DNA of 64,000 nucleotides from Pseudo-nitzschia pungens (taxonomy: Eukaryota > Bacillariophyta > Bacillariophyceae > Bacillariales > Bacillariaceae). The stretch lies in contig CM074769.1 in assembly GCA_037355855.1 (NCBI GenBank), positions 1,550,001 through 1,614,000 on the forward strand, in the 5' to 3' direction. The notes under the pieces were generated by a model. The model was not told where the DNA came from and searched no databases. It saw nothing but the letters and a program-made list of their open reading frames with translations. This document shows, one piece after another, positions 1 to 64,000 of this stretch. The translations under genes were made by a program, and so were the position numbers. The first letter of the stretch is position 1; each line of letters starts with the position of its first letter.

Positions 1-1256
1 TGCATATCACTAGTAAAAGTGTACCTGATAAAGCAACTTACCAAGTACACTTCCAATCACTCTCCAACTTTTAAATTTGATATGCAGTTCACCGTATATA
101 GTTGAGAGTCAAGTAGTAAGTACCTTTTTCAGTTTACATCCATCTGCTGTCTGATATTGCTGATTCAAACTACCAGTGATCTGTGCCTTCCACCTGGAAT
201 ATAAAATACAAAATCGGATCGTCCGTCCGTCATCCGTTTTATTTTTATTCAATTAAAAGCTTCCACTTGGAACCAAAATTTGGACCATCCATCCAAATAA
301 ATTACTTTATCTTCCATCCATCTAGAGTGAAAAGCAGTTACATATTCATAATCCCTGTAAAAAATTGGGCTAGATACAATATTCAAATATTGTTTTGTTA
401 CAATTTTTGATGGAGTTGTTATAGATTGAAGTGTAATAGTTTTTGTTAGTATTATGCAGTGAAAGTGGAAAAAAAAAGTTTGAGGTTGAGGGAAATTTTT
501 CTAAATTGGACCACACATGGAATATGGAGTGCCATTTTTTTTTACTAGTATTTGTACGTCGAACACGGGCGACGGACAGACTTCGTGGCATACCCCTTCT
601 TATATTATGACCCCTGGCTAAGGCGTCATATGTATGATACATGACAGTCAACCAGAAAACAACAAATCCATCAGAGAACAGTTTTGTAGGGAAAAGATTG
701 AGAGCATCCGGTTCTCAGACGCAGCGGTTTTGGGCCAGGGGTCATCTTCCGTTCAATTGCTGGAAAAATGAAATAATAGATCGACAAATAATGATAAGAA
801 GAATGAGATGGTTCCAGAAAACAATTCAATAAAGAAGAATACAGTTCGAAATGTCGTACGGTACCGGTAGATACCACTATTATTATTATTATTATCCTAA
901 GAACTTAAAATACGTAACCTTACCGTACCATAGTTGTTGTCAACACCACGATTGATTCGATTCATTCATTCCTGTTCGTCTGACCTTGACACGTTATCGA
1001 TGCAAAACTCCCGATGTTTTTGCTTCTCTGTGTTTCATCAGTCTATCGTCCCGGATCGTCGCTGGTCGGATTTGGAATGAGCAAGTTTTTGGATTGTTGA
1101 GAGATTTGGACATGGATGCCTTCCTTCGCCGGGGTAGCAGAAAGACAGAGAGAACGGGAAGGAGACAGAACTGAAAAAAACAGAGAAAGAGGAGCGCAAA
1201 GAAGGAAATTAATAAACAAACCATCAAAACAATAAGCACGTACTTTCATTGCCACC
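1..1256. other. Intergenic, no gene seen
   Basis: AT-rich spacer. The open frames are short, lack recognisable motifs and overlap one another on both strands. A short ATT run lies near 880-895. The last 100 bases before 1257 presumably hold the promoter and 5' UTR of the bL9 gene, but no defined element could be identified. Confidence 0.6.
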
Positions 1257-2305
1257 ATGTCGTCCCGAATATTCGCGTCCCGATGCAGCGTCAGCAGCAG
1301 CGTTGCAAGCAGCCTGCGCCGCGCTCTGTGGCCGGCACCCACTACAGCATCCGCATTTGGATCCACAAGCTGGGTGCAGAAGACGCAATCACGGACACCA
1401 ACTCAAATGAAAACACAGACACAGACGCAGACCCAGCGGCGATGGGGCCACACGGTCCGGCTGATCGCCCTGGAGGACCTTCCCCACGGCAAGGCCTACA
1501 AGGGAGACGTCGTGACCGTCAAGGCGGGATACGCGCGAAACCACCTGGTCCCGCAAAAGCTGGCGCTCTACGCCACTCCGCAAAACTTTGAAAAGTTGGG
1601 GATTGTCGATCCCGATATTGAAACGGAGGAGGAGCGAATCGCCCGCCTCCTGAGAGAGTCCAACATGACGGCCGCGGAAGACCGGTATCTCAAGGACGCG
1701 GATCTATTGAAGAAGTATCTGAGGAACAAGGTGGTGAGTTTTGTTCTGGACGATTGGCGTGGATGTTGGTTTGAATCTGATAAGCAATTGGGTTTTTTTG
1801 GTTAGGGGGTCTCTGCGTGGTGGTATTCTTGTATCTGTTGGATTTCGGTTCTTCTGACACATTCTGCTATCATTGATCCCCGTGGCATCGATTGCGTTGA
1901 TTGGATTTGATCGGGATGCACCAGCTCCAAATATGGCGCAACGTCGATCCCAACAGCACGGACACCCTCCATCCGGGAGTGGTCACGGCCGAACACATTC
2001 GCGACAAGCTCTCGAAGCAACTCAAGATCGACCTAGACGCCACCGAACCCGTCCACATTCTCCGCACGGCCGGTTCGGACGATCCGGCAGCGGCCTCGTC
2101 GTCCTCGACAACGACGAATCCCCTCAACTTTTCCGACCTGGACGAGGCCAAGATGCAGGCCATGGCGGACGAGCTGGTTCCGGTGGCGGACTCCGACGGA
2201 AAGTGCGCGATCCAGATCAACCGGTTGGGGGAGTACCTGGCGGTCGTCGGACTCAAGGGTGGGTACGCGGTTCCGCTCCGGGTATTGGTCCGCCAGCGTG
2301 CATGA
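1257..2305 (+). CDS. MRPL9: Ribosomal protein bL9, probably mitochondrial; two exons
   Basis: bL9 is a large-subunit ribosomal protein with an N-terminal rRNA-binding domain, a long connecting helix and a C-terminal domain. The signature is visible as KGDVVTVKAGYARNHLVPQK around residues 80-100, followed by LALYATPQN. Exon 1 is 1257-1733. A GTGAGT...CAG intron occupies 1734-1924 and joins LRNKV to LQIWRNVDPNS in phase 0. Exon 2 is 1925-2305, giving about 285 aa, longer than a bacterial bL9 of about 150 aa. The first ~60 residues are Ser/Arg-rich with no hydrophobic signal peptide, which favours a mitochondrial rather than a complex-plastid destination (inference). The ATG at 1257 sits in GCCACCATG, a strong eukaryotic context. 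The tail contains DGKCAIQINRLGEYLAVVGLKGGYAVPLRV, consistent with a bL9 C-terminal domain. Confidence 0.85.
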
Positions 2306-2839
2306 GCCAAACCAAAGGAAACGAAACAAAAAACAGAAAGAACAAAGCACTTGCGATTCCTCGGTTTCGCTTTGTTTTGAACCGAGAATCGGAATCCGAT
2401 TGCCGAAGAGAGAGGTGGCGATGGATCGAAATGCACAAACCAGTTTTTGGTGTCGCAAATAGGTTGTCAGATAAAGTAATAGTCAATGCCATGAGATTCT
2501 GAAGAAACAATGAACCCACATAGAGTTGAACTCGACGATGGAATATTCGACAACTGCAGCTTGTCTCATAATATAGAACACTACCGTATGGTAGGAATGA
2601 CAATCAAAATACAGTACTTCTTTTTGGGCTGTTTGGAAATGATATTTCTCCTTCTGTTGCTGACAACACGATGGCGCTCGCACTCGAACCGGCGGCTTCT
2701 AGCTACAAACTACGAAGATTGATCACTGTCGAAAAATGGTTGCTACAGGATTCCTACTGCGGGGTGGTTTTCGGTGTAGTGCATTGCGTTCCGCTGCGCT
2801 GAGCTGCGCTGCGTCGGAAACTCATCACTCGTTCCTTAG
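2306..2839. other. Intergenic between convergent genes
   Basis: Spacer between the 3' ends of the convergent bL9 (+) and RF3 (-) genes. It should hold both 3' UTRs. No additional gene or repeat is evident. Confidence 0.6.
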
Positions 2840-4675
2840 CTACTCGAAATCGGGAGGCTGCGACCAAGGCTTGAGCTGCAGATCCTTTTCTTCCTCCGTC
2901 AGGGAGGCCGCCTTCCAGTCGTTTCGGAAGAGCAACACGGGCCGTCCCCATCGGTCCTGGACGATCATGATCCCGAACAATTTCCCGTCGGCATCGGCCT
3001 TGTCGACGGCATCCCATCCTCCGTCGGCCCATCGCGCCAGCGAGTACCCCAGGGGCTCCAGGAGCGATTCGACCTTGTACTCGTTCTCGAGCCGAGCCTG
3101 GACCACCTCGAATTGCAGCTGCCCGACGGCGGCCAGCATCAGCGGGCCTCCGCCGTCATCGTTGCGCTGCCGGAGGGCCTGGACGGCACCCTCCGCCAGC
3201 AGCTGGTCGATTCCCTTGCGGAAGGACTTGTAGTCGGAAGGATTCGGACTGCGAATGTAGGCAAACTTCTCGGGAGAAAAACTCGGAATCCCCGGAAAGG
3301 CCACGCGCTCGTTGCCGGTGAACAGCGTGTCGCCGATCGCAAAGGATCCGGGGTTGTTGATTCCGATCACGTCCCCGGGGTAGGCAATCTCCACGCTGGA
3401 TCGATCCGAACCAAACAGGGCCTGCGCCTGGGCCAGGTTGTACTTCTTGCCGGCCTTGCTGCGGGAGTGGCCGACCTTCATGCCCTTTTCGTAGACGCCC
3501 GACACCACCCGGACGTAGGCCAACCGATCGCGGTGCTTCGGATCGAGGTTGGCCTGTGTCTTGAAGACAAAGCCGGTGAACTCCCCGTGCTCCGGCGGGA
3601 CGAGGTGCTCGTCCCTGCTCCCGTCGCTCTTAGCCTGCCCGCTCACGGCGGACCGGGCCGTGGGCTTGGTGCCCATCTCCAAAAACTTGTCCAGAAAGAG
3701 CTGGACGCCGAAATTCGTCATGGCCGATCCGAAAAAGAGGGGGGTTTGCTCGCCGTCCAGCACGCGCTCCATGTCGAGGGGCTCGATGAGCTCGTCGAGG
3801 AGCTCCTTGTCCTCGAGCAATTTTTCAAAGAGCTCGTCGTCGGCAATGAGCTCTTGCAGCCTGTCCGCCTCCGAAAAGGGAACCTCGATGACCTCCGCCT
3901 TGCCACCGCGCTTGGTCGGTTTCTGGTACAGGTGCACGACGTCTTCCAAACGATCCAGGACTCCCTTGAAGCGGTCCCCGTCTCCGATCGGCCAGAGGAT
4001 GGGGAAGGATTCCAGGTTGAATTCTTCCTGGATCTGGTCCATGAGCTCGTAGGGACTCAGGGACGGCCTATCCATTTTGTTGCAAAAGGTAAAGAGCGGC
4101 AATCCGCGCAACCGGCACACCTCAAAGAGCTTTCGCGTCTGCGGTTCCAGACCCTTGGCGGCATCCAAGAGCATGATGGCATTGTCGGCGGCCGCCAGGG
4201 CTCGGTAGGTATCCTCGGAAAAATCTTGATGGCCCGGTGTGTCCAGAATGTTGAGCCGGAAACCCTCGTAGTCGAAATTCATAACGGTCGAAGAAATGGA
4301 AATCCCGCGCTCTTTTTCCATCTCCATAAAATCGGACTGGGTAGCTCGTTGCTCGGCCTTCTGTCGGACGGCTCCGGCCTGCTGGAGGGCTCCTCCGTAG
4401 AGGAGCAATTTTTCCGTCATGGTCGTCTTTCCCGAATCGGGGTGACTGATGATGGCCAGGTTTCGGCGGCGGTCGATTTCGATGGATGGAGCCGCAACCG
4501 AAGACGCCGTGTCGGCATTGTACAAACGGCTGGAAGATGCTCCGTGACGAGAAGAAGACGACGTGAATGCATCGCACGGACTGCGAAGCAAGCCTACCGC
4601 CAAGAGAATGGCGTATGCGGAATAACGGACCATGCTGCTCTGTTGTTGTGGTACGCGGTGACGGATGTGCCCCAA
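2840..4675 (-). CDS. prfC: Peptide chain release factor 3, plastid-targeted GTPase
   Basis: RF3 is a translational GTPase that recycles class-I release factors from the ribosome after peptide release. Motifs in order: G1 SHPDSGKTT, switch I ERGISISSTVM, G3 DTPGHQDFSEDTYRAL, G4 CNKMDRPS; then LESFPILWPIGDGDRFKGV and the C-terminal RF3 domain with FAYIRSPNPSDYKSFRKGI and VGQLQFEVVQARLENEY. The mature part matches the usual bacterial length of about 530 aa. The ATG at 4633 (residue 15 of the longest frame) starts a clean signal peptide, MVRYSAYAILLAVGLLRSPCDA, directly followed by FTSSS. That is the diatom plastid presequence pattern with Phe at +1, so 4633 is the preferred start. The long open frame on the opposite strand is a shadow of this gene. 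The frame is intact. Confidence 0.93.
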   Translation of the reverse strand: MGHIRHRVPQQQSSMVRYSAYAILLAVGLLRSPCDAFTSSSSRHGASSSRLYNADTASSVAAPSIEIDRRRNLAIISHPDSGKTTMTEKLLLYGGALQQAGAVRQKAEQRATQSDFMEMEKERGISISSTVMNFDYEGFRLNILDTPGHQDFSEDTYRALAAADNAIMLLDAAKGLEPQTRKLFEVCRLRGLPLFTFCNKMDRPSLSPYELMDQIQEEFNLESFPILWPIGDGDRFKGVLDRLEDVVHLYQKPTKRGGKAEVIEVPFSEADRLQELIADDELFEKLLEDKELLDELIEPLDMERVLDGEQTPLFFGSAMTNFGVQLFLDKFLEMGTKPTARSAVSGQAKSDGSRDEHLVPPEHGEFTGFVFKTQANLDPKHRDRLAYVRVVSGVYEKGMKVGHSRSKAGKKYNLAQAQALFGSDRSSVEIAYPGDVIGINNPGSFAIGDTLFTGNERVAFPGIPSFSPEKFAYIRSPNPSDYKSFRKGIDQLLAEGAVQALRQRNDDGGGPLMLAAVGQLQFEVVQARLENEYKVESLLEPLGYSLARWADGGWDAVDKADADGKLFGIMIVQDRWGRPVLLFRNDWKAASLTEEEKDLQLKPWSQPPDFE

Positions 4676-5618
4676 AGATACTTCGCCAAGAGCTCTTTGA
4701 CGGACTCACTTCCTTTTGCGAAGATGATGGCGATTTCCTTCGTTGTAATGATGCAGCTACGAAAGAAAAAAATTCGTTGAGTTGGTTGTTGTTTCGTCGT
4801 CTCGACTTCGGTTTTCGAGTGTCGTCGGCAACATCATTTGGTGGATGACGCACTGGGGTCGGACGGTTTTAGGGGCACAAGGACTACATGTACTTTGAGT
4901 GCCACTTGGAAGATCATTTTGAACCTTAACTCCAATAGAGCCCCTACTGTGCCGAAGTAGAAGTAATACTCAATACGTTAATTACTCGTTTTCGAAGAAA
5001 GAGTACGAGAGCTACTCGTAGAGTTCGGAGTCGTTCTTGTACTCGTACTCGTAAGATCTTACTCGTTCTGTTGTGTTGTTTTGTGGTGGACATAAGACGA
5101 TACGAATACGAATACCGGTACGGGATCACGAAGCACGATTAAACCTTACGTTCAAGTACGTACCGGTACTCGTACGAGTACGACTGCAACGCCGGGGGGA
5201 TTCCTTCCTTCCGATCACAATATTTTTTGGAAAGGGAAAAATTGTGTAAAATCCGTTTTTTCCATCCGTTTCTGCTCCTGTTTCTGTTCTTTTCCATTCT
5301 CACAGCGTGGATGGCAACAGATCGTCAGTTATCTCTGGTGTAAAACGGACGTCAAAAAAATCAATTGATCCTCGTTATCGGACTGGTAGTGACTGGCTAT
5401 GAGCAGAGGGAGGTCCACAGCGTGGAACCCTGGATCAGTACTACTACTATCTTCTGCGTCTCGCTGCATCCAACATCAGAACACGACAAGAACGGGATTT
5501 CTCGGTGTAACATGGCATCGATGTCATGCTTCGGTCCAAATCCAAATCTGTTCTCACAAGAACACAACTATCTGTTTCCGCAACGAGCTCCGAAAGAAAT
5601 ACGACAAACAAATTTACC
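4676..5618. other. Divergent intergenic region with TACTCG-type degenerate repeats
   Basis: Spacer between two divergently transcribed genes. Around 4975-5185 it is crowded with variants of ACTCGTA and TACGAGTA, for example CTCGTACTCGTAAG near 5041, together with GGTACGGG-type runs. The same words recur in other spacers of this window. No gene seen. Confidence 0.5.
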
Positions 5619-6581
5619 ATGGTGTTGTTCGATCGAACTCTCCGGGCCCTCGAAGACCTTTTGTCGTCGGCTTCGTCCTCTATCCTCTCGAGCGTTTCGG
5701 GGATTGCCCTAGCAACGCTCGGCAGCACGCTGATGCTTGGCAGCAAGCATCTCGCCGCGAGGTGGTTGGCGTCGTCGATTGCACTCGCTCCCGTCGCGAT
5801 CGACTCCTTTTCGCTCGACGCCCTCTTCCAAACGGAATCCTTCGAGCGAGCGCTCATCGGCGCAATCCCACCGACGAGCAACGGCATACAGTTCTGGACG
5901 CGGCTGCTCCTGTGCGGTGCAATCCACGGAACCGGAGAAATCGTGTTGGGGTCCGGCGTCGCGAAATTCCTTTCGCACGAAGCCAGCAACTCCGGAATCC
6001 GCAACGCGTTTCCGTCGACACACGTCCTCGTCCCGGGAGTGATTGCGTACCGGTGGTTGGACGCGCTGCAAAAAGACACGGAACGCGGTGAGGACCGGGG
6101 GAAGAAGACACACCAGACCCCGAGTGTCGGTGGCTCGGCCAATGAAGACGGTTGCGAGGATGAAACCCCGACGATTGCGTCGGGTCGTGGTCCGAACCAC
6201 GACGATTCGGTGGGAGCCGAACAAGTTCCGACCTGCACCAATCGTGACGAAAACAACAGCAACAACAGCAATGATCCAGGCGCTCCGAATCATCCGACTC
6301 TTGTCAAACAAGCTGTCGATGGTCACGCCGTTTCGGAACTCGACTCGCGAACTACCAGCAACGACGAAACTGTTAGTGTTTGTTCCGCATCGGTGTCTTC
6401 CGGCACCAGTGGAGTTGCGAGCGTGGGCAGCAATGGCAACTCGGCGGTTGTGGGGGGTTCCGACGAGAACGGACCCGGCGTGACCCGTGCTTCTCCCCCT
6501 CCGACTGCTAGTCCCAACGATGAGGATTGGATCGATCGCACGGCAACACCAGGTTTGGAGGACGCGGCCGATCCCCAATAA
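5619..6581 (+). CDS. Unknown protein, hydrophobic N-terminal half and disordered tail
   Basis: Not recognised. The chosen start at 5619 (TTTACCATGG) has a good context and gives 320 aa; an in-frame ATG at 5526 would add 31 Ser/Thr/Arg-rich residues that could be a targeting sequence. Residues ~15-50 (SSILSSVSGIALATLGSTLMLG and following) and ~55-120 are hydrophobic and helix-prone, and may include one or two membrane segments. From about residue 150 the chain becomes Ser/Thr/Asp/Gly-rich low complexity, probably disordered, ending GLEDAADPQ. It lies divergently from RF3, about 240 bases upstream of the copia insertion, which therefore sits just behind its 3' end and could influence its termination. 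The uninterrupted 963-nt frame supports a real gene; function unknown. Confidence 0.6.
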   Translation: MVLFDRTLRALEDLLSSASSSILSSVSGIALATLGSTLMLGSKHLAARWLASSIALAPVAIDSFSLDALFQTESFERALIGAIPPTSNGIQFWTRLLLCGAIHGTGEIVLGSGVAKFLSHEASNSGIRNAFPSTHVLVPGVIAYRWLDALQKDTERGEDRGKKTHQTPSVGGSANEDGCEDETPTIASGRGPNHDDSVGAEQVPTCTNRDENNSNNSNDPGAPNHPTLVKQAVDGHAVSELDSRTTSNDETVSVCSASVSSGTSGVASVGSNGNSAVVGGSDENGPGVTRASPPPTASPNDEDWIDRTATPGLEDAADPQ

Positions 6582-6768
6582 AGTCGGACGACAAGAAAAG
6601 ACGAACGCACCAGTAAAACGCAGAACTCGAAATGCTTGGCAAAGAATTTTCGAACTATTGAATTAAATTATTGTTCGTACACGAACTGGATTTTTATGAA
6701 GACAGAAAGTAGTGTCATTGCGGTATTCTAGGTTTATATCTCGTATCTTAGTTCCAAAGTCCAATTCC

Positions 6769-6809
6769 ATCGTTCCGTTCCGTTTCGTTTCGTTTCGTTT
6801 CGTTTCGGA
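6769..6809. repeat. TTCGT/TTCCG microsatellite
   Basis: Runs of GTTCC followed by five or more GTTTC pentamers lie just upstream of the copia 5' LTR. Similar GTTTC/GTTCC pentamers occur at 13230-13262 beyond the other end of the element. Confidence 0.7.
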
Positions 6810-6817
6810 GGGAGGGC

Positions 6818-6822
6818 TGCAT
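6818..6822. other. Target-site duplication TGCAT, left copy
   Basis: Five bases immediately before the 5' LTR, repeated exactly at 12813-12817 after the 3' LTR. Five bases is the usual copia duplication length. Confidence 0.85.
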
Positions 6823-7098
6823 TGTTGGAAGAAATAATATTCGTACGACGGACAGACAAAAATACGATTGAAATAATCGAATGATCGAATAAGAAAAAAG
6901 TATCCAGGACCGACTTTATTACAGATCAAAAGAGACAACAGAAAATATCAAAGAGAAAAGACAGTTTTCAGATCAACTCACTTTTCTTGATTTTATCCAA
7001 TTCAAAACCATCAGAATAAGATAATAACAATTACGAACAACACCATTGTCTACATATTTCGTCATTAGCGAAGTGACCATAGAGTGTTTATCACAACG
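6823..7098 (+). repeat. Copia 5' LTR
   Basis: 276-bp direct repeat with no mismatch seen against 12537-12812. It starts TGTTGGAAGAAATAATATTC and ends TTTATCACAACG. It presumably carries the element's promoter; no TATA box could be assigned. Confidence 0.95.
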
Positions 7099-7172
7099 TA
7101 AAATCAAGAAAAGGCGGAAAACAAAACAAACTCACTCATCAAGGAGATACACGTGAGAAGAAACAGAATATC

Positions 7173-8297
7173 ATGAACAAGGAATCATCGACCGTTTCGG
7201 ACAAGAAGTCCGACAATGACACCAGCAAGAAGCAACCAACATGGGGCAAGAACAAGAACCAAAACAAGAACCCGACCTCCAAGAAATTCCAAGGTGGAAC
7301 CACAGGACTCGAAGACCACATTTTCTTTTATGGAAAAGGAATGAACGCCAAATGGCTAACCTCAAGAGAGAAGCTTCTCAACTACATCGGAAAGAAGTAC
7401 TCCATGAGCGAAGCAACTTCAATCGAGAACGGCAAACTAAACCTCATTGGAATCACCAAGCCAGATGAAATCAAGGACAAGGATGATTTCGATAACCTAG
7501 AATTCTACAAACAAGAAGAATGGAAGCTAGACATGAAGCGATACAACGAGACCAAATCTTTAGTGAAGCGGAATCTATCGACCTGTTACGCCATCATCTG
7601 GGGACAACTAACACTTACCCTACGAAACCACGTCAAAGCCGATCCTGACTACGCAGCCGCCTCAACTAAGAAGGACGCCATCGAACTGTTCCAGATTGTA
7701 TCCAGAGTCTGCAACAAGACGTCGACCATCAACCATCAACCAACAACAGTTGTGTCAAGCCTGTACAGCATCATCGCACTAAACGGCAACAACATGTCAC
7801 TATCCGAGTACTACGAACACTTCTTCGAACGATGCAAAGCCGCGCTTCACAGCAGACTGGACCCGACATCGAGTACCATCGAAGCCTACCTCACCGAGCG
7901 AAGCATCAACCTGAACGGCGGAGACCGCACCAACGCCAACCACCTGAAGTACCTCAAGGACATAAGAGCCCATACAATCGACCAATTCTTCACAATCATG
8001 TTCATCAAGCAAGCAGGGGATCGATTCGAAGAATGCCGACGATCGCTCAACAACGATTACACCAAGGGAACCAATCATATCCCGACCACCATTGATGGAG
8101 CTTACACTCTTCTCCAGAACTACGAAACGGCAGAGAAGAAGAACTCCACACAAAAGAAGAAACAGAACGGGAACAAGAAAGACTCGAACAGTAACACCGA
8201 ATCTGTGAACAATGATGACCTTCCAAAAAATGCACACACTTTCCAACAGGATGGGCAAAGCAAGCAAGGTCAATCCAAAGTCAACAATTTCCGTTAG
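7173..8297 (+). CDS. Copia gag-like protein, truncated before the zinc knuckle
   Basis: 374-aa Lys/Asn-rich protein with the helical layout of copia Gag: basic disordered N-terminus, then GMNAKWLTSREKLLNYIGKKY, and a helical middle with MSLSEYYEHFFERCKAALHSRL. It stops at a TAG at 8295-8297, before the nucleocapsid zinc knuckle. The knuckle is encoded downstream, in the -1 frame that is also the pol frame: C-Y-K-C-G-(stop)-E-N-H-I-S-P-Q-C at 8366-8407, a CX2CX4HX4C motif with a TGA at 8381-8383 in place of one loop residue. The -1 frame reads QQFPLGAQAATAPDGEQ from about 8282, which continues Gag plausibly. Either a base was lost near 8285-8290, or Gag-Pol uses -1 frameshifting plus stop readthrough. 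Confidence 0.85.
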   Translation: MNKESSTVSDKKSDNDTSKKQPTWGKNKNQNKNPTSKKFQGGTTGLEDHIFFYGKGMNAKWLTSREKLLNYIGKKYSMSEATSIENGKLNLIGITKPDEIKDKDDFDNLEFYKQEEWKLDMKRYNETKSLVKRNLSTCYAIIWGQLTLTLRNHVKADPDYAAASTKKDAIELFQIVSRVCNKTSTINHQPTTVVSSLYSIIALNGNNMSLSEYYEHFFERCKAALHSRLDPTSSTIEAYLTERSINLNGGDRTNANHLKYLKDIRAHTIDQFFTIMFIKQAGDRFEECRRSLNNDYTKGTNHIPTTIDGAYTLLQNYETAEKKNSTQKKKQNGNKKDSNSNTESVNNDDLPKNAHTFQQDGQSKQGQSKVNNFR

Positions 8298-8383
8298 GTG
8301 CACAAGCTGCTACTGCACCTGACGGAGAGCAGCACGATAAGATATCCACTAACAATAAAGTCATCTGCTACAAATGTGGATGA

Positions 8384-11300
8384 GAAAATCACATATCACC
8401 ACAATGCACACATGACACAACCATCGACGGGGATGACATAGATCCCAACTCCGATTCACGACCGTATCGACCCAAAAGATCCGGCACAGCTCACATAAAC
8501 CTGGGAACTGATCCCGAGATCGTTTCCCCAGATGAATTCGATTTCCAAGACGAACTAGATCAAGAGGACTACTTCACGGCATATCAATTCACCCAACACA
8601 ACAGAACCTACACGGAAGACATGCGTGGAAATGACCGGTACTGCATGAACATGAGCCAGGTGCATGGAAGACTTGATCCATTCTGGGTACTCATCGATAA
8701 TCAATCCACTGTGCACATTTTCTGGAATGAAATGTTTCTGGTCAACGTGAGAAAGACAACCAACACTTTGGACCTCCACACAAACGCAGGAAAAGTAACG
8801 ATTGATGAAATCGGCGAACTGCCAGGAGTGGGAACAGTATGGCTACACCGAAAAGGTATCGCCAACATCCTGTCATTTCACGCACTACAGCACATCAACA
8901 ATTTCGAGATCGACTATTCTACACGACCCAATAAGGACGGGATCCGAGACAATGCGTTTCGCGTTGAAACACCAGAAGGATCGTACCATCGTTTCCAACC
9001 TGACGGAAGAGGTCTGTACTACCTTGACTGTTCTGAGCATTTCGGATGTGGGAAAACGAACACAGTCTTTGGAAAGAACGTGTCCACCACGTCAGTCTGT
9101 CCTCAGTCAAATGATAAGACTGCATCTTTCTCTCTGGCCAATGATGGGATAGTCACCATTCAAGGCACAAAAGATCAGTATACCAATCGCGATGTGAAAA
9201 GGGCAGAAGAAGTCCGAAGGTTCCAACATGTTGCGTCACACCCAAGTGATGCGACCATGATCCATATGGTACAGAAGAACGTGATCAAGGACTGTCCGTT
9301 CGTCGCAAGAGACATTGGTCTGGCTAAGCAAATACTTGGACCGAGCGTGTACGCTATCAAAGGGAAACGCACCGAACGAAAAAGGGCTCCAGTACGTATC
9401 GATGATACCGTACCACTACCGAAAACTATTGCAGAACACTACTCGCAGATCATCCTTGCTGTTGACGTCATGCACATCAACCGAATCCCGATGCTGGTCA
9501 CCATCTCCCGTAACATCCATTATGGAACAGTGGCAGCTCTACCCAACATGAAACTACCAAATCTTGAAGCGGCAATCATGTCTGTTGTCAAATCGTATTC
9601 GCTTCGAGGATTTCATGTGGCCGTGCTATTACTTGACAAGCAATTTGACGGTCTGACTACTGGATATTTCAGTGGGGTCGAATTGCGGATCAACATTGTG
9701 TCCAGGGACGAACACGTACCAGAAATCGAACGGTTCATCAGAGTGCTCAAGGAACGATGTCGTGCAAGTTTTGCCATGCTTCCTTTCAATCGAATTCCAA
9801 AACGGATGGTGATTGCACTAGCCCAACGAACAGTTTTCTACCTGAATGCGTTTCCATGGCCGGAAGGCGTATCACAAGAACTCAGTCCATTAACGATTGT
9901 GGAAGGGCGCACCCTATCCTACAAGCAACATTTTCAAGTCATTTTTGGGGAATATGCCCAAACATACGAGGGAACTGATAATACCATGAACTCACGCACA
10001 GTCGGCGCTATTGCACTTGGGCCATCCGGCAACGTGCAAGGTGGGGTAAAGTTCTACAGTCTTCTTACTGGAAAATGTTTGGACCGTGCAAAACCGGACT
10101 ACACCCTTCTCCCTATGCCTGAAGACGCCATTACCCGTGTCCATCATCTATCCCGCAACAGTCGATCTGGATTGATTTTCGGTGACCGGCATGGAACTCC
10201 TCTTCCTGTGGTCGAAGACACTGATTCAGGCGACGATGGAGACTTCATTCCAACCCCTGAGACAGACATTCCACTCATCGCAGACGACTACGTCGAATCT
10301 GATTCCGGGATCGACACTCCAGAACCCGAAATCACAGGAGTGCCCACTGACGATACGGAGTCCAACGAGGAAAACACAGGAGTGGAAATGGACTCTGAGG
10401 ACCTTGAAGTCGAAAATACAGGAGTGCAAGATGATGAAAGCACAGGAGTGGACGAGGACAACACTACTCAACATGCGGATACAGCGGACACTGCTGAAGT
10501 GGGGGTCGAAGACGATTCGACTGATCCTGATCCGTTCGACGCCGATGCACTACCTCAGGATGGGATAGATGCACCTGCGAACGATGGTTACAGAACTTCC
10601 AGCGGACGGACTGTCACTAGCACCAGGCACCCTGACTTTGTGTACAATTCCATTGGGGTGAACCACACCATGCTGGATGTGGAATCTACTCAGGAAAAGA
10701 TCAGGCGTGTGACAGCACCAATCGAGTGCGAAAACTTTATCAATGCTCTCGAGTATATTGAAGAAGTAAATCGCAAAGAAAATATCATCAACCATTATGT
10801 CATGACTCAGATGAGTATCAAGGAGGGGCTGAAGACTTTTGGGGACAAAGGAAAACAGTCGATCATGAAAGAGATCAACAACTTAGTGAGCAGGGATTGC
10901 TTCGGCGAGGTAGACCAAGAGTCGCTAACACCGGAACAAAAGAAACGAGCATTACCAATCCTGATGTTCATGCTCATCAAGCGAGATGGACGTCTCAAGA
11001 GCAGAGGCTGTGCAGATGGGAGACCACAGCGTTTGTGGACCACAAAGCAAGACAACTCATCACCAACACCGGCAATCGAGGCCATCAAATACGTATTAGC
11101 GGTAATAGCAATGGAAGGCAGGGATGTGGCATCATTCGATTTACCGGCACAATTTTTGCAAACCGATATGGATGCACTCCTGTTTCTAAAGGTGACGGGA
11201 CCACTTGCACTACTACTGGTTGAGTATGACGTCGATCGGTGGAAGAAACACCTCAGAAAGGAGCGTGGGAAGCCAGTCATCTATGTCCAATGCAAGAAGG

Positions 11301-12514
11301 CAATATATGGAACCCTCAACGCAGCAATATTGGCGTATAAGAAGTTGACGGGACACCTGAAGTCATGGGGGCTAGATATGAACCCATACGATCCATGTGT
11401 GTGGAACAAAGAAGTGAATGGCTCCCAATTGACAGTGGTGTTTCATGTGGACGACGGGCTGGTCAGTCACAAAGACCCAGAGCAAGTAACTGAATTTCTA
11501 AAGCAACTAGATGGAGTGTATGGAAAGACTGATCCATTGACCATCGGAAGAGGTCCGATACACGAGTACCTAGGCATGACACTGGATTTCTCAAACAGAG
11601 GGTCAGTAATGATAACTATGTACGACTACATCAAGAAACTCATAGACAAATTACCACCAGACATGATCGGAACAAAACCAACTGCAGCACCTGAGTATCT
11701 GTTCAAGACAGGAGATCAGAACGCGGCATTGTTGCCGCGAGAAAAGGCGGAAACGTTCCATACACTGACAGCGACGGCGCTGTATCTAAGTATGAGAACC
11801 AGGAACGATCTTCAACTTGCATGTGGTTTTCTGTGTACGCGAGTCAGAGAACCGGACGAACATGACTGGAAGAAATTGGCACACTTGATGAAATATTTGC
11901 AAGGTACAGCACATTTGCCATTGATCATAACGGCAGATGGACAGGGAACTAGAATCTACATGGATGGATCACACGCAGTTCACATGGATATGAAAGGACA
12001 TGCCGGGATGTACGTCACTGAAGGCACTGGTGCACTGATGAGTGCATCGAGTAAGATCAAGCTAAATACTGTTAGCTCAACGGAGACAGAGCTCATAACA
12101 GTTGGTCAAAAGCTACCCAAATGTATCTGGTATCGATTGTTCCGCATTGAGCAGTCCGGAAAGGCCGATGAAGACATACTCATGCAAGACAACAAGAGCG
12201 CAATGTTGCTTGAGAACAATGGCAGATTTTCCGCTGGTAAGGGAAGCAAACACATTTCCATACGATATTTCTTCATTACCGATCAAATCCAGAAGAAGCA
12301 TTACAAGGTAGAGTACTGTCCAACTGAAGAGATGATCGCTGATTTCTTTACGAAGCCGTTGCAAGGAGCTCTATTCTACAAATTCCGTGATGCAATCCTT
12401 GGCATAAAAGCGGAAGACTTCGATAAATACAAGGAAAAGTACTATCAAATTTTAGAGAAGTACCGTCAGTTGAATGAGGAATTTGACTTGGCAAAGCAGA
12501 AACAAGGTACCTGA
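8384..12514 (+). CDS. Copia pol polyprotein (PR-IN-RT-RNase H)
   Basis: The frame is open from just after the TGA at 8381 to 12514; the first ATG is at 8621 (1,297 aa from there). Domains in order: aspartic protease with the active-site motif LIDNQSTVHIF; integrase with an H-H element (FQHVASHPSD) and a D-D-E core (LAVDVMHINRIPM, LLLDKQFDG, EHVPEIERFIRVLKE); an acidic linker rich in Asp/Glu/Thr; reverse transcriptase with KRDGRLKSRGCADGRPQR, DVASFDLPAQFLQTD and FHVDDGLVSHKD (the VDD catalytic pair); RNase H with IYMDGSHAVHMD, STETELITVG and QDNKSAMLLENNG; then a C-terminal ADFFTKPLQGALFYKFRD. Integrase before RT identifies Ty1/copia. The frame is intact, so the protein could act in cis or trans if expressed. 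Confidence 0.95.
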   Translation, partial: ENHISPQCTHDTTIDGDDIDPNSDSRPYRPKRSGTAHINLGTDPEIVSPDEFDFQDELDQEDYFTAYQFTQHNRTYTEDMRGNDRYCMNMSQVHGRLDPFWVLIDNQSTVHIFWNEMFLVNVRKTTNTLDLHTNAGKVTIDEIGELPGVGTVWLHRKGIANILSFHALQHINNFEIDYSTRPNKDGIRDNAFRVETPEGSYHRFQPDGRGLYYLDCSEHFGCGKTNTVFGKNVSTTSVCPQSNDKTASFSLANDGIVTIQGTKDQYTNRDVKRAEEVRRFQHVASHPSDATMIHMVQKNVIKDCPFVARDIGLAKQILGPSVYAIKGKRTERKRAPVRIDDTVPLPKTIAEHYSQIILAVDVMHINRIPMLVTISRNIHYGTVAALPNMKLPNLEAAIMSVVKSYSLRGFHVAVLLLDKQFDGLTTGYFSGVELRINIVSRDEHVPEIERFIRVLKERCRASFAMLPFNRIPKRMVIALAQRTVFYLNAFPWPEGVSQELSPLTIVEGRTLSYKQHFQVIFGEYAQTYEGTDNTMNSRTVGAIALGPSGNVQGGVKFYSLLTGKCLDRAKPDYTLLPMPEDAITRVHHLSRNSRSGLIFGDRHGTPLPVVEDTDSGDDGDFIPTPETDIPLIADDYVESDSGIDTPEPEITGVPTDDTESNEENTGVEMDSEDLEVENTGVQDDESTGVDEDNTTQHADTADTAEVGVEDDSTDPDPFDADALPQDGIDAPANDGYRTSSGRTVTSTRHPDFVYNSIGVNHTMLDVESTQEKIRRVTAPIECENFINALEYIEEVNRKENIINHYVMTQMSIKEGLKTFGDKGKQSIMKEINNLVSRDCFGEVDQESLTPEQKKRALPILMFMLIKRDGRLKSRGCADGRPQRLWTTKQDNSSPTPAIEAIKYVLAVIAMEGRDVASFDLPAQFLQTDMDALLFLKVTGPLALLLVEYDVDRWKKHLRKERGKPVIYVQCKKAIYGTLNAAILAYKKLTGHLKSWGLDMNPYDPCVWNKEVNGSQLTVVFHVDDGLVSHKDPEQVTEFLKQLDGVYGKTDPLTIGRGPIHEYLGMTLDFSNRGSVMITMYDYIKKLIDKLPPDMIGTKPTAAPEYLFKTGDQNAALLPREKAETFHTLTATALYLSMRTRNDLQLACGFLCTRVREPDEHDWKKLAHLMKYLQGTAHLPLIITADGQGTRIYMDGSHAVHMDMKGHAGMYVTEGTGALMSASSKIKLNTVSSTETELITVGQKLPKCIWYRLFRIEQSGKADEDILMQDNKSAMLLENNGRFSAGKGSKHISIRYFFITDQIQKKHYKVEYCPTEEMIADFFTKPLQGALFYKFRDAILGIKAEDFDKYKEKYYQILEKYRQLNEEFDLAKQKQGT

Positions 12515-12536
12515 ACGTCGCCAAATCACAGGAGTG

Positions 12537-12812
12537 TGTTGGAAGAAATAATATTCGTACGACGGACAGACAAAAATACGATTGAAATAATCGAATGATC
12601 GAATAAGAAAAAAGTATCCAGGACCGACTTTATTACAGATCAAAAGAGACAACAGAAAATATCAAAGAGAAAAGACAGTTTTCAGATCAACTCACTTTTC
12701 TTGATTTTATCCAATTCAAAACCATCAGAATAAGATAATAACAATTACGAACAACACCATTGTCTACATATTTCGTCATTAGCGAAGTGACCATAGAGTG
12801 TTTATCACAACG
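12537..12812 (+). repeat. Copia 3' LTR
   Basis: 276 bp, identical by eye to the 5' LTR. It is preceded directly by ACAGGAGTG at 12528-12536 and followed by the right copy of the target duplication, TGCAT (12813-12817). Confidence 0.95.
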
Positions 12813-13263
12813 TGCATCGCACAAAACCGAGTCCGAGAAACCCGGCCGTTTCTCTTCGAACCACTTTGGAGGAGACGCTCCGGGTGTTTCTTCGACAAAA
12901 CAGGTTGGTTGCTGCGGCCCCAAGGACTCGGCGCGATTTCCCGCGACGGAGCGAGCCGGAATCAATCAATCGCCGGGAACGGAACGGAAATTCCCTTCCC
13001 CGACAACGATGGAGCGGCAACGAGTTCGTTCGTTCGTTGAGCGCGGTTCGATCGATGACACGACGCGGACGCGGACACGGCTCCGGGTGGGCGTCCGTCC
13101 GTCCGTCCGTGCACGCGGTTCGGGACGCACTGCGCGGCTGCCGCTAGGAGGAGCGGTTTGTGTCCGTCCGATCCGAATCATCTAGGATCGCGTTTGTGTG
13201 CGATCCGATGCTCGAACGATCGCAACCCGGATCCCGGTTTCGTTTCGTTCGGTTCCGTTCCGT
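12813..13263. other. Intergenic, no gene seen
   Basis: GC-rich spacer between the retrotransposon and the 3' end of the minus-strand lumen-protein gene. It contains short CGTCC/GTCCGTCC repeats near 13095 and GTTTC/GTTCC pentamers near 13230-13262. The overlapping open frames here are not convincing. Confidence 0.5.
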
Positions 13264-14616
13264 TCAATACAGCATGGCCTCTTCTCCCGTGATGGAATAC
13301 AATCTCATCGTGTAGCTATAGAGGGCAACCGCCTCGGACGACCCCGGCAGGAATGCCGCCACCCGGGTTCTGCCCCGGAGCTTGCCATTCGAAAGCCCTT
13401 GCTCGGGAGTGGACGACGGAGCAAGCCAAGAAAAAGCAGAGGGCGACGACTGCTGCTGCTGCTGCTGCTGCTGTAGTGTTGGTTGCTGTCGATCGAACGA
13501 GACAAACTCGCGGTAATACCCGGTCAGCTCTTGTTCGACGTTGTACTGGACAAAGCTCCGGGACACCAAAAAGTCGTCGTCACCGCTGTAGTTGTAGTTG
13601 TTGTTTGCGTTGCTTGCGCTGTTGCTGCTCTTGGGTTTTGCGCTGCTGTGATCGATCATGGACAGATCCAGGTGTTGCGATCGGAAGCCACCGGTCCGGG
13701 TCGGCCCCTCGTAGTCCATGCGGCACCGCGTCGCGTAGGGGCCGTGGAGCTCGGGGTTTTCTTCCGGCGCGCACCCGTCCCCCGTAACAAGGCACGGGGG
13801 GCTCAGCAACGACGACGACGACGACGACGACGACAATGATGATGATCCACCGGGTTGGGTGCTGACCCTTACGGCGGTCACCTTGGCCTGTGGCCAGAAG
13901 GCTTCCAGCTTGCGCGGTAGGTTGTACGCGACGTCCTCTACCACCGTGGCGTCTGCGTCTGCTCCCGGAAACTCCGAAACCGAAACCGAAACAAATCTCT
14001 GGACAAAGGGAGCCGGATTGAAGCCCACGTTGGGAAGGACGGCGCAGGTTCCGAGGCCCGCACCCGGCACCCGTAGGGACAGCTCGTCCCTCCCCCTCGG
14101 AAAAGAGGCTCCCTCGAACCTGTAGGTGCACAGCCAATGGCCCTCCATCCAGGACGGGAACGCCGGGAGGCCGCCCGAGCACCTCGGCTGCGGGACGAGT
14201 TCTTCCTTGTCCGACAGGGTCGACGCGCTGTACCGCAGCTCCCTGGAAAAGTCCTGGTCGGGGGGATCCCACTGGATGGTGGTGGTGGTGGTGGTGCTGG
14301 TGCTGGTGCTGGGTGATGCTCGCTCCTTTTTGTTTCGCTTGGGATCGTACGAAAAGGACCGAAAGGTGTTCCGGACTTCGTCGTCGTCGTCGCGTTCGCG
14401 GTCTTCTCCCGATCCTCCGGGTTCGGCACCGCAGGGATTCGGGGCGATCAGCGCGGCGGCGGTTGCGCCACCGGCTTGCAGGACGCTTCGTCGCCCCGGG
14501 GAAAAGGCCATCCGCAGAGCATCGGCGCGAAACGATGCCGATGCCGATGCCACCAATGATACCACTACTGGTACCGCGAGGCCCGCGGCAACGGTCATGG
14601 TGCTCCCGAGGCGCAA
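13264..14616 (-). CDS. Probable thylakoid-lumen protein with twin-arginine signal (possibly DUF6816-like)
   Basis: 450 aa. The N-terminus reads as a tripartite plastid-lumen presequence: signal peptide (MTVAAGLAVPVVVSLVASASAS, then F), a short transit stretch, and a twin-arginine signal GRRSVLQAGGATAAALIAPNPCGA ending at a likely lumenal cleavage site near residue 63. The mature part has PAFPSWMEGHWLCTYRFEGASFP and NVGFNPAPFVQRFV, resembling the P-W-x-G-x-W start of the DUF6816 lumen family; that match is from memory and only moderate. Inserts of Ser (S7-S8) and Gln (Q8, from a CTG/CAG run at about 13450-13473) interrupt it. The C-terminus FLPGSSEAVALYSYTMRLYSI looks like a beta-barrel closing strand. 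The target is inferred from the signal; biochemical role unknown. Confidence 0.72.
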   Translation of the reverse strand: MRLGSTMTVAAGLAVPVVVSLVASASASFRADALRMAFSPGRRSVLQAGGATAAALIAPNPCGAEPGGSGEDRERDDDDEVRNTFRSFSYDPKRNKKERASPSTSTSTTTTTTIQWDPPDQDFSRELRYSASTLSDKEELVPQPRCSGGLPAFPSWMEGHWLCTYRFEGASFPRGRDELSLRVPGAGLGTCAVLPNVGFNPAPFVQRFVSVSVSEFPGADADATVVEDVAYNLPRKLEAFWPQAKVTAVRVSTQPGGSSSLSSSSSSSSLLSPPCLVTGDGCAPEENPELHGPYATRCRMDYEGPTRTGGFRSQHLDLSMIDHSSAKPKSSNSASNANNNYNYSGDDDFLVSRSFVQYNVEQELTGYYREFVSFDRQQPTLQQQQQQQQSSPSAFSWLAPSSTPEQGLSNGKLRGRTRVAAFLPGSSEAVALYSYTMRLYSITGEEAMLY

Positions 14617-15571
14617 CGCGGCGATCGTGCGGTAGTATGCGTGAGGGCAAAGCAGAGCAAATTTGTTAATGCTTTGCGTCTGTTTTGATGATTCGGGCTA
14701 GAAGGTTGTTCGTGCTCAATCAATCAAAACAACCCCGTGGGTCGGTGGAAGACGAATCGCGAGACGAGATCTTCTTGGATCCACCGGTGTGCGGTGTTGG
14801 TACATTACCGTAGAGGAGCATCAGCACTCGTAAGTTACTTTTCTGTTCGGTGTGCCGATTTTTTTTCCCTTGTGATGGCTCGGTACCGTAGTGTACCCGT
14901 AGAATTGTGATGAGCATTTTCATAAGGATTAAGGTTACTCCGTAAGATTACAGTACATAGCACGTAAAAGTCGTCACTCGTGACTGACTCGGAACCCTTA
15001 TGTGGAGGACTGGCTAACGGTTCTAACGGTTGGAAAAATCAATCTCCCAAAAGGCTAAAACAGTTCTAATATTCGAAACTTCCAGTTGCCCAATTTTGTT
15101 GTTCTGACTGCTGCAAGTAAGTAAGATCTCAAGTTCAAAGTACTTTTGTTTCATAAAAACGAGCTAGCTGCGTATTAGTAATGGGTTGTACAGTTATTGG
15201 CTCGGATCTAGTTTAGATTGGTATAGCATTCAATCAATTAGAAGATAGAAAATTGGACTGGTTGGCCGGTGTCACTTCAATCCTGAAATATGGAACTATT
15301 GATCATTGATGTCGTGTGTGTCGTGGTATCAAAGTTGCGCAACTGATTCTCGTGTACTAGTACATCGGATCGATCTTTCACGAGGTGCATACCGTTCACC
15401 ATTCCGTTTGCATCTTGTGCACTTGTTTTTTTTTATAAAATTGGGTGACTGAGGACCCGTGCGCATTTGCATGCTTGGTAGCGTCCTCGTATGAGGAAAA
15501 AAAAATTTTAAAAAAAACTCGTAGGCTCGGATCGCGTTTGCTTTCGCTGCGTTCGAATCCAGAGAGACGCT
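14617..15571. other. Intergenic, no gene seen
   Basis: AT-rich spacer between two minus-strand genes, carrying the promoter of the lumen-protein gene and the 3' UTR of the carotenoid oxygenase. It contains poly-A and poly-T runs and scattered GTTAC/CGGTA words. A GTTCGAATCC string at about 15552 resembles a tRNA B-box but no tRNA fold could be built. Confidence 0.55.
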
Positions 15572-17626
15572 CTAACAAAACACGGACGAGGCTCCGTGCT
15601 CGTCCCGAGCAAAACAACCGTGCAGTCCGTGGGGTATGGCCGACTTGAGCCACGCCGTGGCCACCGGTCCCTCTCTCAGCTCTCGCTCCAGATCAAAGAT
15701 AACGATGGCCGATTTGTCGCTGACCGCGTCGTACATGACCCCGATCAGGTAGGCCGCTCGCTCGTCGTTCGGGTCCCCGCCGTCCTTTGGAACGATCAGC
15801 GGCTCCCCCGCAAACCGGCGCGTGCCGAACCACCAGGCATCGATGGACTCGTTGACGGTCCCCACCGGAACGTCGTCGTCGTCGTTTTGGGTTTGCTCTT
15901 GATTGACGGAGGCCTTCAGAAATCCGCACGGCGCGCTGGAGTCGCCGACCACGTTGCTCGCCGATGCGTACACGTAGTTCGCGTTCTTGGTAGAAAAGTT
16001 GGGATGCACCAGCGGGTGCTCGGCGCAGGCGTTGGCGGCTCCGGGTGCGATTCCCATCTTCACGCAGGTCTTGGTCACCGGATCGATCACCAGTTCCCAC
16101 AGGTAGGTCATCGGGATCGCCTCAAAAACGGGAGCAAAGCCTCCCCAGGCTCCGAGGAAATCTTTTTGATCCGATGGGGGCCAGCCCGAGAACATCGTCC
16201 GGATGTGTCCGGTCTCCGGATCTTCGTAGGCGTGGGAAAAATGGATGGAGAAGCACGCCGGAACCTCCACGACAAAGGGCTCGAATTTGGTCTTGGCCGT
16301 GGGCCGCGGGAGCACGTGCAATGAGACGTTCGCCCGCCCGTCCATTTCGAGGCTGGCAGCGGGACCCTTGTTGCCCGACATGAACTGCAGCTGGTTCAGC
16401 TTCAGCGAGTTGACCTTGAGCATTACGCAGTTTTCGGTCAGAGCCATGTCGTGCGGCGCCAGCTCGCAGTTCTTGAGGACAAAGGTCTCCGAAGCGACGG
16501 GAGAAAAGTCCTCCTCGGCCCATTCCGTCACGGTCACCTCGAGCGAGGCCTCGGTCGGCAGCTGGGACCAGTGCCACCCTACGAGGTTTCCGGTGTCGGG
16601 ACATCGATTCGGATGAGCCGTGTGCGCCGTCCCCCCGAGGAATTCGGGGATGAACTCGTCCGGAATTCCCTTGCCGAGCTTCACGGGAGTGCCGGATTTC
16701 AGGATGCCGCCTAGGTCGTCTTCCCCCATAGATTTGAGCGTGGACGGATCGAGTCTGTGAGGCAGGCCGGCCTCGAACAGCGCCAGCACCTTTCCTCCGA
16801 AGGAGATAACCTGCGTGTTGGCCGAGTTCTTGATTTCTGTTTTCAGGGCGTTTCCCGCCAGCTTGCTAAGCAACGGCACCTTCCATGGGTCCTCGTTGAG
16901 TCCCCTCCGGGGAGGCTCGGCAAATCCCCACGGTCCGGTTCCAAAGGTGGACCGGTACAGAAACTCGTTGGCCTTCGCCTCCGCTTTCATCTCTTCCGTT
17001 TCGACGAACCGGGACAAGAATTTGAATTCACGCCTTCCGTTCGAGTCTGGGGGCGGGAACGTGAGCTTGATGACGAGACCGTCGGCATCGAGTACGTGTT
17101 GGACCCGTTCGCCCCCCACGCCAAATTTTCCCGGTCCGTTCCGGTAAAGGCAGCCGACCAGGTCCTCGGGGATTTGCCCCTCGATCATGCTCTCGTCGAT
17201 GGTGTATTCCGCGTAGCCCGTTTCGGGATCGATGAGATCGGGGTGGTCCGGGGGACTCTGGTACGTGTGCCATGCCCTTCTCCAGTCCCGGGTGATGAAG
17301 ACTCCCCTACCGAGATCGCTCTGGTCTTCTGTCGGGTGCGTTCCGTTCTCGAGTGCCTCCAACAACTCGAGCGGCAGGCGGGAACGGCTCGGATCGTTCA
17401 GTGTCGGTCCCAATTCCCAAAACGTCTTATCGGCATCCGCTCCGGAAACGGATGGCGCATCCGATGTTACTTTTTCGACTGTGGAATGCAGTCGCGTTTG
17501 CGGCCCTGTTGCTACGGCACTGAAACTCGCGGTGATGTGGTTGCCGCTCTGAAACGCATGGACGGTTGTCGACAACCAACCACTGACAAGAAGGATTGAA
17601 ACGATTCCGTTCTTTCCGTCCTTCAT
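15572..17626 (-). CDS. Carotenoid cleavage oxygenase (RPE65/CCD/NCED family), plastid-targeted
   Basis: 684 aa. These non-heme Fe(II) enzymes cleave carotenoid double bonds to apocarotenoids. The iron-ligand segments of the seven-bladed propeller are visible: GGTAHTAHPNRC with GWHW (residues ~330-350), APHDMALTENCVML (~390), FSIHFSHAYEDPETGHI (~465) and PHGLHGCFARDE near the C-terminus. Other family blocks are GCLYRNGPGKFGVGG near residue 155 and AGLPHRLDPSTLKSMGEDDLGG near 290. The N-terminus is a signal peptide ending TTVHA before FQSGN, the diatom plastid pattern. The frame is intact and ends HGASSVFC. Substrate and cleavage position cannot be read from sequence; light-harvesting carotenoids are the likely substrate class (inference). 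Confidence 0.92.
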   Translation of the reverse strand: MKDGKNGIVSILLVSGWLSTTVHAFQSGNHITASFSAVATGPQTRLHSTVEKVTSDAPSVSGADADKTFWELGPTLNDPSRSRLPLELLEALENGTHPTEDQSDLGRGVFITRDWRRAWHTYQSPPDHPDLIDPETGYAEYTIDESMIEGQIPEDLVGCLYRNGPGKFGVGGERVQHVLDADGLVIKLTFPPPDSNGRREFKFLSRFVETEEMKAEAKANEFLYRSTFGTGPWGFAEPPRRGLNEDPWKVPLLSKLAGNALKTEIKNSANTQVISFGGKVLALFEAGLPHRLDPSTLKSMGEDDLGGILKSGTPVKLGKGIPDEFIPEFLGGTAHTAHPNRCPDTGNLVGWHWSQLPTEASLEVTVTEWAEEDFSPVASETFVLKNCELAPHDMALTENCVMLKVNSLKLNQLQFMSGNKGPAASLEMDGRANVSLHVLPRPTAKTKFEPFVVEVPACFSIHFSHAYEDPETGHIRTMFSGWPPSDQKDFLGAWGGFAPVFEAIPMTYLWELVIDPVTKTCVKMGIAPGAANACAEHPLVHPNFSTKNANYVYASASNVVGDSSAPCGFLKASVNQEQTQNDDDDVPVGTVNESIDAWWFGTRRFAGEPLIVPKDGGDPNDERAAYLIGVMYDAVSDKSAIVIFDLERELREGPVATAWLKSAIPHGLHGCFARDEHGASSVFC

Positions 17627-18658
17627 GGCGACGCTACTACGACAGACAAAAGGCGGAGATTTGCGAAGAATACGATGAGTCCGAGTAAGATTACTTGCTA
17701 AGATTTACCTATCCGTTCCGTTGAAACAAAAAGAAAAATGAGATGTCAAGCACAACATGAGTAACCTTACCGTATTCATCAGTCGAACGCAGTAATCTTA
17801 CCCGTAGAAGTATTCAATTTTGAAGTGCAGAATTACACGGAGATTGATGATGATGATGATGATGATGATGATGTGTTGCTCGTTTCTGTACAAGTATTAC
17901 GAAGCACTGGGTAAAACCTTAGTTTCGTATTTATTTTCTTGTTGATCTCAACTTTGTTCAGCATTTCGTTTTAAAATTGACTCAGCGTTGGGATAGATTG
18001 TATTTACGGTAAGGTTAAGTTAACCTTACATATTCATAACAGATCCCGATTAAAATAATAATATTATTATGTGTGACAAACATTAATTTGCACTAAATCC
18101 TCTACCGAAAACCTAGATTTTAATGTGTATGACCGTTATTATATGCCAATAATGTTTTCAGAAATCACTCCTTAAGATTACCGTTCCAAGGAAGAGGCAC
18201 GGCAACTATCCTCTCAAAAAAATCTGAATGGAGTACAAGTACAGGTAACCTTACGAGCACTACGGTACGTATCGTGTTGCGCATGCCTACCGATACTCTC
18301 ATGGTCGCACGGACAGTTCTCATTCTTACGTATGCTGAAAGGCGACCACAAGCAGCCAATGGTGTACGCGCTAAATTTTTTTTCCTGACCTGATCTTCAA
18401 TATGTTGAGATCCGAACAAATCTTACAGAGTTTTTCTCGGATACCTTTTTGTTTGACAGAAAAATTTTGACTATCACTTCATGCCAACAAGTGCCAACCT
18501 CAAAATGATGAAGGGATTACTTGTACTGTTCTTCTCGTACCTGTACATTTAACCGAAACAGGGGACACTGTAACGTTGTTCTTACATTATTTTTTCTGCG
18601 TATCGAATTTCGAATACTCATATCGGGATCCATGGAAGGAAAGGTTTTTTCATTGTGA
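17627..18658. other. Intergenic with (GAT)n microsatellite
   Basis: Divergent promoter region between the carotenoid oxygenase (-) and the ankyrin gene (+). It is AT-rich, with a GAT/TGA trinucleotide run at about 17845-17872, several GTAAGGTTAA-like words, and an ATAT run at 18676-18686 just beyond its right edge. No gene seen. Confidence 0.6.
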
Positions 18659-20392
18659 GTGCCTGCCATTCAATATATATATATATCAACACTGATACCT
18701 TGGCTTCTCGGAGAAAAAAGCTTTGTTCGAAATAGTTCACAAACCATCAAGAAAGCCTCCTCTATGGCAATCAAAGAAGCACACGACACTGTCCCCGGCA
18801 TGAGATGGAACGACGAGCGACTAAAAATCCAGAAACACCAAGCGCTTCAACAAGGACAGAACAATTGGAAGCGAGATGGGGAGATCCTTGATGCCTCGTG
18901 GTCGGATCTCTATCGAATGGTTCACGACAAGACTGTTGGGTTGGAGACGATTGTCAATTATATCCGTGCTCGTCCCCATGAAGTGGGGGCACCTGTCGCG
19001 AATGGAGATACCCCCTTCCGGCTTGCGCTCCGCACCGGATGTGGGGTTGAGATGGTGACAGCCATGCTAAAGGTTGCACCGGATGCCTCCAAGGAGAAGG
19101 GTCACCCTACCCCGTTTATGGAAGCCCTGTGCCCCGAGCAAACAATCCAGGTGGACCCGAGAGTAATCGAGACCTTGATCCACAATCGACCTGAGGCAAT
19201 CCGGAACCCACGCGTACTTGGGTACCTTTGTAGCCACGGCAATCCAGCCACCACATCTCTGGACCTCGTCAAGCTGCTCGTCAGTCACTGCCCGAACGCT
19301 GTGCAAACGGTCGGGACGGGAAACATGCTCCCTCTGCACTGCGCTTGTGAATCCGGGATGTCCGTAGGCATAGTGCGATACCTCTTGAATCTTTTCCCGG
19401 GGGCATGCTCGACCGAATGCGAACCCTATTTTGTACCCGGTCCAGATTCGGACAGCTCAAATCTCCCAATAGCAGCAAGGCTGCCGGTAGAATTGGCCTG
19501 CGTTTCCAAATTTCCAAGTCTAGAAGTCATCAAACTCCTAGTAGAACGACAAACGTTCAACTTTTCGAACGTCATTGACTACGGGAAGCTCCTGATTCTA
19601 GTCGCCAGGTCGATGAAGAATACTTATTTCATCAATCGCAAGAGCAACGTTCATGGACCGCACTACACAGAAATCTTCGAGTATCTCCTCCCAAGAACAA
19701 ATGTCCATGAGCGTAGAAGAGCCCTCCAAGTGTTAATTGCCGATAGCGCATTAGACGATGTTCACTCTTTCGAGTGCGTGAAACTTATCTCTGATTGGAC
19801 AACGGTGATTGGTACAAACATCCTGCACGATGCCGTGGAACGAGGACTCGTCGAGATAGCAACGTATCTCTGCGATGTCTACCCTTTTCTTACAGCGCAA
19901 AAGGACGACTCTGGATCTCTTCCGCTCCATATTGCTAGTGTGCCTCGGGCCAGTCACACCGACCATAAATACGCACCCCCGTTATCTTTCAACGACATCC
20001 AACGGCGAAAAATGGTGCTCCAGCGCATCTTGGTTGCCCGAAATCCCTGGGCACTGATGGTTAGAAATCACGAAGGAAAAATACCGAACGAAATGGCAGG
20101 ACGACAAGCCTCTAGCGGAAAAATCGCTCGAGCCATCTTCAAAGAAGAGGACTTCTTGGAATTTTGTACGAAGAAACGGGCATGGCTACAGGATCGGGCA
20201 ACAATAAATAATGCTCTATCACGGGAACGGAAAAAAAGTCAAACCGTCGCAAGGAAACGGTATTCGTACTCGATGTGGTTTCATGAACTGATGAGGGTGG
20301 GATCGTTCTTGAGTTGCGGCAAAGAAAGTCGACGAGAACGTGCAAGAAAACGCGTTACGTATTTGGAGGAATTGTTGGAGAGTACAATATAA
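18659..20392 (+). CDS. Ankyrin-repeat-like protein of the diatom type
   Basis: The longest frame is 577 aa. The ATG at 18764 (MAIKEAHDTVPGMRWNDERL, 542 aa) is the likelier start, because the upstream residues are translated from an ATATAT microsatellite. Ankyrin-like helix pairs recur: NGDTPFRLALRTGCGVEMVTAMLKVAP, GNMLPLHCACESGMSVGIVRYLLNLFP, LPVELACVSKFPSLEVIKLLVERQ, TNILHDAVERGLVEIATYLCDVYP and DDSGSLPLHIASVPRA. The 'LP.H.A......IV..LL...P' style is a large diatom family. The last ~80 residues are basic with aromatic patches (RKRYSYSMWFHELMRV). Ankyrin repeats bind protein partners; partner and process unknown. The frame is intact, with no intron needed. Confidence 0.82.
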   Translation: MPAIQYIYISTLIPWLLGEKSFVRNSSQTIKKASSMAIKEAHDTVPGMRWNDERLKIQKHQALQQGQNNWKRDGEILDASWSDLYRMVHDKTVGLETIVNYIRARPHEVGAPVANGDTPFRLALRTGCGVEMVTAMLKVAPDASKEKGHPTPFMEALCPEQTIQVDPRVIETLIHNRPEAIRNPRVLGYLCSHGNPATTSLDLVKLLVSHCPNAVQTVGTGNMLPLHCACESGMSVGIVRYLLNLFPGACSTECEPYFVPGPDSDSSNLPIAARLPVELACVSKFPSLEVIKLLVERQTFNFSNVIDYGKLLILVARSMKNTYFINRKSNVHGPHYTEIFEYLLPRTNVHERRRALQVLIADSALDDVHSFECVKLISDWTTVIGTNILHDAVERGLVEIATYLCDVYPFLTAQKDDSGSLPLHIASVPRASHTDHKYAPPLSFNDIQRRKMVLQRILVARNPWALMVRNHEGKIPNEMAGRQASSGKIARAIFKEEDFLEFCTKKRAWLQDRATINNALSRERKKSQTVARKRYSYSMWFHELMRVGSFLSCGKESRRERARKRVTYLEELLESTI

Positions 20393-22177
20393 AGATATGG
20401 ACAACGATGACAGCGCAACGAACGAGATAGCTTCCAGTGTCCGTCGTAGATAGACGATAATTTGTACGGAGTACGGTAAGTTATCTACTTGCAAACCTAA
20501 AAATAAACAAATTTCTAAAAGAGTTTGAGTAAGGTATTTTTGGTCTGTAGAGTTTTGACTTGACCACTTGCCATTGTTATCTCTAAAGAATATATAGTAA
20601 GATTTACTTTATGGTAGTAGATGTTTTCCACGGTTGTTGTGGGCAGTTTTTCTTACTAAGGTTTGACATCCATAGGGAAGGGGTACATCAACAGTTTCAT
20701 TGAAGCTTGTATTGAAGATTTTTTCTACCAAAGGACTGAGATGACAAAGTGTTTGACTTTAAGTCTGATATTGATATTCTAATGATCATGAATGGGTGAA
20801 GATGCTTGGAGAAGAAGAATAAATCCTTTTTGTTGGAATAAGGGAGAAGTCCTATATTGCTGAACTGTTTGTGACACAGAAATATACTATTGATTTTGTG
20901 TTTCTGTTATTTGATTTGATTAGTAGCTATGGTGTGATGTACATGTGTAGGTTGAACTGGTGGTGTTTGATGGCCAAGCAAGACAGTATAATTTTGAATG
21001 ACGGTAATCAAAAGGACACTCCTCGTGGTTGATAGTAGTCAAACGTCCGCTTTTTCGTTACTAAAGTACTACGTAACATTATCAAGTAATGACGACACGT
21101 CCTCCCCCCCTCCTCTCCTGGTGCTCAACTGCTGCTACTACTAGTTCTAGCACTAATAATAGTAATAGTAGTAGTAGTGCTAGTAGTGCTGCTGGTGACG
21201 ATCGATCGGCATCGCCAGCAGCACCACCTCCACAATTCTCCTCCCCATCCAAAAAATTCTCCTTACCGTAGTACATCTCTTGTTAAGGGTTTTCTACAAG
21301 TAAGGTTAAGATTACTGCCTATGGACGGTCGATGTCATGCTCGAGCTGATATCAGTGGCGCTACCAAACAACTCTTACAACGCAAACAAGAAAATAGAAA
21401 TATCCATAATTCATATCGCACTGTACGTGACCCTTGAAAACCTTTCAAATTTTTTTAATTTGTGAGTTCGAATGATGCCCGGAGAAATCTTAAGTCGTGG
21501 GGCATATACAGCACGTCATTGTTTGACCACAAAAGTATCATGCAATAGTTTCTTCCATTCAATTCTTTTGTCGGAAGAACTTATTCATATTCATTCTCTC
21601 GATAATAATACCGTAATTGAAGAGATTGTGTAACCCGTCGCGCAAGAAACAATTATTACGATCATCACTAAATCTTCATGGCGTCCTTCTTCGCAACGCA
21701 GCTTCATGATACTTCAGCATCAAAACTTATCCTTTTTTGAACTCCTGATACATCCCAGAAGAACAACATTGCGTTACCAACATTCGCACCATTCATTGCC
21801 GGACACGTGACAACTCGAAACATTGTGTCTATTGAAATTCGGGGGAAATACGACCGGAGAAGCTACGGGAGCGACAACAACTTAAACGTTCATCCTGTCG
21901 TATAGCTTCGGAAGTGACCACCCTTGCATCAAAGCGAACACGGAATTAAACAACGATATCGATAACAACGAACTTCCATTCAATACCAACTCTGACGCCC
22001 GTGCCGATTGAAATATCACCATTCACAACGTCAACGGCAGGAATACCGCCGTAGCTGCAGCCAACGAGGAGGACAACAACAATCCAACTTCGAAAACGAG
22101 GGCGAGAACGAACGTGTAGCGAAGACGGAGAGCAAGACGAGGAATACAACTGCAGCAGCACAAATAGTTCCAACACA
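20393..22177. other. Long intergenic region, no gene seen
   Basis: About 1.8 kb, AT-rich. A trinucleotide-rich patch at 21120-21195 (ACTACTAG/TAGTAG repeats) gives short Ser-rich shadow frames on both strands. The last 250 bases are open in several frames and rich in AAC; they could be the 5' UTR of the LRR gene. Confidence 0.55.
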
Positions 22178-25100
22178 ATGGTAAGGAGAAAAAAGAGACC
22201 TCCTAAAAGCAACAATCATGATACCTCTAATAGGCCGATTACGGAATACATCGAGAATGATCGCAAGTCTCAACAAAAACTGGAATTGTCGTCGGAGATG
22301 ACAAGACAGACAGCCAGTATCGATGCAGAAATCTGTATGAGCGACGACGGAAACTTGGAACGAAACCAGCAAATCGATGCGGAAGGGATGCGTGCATCAT
22401 CGCAATCCTTGGATTTATGGTCTGAAGTTTATTACAATTCTTCGGACTTTGAGAAATCGAAATCATTCATAATACCGACGAACAACGATAGCGAAAGTAG
22501 AAGCGGAACTGGACCCGGAAGCGGAAGCGGAAGCGGAAGTAGAAGCGAAAGCGCAAGCGAACGGAAGACGTACCCATCTGACTGTTATTCCTTTTTGTCC
22601 CTTCACGGACCCATGGACAATATCTATTTCTTTGGTTTTGGAATAATGGTATTTCTCTTCCAAATGTCATTCCTTGTTCTGATTGTCCTCAGTGTCCTTG
22701 ATCAGAATTGGAGTAATAACGGAGATGTAGGACAATCCGGGAGATGGAATTATTGCATCCTTCGTTGCTGCCAACACCAGTCCTCTAGTTCGAGCAACGC
22801 AGGTGATTTCGGTACTTTCCTACGTTTTATTTGCGGACTCTAGTTTGCTGGATGTCATTACAGGAGTTGAGACATTCCCCTGGCGCACCAAGAAGGCAAC
22901 CAAGTCCATGTTTTTCTCTTGCGCTCTTCGTTTCTTACAGGGTGCCTTGGCATCAACAGCAGCATTGTTGACAATCGTTGCATCCGAGACTGTAATCGAT
23001 ATTGTTCTCAATTTCACAGCGCTCGTGAGTACCAAGTAATTTTGTTGTTTTTTATCGGATACGTATATTGGTTATTCAGTGCCTGAAAAACTTCTCTCAC
23101 ACGAGATTCTTTTGTTCATCTTCGACACTGATTCGCTGATCGCAAATAGAATTTCATCAGTCACATAGATGATGTAGCGTTTGAATTGGCCATGGATGGA
23201 AGATATGGACCGAAACTCGAAGCGGAAGCAAAGCGTATTGCCGAGCTGGAACTTCCTCGTTGTGTATCTAAAGGAAACAACCTCAGACGCTTTCAGCGTA
23301 CATTGGTAGCTGCTGCACTTTTCCTTCTTGGTATGTTAGCTGCGATTATTTATGGTCAAGAAAGCAAAAATATATGGCTCACCAAAGTATTACGGGTTGA
23401 ATTCCAAGACGAAAGTCTAAGGGCATACAGTGGATGCTATTCCATAGATGAAACGGCGAGCCTTCGTGGTGGATACAAAAGAATGGTGTACACCAGCGAC
23501 GAACAATCCTCTGACAAAGCACAGCACTTTGGATATTGCGTAGATGACCATCGGTGGACGTTATTTGAAGGTATGACGGATGCTTGCAGCGCAGGTGAGG
23601 GTAAACTAGCTCACTCCGCAATGACACCTTCTTTTGACGTATCTACTGCTTTTGATGATGGGTGGTATTCTGTGTCTGGCACACCGTTGGACCTTTATTT
23701 CATTCCATTGGGTAAAGATGTGGAAGACCGGTGTTCATCATTTGATAATGGCGAATGTGATCCCTTTTTCAATACTTATCAGTACCAGTACGATGGTGGG
23801 GATTGCTGCGCTGCCACATGTTCTCATCCCCGTTGTGGAATTGGGGCAATGGCAGAAGTATTTGGCACGGTGGATACAAATGGCAAGGGCTTCCCTCTCT
23901 GCAAAAATCCGAAAATGGTCCCCGTAACCATCCACCTTGATAACTTCACAAGTAGCCGGTCGCCGGCAAACATGCGCCAGAAATTTAACAGAAGAGAGGT
24001 TGAGATGCTCTCAATTGTAAAAACCCAGCGCTGGTGGGATACGAAGCCAACCAGTCCAACTCTCACACTTCGGTGTGACGAGAAAAATGTTTTGGTTGTA
24101 AATGTTGATGAAAGAATGAGGAACCAGACTGAAACTGTCTTTGTGAATGATAGAGCGTCCTGTAGAATGACAGTGACAAACAGGACTCGGTCCGAAGAAT
24201 CAGTATATGATCCTCCGATCTGGTATTTTGACATCACTATGTCTCTTGGCAGTGATGGCGACAACAGTAATATGAGGATTCTAGAAACCAATACTGGTGA
24301 ACAGGGATCGGCTTCATTTGAAATCTTGAGCATTCCGACCTGCATGATTGAAAAGCTTTCGGGATACACAAACATGGCAACTATCTACATTGATAATAGT
24401 CACTCATTCGAGGCTGTGAGATGGATGATCGAAGACAGCGCAGGAAATGCAGAATGTAACAGTGACTTTTTGACTGAAATATTTGCCTTGAGTGAATTAA
24501 ATTTTGGTGCTTTAGTTGCTGGTGGGAAGGATTCATTGTGGATTGAAGCAAATAACCTTTGCCAGTGGGCTGCCATTGAATGCAATAATGATGATACCCT
24601 CTCTTCACTGAAATTGAGTTCATCATCCCTTTCGGGCACAGTGTCGACTTCAATTGGTTTGTTAACGTCACTCACTACGATACTCCTTGGTAAGAGTAAT
24701 GATTTGTTAGTTTGTGATAATGATGACATTCTCAGAAAATCTCTAACACTTCATACATTACACATTCTAAACAGAGGGGAATAGTCTCACTGGGAAAATT
24801 CCAAGTGAGATTGGTTTATTGTCTTCTCTGGAAACGCTAAGATTGGGTAAGTTGTGCTTCAAAGTCAGTTTTGTCTGTGTAGACTTTAATGTTTTTTGGT
24901 ACTTTCAAAACATCCTTTGCAACTGAGCGTGAAAATGCATACTCTCTTTGCAGACGAAAACACACTATCCGGTCAAATTCCAACGGAAATTGGCTTGTTA
25001 TCCTCTCTCCAAGAGACGATTTTGGGTGAGTGGGATGGTCTTACTTGTTTCTTTCATGGCATTCTCTTCAACACTCAGTAATTTATACTTGTTCTCTTTG

Positions 25101-28100
25101 AAGGTTATAATTTCTTCACAGGCACAATTCCATCTGAGATAGGGAAGCTTACCGCTTCCAAAGTGTTCAAGTTGAGTACGTTTTATATTGTATTTCATTT
25201 TCAGGCTTTCAGCACAGTGATTTCTCTCTACTAACATTAATTTTGTATTCTGTCTGTAGATTACGCACCAAATGTTGTCGGTACTATACCAACTGAGATT
25301 GGCATGTTGAAATCCCTGGAAGAATTGAGGTTGGGTAAGTGATTCTGCATGATCAGTACGTCGTACTGCTACTTTACTCCACTGCTGTTGCCCACTTATC
25401 CTCTTCCTTTCCTCATATTTCTTCATTGTTCAGATAGCAATGATTTGAGAGGCCTTTTGCTTACTGAGATAGGAGCGTTGACGAAGCTCCAAGAGCTAAA
25501 TTTAAGTACGTGATTAGACAAATAATGGGCATTGGCACGTCATAAGGGGTTTCGTGGTCAAACTTGCAACTCAAGCTTTTTTTCTTTTCTATTTCAACCA
25601 TCAGACGAAAATAATCTCACTGGAGAGGTTCCGAGTGAGCTTGGATTGCTGTCATCTCTTAAATTTTTGAATTTGGGTACGTCATCATGTGACTGTGATT
25701 TTGCGTTGCAGTCTTCATCGCTGTGGTATCGTCGACGGGCATTTTGGTTGTCATGTTTCTAATCTTCACTGCATGTCTTGTTTGTCATGTTTCTCAGCAC
25801 GAAATGAACTCAAAGGTAGAATCCCAACTGAAATCGGAATGATGTATTCCACTCTTCAAGACTTGAATTTAGGTGAGTGAGAGAAAACTGTGTTGGAATT
25901 GAATTTCGATCCTTTCATATCGCGTACTCGAAATTATCTAAGCTACCTGTGTAATTTTATTTTAGAGAAAAATAGTTTGACGGGAGATATTCCGACTGAG
26001 ATTGGTTTGTTGTCGTTACTGGAATTGCTGCACATCGGTAAGTGATTGCAAATGTTTCTGTGCATTACCTTTTTTCTCCCTGATTGTACTTTTATGCCAC
26101 CGTTGCAGCTGACGGTATTCTATGTCTGTTGTTTCTGAAGGTGAAAATCTTCTCACAGGCACCATTCCAACCGAGATAGGAAAGCTTACCAATTCGAAAC
26201 TTTTTTCTTTGAGTACGTTCAACATTTACAGTGTCGCTATTCTATCACTACTTTCGTGTTGTTTCTTTCTACTCACGTTTTTGTTTTGCATTCTTTCTGT
26301 AGGTGAAACTCAAGTTACTGGTAAAACTCCTACTGAGATTGGCCTGATGACATCCCTCCAAGAATTGAGGTTAGGTACGTGAAGCAGTTTGGCTGTCGTT
26401 ATCTTGTCGTTTTGTACGCAAGACGTATTGTGCAATCATGAGCCATAATGTTACCCTGCAATACACAAGTCATCAATGACGACACATTCCCGTTCGCGGA
26501 TGTAAGAGCACATTGGTATTCATCGGCGTTTCATATGATACATCCTTCTTCCGAGTCGCATGTGGAATGATCGTCGTCTTCAATAGTTTACTAGTGTACG
26601 CCTCTTATAGTGTTGCTCACCATGTATTCATATCTGGTTTCCTATTTAATCTCTCACATTAGGTCGTAACAATTTGAAAGGTGAATTGCCTACTGAGATG
26701 GGATTGTTGACGATGCTCCAAGAGTTACGATTGAGTAAGTGATTAGATCAATGTTGGGCACGTCACTGGGAGTTCCCTGGTAACAAATGCAACTGACGCT
26801 ATTTTGTTTTTTTTCATTTTAATGATAAGATGAAAATAACGTCACTGGAGAGATTCCGAGTGAGCTTGGATTCTTGTCATCTATCAATATTTTGGACTTA
26901 GGTAAGTGACACAAGTGATAGTCCCACTCCTCATTTCTGTATCATTGAACGTTTCTAATTTTAACTCGACATGTATGATGTTCTGCAGCCAAAAATGCCC
27001 TGACTGGCACAATCCCGACCACATTTGGAATGCTAAATTCCTCTGTTGAAGTCTTGGATTTGGGTAAGTAAATAGAAAATTTCTTGGAAACCAACTTCTG
27101 TCCTTGAATATTTTTCTTTGTGCTTCTAACCAACTTATTCTCGAACCCGGTAACTATAGCCAGCAATTCTTTGATTGGCAAGATTCCAACTGAAGTTGGC
27201 CTGTTTTCCTCGATAGAAAAATTGTTTTTGGGTAAGTGATTCATAATTTGGCCTATTAAACACATGCCCAGCCTACTTATGCAGTGTCTGTCATTTTCTT
27301 GCATTAATATTACTAACGTGACTCTGAAAGATTCAAACGCTTTGACAGGAGTAATTCCAACTGAGATAGGGGGACTGCGTTCTCTGAGCTCCTTGGCGTT
27401 GGGTAAGTTTTGACGTGATTCGAAATACTTCTGATACGAAATGTGTTGAAACTCTACTCAATAATGTTCGTTGCGATACCATTCTTTTCACTTTAGGAAG
27501 TAATCTGCTAAGCGGTGCCATCCCAATAGCCATAGGAGAGATGATAAGTTTGATATGGATTAGTTTGGGTAAGTGGCGGGATGGTAGGGATGGCAAATGA
27601 TCACTGATCATGGTTATGACAATGGTTATGTTTACCCCACAACTAATATCATTCATTTCGGCTACAGATAACAACAGACTTACTGGTACTATTCCAAGTG
27701 AAATTGGATTTTTGACCACCTTGAACCATCTCTCACTATGTAAGTAGCGGACAGTCTGAAGAGTCTGCGTCCCTTGTCCCGGTCGAGTAGAAGTGTCGAT
27801 TTCGGTTTTGACTGATTAAGACGTCCGTCTCCGCTTGTTGTAATAACCATCCTATGCCCTTTCCAATGCAGATAACAACACCCTGAGCGGTTCGCTTCCG
27901 AGCGAAATTGGAAAATTGACACTGTTGACCCACCTTTCACTTGGTAAGAGGATTTGTAAACTGTTGACTTCATTGACTGACTACCAGGCTAAACCCGATC
28001 CGTTCTGGTCCATTGCTTTAAAGTTATCACGCTCTCTTCTCTCTCACTCTCATGCACGCACGTCCTTGCACACTTGCTCTGCTGACTGCATTGAATGCTT

Positions 28101-29116
28101 AAAATTGATTCTTTTTCGAACGGTAGACAAAAATACTGGTATTAATGGTTTGATTCCCAGCGAGTTGGGATTGCTGACGAACCTTGAGTGTCTTGAACTT
28201 GGTAAGCGAATACTGCCTTATTGCAAGGCAGAGGAGGCTTTGCTTCTTTCGAACTGCAATCTTGCAGAACTGTGCATGGTACACAGCATTTGTTGTGTGT
28301 GACTAATTCTTGGTTTTTCGACTTCCATTTCGACCAATTTCACTCCGTAGACACCAACGATTTCGACTCCCCTATTCCGACAAGTGTCACAGATATAATC
28401 GGTAAGCACTGTGCAGAGTGCAGCGTTGGTGTTCTTTTGTTGGGTCTCGGTGTTTGAATAGGCGCTCATAATTTTTCTGGAACGTCGGATTGCTTTGTGG
28501 GTTTTGCCCCGACACAGAGAGAAAAGGCAATTGTCATAAGGATGGTAAAGGTGGCCCCAACCCGGACAATGGTGGCCCCAACCCGGACATTGGTGGCCCC
28601 AACCCGGACAATGGTGGCCCCAACCCGGACAATGGTGGCCCCAACCCGGACAATGGTGGCCCCAACCCGGACAATGGTCCCCCGAAATCGGAAAATAGTG
28701 CCCCCCACTCGGACAACGGCAATGTGGGCAGTGGTGGTACAAGTACCTCAAAAACGGAAGGCGGCGAGAACAACAACAACAACACCGGTAACAATGATCA
28801 AGCCCCTCGTAAGTCAGATCCAGATATGTTAGTGTGAACCAATTCATTCATTCATTCATTCGAATAAACCGAACCACCATCGTTGAGGGAGAGCAATCGG
28901 ACCGTTTCCGTCACCGACGCTAGAAGCACTGTGAGACTTGTCGCGTTGTGAGAAAGGTGCATTTTTAAATTTGAAAAAAAAAACAACAACAACTTTTCAT
29001 CAGCACGGGGCACTGAACATTTTGACAAAGAGGTGCTACTGCACTACAACAAACCCCGGGGAAAAAGTAATTGGGATCAATATCCTCTCCAATCAGCCAA
29101 AGGGGTGGCCAACTGA
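22178..29116 (+). CDS. Four-TM membrane protein with LNR-like module and one-exon-per-repeat LRR domain
   Basis: Multi-exon gene, about 1,406 aa if one frame break is ignored. Exon 1 (22178-23024) encodes a charged N-terminus with a GSGSGS tract and TM1 (GFGIMVFLFQMSFLVLIVLS), then TM2-TM3 (TQVISVLSYVLFADSSLLDV; RFLQGALASTAALLTIVA). Intron 23025-23149. Exon 2 (23150-24689) has TM4 (LVAAALFLLGMLAAIIYG), a large ectodomain with a Notch/LNR-like NGECDP...YDGGDCC, and an LRR N-cap (CQWAAIECNND). Twenty LRR exons follow (24775-28401). Next come a GGPNPDN-repeat exon (28518-28808) and, after a consensus GTAAGT...TCATCAG intron, a possible last exon (29004-29116). Without that last splice the frame ends at 28837. 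An extra G at 22730/22731 shifts the frame inside exon 1. A surface recognition or adhesion role is inferred from the architecture only. Confidence 0.8.
24775..28401 (+). repeat. Twenty phase-1 exons, each encoding one plant-type LRR
   Basis: Consensus per exon: N-x-L-T-G-x-I-P-[ST]-E-[IL]-G-x-L-x-S-L-x-x-L-x-L. Each exon ends in one base before GTAAG/GTACG/GTGAG and starts two bases after AG. Coordinates: 24775-24846, 24954-25025, 25104-25175, 25260-25334, 25434-25505, 25605-25676, 25798-25872, 25966-26037, 26141-26212, 26303-26374, 26663-26734, 26830-26901, 26989-27063, 27160-27231, 27331-27402, 27497-27568, 27668-27739, 27872-27943, 28127-28201 and a short last one at 28351-28401. Lengths are 72 or 75 nt except the last (51 nt). 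Introns run from about 78 to 290 nt. All exons are symmetrical (1-1), so any could be skipped or duplicated without a frame change. Confidence 0.88.
28556..28681 (+). repeat. 21-bp minisatellite encoding GGPNPDN heptapeptides
   Basis: About six tandem copies of GGTGGCCCCAACCCGGACAA plus one base, in frame with the exon at 28518-28808. One unit has Ile instead of Asn. The tract is a Gly/Pro/Asn/Asp linker C-terminal to the LRRs. Confidence 0.85.
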
Positions 29117-29914
29117 TTGAAATCTGTACTATATTTTATGTCTAGGCTTCGTATTATACACGTACCATAGTTTCAATACATTAATATTGTTTGAAAAAAT
29201 TAAATAATATACTATTTTAACAGTACTACACGTAGTATTCATGAACAGGCCACTGCATCATAGAAAAAATATCAGAAGCGTTCTTGTGCAAATTACGGTT
29301 CCTCCTCTTTCACAATCCGATTCTTGCAATTCTACGGTGAATTCCACCCCCCTTCCAATCCTCTCCGAAGCATTGTTGCACGGAATCATTGTTATTGCCT
29401 TGTTTGTTTGTTTGTTTGTTTGTTTGTTTGCACGGTCTTTTTTCGTCTCCATCAACAGGGGTTGCGACAGAACAGCCCGAGGATCTTTTTCGTCCGGTCC
29501 ATCCACGGCTGCGCGCGCGATCCACATCGTTGGATCTCTCATTGCATTGCATTGCATTGCACGGAACGGAACGAACAAAAAAGCAAAACGATGCGAGACG
29601 CAACGGTTCCAACGCGTACGCTTTCGAAGAAGCACAATGCCCGGCAAGAGATGCCAACCAACCAGCCAGCCAGCCTGCCCGGTTTCGTGTTGCGTACGGT
29701 ACCGTTACGGTACCGGTAGCTCCGTCCCCTGGGTTCTCTCCGTGGCGAGAAGAAACGACAATCATCGAAAATGCTGGATACCTCGGTCGCAACAATCTGC
29801 GTTGCAGGAAGTCGAATGGGAGTTTGCGGTCGGATGGAACCATCGGGATTTCTTGCGCACGAGAGAAACGAACGAACCATGAGACCAATTCCGTAGACTT
29901 TTTCCAAACCGTTC

Positions 29915-29950
<36 letters not shown>

Positions 29951-30007
29951 GCCGTCTTCGATGCGATCGCCGCCACGACCGCCGTGGTCGTTCGTTTGTG
30001 CGAGGGG
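29117..30007. other. Intergenic between convergent genes; GTTT and ATTGC microsatellites
   Basis: It contains (TTTG)7-8 at about 29402-29432, (ATTGC)4 at about 29541-29560, and GTACCGTTACGGTACCGGTA near 29698. Open frames on both strands here are low complexity and overlap each other; none looks like a gene. Confidence 0.55.
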
Positions 30008-31042
30008 CTACTTGCGTGGTGGTGATGGTGGCGGTGGCAACGAGTGGTTCGGCTCCATTCCTTCCCCCCGACGGAAGCGAATCTCAAAGGCCGTGGCTTC
30101 GGCTTCCGAGTAGCCTGCCCGTGCCCGCTCGACAAAGTCGAAACAATGATTGGTGCTGTGCAGGGCTTCCTTCTCCTTGGCCGTCTCGTACAGAGTGTCG
30201 ATGAGGTCGTTGCAGATCAGCCAGGCCACGTGGGTCTCGGGTTGCATCCGGGTGAAATCCCCCTCTTCCCACGACTCGATGATGTCGTCGAATTCGTAGG
30301 ACCACGCGTTGAGGGTGTCCATTATGACGTGGATGTCGATGGACCCCGTGTACGGCGAGAGGACGCTCTCCTCGGTGTGTTTCCGGAGCCATTCCTCCTT
30401 TGTCGGCATGTCGGCCAGATCCGAGGAGTGGTTCAGGATGAGTTCCCGGACACGCGTGTAGATGGGTTTCACGCGCCGGGAGACCATGTTGCGGTACCGC
30501 TTGGCCTCGATCGTCGCCGGGTCCTCGATGAATTGCTCCAGGGCCTCGGGGTCAAAGGCCGGCATCCAGTAGTTTCGGCCCTTGTACTTGATGGCCCTGA
30601 GCCATCGCTTCTTGTTGTCCCCCAGGGCAATGCGGTACTGCGCCATGCACGTGTTGAGCGTCTTGAAGGACCGGTGCAAGGGACCGAGGAAGACGCGCAG
30701 CCGCAACCGGACGCCTTCCAGGGCCCGCCTTCGATCGAGATCGCTGGCGGCGTTTCGGGTCGCTTCGGCATCCTCCCTGCGTTCTCGCTCGCGCTGCACC
30801 AAGCAGCCAATCGCCGACGCGATCACCGCCACCAGTGCCGCCAGGACGGCCAGGAACCGGGCATCGAGATAGTCGAATTCCTCCGAGTCGGAATCGGAAT
30901 CGGAATCAAAATAGGACGTCGAGGGACACACGCACGTGCAATCGGTGGACATGGCTGGCTGCGTTGCGGAATTTCGCGTTGACCGAAACGATAGTCCGTC
31001 GGTGAAGGATCGCTTCGTAGCTCGAGGTTTGGTTTCTACCAA
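30008..31042 (-). CDS. Single-pass membrane protein of unknown function
   Basis: 344 aa from the first ATG; the ATG at residue 31 (30952, MSTDCTCVCPSTSYFD) is an alternative. A Ser/Asp/Glu patch precedes one clear hydrophobic segment (RFLAVLAALVAVIASAIGCL, about residues 62-82), followed by a basic stop-transfer (QRERERREDAEATRN). The remaining ~250 residues are charged and helical: LRLRVFLGPLHRSFKTLNTCMAQYRIAL, MPAFDPEALEQFIEDPATIE, YTGSIDIHVIMDTLNAWSYEFDDIIESWEEGD. The C-terminus is Pro-rich (SLPPPPSPPRK). No family recognised. It lies 0.6 kb from the left end of the large TIR element but outside it. The intact frame and coherent composition support a real gene. Confidence 0.7.
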   Translation of the reverse strand: MVETKPRATKRSFTDGLSFRSTRNSATQPAMSTDCTCVCPSTSYFDSDSDSDSEEFDYLDARFLAVLAALVAVIASAIGCLVQRERERREDAEATRNAASDLDRRRALEGVRLRLRVFLGPLHRSFKTLNTCMAQYRIALGDNKKRWLRAIKYKGRNYWMPAFDPEALEQFIEDPATIEAKRYRNMVSRRVKPIYTRVRELILNHSSDLADMPTKEEWLRKHTEESVLSPYTGSIDIHVIMDTLNAWSYEFDDIIESWEEGDFTRMQPETHVAWLICNDLIDTLYETAKEKEALHSTNHCFDFVERARAGYSEAEATAFEIRFRRGEGMEPNHSLPPPPSPPRK

Positions 31043-31617
31043 ACTTTAGATTGCTTCTGGCTGGAACCGGAAATAATGCGCATGATTTCTGCAGGTGTTT
31101 CTGAAAATGCAACATCGTCCTGACACTCGCGTTTTCGTACTCGTACGAGTTCCTTGTACCGTATGGGTTTTCTTTGGTGGAAACAACAACAAGAAGTTAC
31201 TATCTACTGTACTACACGTAATACGATAGGTGTGGAGTGGGTAAGTGCGTGAGTGAGTGAGTCCGATACAATACGGTAAGTTACGAGTAGATTGATCGAT
31301 TCAACGTCGGATGCATAATCAACGCGACAACGCGACGAAGAGGGGAGCGAAAGGACCTTTTGTGTTTCTTCTTTTTATTTTTTGACAATAATTTTTTTTG
31401 TCACAAACACGCGTCCATCGTCAATCTCAATCGCATCGTTCATCGTCGAATTGGACATTCGAATCCTACACGTACGTTTAACGTATGCATGTAGTACGTA
31501 TTGAACATATTGAACATACTGTAACGAGTACAGTACTCGTACTTACTGGTAGCTAGCTAGCGGTTCGTCGCACTCACAAAGAGTCGTCCCGGTACGGCAT
31601 TTTTGAGACAGCTTTCC
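31043..31617. other. Intergenic, left flank of the large TIR element
   Basis: AT-rich spacer with GTAGTACGTA, TACTCGTAC and GTGAGTGAGTGAG words and an A/T-homopolymer stretch near 31370-31400. No gene seen. It ends at the target duplication (CAG, 31618-31620). Confidence 0.5.
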
Positions 31618-31620
31618 CAG
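31618..31620. other. Target-site duplication CAG, left copy
   Basis: CAG immediately before the left tip, matched by CAG at 47806-47808 after the right tip. The inferred empty site is TTTCC-CAG-GAGGAGG. Confidence 0.6.
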
Positions 31621-32121
31621 GAGCGGTCGGAAATAGAAAAACGCGCGCAATGCGCGGCACGTTAAGTTTTTCAAAATGATATGAACTTACCATACATATC
31701 CTACATATTATATCAACGTGTGATCTACGTATTACTTCGTAGGACTCCACGATTCAAAATTTAATGGGGATCGGAAATAGAAAAACGTGCGCACCGCGCG
31801 ACAGGTTAAGTTTTTAAATGATACGTATGAACCTACCGTACATACTACATATATCAATGTGTGATTTACGTAGTAATACGTAGAACGAGATAAGTAACGT
31901 TCATGAAAAAAATCTCCACGATTCAAATTTAAAAGGGGGAACCGGGAAACTAAAAATAGTTTTTTTTTGGTTCACGTAATTAAAATTAAAATTACGTACG
32001 TAATTAATTAATTACGTACGTAATTAATTAATTACGTACGTAATTAATATTACGTACGATTGGATTTAATTACGTACGATTGGATTTAATTACGTACGAT
32101 TGGATTTAATTACGTACGATT
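31621..32121 (+). repeat. Left terminal inverted repeat (about 500 bp)
   Basis: The tip is GAGCGGTCGGAAATAGAAAA. The tip motif recurs in degenerate form near 31770 (ATCGGAAATAGAAAAACG), so the TIR contains an internal duplication. It then carries ATTACGTACGTAATTAATTA runs and four copies of a 20-bp unit TACGTACGATTGGATTTAAT up to about 32121. It matches the reverse complement of 47299-47805 with small indels. Confidence 0.85.
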
Positions 32122-32996
32122 GAAGATTAATTACGTAACTATGTGGCTTAAATAGGTAAAGTAGCCAATTTAACAAGGCAATAATAATTCAAATATGTCC
32201 TTTATAAATGTAAAACATAAGCCTTTTATTAAAGCCTCCAAATTGCTTCAATTTGATGACAAGGACGATGTATGCGCCTTTTAAAGTGCCGCTAACAGCC
32301 ACATATTCGGTACCTTACGTACGTACAATCTACGACTTGCACTAGTAAGTGGCTGTCAGCGCCACTTTAAATGGCGCCTGGTTACCCAAGTTGAAGTAGG
32401 GGCTATCATCTCCACTCTTTACAATCTACGACTTGCACTAGTAAGTGGCTGTCAGCGCCACTTTAAATGGCGCCTGGTTACCCAAGTTGAAGTAGGGGCT
32501 ATCATCTCCACTCTTTACAATCTACGACTTGCACTAGTAAGTGGCTGTCAGCGCCACTTTAAATGGCGCCTGGTTACCCAAGTTGAAGTAGGGGCTATCA
32601 TCTCCACTCTTTAAACTTACCGTTGTACTGCAGAAACGCCCGTTTAAGTGGCGCTAGAAGTCCTCACTCTGTCGGAGCTGAGTACCGTATGTACGTGAGG
32701 TACATACGAATAAGTGGCTGTCAGCGCCACTTTAGATGGCGCCTTTACTGGTAAGATTTAGGCGATACAGTACACACACAGAAGCGCCTCTCATGTTGGC
32801 GCCTACGGTAATTAAGGCTTACCTTTACCAATACAACAAGTGGCCGTGAGCGCGGTCAGAACCAAGACCAACCTGTCACACTTGCATGTCGCTTCAGTTA
32901 TCACGTTATGCAGTGGCTGTCAGCGCCACTTCCAGGGGCGCCTCTACTATTCCAGGGGCGCCTCTAGCGCCATAGTGAATAGCATCACGTTCAACC
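32122..32996. repeat. Left subterminal region: 96-bp triplicate and dyad motifs
   Basis: Three tandem copies of a 96-bp unit start at 32325, 32421 and 32517 and end near 32612. Each contains AAGTGGC-TGTCAGC-GCCACTT followed by TAAATGGCGCC. More degenerate dyads lie at about 32282-32302, 32651, 32712-32745, 32788, 32841 and 32910-32975. There is no gene; the region is non-coding up to the transposase ATG at 32997. Confidence 0.8.
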
Positions 32997-33957
32997 ATGA
33001 TTGCAACTGAAGAGATTTTTGATCAAGAAGCAAGAGAGACTCTTTGCTGGCCAAATCATCGCAGATGGAACTCGAAAGAGAAGGAAAAACGAATCCGTGC
33101 TGTGTTCGGAGCACCTGCTCGATCTAATTGCAGACATATGGAATAAGATCTGGGAGAAGTTGAGAAAGAGAGAGAGGGAAAAGCTTATTGAAGAAGGTGT
33201 TCAATACAAGCATCTTCTCTACGGGCTCGTTCTTATCAAGATATACTCGACAGAAGAAATCCATTGTGCAGTACTTGATTGGCCCTCAACAAAGACATTC
33301 CGTAAGTGGTCTTGGTTCTTCGTTGAAAAAATGTCCGAACTTAAAGATGATGTCATAAAGTTAGAGAATAGATTTGGTGGGTACAAAAGGGGAGACGAGG
33401 TAAAGACCAACACATTCATGTCCGTTGACTGCGTCGATTGTCCTATATTTGAGCCCTGGCCATTCGACAGGAAATGGTTCTCGCAGAAAACAAATGGGCC
33501 CGCATTGAAATATGAAGTAGGAGTCTGTATCAGAACTGCGCATATCGTCTGGATCAATGGTCCTTTCAAAGCCAGCGTGCAAGACCCGGCGATATTCAAA
33601 AACGGATTGAGCGAGAAGCTTGCAGTTGACGAATGCGTCGAAGCTGATGGGATCTACAATATCAGAGAAGATTCTGTTTCAGCGAGGCAACTTAAGAGGC
33701 CTGATATCGGATGGGATTCAGAAGCGAGGAAATCCAAGGCACTTGCTAGGTCGAGGAACGAAAGAGTTAATGGGAAACTCAAAGTCTTCAATGTACTTAC
33801 TACATCCTTTCGGCATATGAAGCCAAGAGAAGCCATGATGCAGAAGCACAAAATTTGCTTCACAGCTGTAGCTGTCATTACGCAGTTGAAAATGGAGGCA
33901 GGGGAAAAAATCGAAGACTGGGAATACGATGACGAATTCAAGCCGCATTACTTCTAG
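32997..33957 (+). CDS. DDE transposase, Harbinger/IS5-like, with an apparent frame break
   Basis: Residues read as the catalytic fold of a large diatom DDE family: MSVDCVDCPIFEPWPFDRKW (first Asp), ALKYEVGVCIRTAHIVWINGPF, KLAVDECVEADGIYN (second Asp), ARSRNERVNGKLKVFNVL (Glu), then FTAVAVITQLKMEAGE. A helix-rich N-terminus precedes it (LIADIWNKIWEKLRKREREK, YKHLLYGLVLIKIYSTEEIH, TFRKWSWFFVEKM). The long frame (33001-33957) begins without ATG. An ATG at 32997 opens a different frame, MIATEEIFDQEARETLCWPN...KRIRAVFGAPAR, which looks like the true N-terminus and meets the long frame near 33105-33115 after a one-base shift. The copy is therefore frame-broken there, unless recoding or an assembly error is involved. 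It probably excises the element by binding its ends (family knowledge). Confidence 0.85.
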
Positions 33958-34170
33958 AAGTCGGCAATCGCCATGAACGCCCCACGGCAACCGCCCTTCT
34001 CCGGAGTCTTTACCGCCACACTCAGGGTCGAACGAAGTCTTCTGTATAATTAAGTGCTCTATTTTAGTGAATAACCTAGAAGTCGGCCGCCGCCCTTCTC
34101 CAGATCGCAAGTTTTACTCTGCTTAATAAGAAACTCAAGTCGTCATGCTATATATGAACGACATAGGGCT

Positions 34171-37008
34171 TTATTTTTTTTTCTGCATCGGTCCAAACAC
34201 TCTGAGCTCCTGCACGTCGGCATCTTCAGTATGATGCTCCCCATTTGTATTTTTTAACATGGCTTCGGCAGCCTCCGCCAATGCTTTGGCAAAAGGAACT
34301 CTGAACTCCTCAAAATGTTTCGGCACATAAAACATCACGATGGGTTTATTTCTACTGTAGCGATTATTCTCCGCCGTTTTCGGATGCTCGACAAGTTGGT
34401 CGAACGTCCCCATGAAGTGGATTGAACAAGGTTTTGAATCCCGATCTTTTTTACTTTGCCATGTAGTGCTTATCTGCAGATTTTGGATGCTCTTCTGAGA
34501 AGTTCGAAACAACCTACGAGCAGTTCTATCTTTGCAACTGTGCACAGTGGTTGGAGGGTCACCAACTTTTCGCTTGCCACCTTTTTTACGGGGTTTTGTA
34601 AGCGGCTGAGTCGGGCAAACGCCTTCAGTTTTCATATCATCAGCTGCAGCTGCTTCTGATGAAGATGCGCCCGGTAGCGAGATGCCAGGCAGAGAGCTGC
34701 CGGTTAGAGATGGGGCCAGCAGAGAATTGCCTGCTGGAGATGCGCCCGGCAGAGAGTCGCCCGGTGGAGATGAGGCCAGCAGAGAGTCACCAAGTGGAGA
34801 TGCGCCCGGCAGAGAGCTGCCGGTTAGAGATGCGGCCAGTAGAGAGTCACCAAGTGGAGATGTGCCCTGCAGAGAGCTGCCGGTTAGAGATGCGGCCAGC
34901 AGAGAGTCAATCGGAGGAGATGTATCTGTAGGAAAAAGTTCTTCACTTTCTGTATCATCATCAACAGATACCCGCATGCCGCCCGGTCGAGGTGTGTCCG
35001 GTAGAGATCTTCCACACAGTGAAGAAGAATACCGCACCAGCTTTGCAAATGGCGACAAAAAATTTGGTTCCTCAAGCAGTGGTTGTGTGGTTTCCGATGA
35101 GGGTGTGGGCATTGCCTGTGTGGCTACCACTGGACTCTGTTTGAAACCACCTGGTGATGGACCAGTTGTTCCAGGCGGATCCCTTACGTTTCGGGTTATC
35201 GGCAACGCCATTTCCTGTGGCGCCGGCTTCCGAGCCGACGCATTTGCCAGTGGCGCTGACTTCCGAGCTGACGCCTCTTCCTGTGGCGCTGACTTCCGAG
35301 CTGACGCCTCTTCCTGTGGCGCTGACTTCCGAGCCGACGCCTCTTCCTGTGGCAACAACTTCCGAGCCGACGCCTTTGCCAGTGGCGCTGACTTCCGAGC
35401 CGACGCCTCTTCCTGTGACAACAGCTTCCGAGCCGACGCCTTTGCCAGTGGCGCTGACTTCCGAGCCGACGCCTCTTCCTGTGGCGCTGGCTTCCGAGCC
35501 GACGCCTTTGCCAGTGGCGCTGACTTCCGAGCCGACGCCTCTTCCTGTGGCGCTGGCTTCCGAGCCGACGCCTTTGCCAGTGGCGCTGACTTCCGAGCCG
35601 ACGCCTCTTCCTGTGGCACCAACTTCCGAGCCGACGCCTTTGCCAGTGGCGCTGACTTCCGAGCCGACGCCTCTTCCTGTGGCACCAACTTCCGAGCCGA
35701 CGCCTTTGCCAGTGGCGCTGACTTCCGAGCCGGCGCCATTACTGGTGGATCCTTCATGGTTGACGGAGCATTCTTTGGAGTCGTCGCCATTGCCGGTGGA
35801 TCCTTAGTCTTCGGAGTCGTTGACTTAGCCGCTGGCGCCTTCTGGGTTGCCATTGGAGTCGGTGGAGTCTTCTTTGCCGGTGGATCCTTCATGGTTGCCA
35901 ATTCAGTCTTCTGAGTTGTCGCCTTTGCCGCTGGCGACTTGTGGGTTGGAGTCGTCGGAGTCGTCAGCTTTGCCTTGTGGGTAGCCGGTGGATCCTTTGG
36001 TGCTAGCGCCATTGGTTGTGGTGCCCCGGAGTCAGCTCCTTTGCCGCTCGCGCCTTTGGTGGTGGGTGTGGTTATTGGGGTAACCTTTTTTTTCTTTGAT
36101 GGTTTCGTGGAATCTGGCTTGCGCTTCCTATTGCGTTTTGTTGGTAAGATGAATCTTGGTTTCGATCGCTTTCTGAGCTGTATGCCATGGTGAAGAGCTG
36201 CAATATCTCCTCCCTCCTCAAATATCAACGGATCAGCGCTTTCATCTGGGCGTACAATCCTGCTTGGTGTTCGGGCAGCTTTTTTCTGAGTTGATTCAAT
36301 GATCGAGCCGGTTGGTGTTTCCGAGACTTTGGGAGCCAGCATGTCGTTTGATGATGTTTCTTCAGAGAGACCTTCCTCGGTACGGTGATCGCCACCTGGA
36401 GTGGTTGGATCGACCGGTGCTGCAACTTGGGGAAAGAGACCTTCCTGGGTACGGTAATCATCGACCGGTGCTGCAACTTGTGGAGAGAGACCTTCCTCGG
36501 TACGGTGATCGCCACCTGGAGTGGTTGGATCGACCGGTGCTGCAACTTGGGGAAAGAGACCTTCCTGGGTACGGTAATCATCGACCGGTGCTGCAACTTG
36601 TGGAGAGAGACCTTCCTGGGTACGGTGATCATCGACCGGTGCTGCAACTTGTGGAGAGAGACCTTCCTGGGTACGGTGATCATCGACTGATGCCGCAGCT
36701 TCTTGAGAGAGATCTTCCTCGGTACGGTGATCGCTACCTCGAATAGTTGGATCGACCGGTGCTGCAACTTGGGGAAAGAGACCTTCCTGGGTACGGTGAT
36801 CATCGACTGATGCCGCAGCTTCTAGAAAGAGATCTTCCTCGGTACGGTGATCGCTACCTTGAATGGTTGGATTATAGTAGGAGGCTGAGTGGGCGCCATC
36901 ATGGGCATCAAAAAATTCGCTGTCGTTAGAGGAATTGGAAGAGTTATCGTTATGTGCGTTCGAAGGGTTGCTTCCCGAAGCAGGCCAAAACCAGGCCATG
37001 GTTTCCAT
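34171..37008 (-). CDS. Cargo protein with three tiers of internal repeats, 945 aa
   Basis: Not recognised. Tier 1 (residues ~50-215): about nine units of DHRTQEGLSPQVAAPVD, acidic. It is followed by basic segments with NLS-like KRNRKRKPDS and SKKKKVTP, and a Thr/Pro/Lys/Ala-rich tract reminiscent of histone H1 tails. Tier 2 (~425-600): alternating SARKSAPLAKA and SARKPAPQEEA 11-mers, about 14 units. Tier 3 (~705-785): S-L-L-A-A-S-L-T-G-S and S-L-P-G-A-S-P-L-G-D units. The C-terminal ~130 residues are non-repetitive and look folded (SIHFMGTFDQLVEHPKTA, KPIVMFYVPKHFEEFRVPFAKALAEAAEAML). A nuclear DNA- or chromatin-associated role is conceivable but unproven. Long frames on the other strand here are shadows of the repeats. 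Confidence 0.7.
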   Translation of the reverse strand: METMAWFWPASGSNPSNAHNDNSSNSSNDSEFFDAHDGAHSASYYNPTIQGSDHRTEEDLFLEAAASVDDHRTQEGLFPQVAAPVDPTIRGSDHRTEEDLSQEAAASVDDHRTQEGLSPQVAAPVDDHRTQEGLSPQVAAPVDDYRTQEGLFPQVAAPVDPTTPGGDHRTEEGLSPQVAAPVDDYRTQEGLFPQVAAPVDPTTPGGDHRTEEGLSEETSSNDMLAPKVSETPTGSIIESTQKKAARTPSRIVRPDESADPLIFEEGGDIAALHHGIQLRKRSKPRFILPTKRNRKRKPDSTKPSKKKKVTPITTPTTKGASGKGADSGAPQPMALAPKDPPATHKAKLTTPTTPTHKSPAAKATTQKTELATMKDPPAKKTPPTPMATQKAPAAKSTTPKTKDPPAMATTPKNAPSTMKDPPVMAPARKSAPLAKASARKLVPQEEASARKSAPLAKASARKLVPQEEASARKSAPLAKASARKPAPQEEASARKSAPLAKASARKPAPQEEASARKSAPLAKASARKLLSQEEASARKSAPLAKASARKLLPQEEASARKSAPQEEASARKSAPQEEASARKSAPLANASARKPAPQEMALPITRNVRDPPGTTGPSPGGFKQSPVVATQAMPTPSSETTQPLLEEPNFLSPFAKLVRYSSSLCGRSLPDTPRPGGMRVSVDDDTESEELFPTDTSPPIDSLLAASLTGSSLQGTSPLGDSLLAASLTGSSLPGASPLGDSLLASSPPGDSLPGASPAGNSLLAPSLTGSSLPGISLPGASSSEAAAADDMKTEGVCPTQPLTKPRKKGGKRKVGDPPTTVHSCKDRTARRLFRTSQKSIQNLQISTTWQSKKDRDSKPCSIHFMGTFDQLVEHPKTAENNRYSRNKPIVMFYVPKHFEEFRVPFAKALAEAAEAMLKNTNGEHHTEDADVQELRVFGPMQKKK
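35215..35735. repeat. 33-bp coding minisatellite (SARK repeat tier)
   Basis: About 15 tandem units combining CTTCCGAGCCGACGCCTCTT and a CTGTGGCGCTGA-like remainder, alternating CCTCTTCCTGTGG and CCTTTGCCAGTGG variants. They encode the SARKxAP 11-mers of the 945-aa protein on the minus strand. Unit homogeneity suggests recent amplification. Confidence 0.8.
36355..36850. repeat. 51/60-bp coding minisatellite (DHRTQEG repeat tier)
   Basis: Repeated GAGAGACCTTCCTCGGTACG and GGATCGACCGGTGCTGCAAC blocks in about nine units, some with an added GTGGTTGG segment. It encodes the acidic N-terminal repeats of the 945-aa protein. Confidence 0.8.
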
Positions 37009-37721
37009 TCAATTGCGGAACAAATTCAAGTCGTTGATTTCAATTCTTTATGAAAGAAGTTTTGAATTTTCTTTATGACAGGACTTTCCCCCTCTTTATC
37101 TTGTCGTAGTGGAGAGCAGCCAACGTCAACGAGCAGCAACCTCCCAGCGTGGACCACAGCAATCTCCAAGCGTGAACGGGCATCATCCTCCCAGCGTGGA
37201 CGAGTATCATCCTTCCAGCGTGGTTTCATGTGTGTTTCAAATTTTGAACGTTAGCCAACTCTATTTGGGTCGGCGACAACCTTTTTGAGTGTCGAGAACT
37301 GGATGAATCCCTCGAGCGCTCCTTTCCAATCCCTCGTCTACGAGAGTCAAGCGCCACCGAGACAGTCGCCGATCTAAAAAGTGTGGATGCTGTTCCTTAA
37401 GTCTCCCAAGCGCCACTGAGACAGTCGCCAGCCTACACTAAGAGTGTCTAAGTGAAAGATGCAGATACGAATACGTAGTAATAATTTTGTTTTGTCTAAC
37501 TACCGGTACGGTACCTGTACTGTACCGTATTAGTTTGACATCGAATTTCGATGATCTACTGACAATTACGGTTTATGATTGGTGAGGGTACGTACGAGTA
37601 ACCTTACTGGTACCAGGGATGACCCCTGACAACCTTGTATCGTTACCGGTAGGGGTAATCTTACCAGTGTACCTTTCGTGGTGCAACGGAATACAAGTTC
37701 TCGTAGTTCTTCTTTTCAATT
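37009..37721. other. Non-coding interior of the TIR element
   Basis: Degenerate CCAGCGTGGAC-type repeats at 37135-37230; two CGCCACTGAGACAGTCGCC-like motifs at about 37350-37430 that resemble the element's dyad family; then CGGTACGGTACCTGTACTGT words. No gene seen. Confidence 0.55.
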
Positions 37722-38252
37722 TTAAGGAGCCTTGTAATTGGGATTGATTCGACCAATCATGCGGAGTCGTTCAGCGCTTTCCTTCATCTCGCGTGCAACG
37801 CGCAAACGCATAGCCGCCCTAGTTTCGCGCTTTTTCTTGGTGTTCTTCTTCAAAACCGAGTTGTTGACTTCATTGATAAGAGCAGCACCGTCGCGAACTC
37901 CTCTGTCATATGCGGCTGCCTCCAAAGAAGCCATGTACTGGTTCATGAACTTGATGTAGTCCGCCTCATTCCAGTCGTCTTCGTCGTCGTCGGCCGCTTC
38001 TTCCTCTGCAGCCTCCTCCTTCGCAGCAGCGTTGACGATGCGCCTGGAGATCTTGTAGATTGCCGCAACAGGTTCAACGACGAGCTTCAAGAACACATAC
38101 GAGATCAAAAGAAGTCCCAAGGAAAGAGCGACACGTTGAAGGGCGCCCTTGTACATCATCCACGCAGCAGCGGCGCCCCCAAGCATGGCGGTGCTGAGAA
38201 CTGGGTGGGTTTGAACCACACTGGGCAAGATTACAGTGGTGTTACTGGACAT
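37722..38252 (-). CDS. Cargo membrane protein, two hydrophobic helices plus charged tail, 176 aa
   Basis: Not recognised. Residues ~18-36 (VLSTAMLGGAAAAWMMYKG) and ~40-65 (VALSLGLLLISYVFLKLVVEPVAAIY) are two adjacent hydrophobic helices, so a hairpin insertion in a membrane is likely. An Ala/Glu/Asp tract follows (KEEAAEEEAADDDEDDWNE), then amphipathic helices (YIKFMNQYMASLEAAAYDRG) and a basic C-terminus (KKNTKKKRETRAAMRLRVAREMKESAERLRM). There is one uninterrupted frame with an ATG context of CATGTCCAG. It lies inside the TIR element between two other unknown cargo genes. Confidence 0.7.
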   Translation of the reverse strand: MSSNTTVILPSVVQTHPVLSTAMLGGAAAAWMMYKGALQRVALSLGLLLISYVFLKLVVEPVAAIYKISRRIVNAAAKEEAAEEEAADDDEDDWNEADYIKFMNQYMASLEAAAYDRGVRDGAALINEVNNSVLKKNTKKKRETRAAMRLRVAREMKESAERLRMIGRINPNYKAP

Positions 38253-38618
38253 GGCGAGACTTGAAAAGAGACTTGAAAAGAGAAAGCGTGAAAGTAGATG
38301 ACAATCGATTTGCGAAAGAGAGCAGTCAATTTTTATGAAGGCAAGCAGTACGATCGATTTTGATGCGAAGGAAGAAGTACAATCGATTTATGCGAAGCAA
38401 GATTTTACCAAAGAAAGTTTCAATCCAGTTTCAAAAAACTATGAGACAGGGTTGGCTCGCAGTTGGTAATGGGTGAAATTCAAAAAACCAACGTTGCAAC
38501 GGAAAACAACGGAAAATTTCTCAAAATCCTTACCTATAACCTTGCGAAATGAGGGTGCGCCTCACATTTTAAGTATCACAAATTATAAAAATTGCATCGT
38601 TAATCAAAAGACAGTACA
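38253..38618. other. Divergent promoter region inside the TIR element
   Basis: 366 bases between divergent cargo genes. GCGAAAGAGA/GCGAAG(G)AAG words recur and CAATCGATTT appears three times (about 38303, 38348 and 38380), possibly a regulatory element shared by the two genes. No gene seen. Confidence 0.45.
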
Positions 38619-39008
38619 ATGGGAAACCAGCCTTCTACCGTGACACCAAACAATGAACCAAGGCTTGCCGAGGAAGATTGCGACGCCAGGGTCAACGAAG
38701 GAAAAGACGACGACTACGTAATGGTCAACGAAGGAAAAGACGACGACTACGTAATGGTCAACGAAGAGAGAGAAGATGTGGTCGTAAGGAAACACGAGTC
38801 TTATGAAGATACCGTTGCCACCATTATTGACGAATATTTCAGTTCAAGCAGAGAAGAAGCGCCCTTGGTCAGAGACCAGCCTTCACTGGAACTCCAGCAG
38901 CCACGCAGCGCGGCGACACGTGTTCCCGCCATGCAGAAAGGCGGTGGGTCAATTCAGATGTCGACTGTCAGGGTGGTGGACGCCACGGAAAAAGGCGAAA
39001 CGGAGTAA
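38619..39008 (+). CDS. Small acidic cargo protein with N-myristoylation motif, 129 aa
   Basis: Starts MGNQPST, which fits the N-myristoylation consensus (Gly2, Ser/Thr6). Two exact tandem copies of an 11-residue unit VNEGKDDDYVM follow, then a third partial (VNEEREDVVV), all from a 33-bp DNA duplication at about 38690-38765. Acidic and helical sequence follows (YEDTVATIIDEYFSSSREE), ending MSTVRVVDATEKGETE. No transmembrane segment. If myristoylated it would sit on a membrane, like the neighbouring hydrophobic cargo protein in divergent orientation; both points are inference. No homologue recognised. Confidence 0.6.
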   Translation: MGNQPSTVTPNNEPRLAEEDCDARVNEGKDDDYVMVNEGKDDDYVMVNEEREDVVVRKHESYEDTVATIIDEYFSSSREEAPLVRDQPSLELQQPRSAATRVPAMQKGGGSIQMSTVRVVDATEKGETE

Positions 39009-39596
39009 GCTGCACGTTATAATGGCGGTGACAGCCCATTTTAGATACTCAACCACAATCTACAATTCACAACACGTGGGCGCCCCTAACGGTGGCGAAT
39101 CCAACGATTTGCTACATAGACTACGAGTATCATAACTTTTTAAATCATAGTAGTATTATTGACTTTCATTACTTTTTTTCTCATGAATCGCTCATCGCTG
39201 CCAACCAGCAGACGACGGGCGTTCTATTCCTACGTATACTAATTTTTTATGAACTGTTCACCGCTACCAACCAGCAGACAGGGAACTATTCTAATCAAGA
39301 CATAAATTGCTCAATGCAGAGCAAGTTCTTCCAGACCTTCTTCCAAGGTTTTGATGGGATCGATCGAAGAAGATGAAATCGAATCATCATCTCCTGAATC
39401 GACGACAGTTCCGCTACCAACCAGCAGACATGGAACTATTCTAATCAAGACCTAAATCGCTCAAATGCAGAGCAAGTTCTTCCAGACCTTCTTCCAAGGT
39501 TTTGATGGGATCGATCGAAGAAGATGAAATCGAATCATCATCTCCTGAATCGACGTCACTCGAATCATCATCTCCTGAATCGAGGTCTCTAAATAG
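39009..39596. repeat. Non-coding interior with a ~149-bp tandem duplication
   Basis: The block from about 39262 to 39405 (CCGCTACCAACCAGCAGACA ... GAATCATCATCTCCTGAATC) is repeated at about 39409-39560 with few changes; the tail GAATCATCATCTCCTGAATC is repeated again. AATGGCGGTGACAGCCCATT at about 39022 and CGCCCCTAACGGTGGCG near 39083 resemble the element's dyad family. No gene seen. Confidence 0.7.
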
Positions 39597-41424
39597 TCAT
39601 AAATCAGTCTGAGAGTTGAACACAGAAGCATTATTGTGAGTTGTGTCATGTGAGTCGTCATGTGAGTCGCCATCGTCATTTTTTGGTTTCTTTTGGCATG
39701 TCTCTACAATGTCCTCGCCAACCTCAACCTCATCGTCATCCACTCTTTTTCTACTGGGCGTCCGGCGGCGTGGTGAGTAATGTCGCGTGGGGCTTCGACC
39801 TCTTTGCGGTGTAGTTTCTTGTCCAGTCGGTTCGCGAACGCCCTGCGGCCGTATGGGGGACGGGGGAATGACTTGTCCAGGCGGTTCGCGAGTGCACAGA
39901 TCCACCGGAACAAGAGGGAGCGACGGGAGCGACGGTCGAGGCTCTACCGTCGGAGGAGCGGGGAGCGACGGTAGAGGCACCGTAGGAGGAGCGGGGAGCG
40001 ACGGTAGAGGCACCGTAGGAGGAGCGGGGAGCGACGGTAGAGGCACCGTCGGAGGAGCGGGGAGCGACGGTAGAGGCACCGTCGGAGGAGCGGGGCGCGA
40101 CGGTAGAGCCTTTACCGTCGGAGGAGGACGAGGGGCAGGAAACTCACCAAAATTGACAGCACCCTGACGACGGCTGACTGTTGCAACAGTTTTTTGACCT
40201 TCATCGGATTCAGTCTTCTCGTAAAAGAGTATCTGGAGAATGGTCGTATACTTCTTGGCTTCTTCGTCTGGGTGATACTCCGATTCATTCGAATCATCTG
40301 AAGCATCCATATCATCAGAATCTTCATTCTTCTTCTCCTTCTTCTTCTTTTCGATTGGGACATCAAACAGATCCAAAACGACTTTTCCGTTTCTGGTGTC
40401 CATCGGATAGTCGAAGATAAAGTTGCCTTCGCTTCGCATCCTGTTGTCTTGGTATTGGGATTTCATATTCTTGACGTTCAGCCCCATACTGTCGTAGACT
40501 CGATGATTCGCAGGATAGCGCTGAATTTCCTCATCGCTCCCGTCTTTCCTGTATGTATCGAGAGTTGTGAGCATCAAGCACCTTTCCATGTACTCTGGCC
40601 ACCTCATTTTTATGTTGAAAGTGTGCTCATTGACCCAAGAGATCTCGAAGTGTCTCAACTTGGCGTCATTATGAACGAGCATTCTCATCAAGCAATATCC
40701 TCTTTGAACTTCGGCTACTTGATCGAATTCGGTCCAACGACCAGAGATCATAATCATAGCGATAGCACCCTTGATTGACTGCTCCATTACGGGGCCGTTA
40801 ATGTGGAGCTCATCGATACGACGGGAGAGGTCGAGGTCAGTGCTACCAGAGCTTTGACGTTTCTTGGGGGTGGGTGTTCTGAGGATTGATTTCAACGGCA
40901 TCTTGCCAGGCTTCTTCAGGTCACTGTCTTCAAGGTCGAATACTACTTGGCCTCCAGAATCAGATTTGGATGTTTCAGATTTGGATGTTTCAGATTCGTA
41001 GTCGGAATCCTCTTCACGTTCAAAAATAGATGGATGTCCCCCGTTCGGACGAACAAGCTTGAGTCCTTGCTTTCGAAGAAGTTCTGCTATTTCTGCCATT
41101 CGCTTGTGGAGAACAAGAAGCGTGAGAAACTTGCAATTGGCATTTGTATTTCTTCACAGTGCTCACCGCCATGCTGCGTGTCGCTAAACGTCTTACCTTT
41201 CCAAAGTGGTAGAATGATCCTTTTTTGATTTTGTCAGATATGGAAGCAGATGAATTCCACTGATCTACTCTTCCAGCTTTATCCGGATCCCAGCCAACCT
41301 TGCCTTCTGTCTCTCGGTAAATCCAGTAGTTGTAGATACAGACTTTACCAACTGAGCTTTGCCTTTCAAATTGTTCTCTCGGCGAAGCCTGTTTCTTCCC
41401 AGCTGCTCCTTTGGTTCGTCCCAT
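39597..41424 (-). CDS. Two-exon cargo protein of unknown function, 577 aa
   Basis: Exon 1 is 41197-41424 (76 codons from MGRTKGAAGKKQASPREQFE). A GTAAGA...CACAAG intron at 41103-41196 (94 nt, phase 0) joins SFYHFGK to RMAEIAELLRKQG; exon 2 runs 41102-39597. The N-terminal half looks folded: KVCIYNYWIYRETEGKVGWD; then MEQSIKGAIAMIMISGRWTEF, GYCLMRMLVHNDAKLRHFEI, MRWPEYMERCLMLTTLDTYR, NFIFDYPMDTRNGKVVLDLF. The C-terminal half is low complexity: an acidic patch, five PPTVPLPSLPA units from a 33-bp minisatellite (about 39940-40110), and an Arg/Ser/Pro stretch (RGRSPTRHYSPRRRTPSRKR) that could be an NLS or RS-like segment. The intron shows it is expressed as eukaryotic mRNA in principle. No family recognised. 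Confidence 0.7.
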
Positions 41425-41484
41425 GACAAATTATGAGAAGTTCGGAACTATTAGTTCGGAACGATTCTTTACACTACTACAAAG

Positions 41485-41559
41485 TTCCTATCAGCTGTCC
41501 CCCGGTTCTACATCCTCAACTACTAATTTCTACGGAAACCGGGGGACAGCTGATAGGAA
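41485..41559. repeat. Perfect 23-bp inverted repeat (hairpin) with 29-nt loop
   Basis: Left arm 41485-41507 (TTCCTATCAGCTG...) and right arm 41537-41559 (...CAGCTGATAGGAA) are exact reverse complements over 23 bp. A second 8-bp pair, CTACGGAA (41530-41537) and TTCCGTAG (41560-41567), brackets the right arm, so two alternative hairpins are possible. Confidence 0.85.
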
Positions 41560-41567
41560 TTCCGTAG

Positions 41568-42375
41568 TATGCCGTGAGGCAAGCCGTTGCGAACTTGCTT
41601 AGAGTTTCGAAACTAGTACTTCATGATCAGGCAAGTTTCTGAGGTCGGTCTTGGTTCTTCAATGTTCAGTACAGTACCAACAGGGAACAAAGCGTCCATT
41701 TGACAGGCGTAGAGCGTTAGTTCGAGGGGCGTTTTCCGAGTAACTTATTTCTACTTAGTGAAAGTACATCATGTAATTAGCACGGTTCGTAATCGTACGA
41801 GGAACAAAGCGTCCATTTGACGGGCGTTGATACTCGAACTGTGGAAGAGACGGGCGTTGATACTTGAACTATGAAAGAGCATGGGTTAATTACTAATCGT
41901 AAGTGGGATGCCCGATCTTGTTCTCGTTCAGTGGATGTTAGCGCCACCTCATCAAGACGAGCTTCTCCGAGTAAGGCTATTCTAATCGTAAGTAGGAAGG
42001 CCGATCTTGTTCTCGTTCAGTGGCTATGTGCGCTAAGTTACCGGTATGTCTATCGGTAATTTACCGGTACGGTAAGAACTTATTCTCCTTGAGAATTGTT
42101 ACGGTTACGAGTGCTGCAGGCGCCAACGTGAGAGGCGCTTCAAGAATGAAATTAACGCCCCTTAACGTGGCGCTCAATGAACGGCGCCATTTTAAGTGAC
42201 CATGCTTGCTAGGGCGCTCGCTAAAGTGCTCGCGTGCTCACTGCAGGGCTGGGCATCCGGTTCTAGTACTTATTGTACACTATGACCATACTCCACGGTA
42301 GTTGGAACTGTATCCCATATTCAGTAGCGTAGCAACCTTAACCTTGTAGAACAATGCTACAGTGTGAACCTTGTA
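41568..42375. other. Non-coding repeat-rich interior of the TIR element
   Basis: Direct repeats: GAACAAAGCGTCCATTTGAC at about 41687 and 41812; GACGGGCGTTGATACT twice at about 41818-41860; CCGATCTTGTTCTCGTTCAG at about 41909 and 42000. Dyad-family motifs occur at about 41935, 42118-42150 and 42165-42205. No gene seen. Confidence 0.6.
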
Positions 42376-43545
42376 CTGCTAAGAGCTGCTGGGGTGTGTA
42401 GCTCTGGTACAAATCCTACTTGAAGGGCCTAGTATCCTGTTTAGCATCCAGTTCAATATCTCCCCTGGCCTGATCAGTTCCGTCTATCTGTTAGCACACT
42501 AAATATCTTGTAATAAAGAGCTCCTAAGAGCTGTTGGGGTATGTAGCTCTGGTACAAATCCTACTTAAGGGGCCTAGCATCCTGTTTAGCATCCAGTTCA
42601 ATATCCCCCCTGGCGAAGTTCCGTCTATCTGTTAGCACACTAAATATCTTGTAATAAAGAGCTCCTAAGAGCTGCTGGGGTATGTAGCTCTGGTACAAAT
42701 CCTACTTAAGGGGCCTAGCATCCTGTCTAACATCCAGTTCAATATCCCCCTGGCCTGATCAGTTCCGTCTATCTGTTAGCACACTAAATATCTTGTAATA
42801 AAGAGCTCCTAAGAGCTGCTGGGGTATGTAGCTCTGGTACAAATCCTACTTAAGGGGCCTAGCATCCTGTTTAGCACCCAGTTCAATATCCCCCTGGCCT
42901 GATCAGTTCCGTCTATCTGTTAGCACACTAAATATCTTGTAATAAAGAGCTCCTAAGAGCTGCTGGGGTATGTAGCTCTGGTACAAATCCTACTTAAGGG
43001 GCCTAGCATCCTGTTTAGCACCCAGTTCAATATCCCCCCTGGCGAAGTTCCGTCTATCTGTTAGCACACTAAATATCTTGTAATAAAGAGCTCCTAAGAG
43101 CTGCTGGGGTATGTAGCTCTGGTACAAATCCTACTTAAGGGGCCTAGCATCCTGTTTAGCACCCAGTTCAATATCCCCCCTGGCCTGATCAGTTCCGTCT
43201 ATCTGTTAGCACACTAAATATCTTGTAATAAAGAGCTCCTAAGAGCTGCTGGGGTATGTAGCTCTGGTACAAATCCTACTTAAGGGGCCTAGCATCCTGT
43301 TTAGCACCCAGTTCAATATCCCCCCTGGCCTGATCAGTTCCGTCTATCTGTTAGCACACTAAATATCTTGTAATAAAGAGCTCCTAAGAGCTGCTGGGGT
43401 ATGTAGCTCTGGTACAAATCCTACTTAAGGGGCCTAGCATCCTGTTTAGCATCCAGTTCAATATCCCCCCTGGCGAAGTTCCGTCTATCTGTTAGCACAC
43501 TAAATATCTTGTAATAAAGAGCTCCTAAGAGCTTAGGAGTTGGGG
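42376..43545. repeat. Tandem array of eight ~143-bp units with a three-unit higher-order pattern
   Basis: Units begin CTCCTAAGAGCTG at 42521, 42662, 42806, 42950, 43091, 43236 and 43381, with a first divergent unit from about 42378 and a terminal fragment at 43522. Spacings are 141, 144, 144, 141, 145, 145 and 141. The 141-bp form lacks the CTGATCAG segment (CTGGCGAAGTTCCG instead). The order long-long-short is repeated, so a ~430-bp block has been duplicated. The array is non-coding. Each unit contains GAGCTC and AGAGCT palindromic words. Confidence 0.88.
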
Positions 43546-44680
43546 TTCGTACATATCTATCCTACTAGAGGGCCCTACTACCATCCATTCGTACTATCAC
43601 CCTGTAACACTCTAAGGTAGAAATTCGGAGTAGTATGAATAATTGTGTGTTAATTCACTTTACGAGATGGGATTGAAATTAAAGAGAGGAAATAATGAGC
43701 GATGAGGTCATCTCTCCCTGTATATAACATATATTCTGTATGTAACCTTAATCGTATAATCGCTCTCTTCTGCATGCCTGTTTGTACATACCAGATTTTC
43801 GTACTTGAATACCTTATATATATCTGAATCCCATGTGGGATTCGTTTAATTATTAATTCGTAACACTACTAGCCTACGCTAGCATGTTACACACCCAAGG
43901 GGTGCTGTAAGGTACGGTGTCTGAATCTTGAACCTGTACCGCCTTGTACAGTGCTGGTGTAGGTTTCGTACATTGGCTGTTAGCGCCGTTTCAAGCGCCG
44001 GTGACGAAAATAATTGTGGATGGAGGAGTGTGGGAACTCAGGTTTTTGATTGAGTGACGGGAATCATGGAACTACTCGTACCGCCTTTTACAGTACTGGT
44101 GTAGGTTTCGTAAATTGGCTGTTAGCGCCGCTTCTTCCACAAAATTCTTTACAAACGGTACGATATGTACTGTAGAATCGCCCGTTAAAGTGGCGCTATG
44201 TGACCGTTAGCGCCACTTTCATCGGCGTCTCGTGGCTTATGATAATTAATTACTATGCGCTGAGTTTCGATTTTTTTGAAAATTTGCTAATATAAATATA
44301 TAGTAATGAAGATCGAATATTCCATATCAGGGCTTAATGGATGGGAAAGCCCCTCAAAAGGACGCCATGTGCCCCGTACGGTAACTCCCACAGCGAAAAT
44401 TTGATCGTTCCATGATTCACGTCACTCAAAAACCTGAGTTCCCCACGCTGAGTTCCCCACGCTGAGTTCCCCACGCTGAGTTCCCACGCTCCTCCATCCA
44501 CACTCCCCTCCACGTTAACAGCTCACGCGTTACTTTGCTCACCACTTCCTTCTCTCACAACTTCCTTCTCTGCAACTTGTTTTCACTTCTCTCACAACTT
44601 CCTTCTCTGCAACTTGTTTTCACTTTGCTCACAACTTCCTCCAGCTCTCTGCAACTACAAGTACCTTCTAAACCACTCCC
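43546..44680. other. Non-coding interior with inverted and direct repeats; 5' region of the 486-aa gene
   Basis: A ~55-bp block (GTACCGCCTTGTACAGTGCT ...) at about 43937-43987 is repeated at about 44081-44131. An inverted pair, about 44016-44074 and 44408-44508 (GTGGATGGAGGAGTGTG versus CACGCTCCTCCATCCAC), flanks ~330 bp and may be a nested miniature element. CTGAGTTCCCCACG is tandemly repeated four times at about 44430-44485. A ~32-bp ACAACTTCCTTCTCTGCAAC repeat precedes the ATG at 44681. No gene seen before it. Confidence 0.65.
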
Positions 44681-46141
44681 ATGGAAAACTACGTCGAACA
44701 AATCCTCCGCATCGTGCATGCCGTCCAGGCCATTTCCCCTAACGCGATGCCCGAACTAACTAACCGTGTCCGCCTAGCGGCCGCTCGGGCAATCGCCAGC
44801 ACCCAGGGCGCAATTGGATCCGCCGCTCCTGCTGTCCTTGCGGTCCTCTCAGATGACACTAATGATCCTCCCCATGCAAACGCTGATCTCCCGGCAGACG
44901 CTGATCTCCAGGCTAATGACAATCCCGCACCTAACGCTGATCTCCCGGCAGACGCTGATCTCCAGGCTAACGACAATCCCCCACCTAATGTTGCTGATCT
45001 CCCGGAAGACGCTGATCTCCAGGCTAATGACAATCCCGCACCTAACGCTGATCTCCCGGCAGACGCTGATCTCCCGGCAGACGCTGATCTCCCGGACGCT
45101 GATCTCCAGGCTAATGACAATCCCCCACCTAATGCTGCTGATCTCCCGGAAGACGCTGATCTCCAGGCTAATGACAATCCCCCACCTAATGCTGCTGATC
45201 TCCCGGAAGACGCTGATCTCCAGGCTAATGACAATCCCCCACCTGATGCTGCTGATCTCCCGGCAAACGCTGATCTCCAGGCTAATGAAGATCTCCCGGC
45301 AAACGCTGATCTCCTGATCGCCGGAGACCCTTTCGCCGAGGACGATTCGAGTGTCGAGGTCCCGCCTCCCGGCGAGCCTGATGCAATCGAGGAGGACGAT
45401 TCGAGCGTCGAGGCTCCCGACGTTGAGATCGACCACGCGAACGAGCCCCCTTCCGGTTTGATTCAACTCAACTACCGCCGAAATATGACCAAACGCCTCA
45501 TCCGACCCCAGGCCGTTCTTGACGAGCTTGCGCGCCGTGACATCATTGGCGACCGCGCTGCGAACGTCTATGCTGTCCTCCGCCAGGGCCGCCCTACGAT
45601 GCAGTCAAACGCCGCCACCGGCGCTGCCTTCATCCTAGCCATCCTCGGCCTACCCAGACTCGACTACGGCCTCAACATTCCGGGTGCTGTAGGTTCTAGC
45701 GGCACTTCTATCGGCCCTGCCACATTCCATAACCACCTCCTCAATCACCTGCGGAATCACAATAGCCTCGTCTTTTCCGCCGTGTCTAACCTCCCCATCC
45801 ACGAAACGCTCGCCGGGGTCCGGGAAACTATCCCCAACGTCCCCAAGCCAACCCCTACCACGCTCCAGCTTGTAACTGTCGCGTTCGCGCCGACCGCGAG
45901 GGACAACCTCCCTCACCGCGGCACCGCGTATTTGCGCTTCGCTGTCCTTAATGGCCTTCTTTTTGCCTTCAACGCGTCCTGCTACGCCCATTTGCTCGGC
46001 GCACGGCTTCAAGAATACCTTCAAAACCCCTTCCACCAGGCCCACTACGCCAGCAACCTTTTCTTCAGATTACAGACCAGAGACCGGACTGGCGAACGTC
46101 GTCCCTATACCCACGTTGAAACCCGTTACTACTGGGTCTAA
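44681..46141 (+). CDS. Cargo protein with acidic Ala/Asp/Pro/Asn repeat tract, 486 aa
   Basis: Not recognised. The N-terminal ~60 residues are helical (MENYVEQILRIVHAVQAISP, NRVRLAAARAIASTQGAIGS). Residues ~65-215 are a repeat of NPPPNAADLPEDADLQAND and shorter DLPADADLQ units, from a ~60-bp minisatellite (about 44880-45320). After an acidic stretch the last ~220 residues appear folded: LIQLNYRRNMTKRLIRPQAV, DELARRDIIGDRAANVYAVL, NAATGAAFILAILGLPRLDY, LRFAVLNGLLFAFNASCYAH, GARLQEYLQNPFHQAHYASN. It ends RPYTHVETRYYWV. A ~76-bp block including the stop is duplicated downstream (46077-46220), leaving a second copy of the C-terminal residues as non-coding remnant. Confidence 0.7.
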   Translation: MENYVEQILRIVHAVQAISPNAMPELTNRVRLAAARAIASTQGAIGSAAPAVLAVLSDDTNDPPHANADLPADADLQANDNPAPNADLPADADLQANDNPPPNVADLPEDADLQANDNPAPNADLPADADLPADADLPDADLQANDNPPPNAADLPEDADLQANDNPPPNAADLPEDADLQANDNPPPDAADLPANADLQANEDLPANADLLIAGDPFAEDDSSVEVPPPGEPDAIEEDDSSVEAPDVEIDHANEPPSGLIQLNYRRNMTKRLIRPQAVLDELARRDIIGDRAANVYAVLRQGRPTMQSNAATGAAFILAILGLPRLDYGLNIPGAVGSSGTSIGPATFHNHLLNHLRNHNSLVFSAVSNLPIHETLAGVRETIPNVPKPTPTTLQLVTVAFAPTARDNLPHRGTAYLRFAVLNGLLFAFNASCYAHLLGARLQEYLQNPFHQAHYASNLFFRLQTRDRTGERRPYTHVETRYYWV

Positions 46142-47298
46142 CCGCCGCACACCACCGACCAGAGACCGGACTGGCGAACGTCGTCCCTATACCCATGTCG
46201 AAACCCGTTACTGGGTCTAACCCCCGCACACCACCGCCGAGGCCTCCTTTTCTTCAGACTATGCCTATACCCACGTCGAAACCCGTTGACCTCTCCCTTT
46301 CTCTTGAGCTGCTTGCATTTTATGGGCCCTTAGTAGGATAGAAATATACCATAGCTAGATGCTGATAGCACTGTAACCTTTACCGGTAATCTTAGTCCTA
46401 ATAGGCAGCGGTAACCTTACAGTTCCAGAGGCGCCATTTAAAGTGGCGCCGACAGCCACTTTTTAGTAAGGTTACCGGTACGTACGTTCGGTAAGGTTAA
46501 GCTCCCAGCCTACGATTTTTCGGTCTTAGCGCCACTTAAAGGGGCGTTTCTACCTTAACCTTAGCGTTAAGATCTTACTTACGGTAAGGTTAAGTTTAGA
46601 AGTGGCGCTGACAGAGTGGCGCTGACAGCCATAAAGGGGCGTTACCTTAGGGTTTACAAACGCAAGCTTTGAAGTGGCGCTGACAGCCACTGTAACGTAC
46701 GGTAAGATCTTAGTCCGACTGTACTCCGTACCGTATATCTGTGGTTCTAGTACGTAAGTTACCGGTAAGTTAACCTTACGCAGCAGAGTGACTTTTAGCG
46801 CCACTTAAAGGGGCGTTTCATGGTAAGTTTAGAAGTGCGCTGACTTACCTGTAACCCTAAACCCTAACTTACCTTACCTTACCAGTAAAGGCGCCATTGA
46901 AAGTGGCGCCGACAGCGCCCCGCACGTAAACCAGTTGGGATATTAGTACGTACGTACCGAATAAGTGGCTATCAGCGGCACTTTGAATGGCGCGTAGAGT
47001 GACTTTTAGCGCCACTAGAAGTGCGCTGACTTACCTGTAACCCTAAACCCTAACTTACCTTACCTCACCAGTAAAGGCGCCATTGAAAGTGGCGCCGACA
47101 GCCCCCAGTACGTAAACCAGTTGGGATATTAGTACGTACGTACCGAATAAGTGGCTATCAGCGGCACTTTGAATGGCGCGTATACCTTATACGTCTATAG
47201 TAATAGCCTACGCGCAACATTGATAGGCTTAAGTATATTTTTAATGTTATTTGGCTTATTTAATTATGATATAAGCCACTCAAGAGCTTAATTGTGAA
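46142..47298. repeat. Right subterminal region: dyad motifs and a ~200-bp tandem duplication
   Basis: After a duplicate of the preceding gene's 3' end (46155-46220) the sequence is non-coding. Dyad-family motifs are dense: about 46428-46460, 46525-46545, 46600-46640, 46673-46692, 46793-46812, 46886-46915, 46965-47000, 47085-47105 and 47150-47180. A block at about 46786-46998 is duplicated at about 46996-47181, each copy containing AACCCTAAACCCTAAC, two telomere-like repeats. It is the right-hand counterpart of the region at 32122-32996. Confidence 0.75.
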
Positions 47299-47805
47299 AT
47301 CGTGCGTAATTAAATCCAATCGTACGTAATTAAATCCAATCGTACGTAATTAAATCCAATCGTACGTAATATTAATTACGTACGTAATTAAATCCAATCG
47401 TACGTAATTAATTAATTACGTACGTAATTTTAATTTTAATTACGTACGTTACGTAAAGAAAACCAATTTTTAGTTTCCCGGTGCCCCCTTTTTTAAATTT
47501 GAATCGTGGAGATTTTTTCATGAACGTTACTTATCTCGTTCTACGTATTAATACGTAAATCACACATTTATATATGTAGAATGTACGGTAAGTTCATACG
47601 TATCATTTTGAAAAAACTTAACCTGTCGCGCGGTGCGCACGTTTTTCTATTTCCGACCGCTTTTTAAATTCACTTATCACGTTCTACGTAGTAATACGTA
47701 GATCACACGTTGATATATGTAGTATGTACGGTAAGTTCATACGTACCATTTTGAAAAAACTTAACCTTTTGCGCGGTGCGCGCGTTTTTCTATTTCCGAC
47801 CGCTC
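47299..47805 (-). repeat. Right terminal inverted repeat (about 500 bp)
   Basis: Reverse complement of the left TIR: ATCCAATCGTACGTAATTAA units at the inner side, the block AACGTTACTTATCTCGTTCT shared with the left, then two copies of the tip motif (TTTTTCTATTTCCGACCGC at about 47641-47662 and 47785-47803). It ends CCGCTC at 47805. Confidence 0.85.
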
Positions 47806-47808
47806 CAG

Positions 47809-49842
47809 GAGGAGGAAAACCGTCCCTGTTGCTACGGAAGCAATGCGAGGCGGGCGATAAGGTACCGTACCAGTCAAAACAACGCACAACACCGAAACGC
47901 AAAACACGCAGTTTCCGCTTTGACTTTCATTGTTTCCAACTGCACGCACACGCACACGCACACGCACAAGTGGAGCACAGGAATCAATCCGCGACGTCCA
48001 TCCGTGTTTTCGTTTCTCCGCGGTCGTTCGAACAACACAACCCCTGTTCGATGATGATGATGATGACGATGATGATGATGATGATGCATGCGATTGCGAT
48101 GCGACAGAAACGCGGCGATTGGCGCCGTTTCGTCTCGTGTGTGTTCGGATTCACCCGAGGAGAGTGAGCGAGTCGAGCAATGACTGGCTGGCTGGCTGGC
48201 TGGCAACCGCACGACACGCATCGTTGGGTGGATTGGTGCGGCACGAAGTGCTGCTAGCGCAAAAAGTCCGCGCTCCTCGCCTCCAAATTATTGGACGGTT
48301 TTGCTTCTCGAACAAAAAAGAAAATCACCGAATGCGAGGAGCGATCCAAATTTTAGTGAAGGAAGAATTCGTAGCCTTACCGTAATTACGGTAGATTCGT
48401 TTTTGACGATTGAGGAGAGCGGTTTTTGATTTTGACACCGGATGATAAAATCCGAGCTTCCTCGTGACATCCAACAAAAATTGTTTTGCCCTCGAGATTC
48501 GAAAAACCGCAAGTCGATGACGACACCAGAAAATTCTCGGTGGCATTGCCAATCGCCAGAGATATTCGGAGCACACAGGTTCGATGGTCACGGGCACAAT
48601 TGGCTGTGGAATCCGTACCATACAGTAGATTTCGTTACGGTAGGTCATGGTTTTGCGGGTGTCATTCCCGTTTGATTCTTTTGGGTTCTATCCAGTCATA
48701 GTATCATTCCATAAGAACGACAACACTGTTTCGCAATTCGCAATACTTTCGGCCGGGTTTCAACCGGAAAACAGACAATGATAATTTTGATTTATCGTAC
48801 GCACGCAACTTTATCAATCTCAAAAACGAACAAAAGGCACTCGACAAGGACCTTCGGGAAACGTATCAAAAATTATATTATTTTTGGCAACAACCCATTT
48901 TGATACCGAAGACTCAAATACGCCCACTGATAAAAATTAGTGTTGGTCGTACGGTAAGGAAAATTTGAAATTGAATAAGGTTGCTCTTTCTTAGTTCGTA
49001 CGTACTACGAGAACTGTACAAGTACGGGGAGTACGTACGGTATGAGTATGGTGTAGCTTCCGTATCAGTACCAGGTACGAGTAAGGTTAAGGTTAACTTA
49101 CTCGAAGCCGGGAACTTTTGAATCATGCACAAAAGTGCCCGGGAAGTTCGGAGGTAACCTTAATCTTACGAACACCCTCCAACAAAAATGCACGAAAGCG
49201 CGGTGAGCGATAACGGTTAGAATGGCCTAAAACTTCGCGATCCTCGAACCTTGCGCAAGCGTTACGATTGATTGATTCGTACGGTAACCTTAGCTCGTAT
49301 GGCTTCCATTACTGTATTGAGGTTGGATTGTTGAGATTGACGAAACCCAGCCGACCTCTGCATTGCAATCCGTTCGTAACTTACCGTACAGTAAATTACC
49401 TTACTTACAAAGACACTTCACTACACACAACGAGGGAACAGGAGGACGAGAAACAGAGAGGGATTCATTCATTCATTCCGAGCGAAAAAGATCGAGGAGG
49501 GATCCATCCCGACTGGCAACGCATTTCGCACACGTGCCGTAATTACGGTAGAATCGCACGACTCATAAGGTACCTTACTCGAACGCTCGAAACCCGACAC
49601 AACCGAGAAGCACGAGTCGAACCCGAACATCTTCGAGAGCGACCGAGTCGGGATTGCCGAACGGTTTGCGGGCACGAAATCACCGGGGAACAAAACGCAA
49701 CACGACACGACACAAAACAACGCCGTAACAAAACGAGACAAGGGAACGCAATACAAGAAATCAAGACAAATCAAATTATTATTATTGTTATATTATTGAT
49801 TACGTAATACGAAGTAATATTTTGAAATTGCCAAGCCGTACC
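47809..49842. other. Long intergenic region with several microsatellites, no gene seen
   Basis: It contains (CACACG)n at about 47945-47967, GAT repeats at about 48050-48086, (CTGG)4-5 at about 48184-48203, and two copies of the palindrome CCGTAATTACGG (48380-48391, 49537-49548), both followed by TAGA. The open frames translate these repeats and do not look like genes. The last few hundred bases are the upstream region of the gene starting at 49843. Confidence 0.55.
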
Positions 49843-51150
49843 ATGGGACGAATCCGCGAATCCTTCTCCGCGGACAGCGAGACTCCCTCCGCGGGAATGG
49901 GAAGACGACGAAGAACGATCGAATCCGAGTACGAATCCGAATCCGAGTACGAGTACGAGCATGAATCCCGATCCCGATCCCGCTCCGAACGCAACAGCTG
50001 GGACGAGACCACGAATTGCGTGGATTCTTACGATTGCGTCGAGAGATCGGAATACCAATCGGTTTCGGATTCCGACTCGGACTCGGATTCCGACTCGGAC
50101 GACGAGAGCGAGTCGTCGGACAGCTCCGATTCCGACAGCTCCGATTCCGACAGCTCCGATTCCGATAGCGACGAAGCCATGTCGACATCCAGCAACGACG
50201 ACGACGACGACGACGACGATTCATCAACATCATCAACATCAACATCGTCGGCCTCTGCATTCTCCAACGAGTGCTTAGAGGAACACGGTGATTGCGACAA
50301 CGACAACGACAACGACGATGGAGAGGGGGAAGGGATTCGGCAGAAAGATCCGGAACCACCGGAACCGCCGGAACCACGACTCGAAAACGGAAGCAGTTCC
50401 GGCCGGAAGAGGACCATGGGAGACCTGCTCGCGGAAGCCGTCCAGAAACGGGAAGAACGCCTGCGGCAGAAGCAGCAGCTGCTGCTGCAGCAGCAGCTGG
50501 AACAAGCACCCGCAACAACGGCTCGGGGGGATATCCCTATTGCAACGGTGACGCCAACTCCAACTCCAACTTTTACAAAAAATACGGCAACAACGGGAGG
50601 GAACATGGAGGCCCTCCTGTTGGCAGCGATCGCGAAACGGGAAGCAGACGACAGGGAAACGAATGATTCGTCGCCACCCTTTGCGATTTCTGCCGGTGAT
50701 GCTGGAGAAATGCTGGGAATGGACGACATGATTGCTGCCACGGTTGCGCTGGCCAAAAAGGAAGAGGGAAGACGCCGACGATCGTTTTTGACCCGCGAAA
50801 AATCATGGTCCACCCCCAACAACAGCCACCACACGCCGACGTTTGTCAACGATGACGATTACGACGATAACAATAACGATAACGAAGAAGCTGCCCCACC
50901 GCCGGCTCCCGCTACTTCTCCTGGTGGCGGAAACATGATGATGGGAATGGACGACATGATTGCTGCCGCGGTTGCGCTCGCGAAAAAGGAAGAAGGAAGA
51001 CGCCGGCGATCGTTTTTGTCTCGCGAAAAATCCTGGTCTACTCCCAACAACAGCCACCACACTCCGGCCTTTGCCAACGATGGTGATGGCGATGACGATG
51101 ATGATGGCGATGGCGATGATGATGACGATGGCGATGGCGATGATGATGGC

Positions 51151-51184
<34 letters not shown>

Positions 51185-52725
51185 CTTCACCGCCACCGCC
51201 CTCCGGAAGCAGGATGATGGGGTTGGCGGACATGCTTGCCGCCGCCGTTGCAAAACGCGAGGATCGCATCGCCGCCGAGAAGGCGCGGAAGGAAGAGGAG
51301 GGCTACGAGAGCGACGCTGCCGAGAGCTTGGAATGCAAATCGAGTGGGGAGGAACGGGAATTGTCCATTGCAGAAATGGCAGCTCGAGCGGCAGAACAGC
51401 GGCAAATACGAGTCGAGGAAAAACGGAAACGAGACGAAGCCGCAGCAGCAGCAGCAGCCGAACAGGAGGACTCGACGGACATCGAGTTCTACGAGGTCGA
51501 GGAGTACGAAGAAACCGTTCCGAGGAACATGGCGGAGCACAGGGCCCACCATCGCAAGAATTTCGTCGGGGTCGCCGCGGAAGCCGCCACCTACGGCCGA
51601 TTGGTCCGCCTGAAGGAAATCGTCATCGAGGCGCAGGGCAACAGGGAACACAAGCATCCCCTCGCGGCCGATACGTGGTCGGGTCCCAAGCTGCGCACCG
51701 ACCAGGGGAGGTCGGACGCCATGCGAGCGATCCAGGAAGCGGCGGCCGTCGGCCGAATGAAACGACTCGGGGGGGATCCCGGCGACCACCACCACAACGA
51801 TCGGTACAGCGAAGACTTTTACGGCGACGAGGAAGAAGAACAACTCTTCGACATTGACAACCAGCTCGACGAACAGGGACGAAAGGTTCTGCGGACGAAC
51901 TTTTTGCTGGACAAGCACGTGGAAGAGGCGGCCCACGAGAAAAAGGATCGTCTCTGGTCCGACTGCGATGCCAACATCGATCGGGACGACAGGGCCGCGC
52001 AGTACAAGACGTTTGACGACATTGAATTGCCGACCGAGGTCCTGCCGACCTTTGACCGGATCATGGGGAACAAGGGGAAGATGACGACCTACTCGAGCGG
52101 TGCGGACCTGGCCGTGATTGCGATGCAAATGGCCGAGCGCAACAATCCCTCCGCTCCCGTTGAGAACGAGAACGAGAACGGCAACACCAATGCCAATGCC
52201 AGTGCCAGTGCCAGTGCCCAACCGGTCATGAACATGGGCCGGTTGCGGGTGTTGGAAACGCTTTCCAATGCGGTGGCCGCCAGCGCGTGGGAACGCCAGT
52301 ATCGGTTGCAGCGGCCCAAGGCGGAACTCAAGGTGACGCGCCGGTGCATGTGTCCGTATTGCAAGGATCCCAGTCCGTACCAAACCCACAAATACAAGCG
52401 AATGATGTACCCGGAACGATTTCGGGACGATTACGAGGACTATTACCGCGAGCTCCGGGCTTATGAGGAGGAGAAACAACGAGCTGCCGCCGCCGCCCTG
52501 GCAGCTTCCCGCGGGGGAGTTCGAAAGAAAAAGACGATCAAAATCGTTCGGAGGAGGAGAAAGAAAAAAAACGATGGTTCGTCATCGTCCGATCCAACGA
52601 CGGGCAGGGATGGTTCCTGGTTCTCAGCAAGCTACGAAGCGAGTGATCGATGGCACATCGCTGACGCCGGAGGAGCTCGAGTATCTCACCATGCAGTTGC
52701 AACAAGAAGGAGCCGTCCGAGATGA
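49843..52725 (+). CDS. Acidic protein with recurring short helical repeats, about 960 aa
   Basis: Start ATG at 49843 (CCGTACCATGG). The N-terminal ~140 residues are Ser/Asp/Glu/Tyr/Arg low complexity. A helical motif of the form LLAxAVxKRExR then recurs: GDLLAEAVQKREERLRQ, MEALLLAAIAKREADD, GMDDMIAATVALAKKEEGRRRRSF (present twice within an ~80-residue duplicated block ending NNSHHTP), GLADMLAAAVAKREDRIAAE, SIAEMAARAAEQRQIRVEEK, and later AMRAIQEAAAVGRMKRLGG and RVLETLSNAVAASAWERQYR. The motif loosely resembles WH2/actin-binding helices, which is only a guess. Asp-rich inserts come from GAT repeats (about 51080-51185). A CMCPYCKDPSP Cys cluster lies near residue 850. The last ~50 residues may be off-frame, because the +1 frame downstream reads more naturally. 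Confidence 0.65.
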
Positions 52726-54328
52726 CATCGGAAGAATTGATTCAGATCGCCCGGCAATTGAGCAGCAACAATAGCAATAGCAATCGCAATAGCAATGCGG
52801 GAGTCACAGCTATGGATTCGAATTCAATGAACAAACCACAGAAGAGTTGCTGAAAGCAGCAGAGGACTTGAATGCTCACTGATGCAGGAAGAAGCAACCT
52901 ACGCGATAGATCCGGTAATGGAGCGGGACAAACCATTCACAAACCATTCGGCCCACAGTACCGAGCCAACGACGCAGGATTGTTGCAGACTGCAGCGATT
53001 TGACTGCCAGCGATTTGACTGCCAGGCACGCAGCACCACCTTCGACCAACATTGAGAGGAGCAGAAGCAGCGATGACCTCGAACACGCTGCCGGCGGGAA
53101 AAATCGGGATGTGAAACGGGGACGGACATCTCGCCGACGCCTGAGCATTCGATCCCTGTCTCGTTCGAAACGCGTTCGACCTCGCGGAAATACCAAAAGC
53201 AACGAACGAAAACAACGAAAACAGAATCGCCTCCGACAGCTTCGAAATACATTGCGGGGACTCTCTCCCCGCCCCCGCGCATCGTTGAGCGGGGAAGAAC
53301 GCAACGATAAATCGGAGACGCCGGTCGCTCGCAGGAACAAGCGGGACATGCACCGATCGGCGTCTCCTCGCATCGAGCACCACACAGCTTTTGAAGAAAA
53401 CAACGCGGAGGATGCGGGAAAGAAACAGCCCCCTCGGCGCGGCCGTCGTGCCAAAGAATCCGCTGCTCTCGAGAGCAGCAACGAATTCGGGGTCGAGCAG
53501 GACTCGCCTTCCACACCGCAACGAAGAGAACCTATGCGCGGTGACAACAACCCGAGCAACTGAGAAGCGTCAACAGGATAGACGAACGCCAAGGGAGGAT
53601 GCGAAAAAAACCTCGGGAGGGTCAGCCCCAAGGTCGGCCTCGAATCCCAATCGAACTCCGATGTCTCACAAGAGCCAGGCTCGCACGCAGAGCCGCGAAG
53701 TCCCAACGACGACAACGAGAGCCCTAGGTCTCGTCCACTCGATAAACAGAAACCGATGCCATCTTTGGAACAGAGAACGTATCACACCCCATCGGCTCGA
53801 GAAAGAGAACGACAAACACCGGTGCAACGTCAACCGCTTCGCACAAACAGTCTCCCCACAAATGAACGACGACAGCTGCTGCAGCACCACCACCACCACC
53901 ACCACCAGCGGCAACAGCCACGAGAACCGGGTCGCAAGGATCAATCGAAACCCACCTCGCGCAGAATCATGTTCGATTCGGCAGCCCTGGACAATGCCAA
54001 GGAATTCTCCAAGCATTCGGCGGAAGGAGCGACGGCCCCGACCCACCAGAGTTTGAGCGACAGCGACGACGCGGTCTGGACGAACCTGAACGTGAGCAGC
54101 GACCACACCCACAAGAGTTTTGCGTCCGGTTCGGATTTGTCGGAAAACCGGCAGCGAAAAGGGAGACCCCTGGTGACCCGGCGGAGGAGTCGATCTCTGG
54201 ACCGGCTCGGCATTTTGAGAATTCGCAAAAAGGAAAAGAACAAGACTACGACGACTGCGGCTACGACAAAGCCGAAGAAATCCGATAAAAAGAAATCGTC
54301 GGAAGGGAAAAACAATTGGCTATGGTAG
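52463..54328 (+). pseudogene. Frame-broken 3' continuation of the preceding gene, or separate decayed gene
   Basis: Protein-like segments continue past the 960-aa frame but in shifting frames: GTSLTPEELEYLTMQLQQEG (52655-52715), MTSEELIQIARQLSSNN (from 52722, other frame), NEQTTEELLKAAEDLN (about 52826), LMQEEATYAIDPVMERDKPF (about 52878), then a Ser/Arg/Lys-rich stretch (53000-53560), a switch near 53562, another at a run of seven A (53605-53611), and finally an open frame to 54328 (SPKVGLESQSNSDVSQEPG ... HHHHHHHQRQQ ... MFDSAALDNAKEFSKH ... RRSRSLDRLGILRIRKKEK ... NNWLW). The three TxEEL helices look like copies of one motif. Either the region is decaying, or several 1-nt assembly errors interrupt a single ~1,450-aa protein. 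No clear introns were found at the breaks. Confidence 0.55.
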
Positions 54329-55147
54329 TACGCAAGTAGTGTGTGTGTGTGTGTGTAATCGGGGAACGCAACGCGACAAGAAGATTCCGACCACGGACCG
54401 ACAGAAGCATCTTTGAGCAGCAGATGAAATGAATCAATCAGCTGCAACTCAAATCTTACAATCAGCGCTCGGTACGCGAAGATGACGAATGAAGAACAAG
54501 AAAAATGGCTGCCTCCGAATACAGGGGTTTGGAGTGAGGCTTTTAGTGATACTGTTCGCATGTTTCTTCTACTTTTAGCAAAAATTACTGGTTACGAAAA
54601 GTTTGCTTTGAAAGTATTGTAGTATTGTTTTTTAGCACGAATGGCACATTTGGAAAAGTAGCTATGTAGATGAACTGACTACAAGTACCCGATGAGGTAG
54701 TCTGGTTTTCGCAAAGACGAGAAACGTATGAAGTATGGGCAAGACACGACGAGGGACTTGTGCAGAAGGTGAGGCGGCACTATCAAAAAGGAACAAGAGG
54801 AAAGCTAGCATTCCAAATGATGACAAACACCAAACGATTCGTTAGGCCCGGCCCTTTTTCGAATGACGCAATATTTCTTGGGCGTCTCGTTACGCATTTG
54901 CCGCAGCTTGGCGAACAATTTTTTTGACAGAATTGTTGCTCTCTGGACTCTATCATTTATTCATTACTTCGTATATATTATTCCCTCTATATTCTACCAC
55001 CAATTTTCTTTGAAAATTACGATGCTGCTTTTGAACTCCGATGCAATGAAGACAGCCAGACCCAAAGGAGATGCTGAAGATCAAATTGTCACTTTGTATC
55101 CTAGACTCCCGAAAAAACCTGTTTGCCAAATCGAAACCTTGTAATTT
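54329..55147. other. Intergenic between convergent genes; (GT)n microsatellite
   Basis: GT dinucleotide run at about 54339-54356. The frame at 54863-55144 is short, Phe/Ile-rich and without motif support, so it is not called. The 3' UTRs of both convergent genes presumably lie here. Confidence 0.55.
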
Positions 55148-58100
55148 TTACTTGGAATCATGATCACGAACAACCGACGTCATGGAACCATCCCAATTGG
55201 GAAGCTCCTGCTCTAATGTTCGTTGCAACCACGCACAAAAATCGGTCTGTCGGGAAGATGTCATTTCTATGTTCAAAGTGAGATGGAGCTTCGAAGTTTC
55301 TTCTTTCATTCGCGGCATCTTTGTTTGATGCGTTTCGTCGCTTGTTGAACAATCCTTCAAGTAGGTAACCGGTGACTCGGACCGTTTCCGTTTGTTTGTA
55401 GTTTCTGTAGTACGTGTAGACTGTATGCCCTCGTTGCTGGAATTTTGCACTTTCGTCATCCAAGCTGGTAGGTTCGAAACTCCCCTCCCTCTTCCACGAC
55501 CCATCCCTACGGCCATAAGTTCCCCAATTTTCGAATCGCTGCTAACGTTGCCAGTGTTGTCAGTGTTCTCAGTCATAATTGTAGAAACAATCGCCTTCGC
55601 CTCTTGCTCTGCAACCGCGGAATGTTTGTCCGAAGTGGGTGCTTCATTTAAGCATTCTTCTGCTCCTGTAGATGTCATCCATGCCGGCAAGTTGTTGACA
55701 CCTCGTCCTCTGCCCAATCCGTCGAGAGAAGAATCAATGGTAGCGGCTTTGTTAGACATTGAGTTAGCTTGTGTCGAAGTGATGTTATCTGTCTTATTGG
55801 ATGTCACCCATGCAGGAAGATTGCATACACCTCGTCCTCGACCAATCCCCAAAGCATAAACCGATTTTTCACGATCTTCATCCGCGTCCGCAAATTTTGA
55901 CTCTTTCAATTCTTCGACATCCGTCTTGGACTTTTTGTTTGGCGTTGGTGCCTCCATCGATTCGCTTGTTCCCGTCACCGAATCAGATGTCATCCAAGCC
56001 GGCAAATTCGAAATCCCGCGTCCTCTGCCATATGGGCCTGGGGTATTGCTATCATCCACATTGACAGAATTTGATGTTGATGTAACCCAAGCAGGTAGGG
56101 TGCGCGACTTTCCTCGCCCCTGACCAAGCTCTGTCGATAAATCTTTGTCATGCTGACAATCAGCAATTTTCTCACTTTGTTGAAACTTCTCTTGCTCGCG
56201 TTTCCTTCTTTCTTCGGCCTCCTTTTCGAGAATCGGAAGCAAGTCTCTCGCGTTTTTGAGCATTTCGTCACCTCCGTCGGGATCATTTTCACATAGTTCT
56301 TCTGCTCTCATGAGCAATTTGCGTAACGCTGACGTATCCTGGTTGTTCTCGGCGATAGTCAATTCTCGTAAGACCTCTTTCCGCTCCATCAACGCTTTCC
56401 ACGTCGTCGTTGCTTCGTAATCGGCAAAGTCCCTCTCTACAAACTTCATAAACGAGGTGTCGTTTTCTATGTGAGAAAGTAAGCGAACGGCAGCTCGACA
56501 AGGTTTCATGTTTACCATGGAACTAGTGGAACGGATGCCGACATGATCCAACACAAGTTCTTCGAGTTCGACGGAATAATCTTCTGGTCCGCCACTAACT
56601 AGAATGCATCGGTTCTTGCTCAATTTTGGAGACCTGCCAAACATTGCGTATAGATGAATTGACGATGGCTTCTCCATACCAGGTGCTTGAAACTCTCTGA
56701 CAAGGGAATCATGACGGACAGTCATAAAGGGATCGTACGAATTTGTAAGGTAGACGTTTTCCCGAGAAGAAATGTTTGTTTGATGATGAAAATGACGCTC
56801 CGAGTCCATCTCTCTTAACAATGCGAAAACTAGCTGCAGTTTCGTTGATGCGCCTTCAATAAGCGATGGAGAGCCACGGGCCCGTGTCTTCACTGTAAAT
56901 CGTCGGTCAGAGAGACGCAATATTCCGAAGTGGTCAATGATTTGCCGATCAATGGCAGACAGTAATTTTGCATTCGGGCAATCTCTCTCGTTATCGGAGT
57001 GATCAAGGATACCTAACAGTTGTATGTTCATTTCTGGACTGAGCAGAGCGCTTCGTGCTCTGTTATCATCAAGTACCGCTTGAACCGGGCCATTGTTCAA
57101 AGGAACCCACCGCGCTGGTAGTGTCTTGGTCCCGATTCCAGGCCCATGGCGTACCCATACTTTTAAATCTTCTCGCTGAGGCCATTTTCTTGGATTTTCC
57201 AAACACCATTTCAATGCATAAGAAAAAGAATCCCGGAACGCAGACAATCTTGACGAAACAATGGGTTCGTTCGTGCAACAATAGCGGACAAAAGAAGCAC
57301 ACGCATTGATTAGTGGCTTTCTCGCAAAGTCCTCGAGGGTCTGTATTCCACTGAGTTCGATCAAGGCTTTTGAAATGTCTGGCTGATGGAAGAACGGATT
57401 ATGAATGGAATGATTGAAATCACAAACAAAGTTTGCGGCGACAAGCGAAGCGACTGTAAAAGACTTCAAGGCTTCCTTTTCGTCCTCGAACGTAGGGAGG
57501 GAACCAGGCATTCGAACGCAGCGATTCCTATCAACGATCCAATTGGTGCTCGTCCCACTGTCGAGCACCCTTCTCACCGGAATACAATACGAGGTGCACA
57601 AGACACGCAATTTACTCTTCTCTGCATTGTTCAATCCATCTCGCAGGTGAGATCTACAAATCGCATTCCAGACAGTAATCATCCTGGAGGCAACTTCCGA
57701 AATCTCATTGGGTGTCTCACTCGATGACGAAAGCAGAAGTTTTGCCTTTTCCACGAGTTCCGCGAGCTCGCCCACCGGGGGGGGCGGCGCCTGAGTTCCC
57801 CATGTCAATGCTTTGGCAATGGTGCTCGACCTGAGTTTTGCCAGAAGGTATGCGGGTAGATCTACAGTGGGCATTTCTGGCCGACTCGCGTCTCGTTCTA
57901 GCAATGCTTCGCTCGGTGAGTAGAGCGACAATGGTTCTTGATAGGCAGACGGAACCGAGCACGGCAGCCACTTGATGGATTGCAATTGCTTAACGAGACG
58001 GGATTCGGAAACATCCAATGCCCTTGCTGCCGGCTGACCGGGTGGAAGGAAAAACAAGCGCCGACGGAGCGGAGTGCTCGTTTCGCTTGCCAAGCGGACG

Positions 58101-61100
58101 GATTCAACGGGCATGTGTTTCTCGTCTCCTCCTCCTTGTCCGGTGAGGCATTTCGCAGCAGCGACTACCGTGGAACTGGAGACGGTTTTGGAGTCTTCAA
58201 CCGGCATTGACAGCAAGAGGGACAAGAAACCCAGAGACGACGAAGGCGACATGGTTGTTACGAGGCGCTCCCACTCGTGTGGGATTTGCGAATCGATGAG
58301 GTAGTGATTCTTTCGATTCATAACGACTCCCAATCCGTAGGGCAAAACGACGTTGCTTTTCGGGGCAGTCTTTCGGAGAGACGGAAGTTTTCCATCGGGA
58401 AGTTTCGGCGTGATTTCACCGAGAACCCACTTGGACTTTGCTACGTCGATCACCGAAATCGAAACCGACATGCCGGTTTGAACCCCGGCACCTGCCAACA
58501 GCTGTAGCAACTTGTTTTTCCCTTTCGCAGTCGCGTCCAAAACAGAATTGTAATGCGACGACACGTATTGGAGGTTGGATCCCGCAAACTTCTCAAGATG
58601 CGCACCTGGTCCGTTGTCATCTACGGCTTTTCCGATGTAGGCCTTTGAGGCAGCAACAAGTTTCGTAAGCAGTCTCGGCGGCGTCAACGAGTTATCACTG
58701 GATGGAGCCGGATTGATACTTGCTGCATCCACTAGAACGTATTGGAAGAAACTCGGATCGGAAGATTCCAAACCAAAGCGGCCAATCTGCACCACCTGAG
58801 AGATCTGGTCCTCGTCGAGATACTCACAGCCGGCGCAAGACTTCAGAAAGTTCAAAGCAGCTTCCGCCACGCTGACAACATTGGACGGCATTAGTGCACG
58901 GGCATTGGCCAGAAAGGATGAAGCTTGACCGATGACCTCCTTCCAATAGTCCGAGTCGTTCTCCACCGTTTTGTGGTGATCAAAGGAACAGCGAGGGCCG
59001 TCCGGCGACCATATGCCTGCGGTCTCGTAATCGACGCGGGAGATTGCGGCTTCCAAGGAACCATGGAGACGTGCAATCGTTTTGCTGCTGCTTTTGTTGT
59101 TGCCTTGGGATGTCGATCCCTTGCGTTTTTTCTTGCCACGATTTCCACCGACAGATGGTTTCTTGTCGGGGAGATCCTTCCCCATGTGCGGCCGGAGAAG
59201 CGAGGCCAATTCCGGTGCCAGGATCGAGAATTCGGGAGACGGAAGAACAATGTCCTCCAGCCTCGCGAGATTTCCGTCGCAGGTGACAAATATGGGCCAG
59301 TCGTTCACTGTCTTGGGCATCCTTGGTGCCGAGTGCTGGGAAGGTTTCTCGCCCGCCTCGCTTGCGGTGTTTTTGGGATGGTGGCCATTCGGTTTGTTGC
59401 CGCCGCCGGATGCCTGCTTCTTGTGACCGTGATTGTGGGACGGTGGATTCTCGTCCGCCATGTCGGGATGCTCGTCGTAAGCGGACGCAATCGCGGCCAT
59501 GAGCCGAATCACCATCTCGGTTGCTTCCTCCGGCAATGGTGCCCCGGGATTCGCATTCCTCCTCTTCCGCAGACCGATTTCGTCCAAGAGCTGCTGGACG
59601 CGCCGAAGCAGCAACGGGGTCCAGCCGGATGTCCGATTCCGATTGCAGTTGGCCGACCACGGATTCCGAGGCAAACAAAGGATGGTAGGCCCCGGCATCG
59701 CCCAGGAGATCGGTGCGGAGGGGTCGCTTTCCGAGCCATCCGCGGAGAAAATCGGCAGGGAGGAATCGAAACCACGAGGGTGGAACCCAAATCGTCTTTT
59801 CTCCCTCGTAGTACGCCGTTGTCAGCTCCGGTGGAGCAGCGGAAATCGCGGCCAGGCCGGGATACCCCGTGGAATTCTGTGGCTTGCCGGAGCTGTCATC
59901 GTCTATATCCATGGCCGAGGCCGAGGAGAGTTGTGTCTTTGGGGGGGACATGCCCACCGGCAGTATTCGCTCGCACCGAAAGGCTCGCTCCAGTGATTCC
60001 AGCGACACGGATTGTCCGAGCAATGTGGCAGCCATTGGTTTGTGGTGCTTGATCACCAACTTGGTAGCCGGCGGCAGCAGAGCGCAGAGGGCTTGATATA
60101 CACCACCCGGCGGTCCACCTCTGCTTTTTCATGGGCGGCCCACCGAAAAAAGGTGGCCACCAATTCCGGGGTGTGCTTGAGAATGTCTCCGTTCCACGCA
60201 TTGTCCGTCAGGTCTTGGACCTGTTGGCGATCCACCGACAAGAGCCACGATCCCTGAAGGTGCATCGGAAAGGGCATTCGAATCGTGGTGGGCAACACCG
60301 AATGGACCAAGCCATCCACCAGCGCGGAAGTGGCAGTAGTAGTAGTAGTTTTGGTCTTGGCCGTGGCAGCGGAAGATTCCCTCGAAGCAGGCGATTCTCT
60401 GTCCGAAAAAGTTCGCCTTCTATTCTTGGAGACGGAGCGCATCGATCTCGTCACCAGCGGCACGTTTCCCTCTCCCAGTTTCACGAATCCGCAGCACTCT
60501 TCGCTGCCGGTGTGGTCTCGTTTCGTGTGGGTCTGGTAGGTAGCGGCGGCGGATTCCGATGGAACGTACGAGTGCGACACAAAGAGCCAGGTCTGGGTCT
60601 GGGTACTGCGGGTTCCGCCGTGCTTGTTCTCGTTCTCGTCCTCGATCTCCACGGAAAGAAGCTCCGAGGCATTGGATCGATCGTAGCGCAAAATGTTGGA
60701 CCGTCGGACCGTGTGGCGTGCACCGTTCCAGTCCAGGACCCAGGACGGCGGGTCGTTGTTCCCTATAATGTTGTCATTGTCATTACTGTTAGTTTCCACT
60801 TGCGCCTTGACCAGCGACGCTCGTCCCAGCAAGGGAGGAGCCGTCGGGGGAAGGACCGACAAATCCTTGAGGATTTTTCCCCTTCCACCCCTCGGTCGCT
60901 CCAGGGAAAACCGACACCAGCCACGATGGTTGTCACCGTCGCCGTCGAGCGGTCGGACCTGCCACCGGGGAAGCATCACCCACCCGTAACCACTGCTATT
61001 GCTGCTGCTGCCGTGATGGTGACGACCGGATGGCAGCGGCTCCTCGTAGGCAAAGCGGTAGGTTCCGTCGTCGATGACCACTTTGGAATAGCGCTTGTAG

Positions 61101-62027
61101 ACCGCCTTGAATCCGACCCCCATGAAACCGATCGTCCGCTTCCCCTGCCGCGACTTGGTGCTCAGCCCGACCGAAGACAGACCCAGGACGTCGAGCGGGG
61201 TGAATGAGCGCCCGTTGTGAGCTACCAGCAACGATTGTGAGTGCGAGTGCGACCGTGATTGCGAATCTATAACGCGGAACCGGACCACGCTGGCGCCATC
61301 GTCGACGGCGTTTTGCAGGAGCTCGAACAAGTAGAGATCGCTCCGGGCAAACTGTTTCTCCAGCACCCCCAGAAATCCCTTGACGCTCGGTTCCAGGATC
61401 TGCTGGCTGTAGTAGTGTCGAATCGAGTGCACGATCAGCTCGGCCACAAAGGAGGCATCATTGTGGTCGTCGCTGCCGAGTCTCTGAAATGGCTTCTTTC
61501 GAAAGTGCTCCCGAACAATATCTCTGGCCCTCTCGGCATCTCCCCCCGCCACTTCCCGGGCTCGATCCTCCCCGGAGGGAAAGAAGCACCACTTCATCGA
61601 ATTGGAAGACGGAAAAGATCGGACCAGCACAAAAAGCGGTTCCGTCTTCCAGGCATTCGGAACGATACTTTGCACCATTGAAGGATCTTCGGTCGAGACT
61701 GTTGCGATGCCTCCTCGCTGCCGGGCGCTCCGCACTGCTCCCTCCAGGTGCTCCAGCACGATCTTTCGCGAGGAAACCCACCGGCTCAGACCAAATGCGC
61801 GGATTCCGTCGTCGTCAGGCCAGGGCGGAAAGCTCCAAAAGTGGCAGCCCTTCGCTGCTTCCGCTGCCCGTGATGTTGCCGTGGCCAAACGCAGGGATTC
61901 CGAGCGAGACGCAGCTGGGGGAAATGCAGTCCTTGGCGTAGGGCTCGGAAGCGAGGCGCAGGGGAAGCGCCACGCCCGAAACCTCCATTCTCTCCGCGAA
62001 CAAGCAAGCGAGCGAGCAAACAAGCAC
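55148..62027 (-). CDS. Very large GHKL ATPase, Sacsin/NO-VEIN type, with GRGRG-LPAW repeats; three apparent frame breaks
   Basis: About 2,290 codons in four overlapping frames. The N-terminus (61815-62027, with ATGs at 62027 and 61988) reads MEVSGVALPLRLASEPYAKD; the frame changes near 61823 to PDDDGIRAFGLSRWVSSRKI. The ATPase N-domain shows YLFELLQNAVDDGASVVRFR (E-N-D box), LVAHNGRSFTPLDVLGLSSV, GLSTKSRQGKRTIGFMGVGF, the arrangement of the Sacsin/Nov fold. A second break near 60105 leads to ALCALLPPATKLVIKHHKPM, and a third near 59615 (in CCCC) to LLLRRVQQLLDEIGLRKRRN. The rest is one intact 1,500-residue frame of helical repeats ending in a charged coil and five GRGRG-x-x-NLPAW[MV]TS motifs, then KRKRSES (NLS-like). 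Sacsin-type proteins couple an Hsp90-like ATPase to long repeats, often in protein quality control (family knowledge). Substrate unknown. Confidence 0.75.
55480..56115 (-). repeat. Five GRGRG...LPAWxTS motifs in the C-terminal tail
   Basis: Spaced copies: GQGRGKSRTLPAWVTS, GRGRGISNLPAWMTS, GRGRGVCNLPAWVTS, GRGRGVNNLPAWMTS and GRGRGRGVSNLPAWMT, separated by 45-70 residues of acidic/Ser/Thr linker. The conserved LPAW core with an RG box suggests a linear binding motif for an RNA- or protein-binding partner; partner unknown. Confidence 0.85.
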
Positions 62028-62065
62028 CGCAATCCTTTGCCCCGGGTCGAAAGACCGAACTGCAA

Positions 62066-63120
62066 AGTGCTCAGTGCGAACTGCGATGAAATAATGAAGC
62101 GGGATCTATCTGCGGGGCTGCAGGGTTTCCTCTAACTCAGAAAATTGTCGGCGCGGTTTGTACCGATGACTCGCCATTGACAGCCTTCGACGTTGCCTCG
62201 AACAAGACAAGACAAAAGACAAAGTTGTGAGTTGCCGCCTTGCTTGCGATAAAGAAGTGACATCGTGGTTGGGCGGAGGATGGAGAAAAAAAAAATCATC
62301 GATGATAAGTTTGCCGTTTGCTCGTGCATTGTTTGAGATTGTGTTGCCGGGACGAAATAATCTGCCGACGATCGTGAATCTTTCAGAAATTTAGAGGATT
62401 TAGTAAAAATTTGAATTAACGCACAACGTAAATTAAAATTCTGTATTTCAACAATATTTCAAAAATCTAGCGTAATTTTTGGTTTCGGGACTGAAAATCT
62501 ACACGAGAATGAACCTTTTCTAATCAAAACACATTTCATCATACGTACCTATGATACGTACGCGAGTACTCCAAAGCTAGAAGCATTTACACGTTTCTTT
62601 CCTACATTGAGAATATGGTAAGTAGATATCGTATGTACCTCGAAGCATTGTAGACCAAAAAATAATGACAGAAAAACTGTCATCTGTTTCTTACTGCTGT
62701 AGATCTCACTACAATTACAATTCAATCCATCTATGCTGGCAAATTGTTACACGACCCTCTTTCTCCGACATTCTAAACTTCAAAAACGTCTGGGAGATTG
62801 TATTTGCACCAGTAGCCATGTATTAGAGTCCCTACTAGTTATGCTCCTTTTCAATCCTTCACTGCTCTCTTCTCCTCCCAACAAGAAGAACTGGTGGTGG
62901 TTAAGTGCTTCTACTAGTACTACTAGTACTACTACTGCTGGTAGTATTAGTATGAACGTTTCTCTCCTGAATTAACAATGTTGTTGGAATCTTTGTTCTT
63001 GTTCTTTTTTGAAAAGTGGCTCCCACTTTTGAGGGTACATGAGCGTGTGTTCCAAAGAATCAAATGTCATTGCGTCCACTGCAAACAGCACCACCCTGTT
63101 TCATCATCATTATTCATTAT
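62066..63120. other. Intergenic, no gene seen
   Basis: Upstream region of the GHKL ATPase gene and downstream flank of the right-hand LRR gene. AT-rich, with a CTACTAGTACTACTAGTACT run at about 62908-62945. Short Ser/Thr-rich frames here are repeat translations. Confidence 0.5.
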
Positions 63121-63440
63121 TCATTGTTCCCATCTTCTTGACTGTAAACCAAACAGCAAATCATCGTGTTGCATACGTTCTTGTTTCGAAACCTCCCGAT
63201 AGATAGACAGACTTCCTTCACGATTGGTTCGATCGATTATCCGCCCCTCACACCGGCGGCATGTCCGACAATTGGATTCCATCCGTACACGTACTCGTCT
63301 CTTTCGTCGCATGGGAGCAATGGATACGATTATTCCAAACCATCCAGAACATTTGTGAGTGTGTGTCGGGATGCAAATCAACCCATCAACTTTCAACATT
63401 GTCCTTCCACGACTTCAGCATTGTACGACACCGCACTTAC

Positions 63441-64000
63441 GAAGAAGATCCATAACACCCCTAGGAATTGGAGAATCAAAGATGTCCTGGTCTGCAGCGT
63501 GAAAACGGCGTTCGATAGAAGACCAAAGCGTGAGTTGGGAAACCAAATACTTCCGCTCTGCGTGCCGCGGCAAAAACGCCGTGGGAAACGACGCAAAGGA
63601 AATGCTTCCTTGTTCGCAACGAATGACAGAAAGTACGTACCCAGGTCCAGACACTCGAGATTCGACAACAATCCCAATTCGCTGGGAATCAAGCCCGAAA
63701 GATCGTTGTTATTGGCTACAAGGAATCAAAATGAATCGAAGATATCCGACACGGATATGAGAGACAGAGAGAGATGCTAGGGACCCGAGCCAGAGCGAGT
63801 CTCAAGTCAACAAACGAACGATTCCTTACCAATTGAAAGATACGTTAACAACGTCAACAATCCAATTTCACTTGGAACAAGCCCTTTCAATGTGTTGCTT
63901 GCTGTATACATAGGGGTGAAATGAAGCATGAGACAACCAATGGACGGAAAAATGTCAAAATGACACAACATACAACCTTTACCCATGCCAGCGACAATAG
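63441..64000 (-). CDS. 3' part of a second one-exon-per-repeat LRR gene (partial, runs off the window)
   Basis: Four exons are visible on the minus strand, all phase 1 with GTAAG/GTACG donors and AG acceptors: 64000-63983 (partial), 63901-63830 (72 nt, SNTLKGLVPSEIGLLTLLTY), 63715-63641 (75 nt, NNNDLSGLIPSELGLLSNLE then CLDLG) and 63491-63441 (51 nt, DQDIFDSPIPRGVMDLL). The last two correspond in length and sequence to the final two LRR exons of the plus-strand gene (LIPSELGLLTNLECLELG and NDFDSPIPTSVTDII), so the genes are paralogues. The exon after 63441 is unresolved: an open frame at 63399-63121 (ICIPTHTHKCSGWFGIIVSI, then basic) or an acceptor near 63308 are candidates. Confidence 0.8.

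Follow-up and report, generated by a model that had tools for sequence, protein, structure and literature searches.

Related transposons and the architecture of the unit

PIF/Harbinger elements and the wider PHIS superfamily are the closest described systems, and in the sections of PMC4482050 cited here they combine a DDE_Tnp_4 transposase with a second gene, inverted termini and a 3-bp target duplication whose middle base is free. PHIS elements have a mean size of ~4.1 kb and termini that range from 5 to 1042 bp (~93% under 60 bp); among them, NuwaI has a 3-bp C-G target duplication (there CWG), termini of 12-61 bp and a mean size of ~4.5 kb, and the same sections report it in animals only (PMC4482050). 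In an algal host (Ectocarpus), giant KDZ, EnSpm and Sola-1 elements exceed 10 kb, move by cut-and-paste and carry accessory genes of mostly unknown function; the Harbingers described for this alga possess two genes arranged tail-to-tail and use ANT or TNA as targets (PMC12477816, in its passages on these elements). Harbinger relatives with an accessory gene have also been described, i.e. HarbingerS (SET domain) and PHISTA (TET/JBP), as given in the excerpted account of PMC12730594. Cut-and-paste transposition is described as less efficient once the cargo exceeds ~6 kb (PMC6431247, in the passage cited).

The window (the whole stretch of 64,000 nucleotides that was analysed) contains a 16,185-bp unit (31621-47805) with the DDE_Tnp_4-type transposase, second gene, terminal inverted repeats and 3-bp, middle-base-free duplications of PHIS, and with a C-G target duplication like that of NuwaI. 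It departs from PHIS elements in its size (16 kb), in termini of ~500 bp, in four further genes and in a partner protein in which Pfam search detected neither the Myb/SANT domain of the PHIS second gene nor any other domain; from NuwaI it is further set apart by its long termini and by the additional use of CCG/CGG targets (PMC4482050, same sections). CNG was found on both sides of 28 of 30 insertions, in contrast to the TWA target of narrow-sense PIF/Harbinger elements (PMC4482050). The Ectocarpus giants resemble the unit in size, cut-and-paste movement, accessory genes and algal host, but belong to other superfamilies (PMC12477816); the accessory proteins of HarbingerS and PHISTA have known domains, whereas the four of the unit were without Pfam domains (PMC12730594).

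The unit is ~4 times the usual family size and has four extra genes. We consider it very probably a giant PHIS-type transposon with a partner gene and accessory genes, i.e. a variant of a known superfamily. Among the open-licence papers listed by literature searches, no giant Harbinger was recognised. A 16-kb PHIS element with at least six recent, near-identical long copies shows that multi-gene loads are within reach of this superfamily as well, and would make a diatom one more alga known to harbour giant accessory-gene transposons; its accessory genes offer ready material for studying how transposons profit from additional genes. The features of the window copy are listed below (strand given where assigned).

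31618..31620: left target duplication, CAG, 3 bp
31621..32121, plus strand: left terminal inverted repeat, ~500 bp
32122..32996: left subterminal region; recurrent AGCGCCACTT-type motifs, 96-bp tandem repeat
32997..33957, plus strand: transposase gene (DDE_Tnp_4); in the window copy the reading frame is disrupted close to the start
34171..37008, minus strand: gene of a 945-aa repeat protein, tail-to-tail with the transposase; usual partner gene of the family
37722..38252, minus strand: accessory gene, 176-aa protein with one strongly hydrophobic segment
38619..39008, plus strand: accessory gene, 129-aa protein starting MGNQPST
39597..41424, minus strand: two-exon accessory gene, 577 aa, with metagenome relatives (exon 1 41197-41424, intron 41103-41196, exon 2 39597-41102)
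42376..43533: tandem repeat of ~145 bp, copy number variable among element copies
44681..46141, plus strand: accessory gene, 486-aa protein whose C-terminal domain also occurs in genes that adjoin recombinase-like retroelement ORFs
46142..47297: right subterminal region; recurrent AGCGCCACTT-type motifs
47298..47805, minus strand: right terminal inverted repeat
47806..47808: right target duplication, CAG, 3 bp

Copies, ends and an empty site

The sequence-only reading had proposed a giant cargo-mobilising DNA transposon on the strength of inverted termini flanked by CAG, and had looked to further full copies and an empty site for its confirmation; all of these were found. The tips GAGCGGTCGGAAATAGAAAA lie at 31621 and, inverted, at 47805, with CAG outside each; the inverted repetition of the ~500-bp termini is piecewise, with 75-100% complementarity in the left/right pairs listed. 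The same genome, very probably that of a diatom, holds at least six long copies of the unit (14.3-16.2 kb; aligned identity 99.39-99.94%, values for copy F being approximate), along with a single 1.2-kb deletion derivative that shares their ends. Each of these seven places is bounded by identical tips at which similarity between them ends, and the flanks are all different. Copy E sits inside a repeat with 30 further, unbroken occurrences (the junction was read in four of them), which provides a paralogous empty site. The 16,185 bp form a single mobile element that has recently multiplied as a whole to at least six near-identical long copies.

Two other origins for this arrangement were weighed. 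Numerous short elements share the ends of the unit, as would be expected if two independent short MITEs had inserted in opposite orientation around ordinary host genes, the case named beforehand as fatal to the transposon proposal; yet six places with unlike flanks all show the complete interior enclosed by these ends, and an empty site exists for copy E, which leaves this explanation with hardly any credence. Segmental duplication does occur in the family (L020 and L021 are one short insertion duplicated along with its flanks), but as the source of the long copies it is extremely improbable, given that no flanks are shared beyond the ends at the seven long-element places, that similarity stops at the tips and that 3-bp target duplications are present.

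At least five further places match the 501-bp left terminus over positions 1-501 (99-100%), and one more does so over 1-496 (96%); all have an inverted partner (86-89%). As 40 of 177 candidates were scored, this count of places is a lower bound. Across the genome the tip pattern was counted 58+56 times, against 0+0 for the backward control. The element contains 32 occurrences of the AGCGCCACTT-type subterminal motif, where 1.2 would be expected, and four short elements have 7-9 apiece. The 29 other facing tip pairs enclose none of the genome's 25 remaining transposase matches. Among same-end pairs above 5 kb, the interiors of two were read by eye: a 13.4-kb element (C8:2750281, read whole) and an 11.8-kb element (C8:3213263, first 8 kb) both contain retrotransposon-like ORFs and hence look like nested insertions, and they were rejected as cargo variants.

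Target duplications and the putative cut

The 3-bp target duplication is identical on both sides in 20 of the 30 insertions; nine differ at the middle base only and one at the third base. CAG and CTG are the commonest triplets, and CCG and CGG also occur. In copies E and F it is the left-side base that departs from the empty site.

Judged from these genomic sequences, the middle-base mismatches fit a carry-over of the donor overhang. We reason that the DDE transposase and its 945-aa partner would recognise the element ends (and probably the subterminal AGCGCCACTT sites as well) and would cut at the duplicated CNG with a 3-nt stagger, so that the excised element would carry 3-nt donor overhangs; at a new CNG such an overhang may be joined directly, leaving the donor middle base on one side. 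Acting in trans, the same machinery probably moves the shorter elements with shared ends. The mPing/Pong excision model likewise features a 3-nt staggered cut at a duplicated target with a free middle base, although there the cut was read from excision repair in yeast (PMC4561436, in the part describing the model) and here it is deduced from mismatched genomic duplications. A competing account, which traces the mismatches to copies recombining, to subsequent mutation or to wrong end pairing, is a serious possibility that we place slightly short of probable: middle bases would likewise be shuffled if elements that sit in CNG sites recombined, a single changed base per site is compatible with mutation, and exact-tip pairing can choose the wrong partner (at L022 a mismatch lies in the closer of the right tips). 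It accords less well with nine of ten mismatches falling at the middle base, with the left base departing from the empty site in both E and F, and with both flanks of copy E deriving from one continuous site. The mismatches may make the cut-and-join chemistry of these transposases legible in genome sequence alone.

Partner gene, accessory genes and their provenance

The internal DDE transposase postulated earlier was confirmed by a DDE_Tnp_4 match (PF13359, E=1.9e-7, above the curated cut-off in Pfam). Its frame spans 49 codons from the ATG in the window copy and 319-320 codons, all open, in five other long copies; with this 49-codon frame the window copy is unable to produce a transposase of its own. 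The 945-aa repeat protein had been counted as nuclear-type cargo, but its C-terminal domain turns up again next to other Harbinger transposases in the genome (a partner-type ORF adjoins the transposase at four of the eight best other transposase places), and it is therefore the usual second gene of the family. Hence, of the five cargo genes initially supposed, four stand as accessory genes and the fifth is the standard partner.

The predicted intron-containing gene was borne out: a 94-nt GT-AG stretch (41103-41196) joins two exons in phase into a 577-aa product (splice computed), and the metagenome protein P0001 matches both exons. The 500-aa exon-2 product had two metagenome relatives in a large protein database, P0001 and P0002 (best 7990 candidates scored), where the 486-aa protein (best 7999 candidates scored) and the 176-aa protein had none. 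The structure model of the 577-aa family (four-row alignment, mean pLDDT 38.5) is not usable; the 176-aa protein is modelled as helical from its single sequence (pLDDT 69.5, pTM 0.28), and the model says no more. The MGNQPST start of the 129-aa protein is presumably an N-myristoylation-type pattern. Among element copies the accessory genes show 53 changing to 20 silent sites, against an opportunity of 3.2:1; since this variation is near-neutral, no selection is seen at the scale of copies.

We propose that these four genes would serve the element as accessory genes rather than being captured host genes. That an autonomous element took up host genes as cargo by a Pack-type process is unlikely, albeit not far-fetched, as gene capture is known for DNA transposons and the 577-aa protein has metagenome relatives, known from their sequences alone. 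Yet the host genome gave no sign of captured genes: the 577-, 176- and 129-aa genes were found only in the six long copies and have no host paralogue there, and a transposase is present, whereas Pack-TYPE elements lack one and have an interior of host-gene pieces. The 486-aa protein has relatives at 12 places (plus one fragment) in the host genome, and 11 of the 12 adjoin a retroelement gene that is recombinase-like by its motifs only. We take the adjoining ORFs, by motif, to be reverse transcriptase and tyrosine recombinase; they had no Pfam match, and a PDB search with the recombinase-like ORF gave a chance match only (E=1.5), while the 486-aa family profile found nothing better than E=0.25 among solved structures. 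The suggestion of a domesticated or virus-derived unit found no support, as no convincing viral-type domain emerged from Pfam or PHROGs and nothing was found in viral contigs (three protein scans and one tip-pattern scan). A virus-derived unit, akin to a Polinton or virophage and mobilised through Harbinger ends, would suit the ~16-kb size, the long inverted termini and the two membrane-type proteins, and PHROGs matches the 176-aa protein to a family of terminase small subunits (E=0.015, the best of the weak matches there and taken as chance). We nevertheless hold it very improbable: Pfam revealed no polymerase, integrase, packaging or capsid domain (including the protein-primed DNA polymerase B and retroviral-type integrase of Polinton/Maverick elements) in the six proteins, viral contigs gave no match to the queries used, and the element has 3-bp duplications and a DDE_Tnp_4 transposase instead.

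A bolder proposal, which we regard as improbable, is that a Harbinger lineage assembled a life-cycle module (the conserved 577-aa protein, the 486-aa protein in common with another mobile-element class, and two membrane-suited ones) and travels with its help from nucleus to nucleus or cell to cell; it would be a cut-and-paste transposon becoming a transmissible agent. The membrane-suited pair would be the 176-aa protein, with its hydrophobic segment, and the 129-aa protein, with its myristoylation-type start.

Copies of the long element in the genome

The tips of the long element, their inverted arrangement and the CAG outside each end, read in the window sequence, are as the sequence-only reading had claimed. 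The window spans C12:1550001-1614000 of a 66.9-Mb, 28-contig genome. There, the 501-bp left terminus recurs at no fewer than six other places among the best 40 of 177 candidates scored (five matches cover positions 1-501 at 99-100%, one covers 1-496 at 96%), each accompanied by an inverted partner at 86-89%. The search with this terminus for other full copies recovered five further long copies (14,349-16,176 bp) and copy D, a deletion derivative. The long element moves as a whole unit.

Copies of the long element (copy, contig, length)
Copy A, C12, 16,185 bp, the window copy
Copy B, C6, 16,176 bp
Copy C, C9, 16,040 bp
Copy D, C8, 1,214 bp, ~0.6 kb of each end kept
Copy E, C10, 14,349 bp
Copy F, C2:6334606-6350251, 15,646 bp
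Copy G, C7:2185283-2200471, 15,189 bp

The six long copies show 9 to 92 aligned differences (identity 99.39-99.94%; values involving F are approximate, as the alignment took its right end ~0.95 kb too far out). Tandem repeats of 96 bp, 33 bp and ~145 bp hold several of the larger differences, and copy E lacks 1.7 kb in total. The most diverged copies are G, with 68 private substitutions (31 C>T or G>A), and F, with 20 (15 C>T or G>A), changes of a kind that possibly reflect decay driven by cytosine methylation. Transposon copies usually drift after insertion, and the long copies do so too. In the frames examined, their variable sites comprise 53 amino-acid-changing (some in repeat alignments, and two stops in F) and 20 silent ones, at an opportunity of 3.2:1 and with exon 1 of the 577-aa gene, which has no variable sites, outside the count; this ratio speaks neither for nor against function of the genes.

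Target duplications and empty sites

Using 100 of 114 tip places, we found 34 facing neighbours less than 20 kb apart, of which five are ends of long-element copies (D and four long ones, the latter with one transposase match each). The remaining 29 belong to other elements (1.8-13.4 kb, 23 under 5 kb), inside which lay none of the 25 other transposase matches. Duplications were read for 24 of the 29 other-element pairs, namely in 20 facing pairs (14 identical, five differing at the middle base only and one, CCG/CCA, at the third base) and in four short elements (L020-L023, 2.7-3.7 kb), all four of which had identical duplications and, among the matches listed, terminal sequence in common with the long element. 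L020 (C8:2497061-2501746) and L021 (C2:5508913-5513617) lie on different contigs and run in opposite directions, but carry the same short insertion between the same flanks and represent a segmental duplication; they were tallied once, leaving three independent insertions. In the long element, duplications were identical for A, C and G and unequal at the middle base for B, D, E and F. Altogether, 30 independent insertions gave 20 identical duplications, nine with a middle-base difference and one other, and CNG stood at both sides in 28 (the exceptions being G, CAA/CAA, and the CCG/CCA pair).

An uninterrupted target, which the sequence-only reading had proposed to look for, is known for copy E: when the two flanks of each insertion except F were joined and searched against the genome, at least 30 other places aligned across E's junction at 80-99% identity. 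The four junctions read (TCCTCCGACCC in three, TCCTCCAACCC in one), set against the occupied site (TCCTCAG, element, CCGACCC), indicate that 3 bp were duplicated and that the middle base of the left copy differs. For A, B, C, D and G, no second place appeared among the best 40 of 233 candidates, mostly E's repeat, which says little. Copy F lies inside a minisatellite whose commonest uninterrupted forms, in the sequence read, have CTG before TATTATCGACGCG; its right flank retains CTG and its left has CAG.

The mPing study, in the portion drawn on here, puts forward a cut staggered across the 3-bp duplication, which would give 5' overhangs and leave the middle base free (PMC4561436). We infer that carry-over of such overhangs may be the source of the middle-base mismatches: the excised element would carry the donor overhang, which would sometimes anneal at the new site and be ligated there; pairing of the outer C and G would be obligatory and a middle-base mismatch tolerated, so that replication of the mismatch would yield unlike middle bases on the two sides. 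That the mismatches arose through recombination between copies, a single later mutation or mis-pairing of ends falls, in our judgement, just short of an even chance. Copy E speaks against recombination in its own case and leaves a single later mutation open, while mis-paired ends could explain the longer pairs among the 20; in L022 the true right end is the nearer tip with a mismatch, so pairing by exact tips may mis-pair.

Genes of the element

The transposase matches DDE_Tnp_4 (E=1.9e-7), has relatives at 25 other places (30-40% identity) and, from its ATG, runs for 49 codons in the window copy, 319 in B, C, E and F, and 320 in G. The adjacent 945-aa repeat protein (842-945 aa among copies, tracking repeat number) shares its C-terminal ~140 aa with other places in the genome. 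Beyond the long copies, the eight best partner-domain places (E no higher than 1e-17; 19 weaker ones left out of the check) include four with a transposase match within 2 kb. In L046 a 945-aa-type ORF adjoins a 383-aa DDE_Tnp_4 transposase.

Partner domain near a transposase
C5:5747359
C5:5559106
C7:1810103
C2:6588861

Brown-algal Harbingers, too, are described as having two genes set tail to tail (PMC12477816). This arrangement and the recurrence beside other transposases make it a core gene, and the earlier view of the repeat protein as cargo is given up. The AGCGCCACTT-type motif occurs 32 times in the long element (<=1 mismatch; seven within the repeats of the 945-aa gene; 1.2 expected, maximum 5 over 100 simulations), three times in the 48 kb of window sequence outside it, seven to nine times in each of L020-L023 and four times in the 13.4-kb element, all in its second part; we take the motif to be a likely binding site.

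In this genome, the 577-aa (two exons), 176-aa and 129-aa genes were found only in the six long copies. The 577-aa protein has two metagenome relatives, one of which, P0001, aligns to its exons at 64% and 57% and runs on through a stretch at the position of the intron; for the accessory genes, this match in another organism is the sole indication here that selection has acted over the long term. In copy F the gene has two stops, and exon 2 reads for 387 codons. A single hydrophobic segment is seen in the 176-aa protein (mean 2.38 over 19 residues from residue 41), and the N-terminus of the 129-aa protein (MGNQPST) fits the N-myristoylation pattern. The 486-aa protein, found in all six long copies (shortened to 415 codons in E), has relatives outside them at 12 places (45-54% identity), plus one 55-residue fragment. 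Directly upstream, at 11 of the 12, lies a same-strand ORF that we take by motif to be a tyrosine recombinase; Pfam and PDB searches gave no supporting match. Other relatives of this ORF (~40% identity) had no 486-aa relative among the matches listed. A retroelement-like family, observed at L045 (C12:2175174-2183173), L044 (C1:3250404-3260403) and nine more places, has the recombinase-like ORF followed by one related to the 486-aa protein; a Pfam search of its ORFs gave no match.

Known transposons and the host genome

The long element is a variant of an already known kind of transposon. In the parts of the literature consulted, PHIS group means are ~3.5-4.8 kb, and NuwaI, reported from animals only, is defined by CWG targets (PMC4482050), whereas the long element has CNG targets and ~500-bp termini and cannot be placed in NuwaI. 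Also described are DNA transposons of giant size in algae that carry accessory genes (KDZ, EnSpm, Sola-1; PMC12477816) and Harbinger relatives whose accessory genes have known domains (PMC12730594). Within the literature searched, what is new is the combination of giant size, several accessory genes, long termini, a CNG target, a probable diatom host and recent multiplication.

Other ORFs in the window
8621-12514, 1297 aa, copia-type reverse transcriptase domain (RVT_2, E=2.5e-14)
15572-17626, 684 aa, RPE65 / carotenoid oxygenase family (E=4.4e-81)

The silicon transporter family PF03842 has 11 matches in the genome, all above the cut-off, which fits a diatom host. One 1696-aa open frame with four silicon-transporter stretches (C3:7803825-7808126) is predicted to be a fused tandem transporter gene.
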